Assembly (NCBI GenBank): GCA_030697825.1
Contig: JAUYOW010000316.1
Location: forward strand, 1-46,475
From: Gemmatimonadales bacterium
GTDB taxonomy: Bacteria > Gemmatimonadota > Gemmatimonadetes > Gemmatimonadales > JACORV01
Direction of reading: 5' to 3'
Length of the DNA: 46,475 bases
Shown here: positions 1-46,475 of the stretch, piece after piece
Layout of the letters: each line of letters opens with the position of its first letter
Position numbering within the stretch: the first letter of the stretch is position 1
Translations under genes and position numbers: made by a program
Notes under the pieces: model-generated
What the model was told of the DNA's origin: nothing
Seen by the model: the letters and a program-made list of their open reading frames with translations, nothing else
Databases searched by the model: none

Positions 1-77
1 TTGGTGACCAGGTCGCCCCAGCAGGCGGCCAGGAGGAGCGTCGCCGCGGCGACGAGGGAGATTCGACGTGCGTGCAT
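1..77 (-). CDS. N-terminus of a putative lipoprotein (runs off the window)
   Basis: The visible 25 residues begin MHARRISLV and continue as a short hydrophobic stretch ending in LLAAC, which reads as a type II (lipoprotein) signal peptide with a lipobox and a cysteine at about residue 18. The ATG at 77 is preceded by GGAG at good spacing; an in-frame ATG at 92 exists but would overlap that ribosome site and add five residues before the basic n-region. The gene lies just downstream of the fadL-like gene on the same strand and is probably co-transcribed with it. The mature protein is outside the window, so no function can be given. Confidence 0.55.
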   Translation of the reverse strand, partial: MHARRISLVAAATLLLAACWGDLVT

Positions 78-94
78 ATGGCGCGGCTCCATGG

Positions 95-1471
95 TTAGAA
101 CGCGAACGCCAGACTGGCGCCGTAGAGTTTCGCGGTGGACGTGTACAACCCCGAGTTGAGCGCCACGGTGGGCACCGATCCCTCAGATGCATCGACTACC
201 CGGCCCCGACGATCCTGCTGCCGGATGTACTGGTACGCGACGTCGAAGCGCAACCGCGGCGAGAGCTGGAGGCCGATACCGGCCGTGCCCTCCACGCGGG
301 CGCCCTCGGGAAGCAGCGGCGTCACCGTCTGCGCCGGCGCCGCGGCCTCGTGCCAAAGCATGCCGCCCCGGACGGTGATCTTGCTGGTCGGCGCGAGCTC
401 GATGCCGCCGCGCCACCCGCTGGTCGCGCGGTAGTCCTCTTTCAGCGTGCGCCGGCCGGCCGAATCCAGGTCGAACGGCAGGATCTGGAACGCCCGCCAG
501 TTCACGTACTGGTAGTCGGCGAGCAGCGTGACCCCGCTCATCGGTCGGAGCGCTACGCCCACGACGATCTGCTCGGGCAGCGGGACCGTCGTGTTCGCCC
601 CCTGGCCGGAGAACAGCTTGCCGGAGAACGCGGAGGTGACGACGGAATCCAGCGGCGTCCCGCCCGGCGCGCCGAGCGGGTTACCGGGCGGCAGGATGAT
701 GCCGGTCGGATAGCGGGTGAAGTTCGCCGTGCCTTCGATGTCCACCGTCACGCGCGTAAGGACTCGCGCGCCCACGCTCACCCAGTCCCACGGCTTCGCC
801 AGGAAGCCGAAGTGGGCACCGAATTCGTTGCCGCTGCCGTCGATCTCCACGTCGGCGAAGTCGGTGCCGACCGGGATGCCCAGCAGCGCGAACGTCGTCG
901 TGCCCGTGGCCACCTGCGACGAAAGGTCGACCCGCTGCTTCACGTTGACCGTCGCGTGAACGTAGTCCACGCCCGCGCCGATCTGCACCCGCGGGCTGAT
1001 CGAGAAAGCGACCGTCGGCGAGAAGTAGATCGCCTTGAGCTCCGCGCGATACGCGAGGAACCGCCCCGCGAAGGTGTTGGGCCATTCGGAGATCAGGCCG
1101 TACGGGGCGTTGACTCCCAAGCCCACCGCCCAGCGAGAGTTGAGCTGCCGGGTGACGAAGAGTGTGGGGACCGGGATGTTGTTGTCGGTCGACGGCGTCG
1201 TCACGCCGGTGGCGCTGTCGGTGAAGGCGCCGCGGGGCGAGATCATCGTGACGCCGACCTGGGCGTTCCAGCGATTGCCGCCGCCCACGATCCCGGCTGG
1301 GTTGAAGAAGACGGCGCTCGCGTTGCACGGCGACGCGACGCCGGTTCCGGCCCGCGCCATCATGCAGGCGTCGTGTTCGTAAACCCCGAAGCCCTGCGCG
1401 TTGGCGCGGGTTGCAGTGGCGGTGACCGCGGCCACGAATGCAGCCGCGCTCAGTACGGCGTGTCGCCGCAT
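95..1471 (-). CDS. FadL/OmpP1/TodX-family outer-membrane transporter
   Basis: The 458-residue protein has a signal peptide (basic MRRH, hydrophobic core, predicted cleavage after ANA near residue 25). The mature start QGFGVYEHDACMMARAG and the nearby SAVFFNPAGI segment are hallmarks of the FadL family, whose N-terminus forms the hatch that plugs a 14-strand barrel. Alternating hydrophobic strands run to a C-terminal aromatic residue (LAFAF), as in outer-membrane barrels. Members carry long-chain fatty acids or hydrophobic compounds across the outer membrane; the substrate here is unknown. A strong GGAGG precedes the ATG. Two Cys residues near the N-terminus of the mature protein (about 35 and 48) could form a disulphide. 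The lipoprotein gene follows on the same strand after 2 bases. Confidence 0.85.
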   Translation of the reverse strand: MRRHAVLSAAAFVAAVTATATRANAQGFGVYEHDACMMARAGTGVASPCNASAVFFNPAGIVGGGNRWNAQVGVTMISPRGAFTDSATGVTTPSTDNNIPVPTLFVTRQLNSRWAVGLGVNAPYGLISEWPNTFAGRFLAYRAELKAIYFSPTVAFSISPRVQIGAGVDYVHATVNVKQRVDLSSQVATGTTTFALLGIPVGTDFADVEIDGSGNEFGAHFGFLAKPWDWVSVGARVLTRVTVDIEGTANFTRYPTGIILPPGNPLGAPGGTPLDSVVTSAFSGKLFSGQGANTTVPLPEQIVVGVALRPMSGVTLLADYQYVNWRAFQILPFDLDSAGRRTLKEDYRATSGWRGGIELAPTSKITVRGGMLWHEAAAPAQTVTPLLPEGARVEGTAGIGLQLSPRLRFDVAYQYIRQQDRRGRVVDASEGSVPTVALNSGLYTSTAKLYGASLAFAF

Positions 1472-1539
1472 GGTTCCTCCGACAGGCGGTTTTATTGAGC
1501 GAGAAGCGGAGTCGTTCCGATGTTCCGGAGCCGCAGGGG

Positions 1540-1568
1540 AGGCTACGACCGATGCGGCGGTTTGTCAA
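1540..1568 (-). promoter_or_regulatory. Sigma-70-like promoter of the fadL-like gene
   Basis: On the minus strand TTGACA (1568-1563) is followed by a 17-base spacer and TAGCCT (1545-1540). This gives a leader of about 60 bases before the ATG at 1471. It lies back to back with the tRNA promoter. Confidence 0.5.
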
Positions 1569-1581
1569 TGTCTTACGCTGC

Positions 1582-1610
1582 TTGCGTGCGCCGGCGGCGA
1601 ACCCTAGGTT
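1582..1610 (+). promoter_or_regulatory. Likely promoter of the tRNA-Gly/tRNA-Leu unit
   Basis: TTGCGT (1582-1587), a 17-base spacer and TAGGTT (1605-1610) end 13 bases before the first tRNA, a spacing that fits a short 5' leader trimmed by RNase P. The match to consensus is moderate. Confidence 0.4.
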
Positions 1611-1623
1611 CCCGATGGGATTC

Positions 1624-1696
1624 GCGGGAATAGCTCAGTTGGTAGAGCACAACCTTGCCAAGGTTGGGGTCGCGGGTTCGAGTCCCGTTTCCCGCT
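1624..1696 (+). tRNA. tRNA-Gly (anticodon GCC)
   Basis: A 73-base cloverleaf can be drawn: acceptor GCGGGAA pairs with TTCCCGC, the D arm is GCTC/GAGC, the anticodon stem CAACC/GGTTG encloses loop TTGCCAA with anticodon GCC, and the T arm GCGGG/CCCGT holds TTCGAGT. The discriminator is T, usual for bacterial tRNA-Gly. The CCA end is not encoded and must be added by a nucleotidyltransferase. It is separated by only 4 bases from tRNA-Leu, so both are probably cut from one transcript. Confidence 0.96.
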
Positions 1697-1700
1697 TTCG

Positions 1701-1784
1701 GCCCGGGTGGCGAAACTGGCAGACGCAGGGGACTTAAAATCCCCGGGGGGCGACCCCTTGCGGGTTCGATTCCCGCCCCGGGTA
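1701..1784 (+). tRNA. tRNA-Leu (anticodon TAA)
   Basis: This 84-base class II tRNA has acceptor GCCCGGG pairing with CCCGGGT (one G-U pair), an anticodon stem GGGGA/TCCCC enclosing CTTAAAA (anticodon TAA, at 1735-1737), a long variable arm GGGGGGCGACCCCTT, and a T arm GCGGG-TTCGATT-CCCGC. The discriminator is A, as expected for leucine tRNAs. CCA is not encoded. It decodes the rare TTA codon (and TTG by wobble), which is seldom used in this GC-rich sequence. Confidence 0.96.
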
Positions 1785-1821
1785 TCGCTTTACCAGTTGC
1801 CCTACCCACTTCTCACGTCTC

Positions 1822-2187
1822 TCACTTCTTGCCGATATACGCTTCCACGCTCGTCCCGAAGCTCATCACGTCTATCGGCTTGGTCAGATAGCCGTCGAAG
1901 CCCGCCTTGAGCGCCTTCTCCCGGTCGCCCGACATCGCGTGAGCCGTGAGCGCCACGATCGGAGGCATCGCGTCCCCCGACCCCCGCAGCTTCTCCATGA
2001 GTTGGAACCCGTCCTCGCCCGGAAGCTGGATGTCCAGCAACACCAGCTCCGGTTTCTCGGCGCGGAAGGTCTCGACGAGCTGCTCCCCACCGGTTAGGCC
2101 CACGACGGTGTGCCCCCGAACGGCGAGCACCGCCTTGAAGAGCTTCATGTTGTCGGGATTGTCCTCGACTATCAGGATCTTGGCCAC
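1822..2187 (-). CDS. Single-domain response regulator (DivK/CheY-like)
   Basis: The 121-residue protein is a lone receiver domain: acidic pair E8/D9 (ILIVEDN), phospho-acceptor D52 (LVLLDIQLPGEDG), the conserved Thr in VALTAHAM and the Lys in GYLTKPID. The DNPDNMKLF start and the AHAMSGDREKALKAGFDGYL segment are typical of DivK-like receivers. No output domain follows. I chose the GTG at 2187 because it shares its G with the TAG stop of the upstream gene (TAGTG) and has GGAG about 9 bases before it; a longer upstream reading would overlap the neighbour's coding end. It is probably translated together with the pilus ATPase-receiver fusion, so the two receivers may act in one phosphorelay. The partner histidine kinase is not in the window. 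Confidence 0.88.
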   Translation of the reverse strand: MAKILIVEDNPDNMKLFKAVLAVRGHTVVGLTGGEQLVETFRAEKPELVLLDIQLPGEDGFQLMEKLRGSGDAMPPIVALTAHAMSGDREKALKAGFDGYLTKPIDVMSFGTSVEAYIGKK

Positions 2188-4403
2188 TAGGAACGGGCTC
2201 CCACGCGCCTCAGAACGGCGCGGATGCGCGCGATCAGCGATGCCGGCTGGATCGGCTTGGTAACATAGTCCTCGGCGCCCAACTCGATGCAACGTGTTTC
2301 CGTCTCCGGGTCATCGTGCGCCGTGACGACGATGACCGGCACGGCCCGTCCGGCGAGCCGCTGTCGCAACGCCTCGAGCACGCCGTACCCGTTGAGCCGC
2401 GGCATGTCCATGTCGAGGAGCAGGATCGCCGGCTGGAGCCGCTGCGCCTGCTCCAGCGCGTCCGCGCCGTCCACGGCTTCGGCCACGTCGAAACCCTGCG
2501 ACTCCAGAATGGCCCTCTCCAGGTTGCGGATGTAGACGTCGTCGTCGGCGATGAGCACGAGCGGCGGCCCGGGCGCCGGCGGCGTTTCGACGGGCTCCGA
2601 TGGGGGCGGCGGAGCGGCGGCCGCAACGTGGGCCAGCGGCGACGGCGCGGGCGGCGCGGTAGGCGCGGCGACCGGCTTCAGCACCGGCTCGCCGATCACC
2701 CGCACCGCTTCGTCGTACCCCGTCTCCCCGGACCAGACCCGTCGCAGCGCTGATTCCCAGAGCGTCTTCATCCCGTATCGGCGGCCGGACTCGACGATCT
2801 GCTCCGATAGCGCGCCCGTCGCGATCAGCTCGGCCACGGCGCCGTCGATCGTCAGTATCTCCTCGATTGCCATCCGGCCTCGGTAGCCGGAGAAACCGCA
2901 CTGCGCGCACCCCTTCGGCTTCCGGATCGCCACGGGCTGATCGAACCCCGTCGGTGGCCGCCACCGCTCGGGCAGCGTGGCAGTGTCCGAGGGCTCGGCG
3001 CACTTGGGACACAGGCGCCGCAGCAGCCGCTGGGCGAGCACGCCCTTGAGCGCCGCGGCGATCTTGAATCCCTCGATGCCGATGTCGCGCAGCCGCATGA
3101 CGGACGCCGCGGCGTCGTCGGTGTGGAGCGTCGAGAGCACGAAGTGGCCGGACAGCGCCGCCTGCCAAGCCGTTTGCGCCGTTTCCAGGTCGCGTATCTC
3201 GCCCAGGAGAACGACATCCGGGTCCTGCCGCAGCACCGAGCGCAGCGCGGTCGCGAAGGTGAACCCCTGCTTCTCGTTGACCTGGATCTGGTTGACGCCC
3301 TCCAGGCGGTACTCGACGGGGTCCTCGACGGTCACGATCTTGATGTCCCCGGTGTGCAGCTTGTCCAGCGCCGCGTACAGCGTGCTCGTCTTGCCGCTCC
3401 CGGTCGGGCCGGTGACGAGGACGATCCCTTCCCGGTAGGAGAGCAGCTTCTCGATGGTGGCGCGCTCGTCCGGCCAGAGGCCCATCGCGTCGAGCTTGAG
3501 CGTGGCGGACGCCGGGTCGAGGAGCCGCACCACGATCTTCTCGCCGTGCCGCGCGACGGGGATGCTCGACACGCGCATGTCCCACTGCTTGCCGTCCACC
3601 CGCGCCAGGGCGCGCCCGTCGTGCGGGTGCAGTGGGTCGGAGATGTCCAGCTTGGCGAGCACCTTCATGCGCCGCGCGACCGAGCCGGCGGCGCTCCGCG
3701 GCACCCGCATCACTTCGCGCATCACGCCGTCCACGCAGTACCGGATGACCAGCCCCTGCTCGCCGGGCTCGAAGTGAATGTCGCTGGCTCGCTCGCGAAC
3801 GGCGTCGGCGATCGTCGCGTCCACCAGCCGCGCCGTGGGTGCGTCCACCGCATCCGCCGCGGCCGCCTCGACCCTGTCGTCCTCCACCGACTCGACGGTG
3901 GCCTGGGGACCGAGCCCGCCCACCAGGCGCTCGATGGAACGCTCGGGGCGGTAGATCTCGTCGACGCGGCGCGCCAGTAGCCCGGGGAGGCTGTAGAGGA
4001 ACTCCACCTGCCGTCCGGCCACGAAACCGAGCGCCTGCTCGGCGTCGAGGTCGAGCGGGTTGGCAGTGGCGATGCGGATCACCCGGTTCGTGGCGGAGAG
4101 GGGAAGGGCCGCGTACTGTCGCGCCACGTTCTCGGGGACGAACTGAACGGCGGCGGGCTCGACCTTGTCGAGCTTGGCGACGGGCACGTGCGCCGCGCGA
4201 GCCAGCAGCACTCCGACCTGGTTCGCGTCAGCCAGGTTCCGCTCGATGACGACTGCCGCCACCCATTCCGGCGCTTCGGCGCGGATCGCTTCGGCCTGGT
4301 CGTGCTTCAGCAGCCCCTCGCGCTCGAGCGCAGCCAGGCCCCACGCATCGCGCGGGAAACGCACCGGCGCGGGCATGGATTGCGTTCGTCGCGGTGTGGT
4401 CAT
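2187..4403 (-). CDS. PilB/GspE-type secretion ATPase with a C-terminal receiver domain
   Basis: The 738-residue protein has an MshE-N/GspE N-terminal domain (about 15-150), then the hexameric traffic ATPase: Walker A GPTGSGKT (332-339), Asp-box region around VEDPVEY (359-365), Walker B VVLLGEIRD (397-405), a His box (SGHFVLSTLHTDD) and a zinc motif CPKC/CAQC (465-468, 499-502). This powers type IV pilus assembly or type II secretion at the inner membrane. A Pro/Ala-rich linker (about 575-613) leads to a full receiver domain (615-738) with D620-D622, phospho-acceptor D664, T694 and K716. All catalytic residues of both halves are present. The fusion suggests that phosphorylation tunes the motor. 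No pilin, PilC or PilT gene is nearby. The start may be leaderless (see promoter at 4410-4439); ATG at 4376 is an alternative. Confidence 0.88.
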   Translation of the reverse strand: MTTPRRTQSMPAPVRFPRDAWGLAALEREGLLKHDQAEAIRAEAPEWVAAVVIERNLADANQVGVLLARAAHVPVAKLDKVEPAAVQFVPENVARQYAALPLSATNRVIRIATANPLDLDAEQALGFVAGRQVEFLYSLPGLLARRVDEIYRPERSIERLVGGLGPQATVESVEDDRVEAAAADAVDAPTARLVDATIADAVRERASDIHFEPGEQGLVIRYCVDGVMREVMRVPRSAAGSVARRMKVLAKLDISDPLHPHDGRALARVDGKQWDMRVSSIPVARHGEKIVVRLLDPASATLKLDAMGLWPDERATIEKLLSYREGIVLVTGPTGSGKTSTLYAALDKLHTGDIKIVTVEDPVEYRLEGVNQIQVNEKQGFTFATALRSVLRQDPDVVLLGEIRDLETAQTAWQAALSGHFVLSTLHTDDAAASVMRLRDIGIEGFKIAAALKGVLAQRLLRRLCPKCAEPSDTATLPERWRPPTGFDQPVAIRKPKGCAQCGFSGYRGRMAIEEILTIDGAVAELIATGALSEQIVESGRRYGMKTLWESALRRVWSGETGYDEAVRVIGEPVLKPVAAPTAPPAPSPLAHVAAAAPPPPSEPVETPPAPGPPLVLIADDDVYIRNLERAILESQGFDVAEAVDGADALEQAQRLQPAILLLDMDMPRLNGYGVLEALRQRLAGRAVPVIVVTAHDDPETETRCIELGAEDYVTKPIQPASLIARIRAVLRRVGARS

Positions 4404-4409
4404 CGGCTA

Positions 4410-4439
4410 TAAGTAGCCGCAGTTTGTCTCGCTAGTCAA
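4410..4439 (-). promoter_or_regulatory. Promoter of the pilus ATPase gene, possibly leaderless
   Basis: On the minus strand TTGACT (4439-4434), an 18-base spacer and TACTTA (4415-4410) are followed by exactly 6 bases and the ATG at 4403. No Shine-Dalgarno sequence is visible before this ATG. Transcription would start at or next to the A of the ATG. Confidence 0.4.
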
Positions 4440-4451
4440 CGCGAGTAGATT
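4424..4451 (+). promoter_or_regulatory. Likely promoter of aroA-cmk
   Basis: TTGTCT (4424-4429), a 16-base spacer and TAGATT (4446-4451) point toward aroA, leaving a leader of about 26 bases. It overlaps the divergent promoter of the pilus ATPase gene, so the two could interfere. Confidence 0.4.
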
Positions 4452-4483
4452 CAGCGCGTGGCGCCTCAGAAGACCGTATCACG

Positions 4484-5752
4484 ATGATCGCGCGCGGCGA
4501 GGCCGTTGTCCCGGGGGACAAGTCCATCACTCATCGCGCGCTCTTCCTGGCGGCCCTCACCGCCGGGCGGTGCGCGTTCCAGGGCGCGCTGGCGGCCGGC
4601 GACACCCGCGCCACCGCCGCATGTCTGCGGGCGCTCGGCGTGCGGGTAGGGCCGCTCGCCGACCACCGCACCGTCAGGGTGGATGGCGGCGGGCTCCGGC
4701 CATTCCACCAGCCAAGCGCGGTGCTCGACTGCCGCAACTCCGGCACGACCGCGCGTCTCCTCCTCGGCCTGCTCGCCGGGAATCCACTGGAAGCGACTCT
4801 GACCGGCGACCGCAGCCTCCGCCGCCGCCCCATGGGCCGCGTCGCCGAGCCGCTCGCCGCCATGGGCGCCGGCATCTCGGCGTCTGAAGGCGGGCGCCTT
4901 CCACTCACCGTGCGCGGTGGCGCGCTCCGTTCCTACCGTCACCAGAGCCCCATTGCCAGCGCCCAAGTCAAGACCGCACTCCTCTTCGCGGGCCTCGCGG
5001 GCAAGGTCAGCGTCACCGTGAGCGAGCCGGTGGTTTCGCGCGACCACACCGAGCGCCTGCTCCAGCTGCTAGGCGTGTCGGTGACGATCGAAGGGACGTC
5101 GGTCACGCTGCAGCCCGTCGACGCCCTCCCGGCCTTCGGCGGCGAGATCCCGGGCGACATCTCCTCTGCGGCGTATCTGCTGGCCGCCGGCGTCCTCGCG
5201 GATTCGGGCGATCTGACGGTCCGGGGCGTGGGGGTGAACCCGACCCGCGCGGGTTTCCTGCGGGTCCTCGAGCGGATGGGAGCGACCGTCGTGCAGGAGG
5301 AGCGCTGGATCAGCCTGGGCGAGCCCGCCGCCACGCTGCGCGCGCAGCCCGCGACGCTGAAGGCGGTCGAGGTCGAGGCCGATGAGATCCCGAGCCTGGT
5401 GGACGAAGTCCCGCTGCTGGCCTGCCTAGCGGCGCGCGCCGAAGGGACTTCGGTCTTCCGCGGCGTGGGCGAGCTGCGCGTGAAGGAGAGTGACAGGCTG
5501 GCGCTCGTGGCGGGCAACCTCACGGCGCTCGGAGTGCGCGCCTACACCGAAGGCGACACGCTCTGGGTCGAGGGCACGGATGCGCCTCCGATCGGTCCCG
5601 TCGTCACGGCAGGCGACCATCGTCTCGCCATGGCGTTCGCGGTCCTGGGCAAGGTGCCGGGCGCGCGGGTCGCGCTGGACGACGAGCGCTGCGTCGCGAT
5701 CTCCTATCCCAACTTCTTCCGCGATCTCGGGGCCGTGCTCCACCATGCGTAA
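4484..5752 (+). CDS. aroA: 3-phosphoshikimate 1-carboxyvinyltransferase (EPSP synthase)
   Basis: This 422-residue enzyme joins phosphoenolpyruvate to shikimate-3-phosphate in the shikimate pathway, in the cytosol. The N-terminal PGDKSITHRAL (residues 10-20) holds the substrate-binding Lys and Ser; DCRNSGTTARLL corresponds to the family's GNSGT motif; GDRSLRRRPMGRV and the C-terminal GDHRLAMAFAV segment are also characteristic. Both halves of the two-domain inside-out barrel are complete and the length is normal. The ATG is only nine residues before PGDKS, typical for short-start AroA proteins, though no clear ribosome site precedes it. The stop overlaps the start of cmk, and the aroA-cmk-rpsA order is common in bacteria. 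Confidence 0.96.
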   Translation: MIARGEAVVPGDKSITHRALFLAALTAGRCAFQGALAAGDTRATAACLRALGVRVGPLADHRTVRVDGGGLRPFHQPSAVLDCRNSGTTARLLLGLLAGNPLEATLTGDRSLRRRPMGRVAEPLAAMGAGISASEGGRLPLTVRGGALRSYRHQSPIASAQVKTALLFAGLAGKVSVTVSEPVVSRDHTERLLQLLGVSVTIEGTSVTLQPVDALPAFGGEIPGDISSAAYLLAAGVLADSGDLTVRGVGVNPTRAGFLRVLERMGATVVQEERWISLGEPAATLRAQPATLKAVEVEADEIPSLVDEVPLLACLAARAEGTSVFRGVGELRVKESDRLALVAGNLTALGVRAYTEGDTLWVEGTDAPPIGPVVTAGDHRLAMAFAVLGKVPGARVALDDERCVAISYPNFFRDLGAVLHHA

Positions 5753-6428
5753 ACGTCCCGTCGTGGCCATCGACGGTCCGGCGGCGAGCGGGAAGAGCAC
5801 CACGGCCCGCGCGGTCGCGAAGGCGCTGGGCTTCACTCACCTCGACTCGGGGGCACTCTACCGCGCCCTGACCCTGGTTGCGCTGGAGCGCCTGGGCCCG
5901 GCGCCCCGGTGGGAAGCGGAAGCGATCGTCGCTGAGGCGCGGCGCCTGCCGGTCTCGGTGGCCGCTGCCGCCGGTGTCCTGGAGGTCACCGTGGGCGGTC
6001 TGCCTCTGGGGGACGCCATACGCTCGGAGGCGGTTACGCGTGAGGTCTCGCGGGTCGCGGCCATGAGCCCGGTCCGCGCCTTCGTGAATGACCTGCTCCA
6101 CGCCGCCGCGGCCGAGGGCGGGGTGGTGATGGACGGCCGTGACATCGGGACCGTCGTCTTCCCGGACGCCGAGGTGAAGGTGTTCCTCGTGGCCGCCCCC
6201 GAGGAGCGCGCGCGCCGGCGCCTGGCCGACCGGGGAAGGGTGCCGGATCCGGTCACCCTGAAAGCCGAGGCGGGTGCCTTGCTAGCCCGGGACGAGCACG
6301 ACCGGTCGCGGGACGTGGCGCCCCTGGCGCAAGCCTCTGACGCGGTGCTCATAGACACCACCCAACTCGGTTTCGACGAACAGGTTCGGCTGGTCGTGGA
6401 CCTTGTGCGGAAGGCGGCCGGCGGCTAG
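5745..6428 (+). CDS. cmk: Cytidylate kinase
   Basis: The 227-residue protein phosphorylates CMP and dCMP with ATP. It starts MRKRPVVAIDGPAASGKST, carrying the P-loop GPAASGKS, followed by the LDSGALYRALT substrate-binding segment and DGRDIGTVVFPDA, both diagnostic for Cmk. The LID region contains the Arg-rich ARRRLADRGR. I chose the ATG at 5745 because it gives the usual Cmk N-terminus and overlaps the last codons of aroA (8-base overlap), implying coupled translation. It is followed by rpsA after 89 bases. Confidence 0.95.
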   Translation: MRKRPVVAIDGPAASGKSTTARAVAKALGFTHLDSGALYRALTLVALERLGPAPRWEAEAIVAEARRLPVSVAAAAGVLEVTVGGLPLGDAIRSEAVTREVSRVAAMSPVRAFVNDLLHAAAAEGGVVMDGRDIGTVVFPDAEVKVFLVAAPEERARRRLADRGRVPDPVTLKAEAGALLARDEHDRSRDVAPLAQASDAVLIDTTQLGFDEQVRLVVDLVRKAAGG

Positions 6429-6517
6429 CGTTAACGGCTTGCCCGCCCCGGCCCTTTTGCCGGTAGTTCGATTCCTCTGTCCCGCGCCCGGAGAGGCGCA
6501 CTGAGGCCCCGAGTAGT

Positions 6518-8299
6518 ATGCTCACCCAGAACCAGGACGCCCCCGAGACGCTCGAGGGGACGCCGTCCGTCACCCCCCCAACGCCCACCAAGCTGAACGT
6601 CAGGCCCGATCTCTTCGACGAGAGCTATTCGCCCGAGCAGTACCAGACGATGATGGAGATGTACGAGGGTACTCTTCAGCATATCGAAGAGGGCGAAATC
6701 GTGATGTCGAGGGTTTTGCGGGTCACCGACAACGCCGTCATCCTCGACGTGGGCTTCAAGTCCGAAGGCGCCGTGGCGATCGAGGAGTTCAAGGACGCCA
6801 AGTCCCTCAAGGAAGGCGACGAGGTCGAGGTGTTCCTCGAGAGCCTCGAGGACAACGAAGGCGCGGTCATCCTGTCGAAGAAGAAGGCCGACTTCATGCG
6901 CGTCTGGGAGCGCATCCGCGTCGCCTACGAGAGCGATGAGCCGGTCGAGGGAATGCTCCAGAAGAAGATCAAGGGCGGGGTGGTCGTGGACCTGATGGGC
7001 GTGGACGCGTTCCTGCCCGGTTCGCAGATCGCGCTCCGCCGCGTGCCCAACATAGACGAGCTGCTGGGCCAGTCCTACCAGTTCAAGATCATCAAGCTCA
7101 ACAAGCGCCGCCGGAACATCGTCGTCTCCCGCCGGGTCATCCTCGAGGCGGAGCGGGCGACCAAGCGCGAACGCCTGATGAAGGAGCTGGAAGTCGGTCA
7201 GGTGCGCAAGGGCGTGGTCAAGAACATCACCGACTTCGGCGCCTTCATCGACCTGGGCGGGGTGGACGGCCTGCTCCACATCACCGACATGTCGTACGGC
7301 CGCGTCTCGCACCCGTCCGAGATGGTCAAGTTCGGCCAGGAGATCGAGGTCAAGATCCTCGATATCGACTGGGAGCGCGAGCGGATCTCGCTCGGCCTCA
7401 AGCAGCTCCAGACCTACCCTTGGACCGACGTCGCCGCCAAGTACCCGGTCGGCACGCGGGTGCAGGGAAAGGTCGTCAGCATCACCAACTACGGCGCGTT
7501 CATCGAGCTGGAGCCGGGGATCGAAGGCCTGGTCCACATCTCCGAGATGTCGTGGACCCGCAACGTGCGGCACCCGTCCAAGATCGTCTCCATCGGCGAG
7601 ACCATCGAAGCGGTCGTGCTCAAGGTGGACGAGGGCGAGGAGAAGATCTCGCTTGGCATGAAGCAGACCGAGCAGGACCCTTGGATGGTGTTGCCGCTCA
7701 AGTACCCGGTCGGCACGCGCATCACCGGGAAGGTGCGGAACCTCACCAGCTTCGGCGCTTTCGTGGAGATCGAGCCGGGCATCGACGGCCTCATCCACAT
7801 CTCCGACATGTCGTGGACCAAGCGCGTCCAGCACCCCTCGGAGGTCGTGAAGAAGGGTGACACGGTGGACGTGGTGATCCTCAACATAGACGCCGACAAC
7901 AAGCGCATCTCGCTCGGTCTCAAGCAGGCCGAGGAGGATCCGTGGTTGCGCATCGGCGAGACCTATCCGGTGGGTCGCGAGCTCAAGGGCCACGTGGTGC
8001 GCATGATGGACAAGGGCGTGGTCGTGGATTGCGGCAACGACATCGAAGGATTCGTCCCGATGAGCCAGCTGGGCATCCCGGACATCCAGAACCCGGCGGA
8101 CGGCGTGAAGGAAGGCCAGGTCGTCGAGCTGAAGGTCCTCGAGGTGGATCCCATCCACCACCGGATCGTGCTCGCGGCGCTGAGCTTCCCCGACGAGCCG
8201 CTCCGGGAGATCCCGAAGCCGTACATCGAGCCGGACCCGGAGAGCCCTGCGCCGGAGACGACGCCGGAGACGACGCCGGAGACGACGCCCGGGGCGTGA
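6518..8299 (+). CDS. rpsA: 30S ribosomal protein S1
   Basis: The 593-residue protein contains six S1/OB-fold RNA-binding repeats. The first (about 60-130) opens with GEIVMSRVLRV; repeats 3-5 are nearly canonical, each with a glycine-rich FGAFI/VDL or YGAFIEL strand followed by GLVHISEMSW and ISLGLKQ. S1 binds the 5' region of mRNAs and helps unfold them on the 30S subunit. An N-terminal tail of about 45 residues rich in Pro/Thr precedes the domains. The C-terminus ends in three ETTP repeats encoded by three perfect 12-base copies (8252-8287), which may vary between strains. Upstream bases 6429-6517 have GC-rich sequence with GGAGAGG far from the ATG; no clear promoter of its own is seen. Confidence 0.96.
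   Translation: MLTQNQDAPETLEGTPSVTPPTPTKLNVRPDLFDESYSPEQYQTMMEMYEGTLQHIEEGEIVMSRVLRVTDNAVILDVGFKSEGAVAIEEFKDAKSLKEGDEVEVFLESLEDNEGAVILSKKKADFMRVWERIRVAYESDEPVEGMLQKKIKGGVVVDLMGVDAFLPGSQIALRRVPNIDELLGQSYQFKIIKLNKRRRNIVVSRRVILEAERATKRERLMKELEVGQVRKGVVKNITDFGAFIDLGGVDGLLHITDMSYGRVSHPSEMVKFGQEIEVKILDIDWERERISLGLKQLQTYPWTDVAAKYPVGTRVQGKVVSITNYGAFIELEPGIEGLVHISEMSWTRNVRHPSKIVSIGETIEAVVLKVDEGEEKISLGMKQTEQDPWMVLPLKYPVGTRITGKVRNLTSFGAFVEIEPGIDGLIHISDMSWTKRVQHPSEVVKKGDTVDVVILNIDADNKRISLGLKQAEEDPWLRIGETYPVGRELKGHVVRMMDKGVVVDCGNDIEGFVPMSQLGIPDIQNPADGVKEGQVVELKVLEVDPIHHRIVLAALSFPDEPLREIPKPYIEPDPESPAPETTPETTPETTPGA
8252..8287 (+). repeat. Three tandem 12-base copies at the 3' end of rpsA
   Basis: CCGGAGACGACG occurs three times without change and encodes Thr-Pro-Glu-Thr in phase, giving the acidic ETTP tail of S1. 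The copies are in frame, so gain or loss of a unit would leave S1 intact. Confidence 0.8.
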
Positions 8300-8304
8300 C
8301 CGCC

Positions 8305-8336
8305 GCGGCGCCGTGGGGAGAACCCCGCGGCGCCGC
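8305..8336. terminator. Strong hairpin between convergent rpsA and the TonB receptor gene
   Basis: Bases 8305-8318 pair with 8323-8336 as a 14-base-pair GC stem (one G-T pair) closed by the tetraloop AGAA. There is no T-tract on either side, so it may act as a bidirectional structural barrier or 3'-end stabiliser rather than as a classic intrinsic terminator. Confidence 0.55.
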
Positions 8337-8362
8337 CGTGTTATGGACCCTGGCGGATCGGT

Positions 8363-10960
8363 CTAGAAGTCGGCCGTGATCCCCACGATGGCCCGGCGGC
8401 CGTTGACCGAGCCGCCGAAGAGGTGGTAGCGCCGCTGGTCGCTGAGATTCGTCGCGACGCCGTGCAGGCGCAGCTGCCGCGTGAGGCGATAGCTGCCGGC
8501 GAGGGTGATCGTCTGGCTCGCCGGGACGTACCCGGAGAAGATGCCGGCCGCCCAGTCCATCCCTTCCACGAAGCGCGCCGTGACGCCGAGGTCGGCGCGG
8601 TCATCGGCGTAGCGGAGCCCGAGCGTGACCTTCCACTTGGGCGTGTTCGGCACGAGCTGGTCGCCCAACCGCTGCTCGCGCACCTCGAAGTCGAACAGGC
8701 TGTACGAGCCGTCGAAGCGGATCCGGTCCGTGACGTGCACGGACGCACCGAGCTCCAGCCCCTGCTCGACGACGCGGCCGGCGTTGGTGTACGACACGAT
8801 CAAAGCCCGGCGCCCGTCAGGCAGGGTGGCCAGCAGCGGCCCGGCTGCGGCGTTCAGCTGGTTGAAGCCCCCCCGCAACAGGGGGACCGGCCTACGCAGC
8901 GGGTGCGTCGTCGGCAGACCGATGCGGGCCAGGCGTGCGTCCAGCGTGTCGAGCAAAGCGACGACCTCGCGGTCCTCATTGAGGCTGTAGAACGGATACT
9001 CCGGATTGACGCCCGGGAGCAGGTCGGTCACGAAGTTGCGCATGTCGTTCCGGTAGAGGTCGAGCGTCACGAAGCTGCGGCGCCCGACGTTCCCCTTGTA
9101 CCCGATCTCCCACCCTGTCACCGTCTCAACCTCGAGGTTGCGATTGCCCCGCGCCTGCACCAGCGTGAGCGAGTCGAAATTCCAGGGCAGCGGGGTGAGG
9201 TTGAGCCCGGCGGTCACGGAGGGAGGGAGGGACGCGGCCACTGCCGCCAGATAGGCGTTGAGGCTGGTCTGGAGGCGGCGCGGGCCGGCCGTCGGCGCTC
9301 CCGCCGGCACCCGCAGGAAGAACTCCGAGTAGTTGGGCGTCTGGAAGGCGCGGTTGACGGTGAGCCGGATCGAGTGGTCCGCGTGCGGCGCGAAGACGAG
9401 CGCGCCCTTGGGCGAGAACTGGGGCTCGAAAATGCTGCCGTCGTCGTAGCGGGCGGCAACCACGGCGCGCACCCACGAGTTCAGGCGCACCTCGATCTGG
9501 CCGAACGCCGAAGAGGTGTTGTCCGTACGATCGTCGTCGGCGGCGAGCATCAGCGTCGAATCGGTATCGACCGCGGAGCTCCGGTACGACGCCCCGGCCA
9601 CGAGGCGGCCCCGGTCGCCGAAGAGCGACTGGTTGAACTGGCCCTCCACGTGATAGATGCTGGAGTGTTCCAACAGGGGAATCCCGGATACGAGCGAGTA
9701 CTGCGAATCGACCGTGTTCCGACCGGAGTACCAGCCCATCACGCTGAACCGGTTCGTGGCCACGTTGACCCGCGCCCACGGGCGATCGGCCTTGGTGACC
9801 TGGACCCGCCCGATCCCTGTGACGAACGACTCGTTTTCCACCCGCGCGGTACCGGCTTCAATGGTCGTGACCGCGCCGCCCGCACCGTAGTAATCCAGGC
9901 GCGCGGAGCCGTACTGATTCCGCAGCGGATCGCGCTCCCCCGTGAGCAGGTTCGCGGGATCGAGCTCCTGGCCGTTGAGCGGGCGGACTTCCCGCGACCG
10001 GTTGAAGGTGGTGTCGCCGTACTCGCGCCGCAGGTCGAGCGAGTCGCTCGCGGTGCGCGAGCGGCTCCACGTGTCGCTCTGCGTGAGGCCGAGGTTCACG
10101 CGATAGCCAAGGCGCCCGTCGGCCGCGACGCCGGCGTGCCGGACGTCCGCGCGAAAGGTGCTCAACTCGCCCGCGGCCAGCGTCACGCGGGTGCCAACGA
10201 CCTCCCGAGGCGCCGGCGTGATGATGTTCAGGACCCCCGCGAACGCGTTCGCGCCGTACAGCGCGGACCCGGGGCCGCGCACCATCTCGATGCGGCCGAT
10301 TTCATCCAGCGGGATGGCCATGGCGTTCCACTCCTGCGCCCCGAGGAACGCGATGGAGAGATCCCGGCCGTCCTGGAGCACGAGGATCCGGCGGTTGAGC
10401 GAAGAGTTGAAGCCCCGGGCGTTCACGTTGAAGTCGTTCATGCCGCTCTGGACGACGTCCACGCCCGGCACGGTCGCGAGGGCCAAGGGCATCTGCGCCG
10501 TGGTCGACAGCTCGCGCGCGACGGCCGGCTCGACCACCGCGACAGCCGCGGGCGCCTCGACGATCCGCTCCGCCGTGCGGGAGGCCGCCACGACGACGAT
10601 CTCGCTGATCGTCACCGGCTGGAGGTCGAGGCTGGCGTCGGCGGTGACCGTCCGGCCCCCCGTCACCTCGACCGCCAGCTCCCGCGGCTGGAAGCCGAAC
10701 AGCCGGAACACTAGGACCTGGCTTCCGGCGGGCACGCGGGAGATGGCGAACCGCCCTTCGGCATCGGTCACGGTCTGGAGTCCGGTCGAACGGACGGCGA
10801 CCGTGATCCCGCGGATCGGTCGCTGGTCGTCAGCTCGTCGCACGACGCCGCGGACGCTGCCGGTGGCTTCCAGAGCCGCGGCCGGGGCGGGAAGCGCGGT
10901 CATGCTGACGAGGACGGCCACCAGCGCGACCAGGACCTGCACACCTGCGCGTCGAAGCAT
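8363..10960 (-). CDS. TonB-dependent outer-membrane receptor with N-terminal carboxypeptidase-like domain
   Basis: The 865-residue protein begins with a signal peptide (MLRRAGVQVLVALV..., cleavage near AAALEA), then a carboxypeptidase-regulatory-like beta-sandwich (about 32-115: GSVRGVVRRADDQRPI...TDAEGRFAISRVPAG), a plug domain (about 125-250: ATVPGVDV, NVNARGFNSSLNRRILVLQDG, EMVRGPGSALYGANAFAGVLNI) and a 22-strand barrel ending in the aromatic residue of VGITADF. Such receptors import chelated metals, vitamins or glycans using TonB energy. The substrate cannot be told. GGAGG 8 bases before the ATG at 10960 fixes the start; a much longer reading upstream lacks a signal peptide at its N-terminus. 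No TonB, ExbB or SusD partner lies nearby, so the gene appears solitary. Confidence 0.9.
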   Translation of the reverse strand: MLRRAGVQVLVALVAVLVSMTALPAPAAALEATGSVRGVVRRADDQRPIRGITVAVRSTGLQTVTDAEGRFAISRVPAGSQVLVFRLFGFQPRELAVEVTGGRTVTADASLDLQPVTISEIVVVAASRTAERIVEAPAAVAVVEPAVARELSTTAQMPLALATVPGVDVVQSGMNDFNVNARGFNSSLNRRILVLQDGRDLSIAFLGAQEWNAMAIPLDEIGRIEMVRGPGSALYGANAFAGVLNIITPAPREVVGTRVTLAAGELSTFRADVRHAGVAADGRLGYRVNLGLTQSDTWSRSRTASDSLDLRREYGDTTFNRSREVRPLNGQELDPANLLTGERDPLRNQYGSARLDYYGAGGAVTTIEAGTARVENESFVTGIGRVQVTKADRPWARVNVATNRFSVMGWYSGRNTVDSQYSLVSGIPLLEHSSIYHVEGQFNQSLFGDRGRLVAGASYRSSAVDTDSTLMLAADDDRTDNTSSAFGQIEVRLNSWVRAVVAARYDDGSIFEPQFSPKGALVFAPHADHSIRLTVNRAFQTPNYSEFFLRVPAGAPTAGPRRLQTSLNAYLAAVAASLPPSVTAGLNLTPLPWNFDSLTLVQARGNRNLEVETVTGWEIGYKGNVGRRSFVTLDLYRNDMRNFVTDLLPGVNPEYPFYSLNEDREVVALLDTLDARLARIGLPTTHPLRRPVPLLRGGFNQLNAAAGPLLATLPDGRRALIVSYTNAGRVVEQGLELGASVHVTDRIRFDGSYSLFDFEVREQRLGDQLVPNTPKWKVTLGLRYADDRADLGVTARFVEGMDWAAGIFSGYVPASQTITLAGSYRLTRQLRLHGVATNLSDQRRYHLFGGSVNGRRAIVGITADF

Positions 10961-11189
10961 ACGCCGTTCCTCCAAATAGGATGGGTTGTGAACGGAAGCT
11001 GATCCTTGGCCGCCGCTGGCAGCCTGGATGGCGCTCCAAGATGCAACGCCGCCCCGATTCTGGACAGAGGGGTACCCGGAGTGGGAGGCGCCGATGGCCG
11101 CCGGTCGCGTCCCGGTATTATCGTTCGCGCGGGCGGGGCGCCAGGTGGGTGCCCCGCGGAAGCTGCGCACAAGGCGGCCGGACGTGACG
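10961..11189. other. Divergent intergenic region between the TonB receptor and carboxylase genes
   Basis: These 229 bases separate two divergent genes and must hold both promoters. A TATTAT at 11116-11121 could be a -10 box for the carboxylase beta gene, but no convincing -35 lies 16-18 bases upstream. No hairpin, riboswitch-like fold or operator palindrome stands out by eye. Confidence 0.3.
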
Positions 11190-12734
11190 ATGCAGAACAA
11201 GCTCAAACGCCTGGAGGCCCTCGCGGCCGAGGCCGTCGCTGGCGGCGGCCCCGATCGGGTCGCCTCCCAGCATGGCAAGGGCAAGCTCACCGCGCGGGAG
11301 CGGCTCGACATCCTCCTCGATGAGGGGACGTTCGTCGAGCTCGACCGCTTCGTCACCCACCGCTCGCACGACTTCGGCCTGGACGAGCAGAAGATTCTCG
11401 GCGACGGCGTGGTTACGGGCTACGGCAAGGTGAACGGCCGGATCGTCTACGTATTCTCGCAGGACTTCACCGTCTTCGGCGGGTCGCTCTCCGAGGCTCA
11501 CGCCGAGAAGATCTGCAAGGTGATGGATCTCGCGATGCGGAACGGCGCGCCGGTGATCGGGCTCAACGATTCGGGCGGCGCGCGCATCCAGGAGGGCGTC
11601 GCCTCGCTGGGCGGCTATGCCGAGATCTTCCTGCGCAATACGCTGGCCTCCGGCGTGGTGCCGCAGATCTCGGTCATCCTCGGCCCGTGCGCGGGCGGCG
11701 CGGTGTATAGCCCGGCCATCACCGACTTCGTCTTCATGGTGCGCGGCACCAGCTTCATGTTCGTGACCGGCCCCAACGTCGTGAAGACGGTCACGCACGA
11801 GGACGTGACGGCCGAGCAGCTGGGCGGCGCGGACGTGCACGCCGGGACCTCGGGGGTCGCGCACGTCGTGGCGCCGAGCGAGCCGGAGTGCCTCGCGGCG
11901 GTGCGCGCGCTGCTCGACTACCTGCCTTCCAACAACCTTGAGAGCCCGCCCAGCGTCCCGACGAAGCAGGCCGACGAACGGCGCGACGAGTCGTTGCTCG
12001 CCATAGTCCCCGACGAGCCGTCGAAGCCGTACGACATGCACGACGTGCTGAAGCGCGTGGTGGACGGCGGCGGTTTCTTCGAGATCCACCGCGAGTACGC
12101 CGCGAACATCATCTGCGGCTTCGCGCATCTGGGAGGGCGCGCGGTGGGTATCGTCGGAAACCAGCCGGCGGCGCTCGCCGGCGTGCTCGACATCGGCGCC
12201 TCGCTCAAGGCGGCGCGCTTCGTGCGCTTCTGCGACGCGTTCAACATCCCGATCGTAACTTTCGTGGACGTGCCCGGCTTCCTGCCCGGAACCGCCCAGG
12301 AGCACGGCGGCATCATCAAGCACGGCGCGAAACTGCTCTATGCGTACTGCGAGGCGACGGTCCCGAAGATCACGGTGATCACCCGCAAGGCGTACGGCGG
12401 CGCGTACGACGTCATGAGCAGCAAGCACATCCGCGGAGACGTGAACCTCGCGTGGCCGACCGCGGAGATCGCGGTGATGGGGCCCAAGGGCGCGGTGGAG
12501 ATCCTGTTCAAGAAGGAGATCGAGACGAGCCCGGACCCGGAAGCCGCCGCCGCCGAGCGGCTGGGAGAGTACACCGAGAAGTTCGCGCATCCGTACATCG
12601 CGGCGGGGCGGGGGTATGTGGACGACGTGATAGATCCGCGCGACACGCGGGCCCGGCTGATCGACGCGCTTGAGATGCTGCGGACCAAGCGGGACCGCAA
12701 TCCGCCGAAGAAGCATGGGAACATCCCCCTGTAA
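11190..12734 (+). CDS. Acyl-CoA (probably propionyl-CoA) carboxylase, carboxyltransferase beta subunit
   Basis: The 514-residue protein is a complete carboxyltransferase of the crotonase superfamily: N-terminal ATP-free half ([24 protein letters not shown], then [31 protein letters not shown]) and C-terminal half with [24 protein letters not shown] and [13 protein letters not shown], both oxyanion-hole regions typical of PccB/AccD5. It transfers the carboxyl group from biotin to propionyl- or acetyl-CoA. PccB is favoured by overall pattern, but substrate choice depends on few residues, so acetyl-CoA is possible. Start: ATG at 11190 has GGA upstream; GTG at 11184 is an alternative adding two residues. 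The biotin carboxylase subunit follows, separated by an inverted-repeat element. Confidence 0.92.
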
Positions 12735-12735
12735 C

Positions 12736-12821
12736 GGGAGCCGGGAGCCGGGAGTCGGACCTTCGGACGTGCGCCGCAGCCGCGTCGCGCGCCCGCCGGT
12801 ACGGCTCCCGGCTCCCGGCTC
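12736..12821. repeat. Inverted tandem-word element, locus A
   Basis: Left arm 12738-12754 is built from tandem copies of GGGAGCC and pairs base for base with right arm 12805-12821 (tandem GGCTCCC), around a loop of 50 bases. Extra inner pairs are possible. The left arm follows the stop codon directly and the right arm ends 6 bases before the ATG of the biotin carboxylase gene, leaving no room for a Shine-Dalgarno sequence. After the left arm comes TCGGACCTTCGGACG, similar to the bases after the arms at locus B. Confidence 0.8.
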
Positions 12822-12827
12822 ACGCTC

Positions 12828-14342
12828 ATGAAACGCGTCCTCGTCGCCAACCGCGGGGAGATCGCGCTGCGCATCATCCGCGGCTGCCACGACGAGGGGA
12901 TCGAGGCGGTCGCGGTGTATTCTGACGTGGACCGGCTTTCTACGCACGTGCGCGCGGCGGACGCGTCAGCCGCCATCGGTGGTGCCGCGCCCGCCGAGTC
13001 CTACCTCGACATCCAGAAGCTCCTCGACGCCGCGAAACAAACCGGCGCGGACTCGGTGCATCCAGGCTACGGCTTCCTTTCCGAGCGGGCGGACTTCGCG
13101 AAGGCGGTGACGGCCGCCGGACTCACGTTCATCGGGCCGCCCGCCTCGGCCATCGCCGCGATGGGCGACAAGACGGTCGCGCGCAAGCGCATGCGCGAGG
13201 TCGGCGTACCGGTGGTGCCCGGCACGGTGGAGGCGATCCGCACCGTGGAGCAAGCCACGAAGTCCGCCGCCACCATAGGCTACCCGATCCTCCTCAAGGC
13301 CGCGGCGGGCGGGGGCGGCCGCGGGATGCGCGTGGTGCGGGACTCGAGGGAGATGGAGGGTGCGTTCGAGGCCGCGCGGAACGAGGCCACCAAGGCGTTC
13401 GGCGACGGGCGCATCTACCTCGAGCGGCTCCTGGAGCGGCCGCGCCACGTGGAGGTCCAGGTCCTCGCCGACCAGCACGGCCGCACCATCAACCTCGGTG
13501 AGCGCGAGTGCAGCATCCAGCGGCGCCACCAGAAGCTGATCGAAGAGGCGCCGTCGCCCGCCGTCACCGCGGCGATCCGACGCCAGATGGGTGAGGCGGC
13601 GGTGCGCGCCGCGCTGGCGGTGGGATACGTCAGCGCCGGCACGGTGGAGTTCCTGCTGATGCCTAACGGCGACTTCTTCTTCCTGGAGATGAACACCCGT
13701 CTCCAGGTGGAGCATCCGGTCACCGAGCTGATCTTCGGCGTCTACCTGGTGCGCCTGCAGCTGAAGATCGCGCAGGGGCATCATATCAGCCTGCCGGAGC
13801 GCGCGCTCGCGCCCCGTGGCTGGGCGATGGAGTGCCGCATCACCTGCGAAGACCCGTTCGCCGACTTCATGCCGGCGGGCGGGACGGTGGGTCATATGCG
13901 CGTGCCGGCGGGACCCGGCGTGCGTTGGGACGGCTGGATCGAACCGGGCAGCGAAGTGCCGCTGCACTACGACTCGCTCCTCGGCAAGCTGGTGGTCTGG
14001 GGCGAGTCGCGGGAGCGCGCGATCAAGCGCATGCGGCGCGCGCTCGACGATCTCGTCATCGTGGGCGTGCCGACGTCCCGCGAGTTTCACCAGAGGGTGA
14101 TGGTCGAACCGGGGTTCTGCGCCGGCGACATCGACATCGAGTACTGGGAGCGGGTGGGCCGCGGGCTGATGGCGCGTCCGCCGGATCCGGACCTCCTGGA
14201 GGCTGCGGCCATCGCGGCGGCGCTGCTCGAGGAAGAACGGCACGGAGGCCGGCGGCCGCCCGATGGCCGGCCGGGGGAGCCGGACGCCGGCGACCCGGCG
14301 AGCTCGTGGCTGCGCGAGGCGCGTCGTGAAGGGCTGCGGTGA
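12828..14342 (+). CDS. Biotin carboxylase subunit of acyl-CoA carboxylase
   Basis: The 504-residue protein carboxylates biotin using ATP and bicarbonate. It starts MKRVLVANRGEIALRI, the standard biotin-carboxylase N-lobe; HPGYGFLSE, the glycine-rich ATP-grasp loop KAAAGGGGRGM, the HVEVQVLAD segment and the EMNTRLQVEHPVTE metal/active-site strand are all present. Unlike full-length PccA/MccA it stops about 60 residues after the carboxylase C-lobe and carries no biotin-carrier domain; the tail is Arg/Pro/Gly-rich and looks disordered. The carrier is probably supplied by the separate protein at 21690-22196. Its GTGA stop overlaps the start of the methyltransferase gene. Confidence 0.93.
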   Translation: MKRVLVANRGEIALRIIRGCHDEGIEAVAVYSDVDRLSTHVRAADASAAIGGAAPAESYLDIQKLLDAAKQTGADSVHPGYGFLSERADFAKAVTAAGLTFIGPPASAIAAMGDKTVARKRMREVGVPVVPGTVEAIRTVEQATKSAATIGYPILLKAAAGGGGRGMRVVRDSREMEGAFEAARNEATKAFGDGRIYLERLLERPRHVEVQVLADQHGRTINLGERECSIQRRHQKLIEEAPSPAVTAAIRRQMGEAAVRAALAVGYVSAGTVEFLLMPNGDFFFLEMNTRLQVEHPVTELIFGVYLVRLQLKIAQGHHISLPERALAPRGWAMECRITCEDPFADFMPAGGTVGHMRVPAGPGVRWDGWIEPGSEVPLHYDSLLGKLVVWGESRERAIKRMRRALDDLVIVGVPTSREFHQRVMVEPGFCAGDIDIEYWERVGRGLMARPPDPDLLEAAAIAAALLEEERHGGRRPPDGRPGEPDAGDPASSWLREARREGLR

Positions 14343-15652
14343 CGGCGGAGCCGGGCGCCGCCGGCACGCTCGGCCCGGCGCAGCCGGCGGCCGCGGCGGC
14401 GGAGGAGATCCTCATCGAATCGCTCGCTGCGGGAGGGGACGGCGTGGGCCATCTCGCCGACGGGATCACGGCGTTCGTGCCCCGCGCCGCGCCCGGAGAC
14501 CGATTGCTCCTTCACGAGGTGCGACGCCGGAAACGCCATGCCCGCGCCGAGATCGCGGCGATCCTCTCCGCCGGTCCCGATCGGGTCGAACCGCCCTGCG
14601 CGCACTTCACCCGCGACCACTGCGGCGGGTGCCAGTGGCAGCACCTGTCGGCCGAGGCGCAGGCGGCGGCGAAGCGCCGCATCGTCGGCGACGCGCTCCG
14701 GCGCATCGGCGGGCTGGACGTCCCGGATCCGGAGCTGGTGCCGAGCCCGCGTTCGCTTCGCTATCGGACGACGGTGACCCTAACGGTGCGTCCCACCGGC
14801 GGCGCGCCGACCGTCGGCTTCCACGACGCCACCGACAGCGGCCGAGTCTTCCCGCTCGAGCACTGCGCTATCGCCCGTGACGAGCTCAACGCGCTGTGGC
14901 GGGCGGTCGAGCCGTATCGCGCGTCGCTGCCGGCCGGGAACGACGTCAGGCTCAAGCTCCGCGTCGCGCCCGACGGAGGCCTGCACGTGGTCGTGGCCGG
15001 CGGCGACGACGCCTGGACCACCTCCGAGCCGATGGCGCGCGCCGCGGCCGCGGCGGGCCTTGCGGCGACCATCTGGTGGCAGCCGGCGGGCGGAGCGGTG
15101 AGGCGGATGTCGGGACCCGACGCGGATGCCGGCGCTGTCTCGTTCGAGCAGGTCAACGCGGAGGTGGCGGCGCTCTTGCGCGAGGCCGTCGTGAGGGCCG
15201 CCGCGCCTCCGGCCGGCACGCCGGACCGTTGGCGCGTGCTGGACCTCTACGCCGGCGCCGGCGACACGGCGCTGCCGCTCGCCGAGGGCGGCTGCGAGGT
15301 CGTCATGGTGGAGCTGGACCGCCGGGCGGTCGAGAGGGCGCGCGATCGGGCCCGGGCGAAAGGGCTGACGGTCCGCTGTCTAGCCGCGAGGGTGGAGGAG
15401 CGCCTGGAGAAGCTGCTGCCGGCGGACGCCGTCATCGTGAACCCGCCGCGCGCTGGACTCTCGGAGCCGGTCACCCGGCTGCTGGCGTCGGCTCCGCCGC
15501 GACGCCTGGTCTACGTCTCCTGCGATCCCGCGACGCTCGCCCGGGACCTCGAGCGCCTCGGCGCGACCCGCGACCGGATCGCATCGGTGCAGGCGTTCGA
15601 CATGTTCCCCGAGACCAGCCACATCGAGACGGCGGTGGTTCTCGACCGCTAG
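14339..15652 (+). CDS. 23S rRNA (uracil-5-)-methyltransferase, RumA/RlmD-like, with Fe-S cluster
   Basis: The 437-residue enzyme belongs to the TrmA/RlmC/RlmD family that makes 5-methyluridine in RNA with S-adenosylmethionine. An N-terminal TRAM domain (about 20-75) is followed by four Cys in CAHF...HCGGCQWQH that bind a [4Fe-4S] cluster, the Rossmann methyltransferase core (VLDLYAGAGDTALPLAEGG), VNPPRAGL, and the catalytic-cysteine motif VYVSCDPATLARDL. Length and motif order match RlmD (m5U1939) best, but RlmC or another uridine target cannot be excluded. The GTG start overlaps the biotin carboxylase stop by four bases. It is the last gene of the carboxylase operon. About 180 bases without a gene follow. 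Confidence 0.9.
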   Translation: MTAEPGAAGTLGPAQPAAAAAEEILIESLAAGGDGVGHLADGITAFVPRAAPGDRLLLHEVRRRKRHARAEIAAILSAGPDRVEPPCAHFTRDHCGGCQWQHLSAEAQAAAKRRIVGDALRRIGGLDVPDPELVPSPRSLRYRTTVTLTVRPTGGAPTVGFHDATDSGRVFPLEHCAIARDELNALWRAVEPYRASLPAGNDVRLKLRVAPDGGLHVVVAGGDDAWTTSEPMARAAAAAGLAATIWWQPAGGAVRRMSGPDADAGAVSFEQVNAEVAALLREAVVRAAAPPAGTPDRWRVLDLYAGAGDTALPLAEGGCEVVMVELDRRAVERARDRARAKGLTVRCLAARVEERLEKLLPADAVIVNPPRAGLSEPVTRLLASAPPRRLVYVSCDPATLARDLERLGATRDRIASVQAFDMFPETSHIETAVVLDR

Positions 15653-15833
15653 GAGCGGGAATCCGCGAGGTGCAAAGTTGTCCGACTCTCCGCCGGCGTG
15701 ATGGTCACCCATTGGGACATCGTGAGGCCGTAGCGCGCCCCCGGAAGCGGCAAGCGCCTTGCACTGTGAACGGCCGGTACGGCATGCGGCGCCTGCGCCG
15801 GCTGCTTCGAAGGCCGGCGGGAGGATCCTGACC

Positions 15834-16952
15834 TTGGACATCGGCATTCCGAAGGAATCGCTCGCGCGGGAGCACCGGGTGGCGCTCGCCCCGTCGGGGG
15901 TCAAGACCCTGGTCGAGCGCGGGCACCGGGTGTACGTGGAGACGGGCGCGGGCGGCGAAGCGGGCCACGGGGACGGCGACTACCAGTCGGCGGGCGCGAC
16001 GGTGGTGTACGCCCGCGACGAGGTATTCCACCGCTCCGGGCTGCTGTTAGGCGTCCAGGCACCCGCTCCCGCCGACTACCTGCTGCTCCAGCCGGGGCAG
16101 ACGGTGCTGGCGTTCTGGATGCTGCCGGCCCTGCACGCCGAAAGCCTCCGCGTCCTGATGGACCGTCAGATCACGGCGATCGGGCTGGAGGCGATCGAGG
16201 ACGATGACGGCCGGGCGCCGGCGCTGACCAGCATGTCGGAGATAGCGGGAGCGCTGGCGGTGATCGTCGGGGCGGGACTGCTCCTCAACGAGTTCGGAGG
16301 GAAGGGGATCCTGCTGACCGGCGCGCCCGGTGTGCCTCCCGCCCAGCTGGTGATACTCGGCGCGGGGGTGCTGGGCCAGGCTGCAGCGCGCGCGGCCGCC
16401 GGCCTGGGCGCCGAGGTCCTGCTGCTGGACGTCAGCACCGAGAAGCTCCGGGAGGCGGTGGACCGGCTTCCGGGACGGATGCCGACGATGGTGGCGTCGC
16501 CTCACAACATCGAACGGGCGCTCTCGTTCGCCGATCTCGTCATCGCGGCGCCCGCAGTGCACGGCGACCGCGCCCCGGTCGTGATCACCCGCGCCATGCT
16601 GAAGAGGATGAAGCCTCGCAGCGTCATCATGGACTTCGCGATCGACATGGGCGGGTGCCTCGAGACCTCTCGGCCCACCTACTTCCCGAACCCGACCTAC
16701 GAGGTGGACGGGATCCTCCACTTCTGCGTCCCGAATCTCCCCGCCATCGTCGCCAGGTCGGCCACGCTGGCGCTGACGAACACGGTCGGGCCGTGGGTCA
16801 TGGAGCTGGCCGAGAAGGGCGCCGACGCCGCGCTGGCCGGGGACCGGGCGTTGCGGCGCGGAGCGTACCTGCACGGCGGGCGGTGCGTGAAGGAGTCGCT
16901 CTCCCAGCTGTTCGGGCTGCCGTTCCAGCCCTTTTCCGTCCCGGAGCGTTAG
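15834..16952 (+). CDS. Alanine-dehydrogenase-like protein lacking the catalytic Lys and His
   Basis: The 372-residue protein shares fold and length with the true Ald at 35150-36262. It keeps substrate-binding R15 (EHRVALAP), the TSMSEIAG helix, the NAD-binding GAGVLGQAAARAAAGLGAEVLLLD and the Asp of MDFAIDMGG. Position for position, however, catalytic K75 is Gln (LGVQAP) and H96 is Met (AFWMLP). That segment resembles the transhydrogenase alpha subunit PntA, whose counterpart also lacks these residues. It probably binds NAD(H) but is unlikely to deaminate alanine. I chose the TTG at 15834 because GGGAGG lies 9 bases upstream. The CoA-transferase gene follows after 5 bases, so the two are an operon. 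No PntB is nearby. Alternatives: a regulator, another oxidoreductase, or a transhydrogenase-like remnant. Confidence 0.75.
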   Translation: MDIGIPKESLAREHRVALAPSGVKTLVERGHRVYVETGAGGEAGHGDGDYQSAGATVVYARDEVFHRSGLLLGVQAPAPADYLLLQPGQTVLAFWMLPALHAESLRVLMDRQITAIGLEAIEDDDGRAPALTSMSEIAGALAVIVGAGLLLNEFGGKGILLTGAPGVPPAQLVILGAGVLGQAAARAAAGLGAEVLLLDVSTEKLREAVDRLPGRMPTMVASPHNIERALSFADLVIAAPAVHGDRAPVVITRAMLKRMKPRSVIMDFAIDMGGCLETSRPTYFPNPTYEVDGILHFCVPNLPAIVARSATLALTNTVGPWVMELAEKGADAALAGDRALRRGAYLHGGRCVKESLSQLFGLPFQPFSVPER

Positions 16953-16957
16953 GCACG

Positions 16958-18256
16958 ATGCGGTGGAACGAGATGTACCGCGCGCGCATCACTTCGGCCG
17001 AAGAGGCGCTGCGCTGCATCTGGCCGGGCGCCCACGTCTGGATCCACGGCGGTTGCGCCAACCCGGAGGAATTGACGCGCGCCATGGTCGGCCGCGCCCC
17101 GGAGCTCAGGGACGTCGAGGTATCGCACCTGCTCACCTTTGGGAGCGCGGACCACGTGGACCCCAGGTACGCCGGCTCCTTCCGCCATCGCGCCATGTTC
17201 ACCGGGCCGAACGCGCGTGAGGCGGTGAACGCCGGGCGCGCCGACTACGTGCCGGTGTTCCTTTCCGAGATCCCCAGGCTCATCAGGGCGGGCATCCTGC
17301 GCGTGGACGTGGCGCTGGTGCACTTGTCGCGGCCCGACGAGCACGGCTTCTGCTCATACGGGGTCAGTGTCGAATGCACCAAGGCGGCGGCAGAGCATGC
17401 CGGCCAGGTGGTGGCGCTGGTGAACAAGCAGATGCCCCGCTCGCTGGGCGACGCGTTCATCCACGTGTCCAAGCTCACCCACGTCGTCGAGATAGACCGC
17501 CCGGTGGTCGAGCTGCCGCAGGCGGGCCGGGTCGGCCCGGTGGCACGGGCCATCGGCGAGCACGTCGCGGGGATGATCGAGGACGGCGACACCCTGCAGA
17601 TGGGGATCGGCGAGATCCCGGACGCGGTGCTCCTGTTCCTCAAGGAGAAGCGCCACCTCGGCATCCACACCGAGATGTTCTCCGACGGGGTCGTGGAACT
17701 CTTCGAGAGCGGAGTCATAACCGGCGAACGGAAGACGCTCCATCCCGGCAAGATCGTCTCGTCGTTCGTGCTGGGCTCGCGGAAGACATTCGCCTTCCTC
17801 GACAACAATCCCTTCGTCGAGTTCCACCCGTCGGACTACGTCAACGACCCGTTCATCATCGCGCGGCACGACAACATGGTCGCGATCAACTCGGCTCTGT
17901 CCGTGGACCTGACGGGACAGGTCAACAGCGACTCCATCGGTACCAGCATCTACTCGGGGTTCGGGGGGCAGGTGGACTTCATCCGGGGCGCGGCGCGCTC
18001 CAACGGCGGGAGGCCGATCATCGCCCTGCCGTCCACGGCGAAGAACGACACGCTCTCCCGGATCGTGGACACGCTCGCGGAGGGCGCGGGTGTGGTCACG
18101 ACGCGCGCCGACGTGCACTACGTGGTCACCGAGTACGGCGTGGCGTCGCTGTTCGGGCTGAGCCTGCGGGAGCGCGCGCGGGCGCTGATCGCGATCGCCC
18201 ATCCCGGATTCCGCGACCAGCTCCTCGCCGCGGCCCGGAAGCGGAACCTGCTCTAG
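16958..18256 (+). CDS. Acetyl-CoA hydrolase / 4-hydroxybutyrate CoA-transferase family protein
   Basis: The 432-residue protein is a two-domain class I CoA-transferase. Motifs include VHLSRPDEHGFCSYGVSVE in the first half, GIGEIPDAV (about 216-224), the probable catalytic Glu in TEMFSDG (E239), and the C-terminal GGQVDFIRGAARSNGG and HYVVTEYGVASLFG. These match the AarC/Cat1/Cat2/4HbcT family, which moves CoA between acyl groups such as acetate, succinate, butyrate or 4-hydroxybutyrate through a glutamyl-CoA intermediate. I cannot assign the acyl pair. The ATG at 16958 starts 5 bases after the Ald-like gene. It converges on the 2-oxoacid oxidoreductase operon, whose acyl-CoA products could be its substrates. 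Confidence 0.88.
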   Translation: MRWNEMYRARITSAEEALRCIWPGAHVWIHGGCANPEELTRAMVGRAPELRDVEVSHLLTFGSADHVDPRYAGSFRHRAMFTGPNAREAVNAGRADYVPVFLSEIPRLIRAGILRVDVALVHLSRPDEHGFCSYGVSVECTKAAAEHAGQVVALVNKQMPRSLGDAFIHVSKLTHVVEIDRPVVELPQAGRVGPVARAIGEHVAGMIEDGDTLQMGIGEIPDAVLLFLKEKRHLGIHTEMFSDGVVELFESGVITGERKTLHPGKIVSSFVLGSRKTFAFLDNNPFVEFHPSDYVNDPFIIARHDNMVAINSALSVDLTGQVNSDSIGTSIYSGFGGQVDFIRGAARSNGGRPIIALPSTAKNDTLSRIVDTLAEGAGVVTTRADVHYVVTEYGVASLFGLSLRERARALIAIAHPGFRDQLLAAARKRNLL

Positions 18257-18268
18257 CCTGCCGCGGGC

Positions 18269-19717
18269 TTACCGGGCCGCGAAGGTCCCTTCCGCCGCGG
18301 TCTCGCGCACCGCTCGCTGGCCCCGCGCGAACGCCTCCTCGTTGAGCGGGATGAGCGCGCACTTCTCGCGCAGCTCCTGGCGCATCGCGGTGAGGAAGCT
18401 CCCGGCGGGGAAGATGCCGGTGGCCTCCTGCAGCGCGCCCAGCGCGACCACGTTCTTGACGACCGCCTTGCCGAGGTCGCGCGCGATCTGCGTGAACGGC
18501 ACGCCGTGGGCGTGCACGCCCTCGGCCAGCGGCGGCACCTCCGCGATCACCGAGCGGTCGTAAACGATGGTCCCCCCGGGCCGGACCAGGGGCCCGAACT
18601 TGGCCAGGCTCGGCGCGTTGAACGCGATGAGGATGTGCGGGTCCGGCGCGGCCGGCGAGAGCACCTCGCCGTCGGCGACGTGCACGTCGGCGTACGACGT
18701 GCCGCCGCGGGACTCGGGCCCGTAGCTCGGGATGTGCGTCGAGTCGAAGCCCTCGTTGATCGCCGCCCGCGTGATCAGCAGCGCCGCCGTCTGCGCGCCG
18801 TCGCCGCCCGCGCCGGCCAACTTCAACGCGATGTCGTGGCGCGCGAGGTGTGCCGGGAAGCCGGCGGCGTGCCGCGGCGCCGGCTCCGCGGACGACGCGA
18901 CCGCCGCGACGAGCTGCTCCGGCACGAAGCTCGGCCGGGCCGGCGGCGGTACCGTGGCGGCGTCGGTGAGGTCCTTCTTCACACCGAGCGGGAACACGGG
19001 GACCATCTGGTCCCGCACCCACGCCTCCGTCTGCTCCGGGTCCAAACCGAGGTGCGTCGGGCACTCCGCGAGCACCTCGACGAACGCGAAGCCCTTGTTC
19101 CGCACCTGCAGGTCCACCGCCTTGCGGATGGCCTTCTTGGCCCGCACGCGCTGCTTGTTGTCGTACAGCGCGACGCGCTCGACGTAGACCGGGCCGTCGA
19201 GCCCGGCGATCAGCTCGGCCATGCGCATCGGCAGGCCCATCGCCCTGACGCGGCCGTCGGGCGACGTGGTCGTCCGTTGGCCCATCAGCGAGGTCGGCGC
19301 CATCTGGCCGCCGGTCATCCCGTAGATCGCGTTGTTGATGAAGATCACCGTGATCGGGATCCCCAGCTGCGCCGTGCTCACGATCTCGGCGAGCCCGATG
19401 GAGGCGAGATCGCCGTCGCCCTGGTAGCTGATCACGATCGAGTCGGGGTTGGCGAGCTTGTGGCCGACCGCGACGGCCGGCGCGCGACCGTGCGCCGCCT
19501 GCGTGTTGCCCACATCGAAGTAGTAATACAGGAAGACCGCGCACCCCACCGGCGAGACCGCGACGGTGCGGTCCTGGATGCCGAGATCCTCGATCGCGTC
19601 CGCCAGGTACTTGTGCGCCAGTCCGTGGCCGCAGCCGGGGCAGTAGTGGGTCGCGTGGGCCTTCAGCCCTTCGGCGTGCTCGTGCCGCTCGAAGCGGCGG
19701 TAGAAGACCGTGCTCAT
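18269..19717 (-). CDS. 2-oxoacid:ferredoxin oxidoreductase, fused beta-gamma subunits
   Basis: The 482-residue protein joins two subunits that are usually separate. The beta part (1-250) binds thiamine diphosphate: YCPGCGH (25-31), SPVGCAVF, GDGDLASIG (100-108) and NNAIYGMTGGQMAPTS, typical of 2-oxoglutarate/2-oxoisovalerate types. An Ala/Pro-rich linker (about 251-293) leads to the gamma part (294-482) with LAGAGGDGAQTAALL and SYGPESRGGTSYADV. With the alpha subunit it oxidises a 2-oxoacid plus CoA to acyl-CoA, CO2 and reduced ferredoxin. The ATG at 19717 overlaps the alpha stop in an ATGA. Substrate is probably branched-chain 2-oxoacids or 2-oxoglutarate, not settled by sequence alone. Confidence 0.92.
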   Translation of the reverse strand: MSTVFYRRFERHEHAEGLKAHATHYCPGCGHGLAHKYLADAIEDLGIQDRTVAVSPVGCAVFLYYYFDVGNTQAAHGRAPAVAVGHKLANPDSIVISYQGDGDLASIGLAEIVSTAQLGIPITVIFINNAIYGMTGGQMAPTSLMGQRTTTSPDGRVRAMGLPMRMAELIAGLDGPVYVERVALYDNKQRVRAKKAIRKAVDLQVRNKGFAFVEVLAECPTHLGLDPEQTEAWVRDQMVPVFPLGVKKDLTDAATVPPPARPSFVPEQLVAAVASSAEPAPRHAAGFPAHLARHDIALKLAGAGGDGAQTAALLITRAAINEGFDSTHIPSYGPESRGGTSYADVHVADGEVLSPAAPDPHILIAFNAPSLAKFGPLVRPGGTIVYDRSVIAEVPPLAEGVHAHGVPFTQIARDLGKAVVKNVVALGALQEATGIFPAGSFLTAMRQELREKCALIPLNEEAFARGQRAVRETAAEGTFAAR

Positions 19718-21129
19718 GCGAGGACCTCCTCCGCCAGGACGCGTTCCACGATCTCCTGCTGTTGCGGGAGCATGCCGCCCTGACGCCGGATATGCTCGAT
19801 GGGCATCGGCCCGAGCACCCGCGCGTGGGAGAGCGCGAGGCGGAGCTCGTCCTCCAGCTGGCCGCTGCTCGCTTCGACGACCACGATCCGGTGCGCATGG
19901 TCGAGGAGCGGCAGCAGCTGGTCGATCGGGAAGGGCCACAGCGTGATCGGCCGGAAGAGTCCCGCCTTGACGCCGCGCTCTCGCAGCTCCCGCACCGCGC
20001 CCTTCGCCATCTGCGAGGGCGTGGTGCAGGCCACGAGCAGCGTCTCGGCGTCTTCGCACTGGTACCGGTCGGCGCGCTGCTCGGCCGCGCTCATCCGCGC
20101 GTACTTCCGGTCGAGGTGCTGGTTGCGCGCCTCGAGGTCGGGCTCCGAGAGGTAGATGGAGTTGATCAGGTTGCCGCGGTGCGCGAGGTCGCCCCAGACG
20201 GCCCATGCGGGGAGGCCCGGCTTCACCATGGTGCGCGGCAGGCGCACCTTCCCGGTGATCTGGCCGAGGTAGCCGTCGCCGAGGACCACGACGGGGTTCC
20301 GGTAGACGAACGAGAGCTCGAAGGCCAGCATCGTGAGGTCGAGCATCTCCTGCGGGGTGGCCGGCGCGAGGACGATGGCGTGCGTGTTGCCGTGGCCGAG
20401 GCCCCGGCACGCCAGTTTGATGTCGGACTGCTCGGGTGCGATGTTGCCGAGCCCCGGCCCGCCGCGCATCACGTTCACGAACACGCCCGGGACCTCGGAG
20501 CCGATCATGTACGAGATCCCCTCGAGCATCAGGCTGAAGCCCGGCGAGCTGGTGAACGTCATGGCGCGGAGGCCCGCGCCGCCGCAACCGTACATCATGT
20601 TCACCGTCGCCACTTCGCTGACGGCCTGGAGGAACACGCCGTCGAGCTGGGGCAGCACTTTCGCCATCAGCTCCGCGCCTTCGGTGGACGGCGTGATCGG
20701 GTAGCCGAATACGTGCCGGCACCCCGCGATGAGCGCCCCGATGGCGGAGGCGTAGTTGCCCTTGATCAGCTGCGGCTCGGTCTCGCCGAGCGGCACGACC
20801 TCGTCCGGGATCGGCTCGGGCACCGGTGCGCCCGCGCCGCGCTCCCCGAACAGCTTGGCCGGATCCCGGAGCTCGAAGTCGGTCCGCTCGCCCACCTGGG
20901 GCTGAAGCCCGAACGGCTCGGGGCAGGCGTCGAAGCAAAGGCCGCAGCCGTTGCAGCGGGTGAGGTCGAGGAGGACGGGCACCAGGCCGGTGGCGGGGTT
21001 GATCTCCGTCCCGGCCGTGAGGCAGTCCTTGGGACAGGCGCTGATGCAGCGTCCGCAGCCCTTGCAGTACTCCGGCAGGAGGAACGGCTGCGGCTTGGCG
21101 GCCTTCCGGGTCGCGGCGGTCGCGGTCAT
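19714..21129 (-). CDS. 2-oxoacid:ferredoxin oxidoreductase, alpha subunit with N-terminal ferredoxin domain
   Basis: The 471-residue protein starts with a two-cluster ferredoxin domain (C22, C25, C28, C32 and C59, C62, C65, C69), normally the separate delta subunit, and continues as the alpha subunit: GNYASAIGALIAGCRHVFGYPITPSTEG, then MTFTSSPGFSLMLEGISYMIGSEVP and NVMRGGPGLGN. The YPITPST motif interacts with the thiamine site and is characteristic of the 2-oxoglutarate/2-oxoisovalerate branch rather than of pyruvate enzymes. Together with the beta-gamma protein downstream (ATGA overlap) all four functions are covered by two polypeptides. A small four-cysteine protein is encoded directly upstream and also overlaps by ATGA. 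The clusters pass electrons to a soluble ferredoxin. Confidence 0.93.
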   Translation of the reverse strand: MTATAATRKAAKPQPFLLPEYCKGCGRCISACPKDCLTAGTEINPATGLVPVLLDLTRCNGCGLCFDACPEPFGLQPQVGERTDFELRDPAKLFGERGAGAPVPEPIPDEVVPLGETEPQLIKGNYASAIGALIAGCRHVFGYPITPSTEGAELMAKVLPQLDGVFLQAVSEVATVNMMYGCGGAGLRAMTFTSSPGFSLMLEGISYMIGSEVPGVFVNVMRGGPGLGNIAPEQSDIKLACRGLGHGNTHAIVLAPATPQEMLDLTMLAFELSFVYRNPVVVLGDGYLGQITGKVRLPRTMVKPGLPAWAVWGDLAHRGNLINSIYLSEPDLEARNQHLDRKYARMSAAEQRADRYQCEDAETLLVACTTPSQMAKGAVRELRERGVKAGLFRPITLWPFPIDQLLPLLDHAHRIVVVEASSGQLEDELRLALSHARVLGPMPIEHIRRQGGMLPQQQEIVERVLAEEVLA

Positions 21130-21326
21130 GGCCGGCGCCCCTGGCGCAGGATCGTCTCGCGGATGATCGCGAGATCATCCGGCGAGAAATCGCGGATCGC
21201 CCGCGCGCAGGTCTCGCAGTCGCGTCCCAGCTCCGTGCACGGCACGCCGTCGGCCTGTGCTTCGGCGCACAGCGCGACGCCGCGCATCGACCAGACCGAT
21301 ATCGGCTTTGGCTCCTCGACCGTCAT
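21126..21326 (-). CDS. Small four-cysteine protein coupled to the oxidoreductase
   Basis: I do not recognise this 66-residue protein. It begins MTVEEPKPISVWSMRG and contains four cysteines (C20, C30, C37, C40) in the pattern C-x9-C-x6-C-x2-C, then a charged helix (SPDDLAIIRETIL) and a basic tail. The Cys spacing could bind zinc or an Fe-S cluster. The start at 21326 has GGGGGA just upstream; an in-frame ATG 66 bases earlier would add an Arg/Pro-rich stretch that looks non-coding. Its TGA overlaps the ATG of the alpha subunit, so it is first gene of the oxidoreductase operon. It may assist cluster insertion, electron transfer or assembly, but this rests on position only. Confidence 0.6.
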   Translation of the reverse strand: MTVEEPKPISVWSMRGVALCAEAQADGVPCTELGRDCETCARAIRDFSPDDLAIIRETILRQGRRP

Positions 21327-21689
21327 GGGATCCCCCGACTCGCGGGCGCGCGGCCCGCGGCGCGGCCGGGCGGTCGCGCGCGGGAGGCTCACCCATCCCT
21401 AGCGGTCGCAACCAGCGTGCCGTTTGGGGCCGGGCGGCCTTCAGGCGCCATGCGCGCGTCGGCGGGTCGCGGCGGGCGGCCCTAAGCTGCGCTGGCGAAA
21501 GGCCTTCGGTATTCCGGCGTGAAGCAGTCGGGAATCATCGCCGTCCGGTGACGCTGGCGGGCCGCGGCCGATGAGGGACTCAGCGTGTCCCGCCGTTAGG
21601 GTGGGAATGAGTCGGTATTGCCTCCGAATAGGCGCGGCTCGACGGTTGCGGTAGCTTAGGGGCATGGGAACCAAACCGGGCGCCCGACG
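21327..21689. other. Divergent intergenic region (363 bases)
   Basis: This is the longest stretch without a gene I can support. It must carry promoters for the oxidoreductase operon and for the biotin-carrier gene, but I find no pair of -35 and -10 boxes with correct spacing that is convincing. The left 60 bases are extremely GC-rich. No tRNA, CRISPR, insertion sequence or clear structured RNA is visible. Confidence 0.4.
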
Positions 21690-22196
21690 GTGACGGTCTA
21701 CCGGGTGGACATCGCGGGCCGCCAGTTCACGATCGAGGTGGATGGCGACGGCGTGCGGGTGGACGGCCGGCGCGCCGAGGCGCGTCTGGACGATCCCGGA
21801 GCCTCCCCGGTCCGGCACCTAGTGCGCGACGGGCGATCCCGCGCGTTCGTGCCCATCCAGGGTGACGAGACGGGGCATTGGCGCGTGCTCATCGGCGCCG
21901 ACCGCTTCGACATCGAAGCGCTGGACGCGCGCGCGCTCCGGGCACTGACGGGCCGCGGCGCGGCGTCCGCCGTGGCGGGTGCCGTCAAGGCCCCGATGCC
22001 GGGACTGGTGGTGCGGGTGCTGGTCCGCGAGGGCGACCGCGTGGAGGCGGGCGCCGGGCTGGTGGTCATCGAGGCGATGAAGATGGAGAACGAGCTCAAG
22101 GCAGCGGCTCCGGGGGTGGTGCGCCGCGTCCTCGTCGAGCCGGGAACCGGGGTGGAGAAAGGCGCGGTCCTCGTGGAGCTCGAGCCCTCCGGTTGA
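21690..22196 (+). CDS. Biotin carboxyl carrier protein (biotinyl domain protein)
   Basis: The 168-residue protein ends in a biotinyl domain (about 97-166) with the attachment motif EAMKMENEL; K131 is the lysine modified by biotin ligase. The domain begins APMPGLVVRVLV, as in the carrier domains of propionyl- and methylcrotonyl-CoA carboxylases. The first 90 residues form small beta-rich segments (VYRVDIAGRQFTIEVDGDGV) like the BT-type linker domain found in acyl-CoA carboxylase alpha chains. This protein therefore looks like the detached C-terminal part of PccA and fits the biotin carboxylase at 12828-14342, which lacks a carrier. The start is a GTG; no earlier in-frame ATG gives a better N-terminus. 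An oxaloacetate-decarboxylase-type carrier is a less likely alternative. Confidence 0.85.
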   Translation: MTVYRVDIAGRQFTIEVDGDGVRVDGRRAEARLDDPGASPVRHLVRDGRSRAFVPIQGDETGHWRVLIGADRFDIEALDARALRALTGRGAASAVAGAVKAPMPGLVVRVLVREGDRVEAGAGLVVIEAMKMENELKAAAPGVVRRVLVEPGTGVEKGAVLVELEPSG

Positions 22197-22221
22197 CCTT
22201 GCCTGGACTGCTACGTAGTTT
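22193..22221 (+). promoter_or_regulatory. Likely promoter of rplM-rpsI
   Basis: TTGACC (22193-22198, overlapping the preceding stop codon), a 17-base spacer and TAGTTT (22216-22221) lie about 45 bases before rplM. The AT-rich TTATAG right after it may extend the -10 region. Confidence 0.45.
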
Positions 22222-22271
22222 TATAGGCTATCGTCACTTACGCCTTTTTTGGAGCGGAAGCGCACCGGCAG

Positions 22272-22721
22272 ATGGAAACGTTCTCAGTTACGCCGAAGGA
22301 CATCGAGCACCATTGGTTCGTGGTGGACGCCACCAACGTCCCCCTCGGCCGACTCGCGTCAAGGGTGGCACAGGTCATCCGCGGCAAGCACAAGCCTACC
22401 TTCAGCCCGCACCTCGACACCGGCGACAGCGTCATCGTGGTGAACGCGGCCAAGGTCCGGCTCACCGGCCGCAAGGCCGATCAGAAGGGCTACTTCAGCC
22501 ATTCAGGCTACATGGGCCACGACAAGATCACGCCCATCCGGAACGTGAGGCCCGAGCGCGTCGTCCAGAGGGCGGTTTTCGGCATGCTGCCCAAGTCCTC
22601 GCTCTCCCGGCAGGTTCTGCGTCTCAAGCTGCGGGTTTACGCCGGTGCCGATCACCCGCACGTCGCCCAGCGGCCAGCGCCGCTCGCGGTGTTCGCCCCG
22701 AAGTCCAAGAGGAAGGCATGA
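22272..22721 (+). CDS. rplM: 50S ribosomal protein L13
   Basis: The 149-residue protein shows the L13 signature: WFVVDATNVPLGRLASRVA near the N-terminus, GKHKPTFSPHLDTGDSVIVVNA, then GYFSHSGYMGH and a basic C-terminal half with LPKSSLSRQVLRLKLRVYAG. L13 is an early assembly protein that binds 23S rRNA. Length is normal. GGAG lies upstream, and its stop overlaps the ATG of rpsI (ATGA), the conserved bacterial L13-S9 pair. Confidence 0.97.
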   Translation: METFSVTPKDIEHHWFVVDATNVPLGRLASRVAQVIRGKHKPTFSPHLDTGDSVIVVNAAKVRLTGRKADQKGYFSHSGYMGHDKITPIRNVRPERVVQRAVFGMLPKSSLSRQVLRLKLRVYAGADHPHVAQRPAPLAVFAPKSKRKA

Positions 22722-23119
22722 TCCCAGACGTTCCGATGCGGTTCCACGCCGTCGGCCGGCGCAAGACCAGCGTGGCCCGCGTGTACCTGAAGCCCGGCTC
22801 CGGCAAGTGGGAGGTCAACGGCCGTACGCTCGGTGACTTCTTCCCCCGTCCTTCGCTGGTCCAGCTGATCCAGCAGCCGTTCACCGCGACCGACACGCTC
22901 GGCGCCTTCGACGTGAAGGCGACCTGCAGCGGCGGCGGCGTGACGGGGCAGGCGGGCGCGCTGCGCCTCGGCATCGCGCGTGCCCTGCTGCTGGTGGACG
23001 AGCAGCACCGCAAGAAGCTCAGGACCGGTGGCTTGCTCACGCGGGACGCCCGCGCGGTCGAGCGCAAGAAGCCCGGCCAGCCAGGCGCCCGCAAGCGGTT
23101 CCAGTTCAGCAAGCGGTAG
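22718..23119 (+). CDS. rpsI: 30S ribosomal protein S9
   Basis: The 133-residue protein carries FHAVGRRKTSVARVYLKPGSG near the start, GGGVTGQAGALRLGIARALL in the centre and the basic tail ending QFSKR, whose last residues reach the ribosomal P site and contact tRNA. The ATG at 22718 overlaps the rplM stop and has AGAGGAAGG upstream; a second Met six residues later (MRFHAV) is less well placed. About 110 bases separate it from rpsB. Confidence 0.97.
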   Translation: MIPDVPMRFHAVGRRKTSVARVYLKPGSGKWEVNGRTLGDFFPRPSLVQLIQQPFTATDTLGAFDVKATCSGGGVTGQAGALRLGIARALLLVDEQHRKKLRTGGLLTRDARAVERKKPGQPGARKRFQFSKR

Positions 23120-23230
23120 AACCAGGACAATCACTCACACCGCTGGATCCCGTTCGGGGTGTCCGCTGGAGCGGATGCGGGCGGGAGATGAAAGCGGTGG
23201 ACGCACAACCCCAGGGAGACGAAGACGCAG

Positions 23231-24127
23231 ATGGCATTTCCCCAGATTCAGGAGTTGCTGGAAGCGGGGGTCCACTTCGGGCATCAGACCCGCCGGTGGA
23301 ACCCGAAGATGCGCCGGTTCATCTTCGCGGAACGCAACGGCATCTACATCATCGACCTGGAGAAGACGCTGAAGCAGCTCCGGCTCGCGCAGGACGTGAT
23401 GCGCGAGACCGTGTTGAAAGGCGACGGCGTCCTCTTCGTCTGCACCAAGAAGCAGCTCAAAGCCATCCTCAAGTCCGAGGCGGAGCGTTGCAGCGCGTTC
23501 TACGTCACCGAGCGGTGGCTGGGCGGCACGCTCACCAACTTCCAGACGATCAAGAAGCAGATCCGGCGGCTGAAGGAGCTCGAGCAGGGGCAGGAGGAGG
23601 GCACCTTCGAGTTCCTCACCAAGAAGGAGCGGCTACTCCTCGAGCGCGAGCGGGTGAAGCTGGAGCGGAACCTCTCAGGCTTGAAGAACATGAACCGACT
23701 TCCCGGCGCTCTTTTCGTGGTTGACGCGAAGAAGGAACGGATCGCGGTGGCCGAGGCCAACAAGCTCGGCATCCCGATCGTCGCGATCGTGGACACGAAC
23801 GCGGACCCCGACGTCATCAGCGTTCCTATCGCCGGCAACGACGATGCCATCCGCTCGGTCTCCCTGATCACCGGGGCGCTGGCGGACGCGATCATCGAGG
23901 CGCGGGCGGCGCGGCCGCAGCGCGAAGAGGCGGAGGAGACGGACTACTCCACGTACTCGACCGACGGCAGCCCCGTGGAAGGCGCCGACAGCGACGCCGA
24001 GAAGCGGCGCCGCCGCACCCGGCGCAAGCGCCGGGCGAAGCCGGAAGCGATCGTCGCGCGGCTCAAGACCGAAGAGGCCGCGCCGGCGGCCGAGTCCGCG
24101 GCGGCGGTGGGCGAAGTCGCGCCTTAG
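23231..24127 (+). CDS. rpsB: 30S ribosomal protein S2
   Basis: The 298-residue protein begins [27 protein letters not shown], the canonical S2 start. It continues with [50 protein letters not shown] and [12 protein letters not shown]2 joins the small subunit last and anchors S1. The family core ends near residue 230; about 65 extra residues form an acidic stretch ([14 protein letters not shown]) followed by Arg/Lys-rich and Ala/Glu-rich segments, probably disordered. AGGGAGA precedes the ATG. It heads the rpsB-tsf-pyrH-frr order, with a terminator between rpsB and tsf. The 111-base leader could contain an S2 autoregulatory fold, but I cannot identify one by eye. Confidence 0.97.
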
Positions 24128-24151
24128 GCGGTCCGTTCGGGACCGCGCGCA

Positions 24152-24189
24152 CGCCGCCGCCTGTGCCCGGTAGGGCCGGCGGCGGTTTT
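24152..24189 (+). terminator. Intrinsic terminator after rpsB
   Basis: CCGCCGCC (24154-24161) pairs with GGCGGCGG (24178-24185), with extra GCCC/GGGC pairing inside, and is followed by TTTT. The short T-run suggests partial read-through into tsf. Confidence 0.6.
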
Positions 24190-24195
24190 GTGAGG

Positions 24196-24243
24196 CGGGA
24201 GCCGTACTCGGGGTGCACCCGAAGGGACGGCTCCCGGCTCCCG
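24196..24243. repeat. Inverted word element, locus C
   Basis: CGGGAGCCGT (24196-24205) pairs perfectly with ACGGCTCCCG (24227-24236), and the right arm continues as a second copy GCTCCCGG. The words are the same as at loci A and B, though the left arm has only one unit. It sits between the rpsB terminator and tsf, ending about 30 bases before the tsf ATG. Confidence 0.65.
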
Positions 24244-24274
24244 GCAGTCCACATCAACCACGACGCACGAGACG

Positions 24275-24886
24275 ATGTCCAACACTATGGCGATCACCGC
24301 GAAAGAGGTGGCCGAGCTCCGCAGGCAGACCGGGGCCGGCATGATGGAATGCAAGAGGGCGCTGGAGGAGACCGGCGGCGACCTGGCCAAGGCCGTCGAG
24401 TGGCTGCGCGTCCGCGGCGTGGCGAAGGCCGACCAGCGCGCCGACCGCGAGGTGAAGCAAGGTCTCGTCGAGTGCTACCTCCACCACAACGGCAAGGTGG
24501 GCGTGCTCATCGAAGTGAACTGCGAGACGGATTTCGTGGCCCGCACCGATGACTTCCGCGTCCTGTGCCGGGACCTGGCGATGCACGTCGCCTCCACCGC
24601 GCCCATAGCGGTCGCGGCCGCCGACGTGCCCGCCGAGATCGTCGAGCGCGAGCGCCGCATCTACACCGAGCAGGTGGCGCGGGAGGGCAAGCCCGAGGCC
24701 ATCCGCTCCAAGATCGTCGAGGGCAAGCTCAAGAAGTTCTTTCAGGAGTCGGTGCTCCTGGAGCAGCCGTTCGTGAAGGACGACAAGCAGACGGTGGGCG
24801 AGCTGGTGAAGGCCGTCTCGAGCAAGACCGGCGAGAACGTCGTGGTCCGCAGGTTCGTGCGCTTCCAGATCGGCGAGGCGGTGTGA
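24275..24886 (+). CDS. tsf: Translation elongation factor Ts
   Basis: The 203-residue protein is of the short EF-Ts type. It has the N-terminal UBA-like domain ([39 protein letters not shown]) that contacts EF-Tu, then the EF-Ts core with the diagnostic [13 protein letters not shown] (the TDF-V motif displaces Mg from EF-Tu) and the helix region [13 protein letters not shown], followed by [11 protein letters not shown]. It exchanges GDP on EF-Tu. The ATG at 24275 is followed by a second ATG four codons on, either could serve. The stop overlaps the pyrH GTG. Confidence 0.96.
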
Positions 24887-25593
24887 CGCTCACCTACCGG
24901 CGCGCGCTGCTCAAGCTCTCAGGCGAGGCGCTGGCCGGCGACACCGGGGTCAACCTCGACTTCGGGGTCGTCGAGCGGCTGGCCGACGAGATCAAGGCGG
25001 TGCGCGAGCTCGGCGCCGACCTCGGCATCGTGATCGGCGGGGGCAACATCATCCGCGGGAGCACCGCGAGCCGGCAGGGGATGGACCGCGTCTCCGCCGA
25101 CTACATGGGGATGCTGGCCACGATCATCAACGCGCTGGCCCTCCAGGACATCCTGGAGCGCAAGGGCGTGGACACGCGGGTGATGACGGCGATCCGCATG
25201 GAGGCCCTCGCCGAGCCGTACATCCGGCGGCGGGCGCTCCGGCACATCGAGAAGGGGCTCGTCGTGATCTTCGCTGGCGGCACCGGCAACCCTTACTTCT
25301 CGACCGACACCGCGGCGGTGCTGCGGGCGCTGGAGATCGAGGCCACCCTCCTCCTCAAGGCGACCAACGTGGACGGCGTATACTCGGCGGACCCGAAGCA
25401 GGACCAGAACGCCGAATTCATTCCCGAGATATCGTTCCACGACGCGATGGTGCGCGGTCTCGGCGTGATGGACGCGAACGCCTTCGGCCTCTGCAAGGAC
25501 AACAACCTCCCCATCCAGGTGTTCAACATCAGCCAGCCCGGCGCGATCGCGCGGATCCTGCGCGGCGACCGCATCGGCACGGCCGTGCGATGA
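24883..25593 (+). CDS. pyrH: Uridylate kinase
   Basis: The 236-residue protein phosphorylates UMP to UDP and belongs to the amino-acid-kinase fold, unlike Cmk. [16 protein letters not shown] opens it, then [12 protein letters not shown] for phosphate binding, [17 protein letters not shown], and [22 protein letters not shown] plus [13 protein letters not shown]. All are standard for PyrH. The GTG start at 24883 overlaps the tsf stop (GTGTGA) and the stop overlaps frr (ATGA). Length is normal; activity of the family is usually tuned by GTP and UTP. Confidence 0.96.
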
Positions 25594-26150
25594 CGGCTGG
25601 CACTCTCGGCGACATCGTGAAGCAGGCGAAGACCGCGATGGACAAGGCGATGGAGAACACGCGGCGTGAGTTCTCCACCATCCGCACCGGCAAGGCGACG
25701 ACCACCCTGCTCGACCTGGTGCGGGTCCCGGCTTACGGGAACGAGACGCCGCTCAACCAGGTGGGGTCGGTGGGGGCTCCGGAGGCGAGGCTCCTTACGG
25801 TGACCCCGTGGGACAAGTCGCTGATCCCGGCGATCGAGAAGGCCATCCGCGAGGCGGACCTCGGACTCAACCCCAGCTCGCAGGGCGGGATCATCCGGAT
25901 CCCGATTCCGGCGCTCACCGAGGAGCGGCGCAAGGAGCTGGTGAAGGTGGTGCACAAGCTGGCGGAGGAGGGGCGGGTCGCGGTGCGGCACGCGCGGCAA
26001 CAGGCCAAGGAGGCGCTCAAGAAGATCGAGCGCGTCTCCGAGGATGACAAGCGGCACGCCGACAAGGACCTTCAGAAGGTGACCGACGACCACATCAAGA
26101 CGGTCGACGAGATGGTGAAGCACAAGGAAGTGGAGATCATGGAGGTGTGA
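25590..26150 (+). CDS. frr: Ribosome recycling factor
   Basis: The 186-residue protein has the RRF pattern: a helical bundle with [21 protein letters not shown] near the start, [18 protein letters not shown] for the small domain, [26 protein letters not shown], and [33 protein letters not shown]. It splits post-termination ribosomes together with EF-G. It overlaps pyrH upstream and uppS downstream by four bases each. Confidence 0.97.
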
Positions 26151-26893
26151 GTACGCCCGCCGACCTGCTCGCGCGCCTGAAGGAGGGCGGGAGGGTCCCG
26201 CGGCACGTGGCCGTCATCATGGACGGCAACGGCCGCTGGGCGAAGGAACGGCGTCTGCCCCGCACCCTCGGTCACCGCGAAGGGATGAAGGCGGTGCGCG
26301 AGGCGGTCGAGGGCGCGATCGAGGCCGGGGTCGAGGTGCTCACGCTGTTCGCATTTTCCGAGGAGAACTGGAACCGTCCGCCGATGGAGATCGGCGCGCT
26401 GATGGGGCTCCTGGAGGAGTACATCTCCCGCGAGACGGCGGAGCTGCGCGCCAACGGCGTCGAGGTTCATATCATCGGCGACCTGGCGCGGCTCACCACG
26501 GCCGGCCGCGACGCCGTGGACCGGCTCATCGACGGCACGCGTGGCGGCACCAAGCTCCTGCTGAACCTCGCCATCTCCTACTCGAGCCGGGCCGAGATCG
26601 CGCGGGCCGCGCGCCGCCTCGCCGAGGATGTGCTCCAGGGCCGCCTGGCACTCGAGGACGTGGACGAGGAAGCGCTGGGCCTGCGTCTCTACACCGCGGG
26701 GCTGCCCGATCCCGACCTCCTGATCCGCACTTCCGGCGAGCAGCGTATCTCGAACTTCCTGCTCTGGCAGCTCGCGTACACCGAGCTGTACATCACGCCC
26801 GTCCTCTGGCCGGACTTTACCCGCCGGCACCTCATCGAAGCGGTCATCGACTTCCAGGGTCGCGAGCGCCGATTCGGTCGCGTCACGGCGTAA
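26147..26893 (+). CDS. uppS: Isoprenyl transferase (undecaprenyl diphosphate synthase)
   Basis: The 248-residue protein condenses isopentenyl diphosphate in cis to make the C55 lipid carrier for wall synthesis. It contains VAVIMDGNGRWAKERRLPR with catalytic D26, GHREGMKAVREAVEGAIEAGVEVLTLFAFSEENW, and the C-terminal LLIRTSGEQRISNFLLWQLAYTELY, all diagnostic. The GTG start overlaps frr. It precedes cdsA by two bases, beginning the envelope part of the operon. Confidence 0.96.
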   Translation: MSTPADLLARLKEGGRVPRHVAVIMDGNGRWAKERRLPRTLGHREGMKAVREAVEGAIEAGVEVLTLFAFSEENWNRPPMEIGALMGLLEEYISRETAELRANGVEVHIIGDLARLTTAGRDAVDRLIDGTRGGTKLLLNLAISYSSRAEIARAARRLAEDVLQGRLALEDVDEEALGLRLYTAGLPDPDLLIRTSGEQRISNFLLWQLAYTELYITPVLWPDFTRRHLIEAVIDFQGRERRFGRVTA

Positions 26894-26895
26894 CC

Positions 26896-27777
26896 ATGGC
26901 CGCCGGCAACCTCACCAGACGCCTTGCGTTCTCCGTCGTGGCCATACCCGCCGCGGTCGGGATCGCGTATCTAGGGGGCTGGTACCTCGCCGGTCTGATC
27001 GCGCTGGTCGCGGTGCTGGGCGTGCGCGAGCTCTACGACTTCGCCGCGGCGCAGGGGATCGACCCGCTCCGCCGCATGGGCATGTTCGGCGCCGCCGCGA
27101 TCCCGCTCGGCACGGTCGTGTGGGTGCGGGCGCCCTATGCCTACGGGTGGCCGCAGTCCTTGCTGTACTCGGGCGCGCTGTGGCTTATCACCCTCGTGGG
27201 GATAGCGGCCTGGCGCCGAGGCCCCGCCGGGCGGCCGCTGGCGGCGGTGGCGGTGACGGTGTTCGGGGCGGTCTACGCCGGCGGGCTGCCGTCGTTCGCC
27301 ATCGCGCTCCGGCACTGGCTCGGCTACGGTCCCGGCGACGAGCCGTGGGCGGGTACGGCGCTCCTATTCTTCCCGCTGGTGCTCACCTGGGTGGGGGACA
27401 CGGCGGCGTACGCGGGCGGCACGGCGTTCGGCGGGCCGAAGCTGGCGCCGGTCCTGTCCCCCAACAAGACGTGGTCGGGAGCGGCGTGCGGCCTGGCAGG
27501 CACGCTCCTCGCCGCCGCCGGGTACTCCACCTGGGTGCTGCGGCCGGTCGGCCAGGGACTGCCGTTGCTCAGCGTTCTCGTGGCCGGGTTCTTCATCAGC
27601 GCCGCCGGCCAGGCGGGTGACCTCGCCGAGTCGGTCTTCAAGCGCGAGATCGGCGTCAAGGATAGCTCCGCGCTCATCCCCGGCCACGGCGGAGTGCTCG
27701 ACCGGTTCGATGCGCTGTACTTCGTGCTCCCGGTGACCGCCGCGCTGTATTCGATCTTCTTCGGGTTGGCGGCATGA
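26896..27777 (+). CDS. cdsA: Phosphatidate cytidylyltransferase
   Basis: The 293-residue integral membrane protein makes CDP-diacylglycerol, the precursor of phospholipids. About seven or eight hydrophobic segments are visible, and the C-terminal signature SVFKREIGVKDSSALIPGHGGVLDRFDA matches the CdsA metal and substrate site (KD, PGHGG, DR-D). WVGDTAAYAGGTAFG and SPNKTWSGAACG are also family hallmarks. The stop overlaps the ATG of dxr. Confidence 0.95.
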   Translation: MAAGNLTRRLAFSVVAIPAAVGIAYLGGWYLAGLIALVAVLGVRELYDFAAAQGIDPLRRMGMFGAAAIPLGTVVWVRAPYAYGWPQSLLYSGALWLITLVGIAAWRRGPAGRPLAAVAVTVFGAVYAGGLPSFAIALRHWLGYGPGDEPWAGTALLFFPLVLTWVGDTAAYAGGTAFGGPKLAPVLSPNKTWSGAACGLAGTLLAAAGYSTWVLRPVGQGLPLLSVLVAGFFISAAGQAGDLAESVFKREIGVKDSSALIPGHGGVLDRFDALYFVLPVTAALYSIFFGLAA

Positions 27778-28895
27778 CTACCGGCGTCGCGGTCCTGGGC
27801 TCCACCGGCTCCATCGGCACCAGCGCCCTCAAGGTGCTGGGGCGCCATCGCGACCGGTTCCGGGTCACCGCGTTGACGGCGTTCGGACAGAAGGAGCAGC
27901 TGGAGGCGCAGCAGGCCGCGTTCCGTCCCGCGTTCGTCGGGCTGGTCAGCGGGGACCCGAGCAACGGATGGTCCGCGGGACGCGAGTGTCTCATCGAGGC
28001 CGCGACCCGCCCCGACGTGGACATCGTGCTCAACGGCATCGTCGGCGCGGCGGGGCTCGAGGCCACGCTCGCGGCGCTGCGCGCCGGCAAGCGCGTGGCG
28101 CTCGCCAACAAGGAAACGCTGGTGATGGCCGGCGAGCTGGTACGCTGCGCCGCGCGGGAAGGCGGCGGAGAGATCGTGCCCGTGGACTCCGAGCACTCGG
28201 CCATCCTCCAATGTGTCACGGGCCAGTCGAGCGCGCTCCATCGAATCATCCTCACCGCTTCCGGCGGGCCGTTCCACGCCTGGGACGCCGAACGGGTGCG
28301 GCGGGCGACGGTGGCCGAGGCGCTCAACCACCCGACCTGGCGCATGGGCAGGAAGATCACGGTGGACAGCGCCACCCTCGCCAACAAGGCGCTGGAGGTC
28401 ATCGAGGCGCACTTCCTCTTCGACCTGCCGTTCGAGCGGATCGAGGTGGTCGTGCACCCGCAGTCGATCATCCACTCGTTCGCGGAGTTCGTGGACGGTT
28501 CCGTGCTGGCGCAGCTTGGTTTCCCGAACATGGAGCTGCCGATCCTGTACGCCCTCTCGCACCCCGAGCGCCTCGCCGACGACGGCGTGGAGCGCTTCGA
28601 CCCCGTGGCGGCCGGCGCGCTCACCTTCGAGCCGCTGCGAACCGAGGTCTTCCCGGCCTTCGCGCTGGGGGTGAGGGCGGGGAAGTCCGGCGGGACGGCG
28701 CCCGCGGCCTTCAACGCGGCGAACGAAGTGGCCGTGGCGGCGTTCCTCGACGGGCTGATCCCCTTCGGACGGATCGCGGAGGTGATCGACGTGGTGCTCG
28801 ACGCCCAGCAGGTGGCGGAGGCGTCGAGCCTGGAGGCGGTGCACGCCGCCGACGCGTGGGCGCGTCGCTACGCCGGGGAGGTCATCCGGTGCTGA
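27774..28895 (+). CDS. dxr: 1-deoxy-D-xylulose 5-phosphate reductoisomerase
   Basis: The 373-residue enzyme performs the second step of the non-mevalonate isoprenoid pathway, forming 2-C-methyl-D-erythritol 4-phosphate with NADPH. It has GSTGSIGTSAL for NADPH binding, ANKETLVMAGELV, VDSEHSAILQ for metal binding, TASGGPFH, the flexible loop region HPTWRMGRKITVDSATLANKALEVIEAHFLF, and HPQSIIHSFAEFVDGS. Length is slightly short of the E. coli protein but complete. Placing dxr between cdsA and rseP is a common order. Its product feeds uppS, located two genes upstream. Confidence 0.96.
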   Translation: MTTGVAVLGSTGSIGTSALKVLGRHRDRFRVTALTAFGQKEQLEAQQAAFRPAFVGLVSGDPSNGWSAGRECLIEAATRPDVDIVLNGIVGAAGLEATLAALRAGKRVALANKETLVMAGELVRCAAREGGGEIVPVDSEHSAILQCVTGQSSALHRIILTASGGPFHAWDAERVRRATVAEALNHPTWRMGRKITVDSATLANKALEVIEAHFLFDLPFERIEVVVHPQSIIHSFAEFVDGSVLAQLGFPNMELPILYALSHPERLADDGVERFDPVAAGALTFEPLRTEVFPAFALGVRAGKSGGTAPAAFNAANEVAVAAFLDGLIPFGRIAEVIDVVLDAQQVAEASSLEAVHAADAWARRYAGEVIRC

Positions 28896-30268
28896 CGAGC
28901 CTCTATACCGTGCTGGTGATGATCGGTGCCGCCATAGTGGTGCTTGGCACGCTCATCTTCATCCACGAGCTGGGTCACTTCCTGGCAGCCAAGGCGGTGG
29001 GCATCGCCGTGCACCGGTTCTCGCTGGGGCTCGGGCCACCGACCAGGCTCGGTTTCCGCGTCGGCGAGACGCACTACTGCATCTCGTGGGTCCCGTTCGG
29101 CGGATACGTGAAGATGGCGGGCCTCGAGGACGAAGGTCCCGCCGGCGAGCTGGAGGGTGGCAAGGGCGCGACGCCCGTCGCGCCGGAGCGCACGTTCGAG
29201 GCCAAGCCGCTCTGGGCCCGGGTGCTGGTGATCAGCGCCGGCGTGATCATGAACGCGGTGTTCGCCGTGGTCGTTTACGCCGTCCTGGCCGGCCGGTACG
29301 GCGTCTCCGTCGACCCGTCGGTCACGGTGGGCGCGGTCGAGACCGGGTCGCTCCCCATGGGCGCGGCGGGACTGGCGACCCTGCGTCCCGGCGATCGTAT
29401 CGTGCGCGTCGGCGGCGACACCGTGGCCGGGTGGGACGACATCCAGACCGCGTTGCTCACCAGTGCCGACCAACCGTTGAGCATCGAAGTGGCAGGCCGC
29501 GTCGACCCCATACTCGTGGACGTGCCGCTCGGAGAACAGCAGTCGCGCGTGGCCATGGTGCGCGCGCTCACGCCGTGGCACGAGCCCGTCATCGGAGAGG
29601 TCGTAAGCGGATCGGCGGCGATGGGGGCAGGCTTCCAGCGCGGCGACCGGATCGTGCGCGCCGGCGGCGACAGCATCGCGGCGTGGGAGCGGTTCGTGCG
29701 CGTCGTGGAGGGCAGCGCGGGCCGGCCGCTGCCGGTGGTCGTCGAGCGGGCGGGCCGCGAGGTGGCGATCACCGTCACTCCGGTCGAGCAGCGGGTGGCA
29801 GCCCAGGGAGGGGGGACTCGCGTGGTGGGGAGGATCGGGGTCGGGCCACTGCGCCCTATCCGGCGGTTCGGGCTGGCTGGCGCCATCGGCCAGGGTTTCG
29901 CTCAGGCGGCGGGCGCGGCGGGACTGGTACTGTTCTTCCTCAAGGGGCTGGTGATGTTGCAGTTCTCGGCGCGCGACATCGGCGGGCCGATACTGGTGGC
30001 GCAGATCTCGGGAGAAGCCGCGCGGCTGGGGCTGGAGCCGTTCCTCAACTTCATGGCGCTGTTCTCCGTGAACCTCGCGGTCCTCAATCTCCTGCCGATC
30101 CCCGTCCTGGACGGCGGGCATCTCTTCTTTCTCCTGATCGAGGCGGTGCGGGGCAGGCCGCTCTCACCGGAGCAGCGCTACCGGTTCACCCAGATCGGCT
30201 TCTTCGTGTTGATGGGGATCATGTTGTTGGCGGTGGCGAACGACGTGGCAAGGCTGGTCGCGCGGTGA
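28889..30268 (+). CDS. rseP: RseP-type site-2 zinc metalloprotease (M50)
   Basis: The 459-residue membrane protease cleaves transmembrane substrates such as anti-sigma factors and leftover signal peptides. The first membrane helix contains the zinc motif HELGH (26-30), followed by GFRVGETHYCISWVPFGGYVKM. Two PDZ domains occupy roughly 125-290 (each with LRPGDRIVRVGGDTV or FQRGDRIVRAGGDSI), and the last helices contain LNLLPIPVLDGGH with the third zinc ligand Asp. The GTG start at 28889 overlaps dxr by 7 bases. It ends the long translation-envelope operon. No sigma-E or anti-sigma gene lies nearby. Confidence 0.94.
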   Translation: MLTSLYTVLVMIGAAIVVLGTLIFIHELGHFLAAKAVGIAVHRFSLGLGPPTRLGFRVGETHYCISWVPFGGYVKMAGLEDEGPAGELEGGKGATPVAPERTFEAKPLWARVLVISAGVIMNAVFAVVVYAVLAGRYGVSVDPSVTVGAVETGSLPMGAAGLATLRPGDRIVRVGGDTVAGWDDIQTALLTSADQPLSIEVAGRVDPILVDVPLGEQQSRVAMVRALTPWHEPVIGEVVSGSAAMGAGFQRGDRIVRAGGDSIAAWERFVRVVEGSAGRPLPVVVERAGREVAITVTPVEQRVAAQGGGTRVVGRIGVGPLRPIRRFGLAGAIGQGFAQAAGAAGLVLFFLKGLVMLQFSARDIGGPILVAQISGEAARLGLEPFLNFMALFSVNLAVLNLLPIPVLDGGHLFFLLIEAVRGRPLSPEQRYRFTQIGFFVLMGIMLLAVANDVARLVAR

Positions 30269-30281
30269 GGCGGCGGCCGCC

Positions 30282-31190
30282 TCAGTCCTTCGAACTCCTC
30301 CCCAACAGCTTCTTCACCGCCCCGATCGCCAGCTCCGTGCCGCTCTTCCGGCCGCGCGCCGCGAGGACAGCGTCCAGTTCGTCCGCCAGGGCGGCGGCGC
30401 TCGGGAAACGATGCTCCCGGTCCTTCTCGAGGCAGGTGAGGATGATCTTCTCGAAGCCGCGCGAGAGCTCGGCGCGGCGCTTGCGGGGCGGTTCCGGGGG
30501 CTCCTCGACGTGGAGGCGGGCCAGCTCGTACCAGTCGCTCGACCGGAACGGCAGCTCGCCGGTGGCGGCCCGGTACATGGTGACCCCCAGCGCATAGATG
30601 TCGACGCGCCCGTCGAGCGTCTGGCCGCGCGCCTGTTCCGGCGCGATGTAGTGCGGCGTGCCCATGACGAGTTGCTTGCCGGTGGTCGAGACGTATCCCG
30701 CGACGGCGCGTGCGATGCCGAAGTCGGTCAGCACGGCCGCGTCGTCATCTCCGAAGAGGATGTTCTGGGGCTTGATATCGCGGTGGATGATCCCGGTCTC
30801 GTGGGCGAAGGCGAGGGCCCGAGCGATGTCGCGGGCAGTGCGGACGACGTCCGCCTCGGTGAGCAGCGGCCCGTCGTCCAGCCTCGCGGCGAGCGAGAAC
30901 TTGAGGCGGGGCATAGCGAAGAAGACGGCGTCGTCGGTCCGGCCGATGTCCAGGATCCGGATGATGTTGGGGTGGCGGAGCTGGCCCGCAACTTCCGCCT
31001 CGTTCATGAACCGGGCCGTGAACTGCAGGTCGCCGGCGTACTTGGGTTTCAGGACCTTGAGCGCTACCTGGTCGGGCTGGTCGTCGCGCCTGGCCGCCAT
31101 GACCCACGCGAACCCGCCACCACCGATGAGGGCGCTGGTCGTGTACGGCCCGATTCGTTGTTCGGGCTGGGTGGACGGATCCTGGGGCAA
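30282..31190 (-). CDS. Hanks-type Ser/Thr protein kinase (soluble)
   Basis: The 302-residue protein is almost only a kinase domain: glycine loop IGGGGFAWV (22-30), catalytic K45 (VALKVLK), HRDIKPQN (136-143) with D138, DFG (156-158), an activation loop with Ser/Thr (YVSTTGKQLVMGTPHY) and APE (184-186). About 40 residues with a positively charged C-terminus follow. No transmembrane helix, PASTA or other sensor domain is present, so it is probably cytosolic. I chose the TTG at 31190 because GGGAG precedes it at good spacing. It converges on rseP and diverges from rpsO. Targets are unknown; bacterial kinases of this type often act on cell-wall or translation proteins. Confidence 0.9.
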   Translation of the reverse strand: MPQDPSTQPEQRIGPYTTSALIGGGGFAWVMAARRDDQPDQVALKVLKPKYAGDLQFTARFMNEAEVAGQLRHPNIIRILDIGRTDDAVFFAMPRLKFSLAARLDDGPLLTEADVVRTARDIARALAFAHETGIIHRDIKPQNILFGDDDAAVLTDFGIARAVAGYVSTTGKQLVMGTPHYIAPEQARGQTLDGRVDIYALGVTMYRAATGELPFRSSDWYELARLHVEEPPEPPRKRRAELSRGFEKIILTCLEKDREHRFPSAAALADELDAVLAARGRKSGTELAIGAVKKLLGRSSKD

Positions 31191-31295
31191 GAGGGCTCCC
31201 TTTACTGAGAAGTCCGGTCGGGTTAAGTTACCATGCTACGGGCAATTACAGAATAGTCCCCGGGCCATGGAACGGGGCGCACCAGAGGGCGGACG

Positions 31296-31556
31296 ATGGG
31301 TTACGACAAGGCGGCGGCTGCCGCAAGGTACCAGACGCACGAGCACGATTTCGGGTCTACCAAGGTCCAGGTCTCGCTGCTCAGCGCCCGCATCAACTCA
31401 CTGACCGAACACTTCCGAACGCACGCCAAGGACCATCACAGTCGGCGGGGCCTGCTCAAGATGGTAGGCCAGCGCAGGCGCCTGTTGGACTACTTGCGGC
31501 GCACGGATCTCGCCGGTTACCGCCAGCTCATCGACGAGCTGGGCCTGCGGCACTAG
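31296..31556 (+). CDS. rpsO: 30S ribosomal protein S15
   Basis: The 86-residue protein has the S15 helices and signature: [52 protein letters not shown]. It binds the central domain of 16S rRNA. A short N-terminal [18 protein letters not shown] replaces the usual start. The gene precedes pnp, the widely conserved rpsO-pnp order, where transcripts are usually autoregulated. Confidence 0.97.
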
Positions 31557-31559
31557 AGG

Positions 31560-31601
31560 GGTCGGGAGTCGAGGGTCGGGAGACCTTCGACCTTCGACGC
31601 C
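31560..31601. repeat. Inverted word element, locus D (rpsO-pnp gap)
   Basis: Tandem GTCGGGAGTCGAGGGTCGGGAG is followed at once by GACCTTCGACCTTCGAC, whose reverse complement resembles the first part (GTCGAGGGTC against GACCTTCGAC, one G-T or mismatch). The words partly recall those of loci A and B (GGGAG and ACCTTC). In this gap other bacteria have an RNase III site; here the hairpin could play that part. Confidence 0.5.
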
Positions 31602-31638
31602 TTGGGCGCCGCCTTTCCAGGACAAGGAACCCACCAAC

Positions 31639-33720
31639 ATGATGCACCGTCTAGAGCGGACCTTCGCGGGCCGCCAACTCCGCATCGAATGCGGACGGCT
31701 GGCCAAGCAGGCCTCCGGCTCAGCCCTGATCCAGTTCGGCGAGACAGTGGTCCTCGCGGCCGCGTCGGTCGCCGACACGATCAGCAACCTGCCGTTCTTC
31801 CCTCTCCTGGTCGAATACCGGGAGAAGTTCTACGCCGCGGGCAAGATCCCCGGCGGCTTCCTGAAGCGCGAGGCGCGACCGCACGACGAGGAGATCCTCG
31901 CGGCGCGGATCATCGACCGGTCCATCCGCCCGCTTTTCCCTGAAGGCTTCAAGAACGAAGTGCAGGTCTTCGTCTACGTGCTCTCGGCGGACCAGGAGAA
32001 CGACGCCGACGTGCTCGGCCTGATGGCGGCATCGTTCGCGCTCGCCTCGTCGAAGATCCCGTTCGGCGGTCCGATCGCGGCGGTGCGGGTGGGCCGCGTA
32101 GAGGGGAAGTGGATCCTCGACCCGACCTTCCAGCAGCTCGAGTTCTCCGACATCGACATCGTGGTCAGCGGCACCGCCGACTCGATCATGATGGTGGAGG
32201 GCGGGGCTGGTGAGATCAGCGAAGCCGAGATGGTCGAGGCGCTGAAGGTCGCGCAGAAGGGCATCCAGGAGCTGGTGGGCATGCAGGTGGAGCTGCTGAA
32301 GAGCCACAGCGCGCCCAAGATGGAATGGAAGAAGTTCGAGGCGCCGGCGGCGCTGGCGAAGCGGGTGAAGGAGATCGCCGACCCGCGGGTGCTCGAGGCG
32401 ATGAACCTGCCGGAGAAGGCCGAGCGGGCGCAGGCGCTGTCGGCCCTGTCGGCGACGGTGAAGCAGCAACTGGAGGCGGAGTTCCCCGATCAGGGCCGGT
32501 TGATCGGCGATCTGCTCGAGGAGGCGCAGTACACCTCGATGCGGCAGCAGGTGCTCGAGCGGGGCGAGCGGGTCGACGGGCGGGACACCGAGACCGTCCG
32601 CCCCATCGCGTGCGAAGTCGGTCTGCTCCCGCGCGCCCACGGTTCGGCGCTCTTCACGCGCGGGCAGACGCAGGCGCTGGTCGTGGCTACCCTGGGCAGT
32701 GTGGACGACGAGCAGCGCATAGACAACATCGACGAGCCGCGCGAGACCAGGAAGTCGTTCATGATGCACTACAACTTCCCGCCGTTCTCGACCGGAGAAG
32801 TGCGCCCGATGCGCGGGACCTCCCGGCGCGAGATCGGACACGGCGCGCTGGCCGAGCGGGCCATCACGCCGCTCCTCCCGCCGTACAGCGAATTCCCGTA
32901 TACCATCCGCGTGGTCTCCGAGGTCCTGGAGTCCAACGGCTCCTCGTCAATGGCCACCGTTTGCGGCTCATCGCTGGCGCTGATGGATGCCGGCGTCCCC
33001 ATGAAGGCCCCGTGCGCCGGCGTGGCGATGGGACTCGTCATGGAGGGCGACAAGATCGCGATCCTGACGGACATCCTCGGCACCGAGGACGCCCTGGGGG
33101 ACATGGACTTCAAGGTTGCGGGCACCGAGGCCGGGATCACGTCCATCCAGATGGACATCAAGATCAAGGGACTCTCGCTCGACATCATGACCAAGGCGCT
33201 CGAGCAGGCGCGGAAGGCCCGGCTCCACATCCTCAGGAACATGGCCAAGACGCTCTCGACGCACCGCACCCAGATGTCACCGTGGGCGCCGCGGGTCATC
33301 ACGATCCAGGTGAAGCCGAAGGACATCGGGAAGATCATCGGCCCCAAGGGCGCCACTATCCGCGACATCGAGGCCCAGTCGGGCGCGTCGGTCAGCATCG
33401 ACGACGACGGCGTCGTGACCATCAGCGCGGTGGGCGGCGAGGCCGGCTCCAAGGCCCGCGAGATGGTTGAGGCGCTGGTGCAGGAAGCCGAGATCGGCAA
33501 GACCTATACCGGCAAGGTGAAGACGACGACTGCCTTCGGAGCGTTCGTCGAGATCCTGCCCGGCGTCGAGGGATTGGTCCACATCTCCGAGCTCCAGCAC
33601 GGGCGCACGGAGAAGACCGAGGACGTCGTGAAGAAGGGCGATACCATCACGGTCAAGGTGCTCGAGGTGGACGAGCGCGGCAAAATGCGGTTGTCCCGCA
33701 AGGCGCTGATCGAGAAGTAG
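31639..33720 (+). CDS. pnp: Polyribonucleotide nucleotidyltransferase (PNPase)
   Basis: The 693-residue enzyme degrades RNA phosphorolytically from the 3' end. It has two RNase PH domains: the first ending in an all-helical linker (about 215-300), the second active with FMMHYNFPPFSTGEV, RREIGHGALAERA, and the metal/phosphate site GTEDALGDMDFKVAGT. A KH domain (about 555-610: IIGPKGATIRDIEAQSGASVSIDDDG) and an S1 domain (about 625-690: GKVKTTTAFGAFVEILPGVEGLVHISEL) follow. The length is normal. The start ATGATG allows either Met. TAGTG links its stop to the M16 protease gene. Confidence 0.97.
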   Translation: MMHRLERTFAGRQLRIECGRLAKQASGSALIQFGETVVLAAASVADTISNLPFFPLLVEYREKFYAAGKIPGGFLKREARPHDEEILAARIIDRSIRPLFPEGFKNEVQVFVYVLSADQENDADVLGLMAASFALASSKIPFGGPIAAVRVGRVEGKWILDPTFQQLEFSDIDIVVSGTADSIMMVEGGAGEISEAEMVEALKVAQKGIQELVGMQVELLKSHSAPKMEWKKFEAPAALAKRVKEIADPRVLEAMNLPEKAERAQALSALSATVKQQLEAEFPDQGRLIGDLLEEAQYTSMRQQVLERGERVDGRDTETVRPIACEVGLLPRAHGSALFTRGQTQALVVATLGSVDDEQRIDNIDEPRETRKSFMMHYNFPPFSTGEVRPMRGTSRREIGHGALAERAITPLLPPYSEFPYTIRVVSEVLESNGSSSMATVCGSSLALMDAGVPMKAPCAGVAMGLVMEGDKIAILTDILGTEDALGDMDFKVAGTEAGITSIQMDIKIKGLSLDIMTKALEQARKARLHILRNMAKTLSTHRTQMSPWAPRVITIQVKPKDIGKIIGPKGATIRDIEAQSGASVSIDDDGVVTISAVGGEAGSKAREMVEALVQEAEIGKTYTGKVKTTTAFGAFVEILPGVEGLVHISELQHGRTEKTEDVVKKGDTITVKVLEVDERGKMRLSRKALIEK

Positions 33721-34973
33721 TGCGGACCACTCGGCTCGACGACGGCGTCTTTCGGACCGACGCTCCCAACGGGCTGACGGTCCTGACGGAGAAGATGCCG
33801 GCGATGCGGTCCGCCGCCGCCGGCATCTGGGTCCGCACCGCCTCCGCGCATGAGACGCCAGAGAAGATGGGCGTTTCGCACCTGCTGGAGCACATGGTCT
33901 TCAAGGGTACCGAGCGGCGCAGCGCGCAGGAGATCGCGCTGGCGCTCGAGTCCCGCGGTGGAGCGCTCGACGCCTACACTGGGCGCGACCACACGACCTA
34001 CCAGGCCCGCGTCATCGACTCAGACCTCCCTCTCGCTTTCGACGTGCTGACCGACCTGGTGCGGCACCCGGTGCTGCGTGAGGACGACCTCGCCCGCGAG
34101 CGTCAGGTCGTGATCGAGGAGATCGCGATGGTCGATGACCAGCCGGACGATCTCGTCTTCGACATCCACTCCGCGACGCTCTGGCCCTCGCACTCGTACG
34201 GCTACCGGATCCTCGGTACGCGCGACACGGTGGCCGGGCTCCAGGCCGCGGACCTCAAGGGCCTCCACGGGCGCTACCTGCCGCGCCATCTGCTCCTCGC
34301 GGCGGCGGGAAGCGTCGATCACGACGCGACCCTCCGGATGCTCGAAGGGGCCGGCTGGTTCGACCTCGACCCGGGCCCGGAGGCGCGGCACATCCCGGAT
34401 CCCGGTCCGGGGTGGCGCGGCGAGCGGCGCATCGAGCGCGACAGCTCCCAGGTGCACCTGGTCTTCGGCACCGAGACGTTCCGGTACGGCGACCCACGGC
34501 GACAGGCTCTGATCCTCCTCTCGACGATCTTCGGCGGAGGGATGAGCTCCCGGCTGTTCCAGCGGGTGCGCGAGGACCTGGGTCTGGCCTACACCGTGTA
34601 CGCCTTCCAGTCGTTCTTCCAGGCCTCGGGAGTGGCGGGAGTCTACTGCGGTACCCAACCGCCTACAGCCCAGCGCGCGCTCGACGTGATCCGGGAGGAG
34701 TACGGCCGCCTCGCGGGAGGGTCACTCACTCCGGCCGAGCTCGCTTCGGCCAAGCAGCAGGTCAAAGGGCAGCTGGTGCTCGCGCTGGAAGGGCCGCTGC
34801 CCAGGATGTATCGTATCGCCAACCAGGCGCTGTTCGACGAGCCCTACCGGCCCATCGACACGGTACTGGCCGAGGTTGACGCAGTCACCGCAGCCGACGT
34901 CGCGGCCGTGGCGGCGGAGTTCTTCGCGCCGGAGAGGCTGGCGGTCGTCTGGCTGGGTCCCGTCGGACAGTAA
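33720..34973 (+). CDS. M16-family zinc protease (pitrilysin/processing peptidase type)
   Basis: The 417-residue protein has the inverted zinc motif HLLEH (54-58, H54, E57, H58) and third ligand E134 in ERQVVIEEI. The C-terminal half has the inactive M16 fold with YTVYAFQSFFQASGVAGVYCGT. This matches the bacterial PqqL/MPP-beta-like group of short M16B enzymes that degrade peptides; no signal peptide is visible, so it is probably cytosolic. The GTG start shares its G with the pnp stop. The pnp-M16 neighbourhood is common in many bacteria, though a functional link is not established. Confidence 0.93.
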   Translation: MRTTRLDDGVFRTDAPNGLTVLTEKMPAMRSAAAGIWVRTASAHETPEKMGVSHLLEHMVFKGTERRSAQEIALALESRGGALDAYTGRDHTTYQARVIDSDLPLAFDVLTDLVRHPVLREDDLARERQVVIEEIAMVDDQPDDLVFDIHSATLWPSHSYGYRILGTRDTVAGLQAADLKGLHGRYLPRHLLLAAAGSVDHDATLRMLEGAGWFDLDPGPEARHIPDPGPGWRGERRIERDSSQVHLVFGTETFRYGDPRRQALILLSTIFGGGMSSRLFQRVREDLGLAYTVYAFQSFFQASGVAGVYCGTQPPTAQRALDVIREEYGRLAGGSLTPAELASAKQQVKGQLVLALEGPLPRMYRIANQALFDEPYRPIDTVLAEVDAVTAADVAAVAAEFFAPERLAVVWLGPVGQ

Positions 34974-34990
34974 GCGGGAGGCAGGCGACG

Positions 34991-35114
34991 GTAGGGTTGC
35001 AGGGTTGCAGAGTTGCAGCGGTGGACAGTGGGCAGGAGTCGGTACAAGCGGCCGCGTTGCTCACTGGCGCCCGCCGCCTTCAACCTGACGGCCGCTGCAA
35101 CTCTGCAACTCTAC
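34991..35114. repeat. Inverted tandem-word element, locus E
   Basis: Left side: tandem GGTTGCA words (three copies of a GGGTTGCA/GAGTTGCA unit, 34994-35021). Right side: reverse-complement words (35092-35114). The innermost GTTGCAGAGTTGCAGCGG (35004-35021) pairs perfectly with 35092-35109 over 18 bases, around a 70-base loop. The words differ entirely from those at loci A-D. It fills the gap between the M16 protease gene and ald. Confidence 0.8.
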
Positions 35115-35149
35115 TGACAACTGACCACAGAAAACCTGATGAGGCCTCG

Positions 35150-36262
35150 ATGATCATCGGTGTCCCCAAAGAGATCAAGACCAACGAGTACCGCGTCGCC
35201 GTCGTCCCTTCGGGCGTCGAAGTCCTCGCCAGCCGCGGGCACCAAGTGCTCGTCGAGCAGGGGGCTGGCCTGGGCTCCGGCTTCGCGGACGACCTCTACA
35301 CCGCAGCCGGGGCCGAGCTGATCTCCAAGGCGGCCGACGTGTGGGCACGCGCCGAGATGATCTGCAAGGTGAAGGAGCCGATAGGCGCCGAGTGGCCGCA
35401 CCTGCGGAAGGACCAGGTGATCTTCACCTATTTCCATTTCGCGGCTGACGAAGCGCTCACCCGGGCGCACATGAAGTCGGGGGCCGTGTGCATCGCCTAC
35501 GAGACGGTGCAGACCGATTCCGGTGAGCTGCCGCTCCTCACGCCGATGTCGGAGGTGGCGGGGCGGATGGCGGTGCAGGAGGGGGCGAAGTACCTGGAGA
35601 AGCTGCACGGCGGCCGCGGTGTCCTCCTCGGCGGAGTTCCGGGCGTGCCGCCGGCCGAGGTGGTCATCCTGGGCGGAGGCGTGGTGGGCCTCAACGCCGC
35701 CAAGATGGCCGCGGGCCTGGGCGCGCGCGTCACCCTGCTCGACATCAACCTGGACCGGCTCCGCTACCTGTCCGACGTGATGCCGGCCAACGTCGAGCTG
35801 GTCTACTCCAACCGTCACAGTATCCTCGACGCGATTACGCGGGCCGACCTGGTTATCGGCGCGGTGCTGATCGTGGGCGGGAAGGCGCCCAAGCTGGTGC
35901 GTCGCGAGGACCTGAAGCGCATGAAGCCCGGTTCGGTGATCGTGGATGTCGCGGTGGACCAGGGCGGCTGCATCGAGACGGTGAAGCCGACGACGCACGA
36001 GAATCCGACCTACGTCGTGGACCACGTCCTCCACTACGCCGTGGCCAACATGCCGGGCGGGGTCCCGCGCACCTCCACGCTCGCGCTCACCAACGCGACC
36101 TTCCCATACACCAAGCGTCTGGCCGAGCTGGGATGGAAGAAGGCGTGCCGGGACGATCACGCGCTGCTCCTGGGCGTGAACATGGCCTCGGGCGAGGTGA
36201 CGTATCCGGGGGTGGCTGAGGCGTTCGGGTTGCCGCTGGCGGATGTGGGGAAGTTCGTGTGA
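35150..36262 (+). CDS. ald: Alanine dehydrogenase
   Basis: The 370-residue NAD-dependent enzyme interconverts alanine with pyruvate and ammonia. Numbering fits the well-studied family: R15 (NEYRVAV), K75 (CKVKEP) and H96 (TYFHFAAD) in the substrate site, LGGGVVGLNAAKMAAGLGARVTLLD for NAD, and DVAVDQGG with the catalytic Asp. The start MIIGVPKEIKTNEYR is canonical. The ATG at 35150 lies after the locus E repeat; no clear ribosome site apart from GAGG 9 bases upstream. It would supply pyruvate and ammonia from alanine. Compare the altered paralogue at 15834-16952. Confidence 0.95.
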   Translation: MIIGVPKEIKTNEYRVAVVPSGVEVLASRGHQVLVEQGAGLGSGFADDLYTAAGAELISKAADVWARAEMICKVKEPIGAEWPHLRKDQVIFTYFHFAADEALTRAHMKSGAVCIAYETVQTDSGELPLLTPMSEVAGRMAVQEGAKYLEKLHGGRGVLLGGVPGVPPAEVVILGGGVVGLNAAKMAAGLGARVTLLDINLDRLRYLSDVMPANVELVYSNRHSILDAITRADLVIGAVLIVGGKAPKLVRREDLKRMKPGSVIVDVAVDQGGCIETVKPTTHENPTYVVDHVLHYAVANMPGGVPRTSTLALTNATFPYTKRLAELGWKKACRDDHALLLGVNMASGEVTYPGVAEAFGLPLADVGKFV

Positions 36263-36495
36263 GGGAGCCGGGAGCCGGGAGCCGGACCTGAGGGTGCGCG
36301 GCCCGGTCCACGACGCGATGCCGCCGATCCTCAGCTACCACAAGATCGACACGCGGTTCGAATTGGGGTTTACCCAGCTCGAGCCGCGAGTTTTTCGCCG
36401 GCAGGTGGAGACCCTGGCTCAGCTAGGCTTCAGGTCCCTCGGCAGCGCCGAGCTGCTGCGGGGCGACTCGGAAGGTCCGGCTCCCGGCTCCCGGC
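36263..36495. repeat. Inverted tandem-word element, locus B (extends into a coding region)
   Basis: The left arm (36267-36289) begins right after the ald stop and is made of tandem GGGAGCC units ending in CGGACCT. The right arm (36473-36495) is its exact reverse complement over 23 bases. Between them lie 183 bases that include the start codon and first 50 codons of the deacetylase gene; the right arm itself is translated as residues of about EGPAPGSR. Confidence 0.8.
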
Positions 36496-37097
36496 CCTCC
36501 GTCGTGATCACCTTCGACGACGGCTACGAGTCTCTCGCGCAGCACGCTTTTCCCGTCCTGGCCGATCACGGCTTCACGGCGCTCGTCTTCGTCATCAGCG
36601 ATTTCGTGGGCGGCGAGAACACCTGGGACGTGCAGTACGGGTGGCGGCGGTTCCGGCACCTCTCCTGGGATGACCTGGGCGGATGGCAGGAGCGCGGCAT
36701 CGAAGTCCACTCTCACACGGCGACGCATGCGCGGCTCACCTGGCTCTCGGACCAGGCGGTGGCTGACGAGCTGGGCCGGTCGCGCGAGACGATCGCGAGC
36801 CGGCTGGGGCGGCCGCCCGCCGGGCTCAGCTACCCGTTCGGCGCGGCGGACGCCCGGGTGAGGCGGCTGGCGGTCGAGGCAGGGTACACTCTCGGATTCC
36901 GGGGCCCGAACGGAGCGGACGGCGATCCGCTGATGCTCGAGCGCTGGCCGGTGTACGCGTGGGACCGGTTCGGCGTGCCGCTGGTGCTGCGCGACGGCGC
37001 GGCGGGACGCGCCGGCCGCGGGCTCGCGCGTTTCACCAACCGGTGCGCGGTGGGCACTGCCGTGATCCAGCGCGCGTTGGGAAGACGCTACCGCTAG
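36318..37097 (+). CDS. Polysaccharide deacetylase (NodB homology)
   Basis: The 259-residue protein has the carbohydrate esterase family 4 pattern: start MPPILSYHKIDTRF, metal motif TFDDGY (with two Asp), HSHTATHARLT with the metal His pair, and YPFGAAD. Members remove N- or O-acetyl groups from peptidoglycan, chitin-like or secreted polysaccharides using a divalent metal. No signal peptide is visible, so export or a cytosolic role is uncertain. The stretch EGPAPGSRPS just before VVITFDDGY is encoded by the right arm of repeat locus B and looks like an insertion relative to typical family members. I chose the ATG at 36318; an earlier in-frame ATG would run through the repeat and the end of ald. 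Confidence 0.85.
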   Translation: MPPILSYHKIDTRFELGFTQLEPRVFRRQVETLAQLGFRSLGSAELLRGDSEGPAPGSRPSVVITFDDGYESLAQHAFPVLADHGFTALVFVISDFVGGENTWDVQYGWRRFRHLSWDDLGGWQERGIEVHSHTATHARLTWLSDQAVADELGRSRETIASRLGRPPAGLSYPFGAADARVRRLAVEAGYTLGFRGPNGADGDPLMLERWPVYAWDRFGVPLVLRDGAAGRAGRGLARFTNRCAVGTAVIQRALGRRYR

Positions 37098-37144
37098 GCC
37101 GGCGCGCCCTGCGCGCCCGGCGACCCCTTCGGCATCGAGCGCGG

Positions 37145-38503
37145 CTAGCGCAGCTCCTCGAACTCCGCCGTGAAGTGGCGGAGGTACGGCGGGTTGTTGG
37201 TTATTCGCAGTCCGACCAAAGCCTCGCGCTGGTCGAACACTTCGGCGCACGCCTCGGCCACGTAGTCGATGTGACTCTGGGTGTAGACGCGGCGCGGGAT
37301 CGCGAGGCGCACCAGTTCCATCGCCGGCGCCTTGCCGCCGCCGCCGAACATCACACTGCCGATCTCGACCGATCGGATCCCTCCGTGGCGGTAGAGCGCG
37401 CAGACCAGCGCCTGCCCCGGATAGCGTTCCGGCGGGATGTGCGGGCAGCAATGCGCGGCGTCCACGTAGATGGCATGCCCGCCCGGCGGCTCGACGATCC
37501 GGTATCCGATGGCCAGCAGCTTCTCGCCCAGATACTCCGTGGAGCGGATGCGGTACGCGAGGTAATCCTCGTGGACGACCTCCTCGAACCCCTGCGCCAT
37601 CGCCTCGAGGTCTCGGCCGGCCAGGCCGCCATAGGTCACGAAGCCTTCGGTCAGGATGAGCAGGGCGTCGGCGCGCTGTGCCAGCGCAGGGTCGCGGATC
37701 AGCAGCACGCCGCCGATGTTGACCAGTCCGTCCTTCTTGGCGCTGATCGTGGCGCCGTCGGCCAGGTCGAACATCTCGCGCACGATCTCGCGCACCGACC
37801 GGTGCTGCTGCCCGGGCTCGCGTAGCTTGATGAACCAGGCGTTCTCCGCGAACCGGCAGGCGTCGAGGAAGAACGGGATCCCGTAGCGGTCGCACACCGC
37901 GCGCACGGCGCGAAGGTTCTCCAGGCTGACCGGCTGGCCCCCGCCCGAGTTGTTCGTCACCGTCACCATGACGAGGGGCACCCGGTCCGGACCGACCCGC
38001 TCGATGAGTGCCACGAGCGCCTCGGTGTCCATGTTCCCCTTGAACGGATGCCGGGCGGTGGGTTGCTTGCCCTCCTCGATCACCAGGTCCACCGCCTCGG
38101 CGCCGGAGTGCTCGACGTTCGCCCGGGTAGTGTCGAAGTGGCTGTTGTTCGGCACCACCTTGCCCGGCCCACCCACCAGCTCGAAGAGGATCCGCTCACT
38201 GGCGCGGCCCTGGTGCGTCGGAAGGATGTGCTCGAAACCCGTCAGCGCGCGAAGAGCGTCGCGGAAGCGGAAGAAGCTCTCGGCGCCGGCGTAGGACTCG
38301 TCGCCCTGCATCATGCCGGCCCACTGGAGACTGCTCATCGCACCGGTGCCGCTGTCGGTGAGCAGGTCGATGAGTACGTCGCGTGCTCGGATGTTGAAGA
38401 CGTTGAAACGGGCGTCCTGGAGGATGGTCTCGCGCTCCTCGCGCGTGGTGACGCGCAACGGCTCGACTACCTTGATGCGGAACGGCTCGATGATGGTCTT
38501 CAT
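37145..38503 (-). CDS. tnaA: Tryptophanase / beta-eliminating lyase
   Basis: The 452-residue pyridoxal-phosphate enzyme begins MKTIIEPFRIKVVEPLR, contains the substrate/ligand segment LPTHQGRASERILF, the cofactor lysine in SAKKDGLVNIGG (K257) and the end IPRRVYTQSHIDYVAEA...LRHFTAEFEELR. Tryptophanase and tyrosine phenol-lyase are close relatives. The C-terminal segment IRSVEIGSV resembles tryptophanase (AVEIGS) rather than the lyase (SMERG), so tryptophan to indole, pyruvate and ammonia is favoured. No TnaC leader peptide or TnaB permease is visible. The downstream amidase gene is divergent. Activity on tyrosine or serine is not excluded. Confidence 0.82.
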   Translation of the reverse strand: MKTIIEPFRIKVVEPLRVTTREERETILQDARFNVFNIRARDVLIDLLTDSGTGAMSSLQWAGMMQGDESYAGAESFFRFRDALRALTGFEHILPTHQGRASERILFELVGGPGKVVPNNSHFDTTRANVEHSGAEAVDLVIEEGKQPTARHPFKGNMDTEALVALIERVGPDRVPLVMVTVTNNSGGGQPVSLENLRAVRAVCDRYGIPFFLDACRFAENAWFIKLREPGQQHRSVREIVREMFDLADGATISAKKDGLVNIGGVLLIRDPALAQRADALLILTEGFVTYGGLAGRDLEAMAQGFEEVVHEDYLAYRIRSTEYLGEKLLAIGYRIVEPPGGHAIYVDAAHCCPHIPPERYPGQALVCALYRHGGIRSVEIGSVMFGGGGKAPAMELVRLAIPRRVYTQSHIDYVAEACAEVFDQREALVGLRITNNPPYLRHFTAEFEELR

Positions 38504-38553
38504 GCCGGCTCAAGGTATCGGGGAGCACCGGCCGTCACCAGCCGGCGCCCGGG

Positions 38554-38581
38554 TTGCCCGAGCGAATCGGTCGCGTATGCT
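38554..38581 (+). promoter_or_regulatory. Likely promoter of the amidase gene
   Basis: TTGCCC (38554-38559), a 16-base spacer and TATGCT (38576-38581) lead to a leader of about 30 bases before ATG 38617, which has its own GGAGG. Confidence 0.45.
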
Positions 38582-38616
38582 CTGCGGTACGGCAGAACTT
38601 CCCACCTGGAGGCGAG

Positions 38617-40245
38617 ATGACGGGACGTGAGGTGAGTCGGCGGGCGTTCGTGAAGACCGGTGTGATGGGTAGCGCGCTGTCGTTTGTCGGCGCCGGCGTG
38701 AAGCGTCCCGATAGCGTGGTCGCCGACGCCCGTCCGCAGGGTTCGTCCGAGCTGGAGGAAGTGACCATCGCACAGCTCCAGGAGTGGATGAGGTCCGGCA
38801 GGTACACCGCGCGGCAGATCGCGGAGCAGTACCTGGCGCGCATCGACGCCGTAGACGGACGCGGTCCGACGCTCCGGAGCGTGCTCGAGGTGAATCCCGA
38901 TGTCATGTCGATCGCCGACCAGCTCGACGCCGAGCGGCGCTCGCGCGGACCGCGGGGTCCGCTTCACGGGATCCCGGTCCTCATCAAGGACAACATCGAC
39001 ACCGCCGACCGGATGCACACCAGCGCCGGGTCGCTGGCGCTGGCCGAGTCGGTGGCACCGCGGGACGCCTTCATTGCGGAGCGGCTACGGACTGCTGGCG
39101 CGGTCATCCTTGGCAAGACCAACCTCTCGGAGTGGGCTAACATCCGCGCCAACCACTCCACCAGCGGTTGGAGCGGCCGCGGGGGTCAGTGCCGGAACCC
39201 ATACGTGCTCGACCGGTCCCCGTCGGGATCGAGCAGCGGCTCCGGCGCCGCTACCGCGGCCAACCTCTGCGCCGCTGCCATCGGCACCGAGACCGACGGC
39301 TCGATCACATCGCCGGGCTCGGCGTGCTCGCTGGTCGGCGTCAAGCCGACGGTGGGACTGTGGAGCCGCAGTGGGATCATCCCGATCTCCCACACCCAGG
39401 ACACTCCCGGTCCGATGACGCGGACCGTCGCGGACGCGGCCGTCCTGCTCGGCGCGATCACCGGAGAGGACCCGCGCGACCCGGCCACGGGCGGGAACGG
39501 GCGGCGGGCCGCCGACTACACCCGTGCGCTCGACCCCGACGGCCTGCGCGGCGCGCGGATCGGCGTCGCGCGCAAGCGGTACACCGGCTACAACCGGCCC
39601 ACCGACCGGCTGTTCGACGACGCGCTCGCGGTGCTGCGCGACCGCGGCGCCGTGATCGTGGACCCGGCCAACGTGACGACCGAGGACAATCTCGGCTCCG
39701 CCGAGCTGACGGTGCTGCTGTACGAGCTCAAGGCGGACCTCAACCGCTACCTCGGCGGGCTCGGCCCTAACGCGCCGTACCAGACGCTCGCGGACGTCAT
39801 CGCCTTCAACGAGCGCAACCGCGACCGCGAGATGCCCTTCTTCCAGCAGGAGCTGTTCGAGCAGGCGCAGCGCAAGGGCCCACTGACGACACTCGAGTAC
39901 CGCACCGCGCTCGCCCGGTGCCGCCGCTTCTCGCGCACGCTGGGGATCGACGCCACCATGACACGGTTCCGGCTCGATGCCATCATCTGCCCGACCCAGG
40001 CTCCGGTCTGGCCCATCGATCCGGTCAACGGTGACTCCTTCGGCGGAAACTGTACGACGCCGGCTGCCGTAGCCGGATACCCGCACGTTACCGTGCCGAT
40101 GGGCTACGCCTTCGGCCTGCCGGTCGGGCTGTCGTTGTTCGGTCGGGCGTGGAGCGAGGCCACGCTGATAAAGCTGGCGTTCGCTTACGAGCAGGCCACG
40201 AAGCTCCGGCGGCCGCCGAGGTTCCTGCCGACGGTAGAGGCGTAG
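38617..40245 (+). CDS. Tat-exported amidase (amidase-signature family)
   Basis: The 542-residue protein starts with a twin-arginine signal (SRRAFVKTG, residues 7-15) followed by a hydrophobic stretch (VMGSALSFVGAGV), so it is exported folded. The amidase-signature triad is visible: K124 (LIKDN), cis-Ser near 206 (SPSGSSSGSG), and nucleophile S229 in GTETDGSITSPGS (Asp replaces the more common Gly). The rest resembles GatA-like secreted amidases of unknown substrate found in many soil bacteria. GGAGG before ATG 38617 and the Tat motif fix the start. It is not a GatCAB subunit because of the export signal and lack of GatB/GatC. Substrates may be amides, peptides or xenobiotics. Confidence 0.87.
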   Translation: MTGREVSRRAFVKTGVMGSALSFVGAGVKRPDSVVADARPQGSSELEEVTIAQLQEWMRSGRYTARQIAEQYLARIDAVDGRGPTLRSVLEVNPDVMSIADQLDAERRSRGPRGPLHGIPVLIKDNIDTADRMHTSAGSLALAESVAPRDAFIAERLRTAGAVILGKTNLSEWANIRANHSTSGWSGRGGQCRNPYVLDRSPSGSSSGSGAATAANLCAAAIGTETDGSITSPGSACSLVGVKPTVGLWSRSGIIPISHTQDTPGPMTRTVADAAVLLGAITGEDPRDPATGGNGRRAADYTRALDPDGLRGARIGVARKRYTGYNRPTDRLFDDALAVLRDRGAVIVDPANVTTEDNLGSAELTVLLYELKADLNRYLGGLGPNAPYQTLADVIAFNERNRDREMPFFQQELFEQAQRKGPLTTLEYRTALARCRRFSRTLGIDATMTRFRLDAIICPTQAPVWPIDPVNGDSFGGNCTTPAAVAGYPHVTVPMGYAFGLPVGLSLFGRAWSEATLIKLAFAYEQATKLRRPPRFLPTVEA

Positions 40246-40248
40246 ACA

Positions 40249-40342
40249 GAAGGCACAGAAGGCACAGGGGCACAGGGGTACAAGCGCAAAGGCGCACCGC
40301 CCTGGACCTGTGCCCCCGTGCCCTCTGTGCCCCCGTGCCCTC
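40249..40342. repeat. Inverted tandem-word element, locus F
   Basis: Left words AAGGCACAG, GGGGCACAG (40249-40277) face reverse-complement words CTGTGCCCC, CGTGCCCTC (40307-40342). The arms match for most of about 29 bases with a few mismatches, leaving a loop of about 29. The right arm touches the -10 box of ettA. The words differ from those at loci A-E. Confidence 0.75.
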
Positions 40343-40348
40343 TATATT
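40343..40348 (+). promoter_or_regulatory. -10 box of ettA, possibly leaderless
   Basis: TATATT lies exactly 6 bases before the ettA ATG (40355), so transcription would start at or beside the A of the ATG. No clear -35 box is seen, and the arm of repeat F occupies that place. No Shine-Dalgarno sequence precedes the ATG. Confidence 0.4.
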
Positions 40349-40354
40349 TTGGCG

Positions 40355-42034
40355 ATGCCCAACCACCAGTACATCTACTCGATGGTCGGCGTAGGCAAGG
40401 TGGTGCCGCCGAGCCGGCAGATCCTGAAGGACATCTACCTCTCGTTCTTCCCCGACGCGAAGATCGGCATCCTCGGGAGCAACGGCGCGGGCAAGAGCTC
40501 GCTCCTCAGGATCATGGCCGGCGTGGACCACGACTTCCTTGGCGAGGCCCGTCCCGCCGACGGGATCAAGATCGGCCACCTCCCACAGGAACCGGTCCTC
40601 GACGCCGCGAAGGACGTGCGGGGCAACGTCGAGGAAGGGCTCGCCCACATCCGCGCCCTGCTCGACGAGTTCAACCTCATCAGCGGCAGGTTCGCCGAGC
40701 CGATGACGGACGACGAGATGAACGCCTTGCTCGAGAAGCAGGGGACGCTCCAGGAGCGGATCGACCACATCGGGGCGTGGGACCTCGACCACAAGATCGA
40801 CGTCGCGATGGATGCGCTGCGTTGCCCGCCCGGCGACGCCGACGTCAAGACACTCTCCGGCGGCGAGAAGCGTCGGGTCGCGCTCTGCCGCGTGCTCCTC
40901 GCGCAGCCCGACCTTCTGCTCCTCGACGAGCCGACCAACCATCTCGACGCGGAATCGGTGGCGTGGCTCGAGCGGCACCTGGCTGAGTTCCCCGGCTGCG
41001 TCATCGCGGTCACCCACGACCGCTACTTCCTCGACAACGTGGCGGGCTGGATCCTCGAGCTGGACCGAGGCGAGGGCATTCCCTGGAAGGGCAACTACTC
41101 CTCGTGGCTCGAGCAGAAACAGGGGCGGCTGGCCAACGAAGAGAAGCAGGCCTCGGCGCGCCAGCGCACCCTCCAGCGCGAGCTGGAGTGGATCCGCATG
41201 GCGCCGCGCGCCCGGCACGCCAAGGCCAAGGCACGCATCTCGGCCTTCGAGTCACTGGCCGCCGAGGAGGAAAAGCGCCAGGAGGGCACCGCCGAGATCC
41301 TGATCCCGACACCGGAGCGTCTGGGTGAGGAGGTCGTGATCGCGGAGAAGCTGAAGAAGGGATTCGGCGACAGGCTGCTCTTCGAGAACGTCAACTTCCG
41401 TCTTCCCCGGGGCGGCATCGTCGGCGTCATCGGCCCCAACGGAGCGGGCAAGACGACCCTCTTCCGCATGATGGTGGGCGATGAGAAGCCCGACGGCGGC
41501 ACGCTGAAGGTCGGCCAGACGGTCAAGATCGCCTACGTGGACCAGAGCAGGGAAGCGCTCGACGGCACGAAGACGGTCTACCAGGAGATCTCGGGCGGGC
41601 ACGACGAGCTCGAGTTCGGCAAGCGGACGGTGAACACGCGGGCGTATTGCGCGAGCTTCGCGTTCAAGGGTGCGGACCAGCAGAAGAAGGTGGCCACGCT
41701 GTCGGGCGGCGAGCGCAACCGCCTCCACCTCGCCAAGCTGCTCAGGAGCGGCGGCAACCTCCTGCTCCTCGACGAACCCACGAACGACCTCGACGTGGAC
41801 ACGCTGCGAGCGCTGGAAGACGCGCTGGTGACGTTCCCCGGTTGCGTGGTGGTGATCAGCCACGACCGGTGGTTCCTGGATCGCATCGCCACGCACATCC
41901 TCGCCTTCGAGGGCGACGGAGAGGCGGTGTGGTACGAGGGTAACTACCAGGAGTACGCGGCGGACTTCAAGAAGCGGAAGGGCGCCGCGGCGGACCAGCC
42001 GCACCGGATCAAGTACCGGAAGCTGGTCCGGTAG
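40355..42034 (+). CDS. ettA: Energy-dependent translational throttle protein EttA (ABC-F)
   Basis: The 559-residue protein has two ABC ATPase domains and no membrane segment. Domain 1 has Walker A GSNGAGKSS, LSGGEKRRVALCRVLL and LLLDEPTNHLDAESVAWLE; domain 2 has GPNGAGKTTL, LSGGERNRLHLAKLL and LLLDEPTNDLDVDTLRALE. Its start MPNHQYIYSMVGVGKVVPP is the EttA-type N-terminus, and a linker with the P-site tRNA-interaction motif connects the domains. EttA binds the ribosomal E site and senses the ATP/ADP ratio. Length matches the family. Confidence 0.95.
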   Translation: MPNHQYIYSMVGVGKVVPPSRQILKDIYLSFFPDAKIGILGSNGAGKSSLLRIMAGVDHDFLGEARPADGIKIGHLPQEPVLDAAKDVRGNVEEGLAHIRALLDEFNLISGRFAEPMTDDEMNALLEKQGTLQERIDHIGAWDLDHKIDVAMDALRCPPGDADVKTLSGGEKRRVALCRVLLAQPDLLLLDEPTNHLDAESVAWLERHLAEFPGCVIAVTHDRYFLDNVAGWILELDRGEGIPWKGNYSSWLEQKQGRLANEEKQASARQRTLQRELEWIRMAPRARHAKAKARISAFESLAAEEEKRQEGTAEILIPTPERLGEEVVIAEKLKKGFGDRLLFENVNFRLPRGGIVGVIGPNGAGKTTLFRMMVGDEKPDGGTLKVGQTVKIAYVDQSREALDGTKTVYQEISGGHDELEFGKRTVNTRAYCASFAFKGADQQKKVATLSGGERNRLHLAKLLRSGGNLLLLDEPTNDLDVDTLRALEDALVTFPGCVVVISHDRWFLDRIATHILAFEGDGEAVWYEGNYQEYAADFKKRKGAAADQPHRIKYRKLVR

Positions 42035-42046
42035 CCTGGCGGCCCT

Positions 42047-42448
42047 TCAGGCGGCGGCGGGCGGGCGCACCTCGTGCATGAGCGCGAAGGCGTGCCCCTC
42101 GCTGTCCCGGTATTCGCCGAGCCACAGGTCGTGGTCCGGCAGCCGCGCGACGCGGTGCGGGGCGCCGATCACGGTGGCGCCGCGCGCGGCGATGGCGGCG
42201 TGGGCGGTTTGCAGATCGGCGACCTCGTAGTACAACACGAACGGGGTGTGGCCGAGCTCTTCCTTGCCGAGGAGCAGACGTACGCCGCCGCAGTCGAAGA
42301 AGGCCATCCCCGGCGGGGCGGTGAACAGGTGTTTGAGGCCCAGCGTGTCACGGTAGAACGCCGTCGCGCGGTCGAGGTCCTGGACGCTCAGGGCGATCTG
42401 GCCGATGCGGCCAAGGGCTGGTGCGGGCGCGGCGGTCGGGCTGGTCAT
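42047..42448 (-). CDS. VOC-superfamily (glyoxalase-like) protein
   Basis: The 133-residue protein has one vicinal-oxygen-chelate module pair: GRIGQIALSVQDLDRATAFYRDTLGLKHLF, then FFDCGGVRLLLGKEE and VLYYEVADLQTAHAAI, ending with LWLGEYRDSEGHAFALMHEV. The family includes glyoxalases, dioxygenases and resistance proteins; activity is unknown. GGAG precedes the ATG. It is divergent from a MarR-type gene with a shared palindromic site, so it is probably controlled by it. Confidence 0.85.
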   Translation of the reverse strand: MTSPTAAPAPALGRIGQIALSVQDLDRATAFYRDTLGLKHLFTAPPGMAFFDCGGVRLLLGKEELGHTPFVLYYEVADLQTAHAAIAARGATVIGAPHRVARLPDHDLWLGEYRDSEGHAFALMHEVRPPAAA

Positions 42449-42468
42449 AGCGGTCTCCTCGGGCCGGC

Positions 42469-42504
42469 TTGCGGCCCCGTCGGTACATAGTTAGCTTAGC
42501 TAAG
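42469..42504 (+). promoter_or_regulatory. marR promoter with overlapping palindromic operator
   Basis: TTGCGG (42469-42474), a 17-base spacer and TAGCTT (42492-42497) form a marR promoter. The perfect palindrome CTTAGCTAAG (42495-42504), part of TTAGCTTAGCTAA, overlaps the -10 box. This AT-rich site stands out in the GC-rich sequence and lies between two divergent genes; it is the most likely binding site of the MarR protein. Confidence 0.6.
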
Positions 42505-42512
42505 TAAATCAT

Positions 42513-42983
42513 ATGACGCGCCGACCGTCCCGTCAAGGGTCCGCGGAGGACCGCGACACCGCCGACCGCCTCCACTCGGCGGCGATCCACCTGCTGCGCC
42601 GTCTCCGGGCCGAGGACGCGGTCACCGGGCTCAGCGCGCCGCGGCTGTCGGCGCTGTCGGTAGTGGTCTTCGGCGGGCCGCTCACCCTCGGCGCCCTGGC
42701 GACCGCCGAGCAGGTGCGCCCGCCCACCATCACTCGGCTGGTGCGGGAGCTGGAGCGCGAGGGATTCGTCGAGCTGGTGCCCGACCTGGAAGATGGACGG
42801 GTGCGGAGGGTGCGTGCCACGGCCCGCGGGCGGGCATTGCTGGAGGAAGGCCGCCGTCGCCGGGTTACGCGCCTCGCCGGCGATCTGGCGGGGCTGACCC
42901 AGGCCGAAAGGCGGTTGATCGCCCGCGCATCCCGGCTCATCGAGCGGCTGGCGCGGCCCGCCGGGGCCGCGACGCGCGCCTAG
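42513..42983 (+). CDS. MarR-family transcriptional regulator
   Basis: The 156-residue protein has an N-terminal helix region (DTADRLHSAAIHLLRRLRAED), a winged helix (LTLGALATAEQVRPPTITRLVRELEREGFVELVPDLEDGRVRRVRATARGRALLEEGRRRR) and a C-terminal dimerisation helix. These regulators usually repress a neighbouring gene and are released by a small molecule. The site at 42495-42504 lies before it and the VOC gene. The leader is about 9 bases, with no ribosome site. Its TAG overlaps the TAG of the convergent GGR gene in the palindrome CTAG. Confidence 0.9.
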   Translation: MTRRPSRQGSAEDRDTADRLHSAAIHLLRRLRAEDAVTGLSAPRLSALSVVVFGGPLTLGALATAEQVRPPTITRLVRELEREGFVELVPDLEDGRVRRVRATARGRALLEEGRRRRVTRLAGDLAGLTQAERRLIARASRLIERLARPAGAATRA

Positions 42984-44152
42984 ACGAAGAACCGCGCCGC
43001 GACGGGTAGCAGCGACGGATGGTTCACCAGCGCGTGCGCGAAAATCCTGCCGAGGGTGCGCTTCTCGACCGGGATCCTGTTCGCGGTGCGCGCCAGGCCG
43101 TTGAAGAAGCCGTCGTCCAGCTTTCCCAGCGCTTCCTTGATGCGGTAGTACTTGATGTGGTCTTCGCCGAGCAGCTGCATCCAGTCGTCGTGATACCGCT
43201 GGAGCCGCTTCGCGGAAGTGTCGCCCTCCACGATGGCCGCGGCGGCGAGCCGGCCCGCCAGCCGCCCACCCTTCATGGCGTTGACGATACCGCCCCCCGA
43301 GAGCGGGTTGATCATGTGGGCCGCGTCTCCGGCGAGCAGCACGCCGTCGGTGGCGCAGCGCTTCACCGTGACGCCGGCGATCACGCCACCCACCGTGAGG
43401 CTCGTGACGTTGCCGTTCGGGAAGTATTTCGCGACGTAGGCATCGAGATACTGCCGCGCCATCCGGCCGTCGCCCTTGAGAGCGATCATCCCGAGCCCGA
43501 CGTTCGCGACGCCCACCCCCTTGGAGAAGATCCAGGCGTAGCCGCCCGGCGCCCACCGCTGGGCGAAGTGCAGGTAGATCGCGTCCGGGTCGAAGTCGAT
43601 GTTGGAGACGACGTACTGCGCGCACGACTCCATGTCCCGCGAGGCGACCCGGGTGTCGAGCCCCGCCCACCGGCCGATCATCGACTCCACTCCGTCCGCG
43701 CCGATGACGACCTTCGCCAGCACGTCCTCCGCGCCGCGCGGCCCCTCGAGGCGCACCTTCCAGCCACCATTCAGCCGCTCCATCGCCATGGCCTCGGTGC
43801 GGATCTGGATCTCCGCGCCCGCGCGCTTGGCCTGGTCCGCCAGCGCAGGCTCGAAGCGAGTGCGGTCGAGGACGTAACCGACGTCGCCACCGCCGACCTG
43901 CACTTCGGTGTCGTCCGGAGCCCAGAAGATGACCTTGGTGATCCGCCTCGAGACCCAGTCCGCGCCGTCCGGGCTCATGAACTCCTTGAGCCCGGCGCTC
44001 CCCACGCCCTCGGCGCAGCGCACCGGTGCGCCGATGGCCCGGTCGCGCTCGATCAGCAGGACGTCGAGATCCTTGCCGTTCGCGGCCGCCTCCCACGCCG
44101 CCACGAGGCCGGCTGGCCCGCCGCCCACCACCAGCACGTCGGTCTTACGCAT
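42980..44152 (-). CDS. Geranylgeranyl-reductase-family FAD oxidoreductase
   Basis: The 390-residue flavoprotein starts MRKTDVLVVGGGPAGLVAAW (FAD dinucleotide fold), has the family motif GAPVRCAEG (41-49) and the second FAD motif VLLAGDAAHMINPLSGGGI. The PVRC motif is characteristic of ChlP, archaeal digeranylgeranylglycerophospholipid reductases and menaquinone-chain reductases such as MenJ, which saturate isoprenoid double bonds. The ferredoxin gene directly upstream overlaps by 8 bases, which fits the archaeal type that takes electrons from ferredoxin. The likely substrate is a polyprenyl chain (menaquinone or a lipid). The end of the protein lies within the shared CTAG stop with marR. Confidence 0.86.
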   Translation of the reverse strand: MRKTDVLVVGGGPAGLVAAWEAAANGKDLDVLLIERDRAIGAPVRCAEGVGSAGLKEFMSPDGADWVSRRITKVIFWAPDDTEVQVGGGDVGYVLDRTRFEPALADQAKRAGAEIQIRTEAMAMERLNGGWKVRLEGPRGAEDVLAKVVIGADGVESMIGRWAGLDTRVASRDMESCAQYVVSNIDFDPDAIYLHFAQRWAPGGYAWIFSKGVGVANVGLGMIALKGDGRMARQYLDAYVAKYFPNGNVTSLTVGGVIAGVTVKRCATDGVLLAGDAAHMINPLSGGGIVNAMKGGRLAGRLAAAAIVEGDTSAKRLQRYHDDWMQLLGEDHIKYYRIKEALGKLDDGFFNGLARTANRIPVEKRTLGRIFAHALVNHPSLLPVAARFFV

Positions 44153-44348
44153 CGACCATCGTCAGGGCGCCGACGGGGCAGGGGGCGATGCACTTCACAC
44201 ACCCGGTGCACAGCGTTCGGCTCACGATGAGGCCCTTGCGCGTCATGTGCATCGCTTCGGGCGGGCAGAGCGGCATGCAGAGCCCGCACTCGTCGCAGAG
44301 GTCGAGGTCCACGACGGCGATGCGTCGGGCGGCGGTGGTAAGCGGCAT
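44145..44348 (-). CDS. Two-[4Fe-4S] ferredoxin
   Basis: The 67-residue protein has two CxxCxxCxxxCP motifs: C18, C21, C24, C28 and C47, C50, C53, C57. It is a small bacterial-type ferredoxin. The start at 44348 is chosen because a strong promoter (44355-44384) occupies the upstream bases, so a longer in-frame start at 44384 would lie within the -35 box. It overlaps the GGR-like gene by 8 bases and is likely its electron donor; the reduced ferredoxin could come from the 2-oxoacid oxidoreductase. Confidence 0.9.
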   Translation of the reverse strand: MPLTTAARRIAVVDLDLCDECGLCMPLCPPEAMHMTRKGLIVSRTLCTGCVKCIAPCPVGALTMVDA

Positions 44349-44354
44349 CCGGCC

Positions 44355-44384
44355 AGCATAGCCGGACGGGATGTGGAGTGTCAA
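44355..44384 (-). promoter_or_regulatory. Strong, probably leaderless promoter of ferredoxin-GGR operon
   Basis: On the minus strand TTGACA (44384-44379), an 18-base spacer and TATGCT (44360-44355) stand 6 bases before the ATG at 44348. The match is near consensus. The transcription start would fall at or beside the A of the ATG. Confidence 0.6.
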
Positions 44385-44445
44385 CCGCGAGGTGCGAGGG
44401 AGAGGAGGGAGAGCGAGCGCAGTGGCGAGGCGAGGGCTTCGCGGG

Positions 44446-45042
44446 TTACGGTCCGCCCACAGTGCGGCGGACGATCGTGATCGCGCTGGGATAGCGGATC
44501 GCGCCGAGGGGGGTGTCGATCACCGGCACCGCGCGCACGACGATCTCGGTCGGACGCCCGCCCAACCCAAGCAAGCCCAGCGCCAGCTCGATCGCGTCGC
44601 GCGCGCTGGAGCGGAAGAACTGGTAGAGGTCGAGCCGGACCGGGATCGCCACGTCTTGCGGCTCCCCGGGCGGGAACGTGTAGGTCGTGTCGATTAGGCC
44701 GGACACCGTCTCGCGCCCGTTGAGGTCGAGGGTCCACCGCATGCGGAGCATCCTGGCGGTCACGCGGTTCTCGGGCGGGTTGAGGGCGGCCAAGTGCAGC
44801 GCGAACTCGAGCGGAAACTGCCCGCGCGCGACGGCTGCCGCGAGGCGGCCGGCGTCGAGGGGGCCAAGGTCGTTGTACCCGCGGACGCGGTCGAGGTTGA
44901 CGCCCGCCATGCGCACGCCCGCCACGCGGTCGATCGCGAAGTCCACCTGCCGGAGCGCGCTGACCTGTCGGACCGTGGCGCAACCGGAGAGCGTGAGGGC
45001 CAAGGTGGCGGTGCAGGCCGCGGCGCGGAGGACTTGTCGCAT
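44446..45042 (-). CDS. LEA-type-2 lipoprotein
   Basis: The 198-residue protein has a lipoprotein signal MRQVLRAAACTATLALTLSGC (lipobox LSGC) and then a beta-sandwich with VDFAIDRVAGVRMAGVNLDRV, FPLEFALHLAALNPPENRVTARMLRMRWTLDLNGRET and PQDVAIPVRLDLYQF, the pattern of LEA14/WHy domains, which are linked to desiccation or membrane stress. Function here is unknown. An in-frame ATG 33 bases upstream would put charged residues before the signal, so I prefer 45042. It is divergent from mreB. Confidence 0.75.
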   Translation of the reverse strand: MRQVLRAAACTATLALTLSGCATVRQVSALRQVDFAIDRVAGVRMAGVNLDRVRGYNDLGPLDAGRLAAAVARGQFPLEFALHLAALNPPENRVTARMLRMRWTLDLNGRETVSGLIDTTYTFPPGEPQDVAIPVRLDLYQFFRSSARDAIELALGLLGLGGRPTEIVVRAVPVIDTPLGAIRYPSAITIVRRTVGGP

Positions 45043-45127
45043 CGAATCAAGGTGTGCCCGGCGGTGCGGATGCACAATCGCGTGTCTCCGGCAGGCCGCA
45101 GGTGGCCACAGGAGCTGATCTGGAGTC

Positions 45128-45156
45128 TTGCTTCGCCTCTCCGGGTGTTCTATGTT
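45128..45156 (+). promoter_or_regulatory. Likely promoter of mreB-mreC
   Basis: TTGCTT (45128-45133), a 17-base spacer and TATGTT (45151-45156) lie about 72 bases before the mreB ATG. Confidence 0.5.
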
Positions 45157-45234
45157 ACTGTGCCATCAATAACTTACGGGGGTCTTCGCGGCTCCCACTG
45201 GTCGCTCCCCGAACCGGAAAAGACGCACGCCGGA

Positions 45235-46272
45235 ATGCGCTGGCCCTCATTCAAGCTCGGGTCGTTTCTTCCCGCCAACGAAATCGCCGTTGATCTCGGC
45301 ACCTGCAACACGTTGATCTACGTGCGGGGCGAGGGGATCGTGCTCAACGAGCCCTCCGTCGTCGCGATAGAGAAGTCCACCGGCAAGATCAAGGGCATCG
45401 GTCTCGAGGCCAAGCGCATGCTGGGCCGCACCCCGGACGGCGTCTCCGCGGTGCGCCCGATGAGGGACGGCGTGATCGCGGACTTCGACGTGACCGAGAA
45501 GATGCTGCGATACTTCCTCTCGTCCATCATCAACAAGCACTACTTCCCGGTGAAGCCCAAGGTGATCGTCTGCGTGCCCAGCGGGATCACCGAGGTGGAG
45601 AAGCGGGCGGTGCGCGACAGCGCGCAGTCTGCCGGCGCCAAGGAAGTGTACATGGTGGCCGAGCCGATGGCGGCGGCGATCGGCGTGGGCTTGCCCATCG
45701 AGACACCCACCGGCAACATGGTGATAGACATCGGCGGCGGCACCACGGAGATCGCGGTCATCGCGCTCTCGGGCATCGTGTGCGACGCGTCGATCCGCAC
45801 CGGCGGCGACGAGATGGACACGGCCATCGTGCAGTTCATGCGCAAGAACTACAACCTGCTGATAGGCGAGCCGACGGCGGAGCGGATAAAGATCGAGATC
45901 GGGAGCGCCGCGCCCGTGGGCGAGGAGCGCGAGATGGAGGTCAAGGGACGCGACCTCGTCTCCGGCATCCCGAAGACGGTGCGCGTCCACTCGAGCGAGA
46001 TCCGGGAGGCGATCCAGGAGCCGGTACAGCAGATCGTGGACGCGGTGCGCCGCGCGCTCGAGATCACGCCGCCCGAGCTGGCGAGCGACATCGTGGACCG
46101 CGGGATCGTGATGACCGGCGGAGGCTCACTGATCCGCGGGCTCGACATCCTGCTGTCGCACGAGACCAGCCTCCCCATCCACGTGGACGAGGACCCGCTC
46201 ACCTGCGTGGTCCGCGGCACGGGGCGCATCCTCGACGATCCCGAGAAGTACCGCACGGTCCTGACGACGTAG
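45235..46272 (+). CDS. mreB: Rod shape-determining protein MreB
   Basis: The 345-residue bacterial actin has phosphate-binding loop 1 VDLGTCNTLIYVRGEGIVLNEPSVVA, GVSAVRPMRDGVIADFDVTEKML, the CVPSGITEVEKRAV segment, MVIDIGGGTTEIAVIAL (phosphate 2) and the adenosine motif VMTGGGSLIRGLD. A short amphipathic start (MRWPSFKLGSFLP) probably binds the membrane. It organises elongation-phase cell-wall synthesis, so the cell is likely rod-shaped or at least elongating. It is followed by mreC after 7 bases. Confidence 0.96.
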   Translation: MRWPSFKLGSFLPANEIAVDLGTCNTLIYVRGEGIVLNEPSVVAIEKSTGKIKGIGLEAKRMLGRTPDGVSAVRPMRDGVIADFDVTEKMLRYFLSSIINKHYFPVKPKVIVCVPSGITEVEKRAVRDSAQSAGAKEVYMVAEPMAAAIGVGLPIETPTGNMVIDIGGGTTEIAVIALSGIVCDASIRTGGDEMDTAIVQFMRKNYNLLIGEPTAERIKIEIGSAAPVGEEREMEVKGRDLVSGIPKTVRVHSSEIREAIQEPVQQIVDAVRRALEITPPELASDIVDRGIVMTGGGSLIRGLDILLSHETSLPIHVDEDPLTCVVRGTGRILDDPEKYRTVLTT

Positions 46273-46279
46273 GCGGAGC

Positions 46280-46475
46280 ATGGCCTTCCGCGCGGAACGT
46301 TACGGCACCAGGGCCGACGCGGCCGTCTTCGTGGCCTGCCTGCTGCTCTCGCTGACGGCCCTGGCACTCCCCGAGGGCCTGCGCGCGCCGGTCGCGGGCG
46401 CGCTCCGCCGCACCGTCCTGCTCCCGCTGCTCACGCTCCAGCATCGCGCCGTGGAGTCCGCCGAAGGGCGGCGGC
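46280..46475 (+). CDS. mreC: MreC N-terminus (runs off the window)
   Basis: The visible 65 residues begin MAFRAERYGTRADAAVFVACLLLSLTALALPEG, a short cytosolic segment and one transmembrane helix, then a helical stretch (VAGALRRTVLLPLLTLQHRAVESAEGRR) that would start the coiled coil of MreC. Position after mreB and GGAG before the ATG support the call. MreC links MreB to the wall synthases. The rest lies outside the window. Confidence 0.8.
   Translation, partial: MAFRAERYGTRADAAVFVACLLLSLTALALPEGLRAPVAGALRRTVLLPLLTLQHRAVESAEGRR

Follow-up and report, generated by a model that had tools for sequence, protein, structure and literature searches.

The locus analyzed here raises the question of what a protein with the fold of alanine dehydrogenase (Ald) may do once it has lost two residues, K75 and H96, on which that enzyme depends: Ald mutants with R15, K75, H96 or D269 replaced by Ala were reported to be inactive (PMC10401832), His96 and Asp270 mutants of M. 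tuberculosis Ald were inactive (PMC4691113), and D270 of Ald is described as holding NADH by its nicotinamide and ribose (PMC10401832). The gene lies in a 46,475-nucleotide stretch of a contig from a Gemmatimonadales bacterium (the window), 5 bases ahead of a CoA-transferase gene with its ATG at 16958, and the pair converges on genes of a 2-oxoacid:ferredoxin oxidoreductase (KOR); an earlier note on this DNA had described both the spacing and the facing arrangement, and both were confirmed. AldL is used below as a convenience name for the clade of Ald-like proteins without K75. The features referred to are the following (window coordinates).

15834..16952, + strand: AldL, alanine-dehydrogenase-fold protein without K75 and H96 (372 aa, TTG start)
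16056..16058, + strand: codon CAG for Q75 of AldL (Lys in all true Ald)
16119..16121, + strand: codon ATG for M96 of AldL (His in all true Ald)
16958..18256, + strand: CoA-transferase, acetyl-CoA hydrolase / 4-hydroxybutyrate CoA-transferase family, the AldL partner (432 aa)
17672..17674, + strand: codon GAG for E239 of the CoA-transferase, aligned with E238 of 3gk7 and retained
18269..19717, - strand: KOR beta+gamma fusion, a recurrent neighbor
19714..21129, - strand: KOR alpha with N-terminal ferredoxin domain (VorB-like), a recurrent neighbor
35150..36262, + strand: true alanine dehydrogenase of the same genome (K75, H96), the reference, outside the module

An Ald-like clade without K75

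The open reading frame of AldL was found intact, with a TTG start codon at 15834, a good ribosome-binding site (GGGAGG) nine bases upstream, and a start position (MDIGIPKE) that is shared by its orthologues. Alignment with the true Ald of the window ran without a gap through position 96 and bore out what the earlier note had read from it, namely the K75Q and H96M replacements and the retention of R15 and of the Asp of the nucleotide site (Ald/AldL: position 15 R/R, 75 K/Q, 96 H/M, 270 D/D). The protein comprises the domains AlaDh_PNT_N and AlaDh_PNT_C; it scored 359.2 bits with TIGR00518 (alanine dehydrogenase), below the curated cut-off of 391.85, and 136 bits with TIGR00561 (PntA) versus a cut-off of 444. 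It shares 43% identity with Ald and 31% with the PntA of the same genome, in which true Ald, PntA, and AldL are the three clear superfamily members. An AlphaFold single-protein model (pLDDT 94) showed a confident Ald fold, with a TM-score of 0.93 to 2vhx (M. tuberculosis Ald with NAD+ and pyruvate), and the closest solved relatives are Alds at about 42% identity. The best 50 matches of a fold search (structure library up to April 2026) included ordinary Ald and PntA structures, and 9vae was absent from them.

Relatives were collected by scanning a single genome of each species, which gave 35, and by further searches in Chloroflexota, an Acidobacteriota-type phylum, the phylum of the window, Deinococcota, and Myxococcota. 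The resulting 229 genes yielded 202 distinct proteins after removal of duplicates, 119 with K75 and 83 without it. R15, H96, and D270 are present in 119/119 K75 proteins, whereas the 83 non-K75 proteins, found across many phyla, all keep R15 and D270 but retain H96 in 69 cases. Their position 75 is occupied by G (26), A (22), S (14), Q (5), N (4), H, T, or D (3 each), and Y, V, or F (one each), while H, A, Q, G, M, and I occur at position 96 of the clade. The earlier note's suggestion that K75Q/H96M might mark a group was thus not upheld, and such a fixed signature was rejected, since both positions vary and the group is defined by the absence of K75. A second candidate, that AldL is always additional to a true Ald, was likewise rejected: at the search threshold, a separate K75 match was missing in 15 of the 18 AldL genomes searched.

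In a maximum-likelihood tree, 67 of 68 non-K75 proteins, including that of the window, formed one clade (SH-aLRT 100) that branches within Ald but apart from the active enzymes, with PntA on a separate branch; a position inside active Ald, which the earlier note had named as refuting its reading, was thus not obtained. The likeness of the altered strand to PntA, also pointed out there, is real (VNAP/VQAP) but superficial, and descent of AldL from PntA was rejected by identity, profile scores, and tree. The only outsider, L254, carries K75H among true Alds. It is an independent replacement in a true-Ald lineage, in which H96 is kept and a CoA-transferase neighbor is absent. L164, the nearest neighbor of the AldL clade, retains K75. 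The tree places a single loss of K75 at the base of the clade and later losses of H96, at least three in number: in the window subclade (A, G, or M), in Zixibacteria and a relative (Q), and in L193 (I). H96 is missing from 10/10 members of the window subclade, compared with 0/119 among K75 Alds.

On the substrate side, the AldL clade has drifted at K73, K75, E76, Y94 (to F), P132, M133, and M301, and with eleven different residues replacing K75, position 75 looks unconstrained. R15, E118, D270, N300, G138, and the two Rossmann glycines, G175 and G177, do not vary across the clade, and S134 and D198 hardly vary; that the glycines, D270, D198, and S134 are conserved among sequences so divergent suggests that AldL uses the nucleotide. 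R15 and N300 are likewise conserved in PntA, a protein that lacks its own small-molecule substrate; their invariance therefore neither discriminates between the hypotheses nor proves catalysis. The window subclade has Trp at position 95, Pro at 98, and A, G, or M at 96, which looks like a release of constraint rather than the rise of a new catalytic residue. Since K75A and H96A mutants of Ald are reported to be inactive, alanine dehydrogenase activity of AldL is very unlikely, and so, as judged from its residues, is any catalysis by the Ald mechanism in the window protein, from which both are gone. Most AldL members keep H96, R15, and D270, and modified catalysis is therefore possible in them.

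Pairing with a CoA-transferase and redox neighbors

The CoA-transferase of the window is full length (PF02550 + PF13336) and scored 304.6 bits with TIGR03948, below the cut-off of 674.8. Its E239 aligns with E238 of the 4-hydroxybutyrate CoA-transferase of Clostridium aminobutyricum (3gk7), the catalytic glutamate of that enzyme. With duplicates removed, a CoA-transferase gene lies directly downstream of 75/83 non-K75 genes and of 0/119 K75 Ald genes, a very large difference that stands for one evolutionary event with long maintenance, since the clade lost K75 and acquired the pairing a single time, at its base. The paired genes are on the same strand and often overlap or lie within 20 bases of each other. 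The earlier note had asked whether such adjacency is constant; it is the rule, with eight exceptions. The transferase gene is divergent in L020, is encoded elsewhere in each of the genomes of L183, L192, L195, and L204, and stands at the end of the AldL gene run in G530; L187 comes from a genome with another AldL, which adjoins a transferase; and on the short contig of L012 no transferase was found, while a second AldL of that genome (L094) adjoins one.

The histories of the two proteins agree. Their distance matrices are correlated (Mantel r 0.85, with 0 of 2000 permutations as high), and the same main subgroups were recovered in both trees. Mean identity is 47% for AldL and 60% for the CoA-transferase, by which measure AldL is the faster-evolving of the two. 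Of 15 Deinococcota genomes checked that carry a related transferase, 14 gave a K75/H96 Ald as the Ald-family protein and no AldL; in one of these (L146), the transferase occupies the same place, with the same downstream gene, as in paired genomes. The transferase can thus persist without AldL, and this, together with the faster evolution of AldL, is as expected for an accessory subunit. Among close relatives of the window genome, L140, L141, L142, and L145 have a 59-61% identical CoA-transferase without AldL, next to genes that by eye are D-serine/threonine aldolase-like, D-amino acid aminotransferase-like, and mostly glyoxalase-like.

The recurrent neighbors of AldL handle ferredoxin or NAD(P)H electrons (KOR, NuoEFG, NfnAB, Hdr). 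The order korA-korBC-aldL-coaT is found in L013, L143, L272, L281, and L282, and in the window the KOR genes are convergent just downstream. In G530, G581, and G573, the genes run AldL - NuoE - NuoF - NuoG - NfnA - NfnB - CoA-transferase, and in G539 the same run has two more genes after AldL, so that the AldL/transferase pair brackets an NAD(P)H/ferredoxin module. These neighbors suggest a setting in the anaerobic metabolism of amino acids or organic acids, with a balancing of the ferredoxin and NAD(P)H pools.

Several loci showed further details. A conserved AldL-NuoEFG-NfnAB-CoA-transferase run followed by an RNase-H-like gene is present in L312 (1737-11492), L313, L314, and L315 (also L316 and L317), a single lineage from the Acidobacteriota search, in which the NuoG-like protein has a molybdopterin domain. 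The L143 operon (6156-14814) contains a gene of the ADP-forming acetate-CoA ligase type, KOR alpha, KOR beta-gamma, AldL, and the CoA-transferase, together with an NAD-dependent epimerase-family gene (threonine-dehydrogenase-like by eye). In Zixibacteria (L319:1263-8531 and L043:1-5728), genes for an HdrA-like multi-flavin protein (1480 aa) and HdrB/HdrC-like and NuoEF-like proteins are divergent from the AldL/CoA-transferase pair.

Solved structures and the proposed role of the pair

A PDB sequence search revealed that the closest solved transferase is a chain present in 9vag, 9wns, and 9wnu, the last two of which contain chains named 'alanine dehydrogenase' and '4-hydroxybutyrate coenzyme A transferase' together. 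The AldL chain has A75, H96, R15, and D270 and shares about 97% identity with a Deinococcota protein whose gene has a four-base overlap with the gene of its transferase; the source organism is presumably Thermus-like. The names, counts, and sequences of the chains in 9wns/9wnu indicate that AldL and the CoA-transferase form a physical complex, this evidence coming from PDB chain lists and applying to the Deinococcota orthologue pair, and the counts (12 in 2 entries, 18 in 3 entries) point to six of each chain per entry. A literature search returned no papers on the complex or on the codes 9vae, 9vag, 9wns, and 9wnu, and the pairing seems to be undescribed in the literature searched, though structures have been deposited.

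The degenerated catalytic pair, the retained NAD site, the clade-wide pairing, the congruent trees, and the co-occurrence in PDB entries, all observed directly, led us to hypothesize that AldL is a catalytically degenerate protein that binds NAD(H) and, as the partner of the CoA-transferase, gates it within the complex, a proposal that we favor over its rivals but regard as evenly poised. AldL would then be an Ald-fold, NAD(H)-binding subunit that has lost alanine oxidation and serves the adjacent CoA-transferase, its hexamer probably assembling with six transferase chains, to go by the chain counts. The CoA-transferase, with its retained catalytic glutamate, would perform the chemistry, moving CoA between an acyl-CoA and acetate or a similar acid; the acyl-CoA would most likely come from the neighboring KOR, acting on 2-oxo acids derived from amino acids. 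NADH or NAD+ would be bound in the retained Rossmann site of AldL, and an open-closed domain movement of the Ald type may tune the transferase to the redox state of the cell; it is above all this redox gating, beyond the stoichiometry and the acyl substrate, that we infer. In the broader form of the hypothesis, held more tentatively and at slightly less than even confidence, a retired alanine dehydrogenase would act as the NADH sensor of a widespread redox-gated CoA-transferase and link acyl-CoA use to the ferredoxin/NADH balance in amino-acid-fermenting bacteria. The earlier note's view of a protein that kept its NAD site and took on a new role is supported, although what deserves interest is the AldL/CoA-transferase pair and not the Ald paralogue by itself.

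The main rival holds that AldL is an active NAD-dependent oxidoreductase for another substrate (a different amino acid, an imine, or a hydroxy/amino acyl compound) that hands its product to the CoA-transferase in the complex or receives it from there. Such a role would account for R15 and D270 in 83/83 proteins and H96 in 69/83, and for the pocket residues 94, 133, and 301 having changed together with 75, as in a change of substrate; a complex encoded in KOR operons also fits a substrate-passing pathway. We nevertheless consider it less likely than the gating model, as position 75 is hypervariable, H96 is gone in the window subclade, Zixibacteria, and L193 with no alternative acid/base fixed, and Deinococcota relatives keep the transferase without AldL. 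That AldL merely scaffolds or stabilizes the CoA-transferase, its NAD site being conserved for folding, would agree with the loss of catalytic residues and with the physical complex, but such a role appears improbable given invariant Rossmann glycines and D270 and near-invariant D198 and S134 in sequences that otherwise differ widely, and given neighbors that are redox enzymes.

It is much less probable still that AldL works as a normal alanine dehydrogenase that tolerates the substitutions. Its fold and closest solved relatives are those of Ald (TM-score 0.93, about 42% identity), and alanine formation would suit fermentative operons; against this stand the score of 359 bits below the TIGR00518 cut-off of 391.85, the reported inactivity of K75A and H96A mutants, the separate clade, and a separate intact Ald in the same genome. 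A sequencing or assembly artefact at codons 75 and 96, the error that the earlier note had allowed for, or a decaying pseudogene has nothing to recommend it except a draft genome of 333 contigs and is hardly credible: the reading frame and the partner gene are intact, ten subclade proteins share the losses, and the AlphaFold pLDDT is 94. Because no clade member has K75 and 10/10 subclade members lack H96, sequencing error is in practice excluded.

Comparison with known systems points to Ald (EC 1.4.1.1; TIGR00518; 2vhx, 2eez) as the evolutionary parent of AldL, with which it shares the fold (TM 0.93), the domain order, R15, E118, D270, N300, and the Rossmann site. AldL differs from it by the clade-wide loss of K75, the loss of H96 in the window subclade, a score below the curated Ald cut-off, and the pairing and complex with a CoA-transferase. 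PntA, or domain I (1l7e, 4izh), is likewise an Ald-related NAD(H)-binding protein with a residue other than Lys at position 75, and it works through a partner without a small-molecule substrate of its own, as is proposed for AldL. In contrast to PntA, AldL is found on a separate branch at 31% identity and next to a CoA-transferase and KOR, without a PntB or domain III partner. The Thermus-like pair of 9wns/9wnu (with 9vae and 9vag) is orthologous to that of the window, its CoA-transferase being about 60% identical; its AldL has A75, whereas the window AldL has lost H96 too. The 4-hydroxybutyrate CoA-transferase family (3gk7/3qdq; PF02550 + PF13336) resembles the window transferase in full length and retained catalytic Glu. 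To our knowledge, its characterized members act without an AldL partner, and we know of no CoA-transferase under NAD(H) control through a regulatory subunit that derives from a dehydrogenase.

Many AldL genes are probably annotated as alanine dehydrogenase, as is the solved Thermus-like one, and used as such in metabolic models, an annotation that conflicts with the missing reaction-essential residues. The module would couple NAD(H) to the metabolism of acyl-CoA in several phyla, mostly in uncultured bacteria, and would offer an example of an enzyme turned regulatory partner, whose mechanism the existing Thermus-like structures make testable.

Origin of the pair in this genome

In both trees, the AldL and CoA-transferase of the window fall inside an otherwise Acidobacteriota group, whereas the genome's true Ald clusters with those of its order. 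AldL was absent from the three genomes of one sister genus of the same family, and the KOR genes of the window are 72% identical to those of L013. The simplest reading of these sequence relationships is that the pair was gained horizontally, perhaps together with the KOR genes. A binning error is unlikely, because Ald and AldL lie on one contig. The window also contains genes for an acyl-CoA carboxylase carboxyltransferase (mmdA-like) and a biotin carboxylase (11028-14342, + strand), just upstream of RlmD and AldL, and a gene of the tryptophanase / tyrosine phenol-lyase family (37145-38503, - strand).
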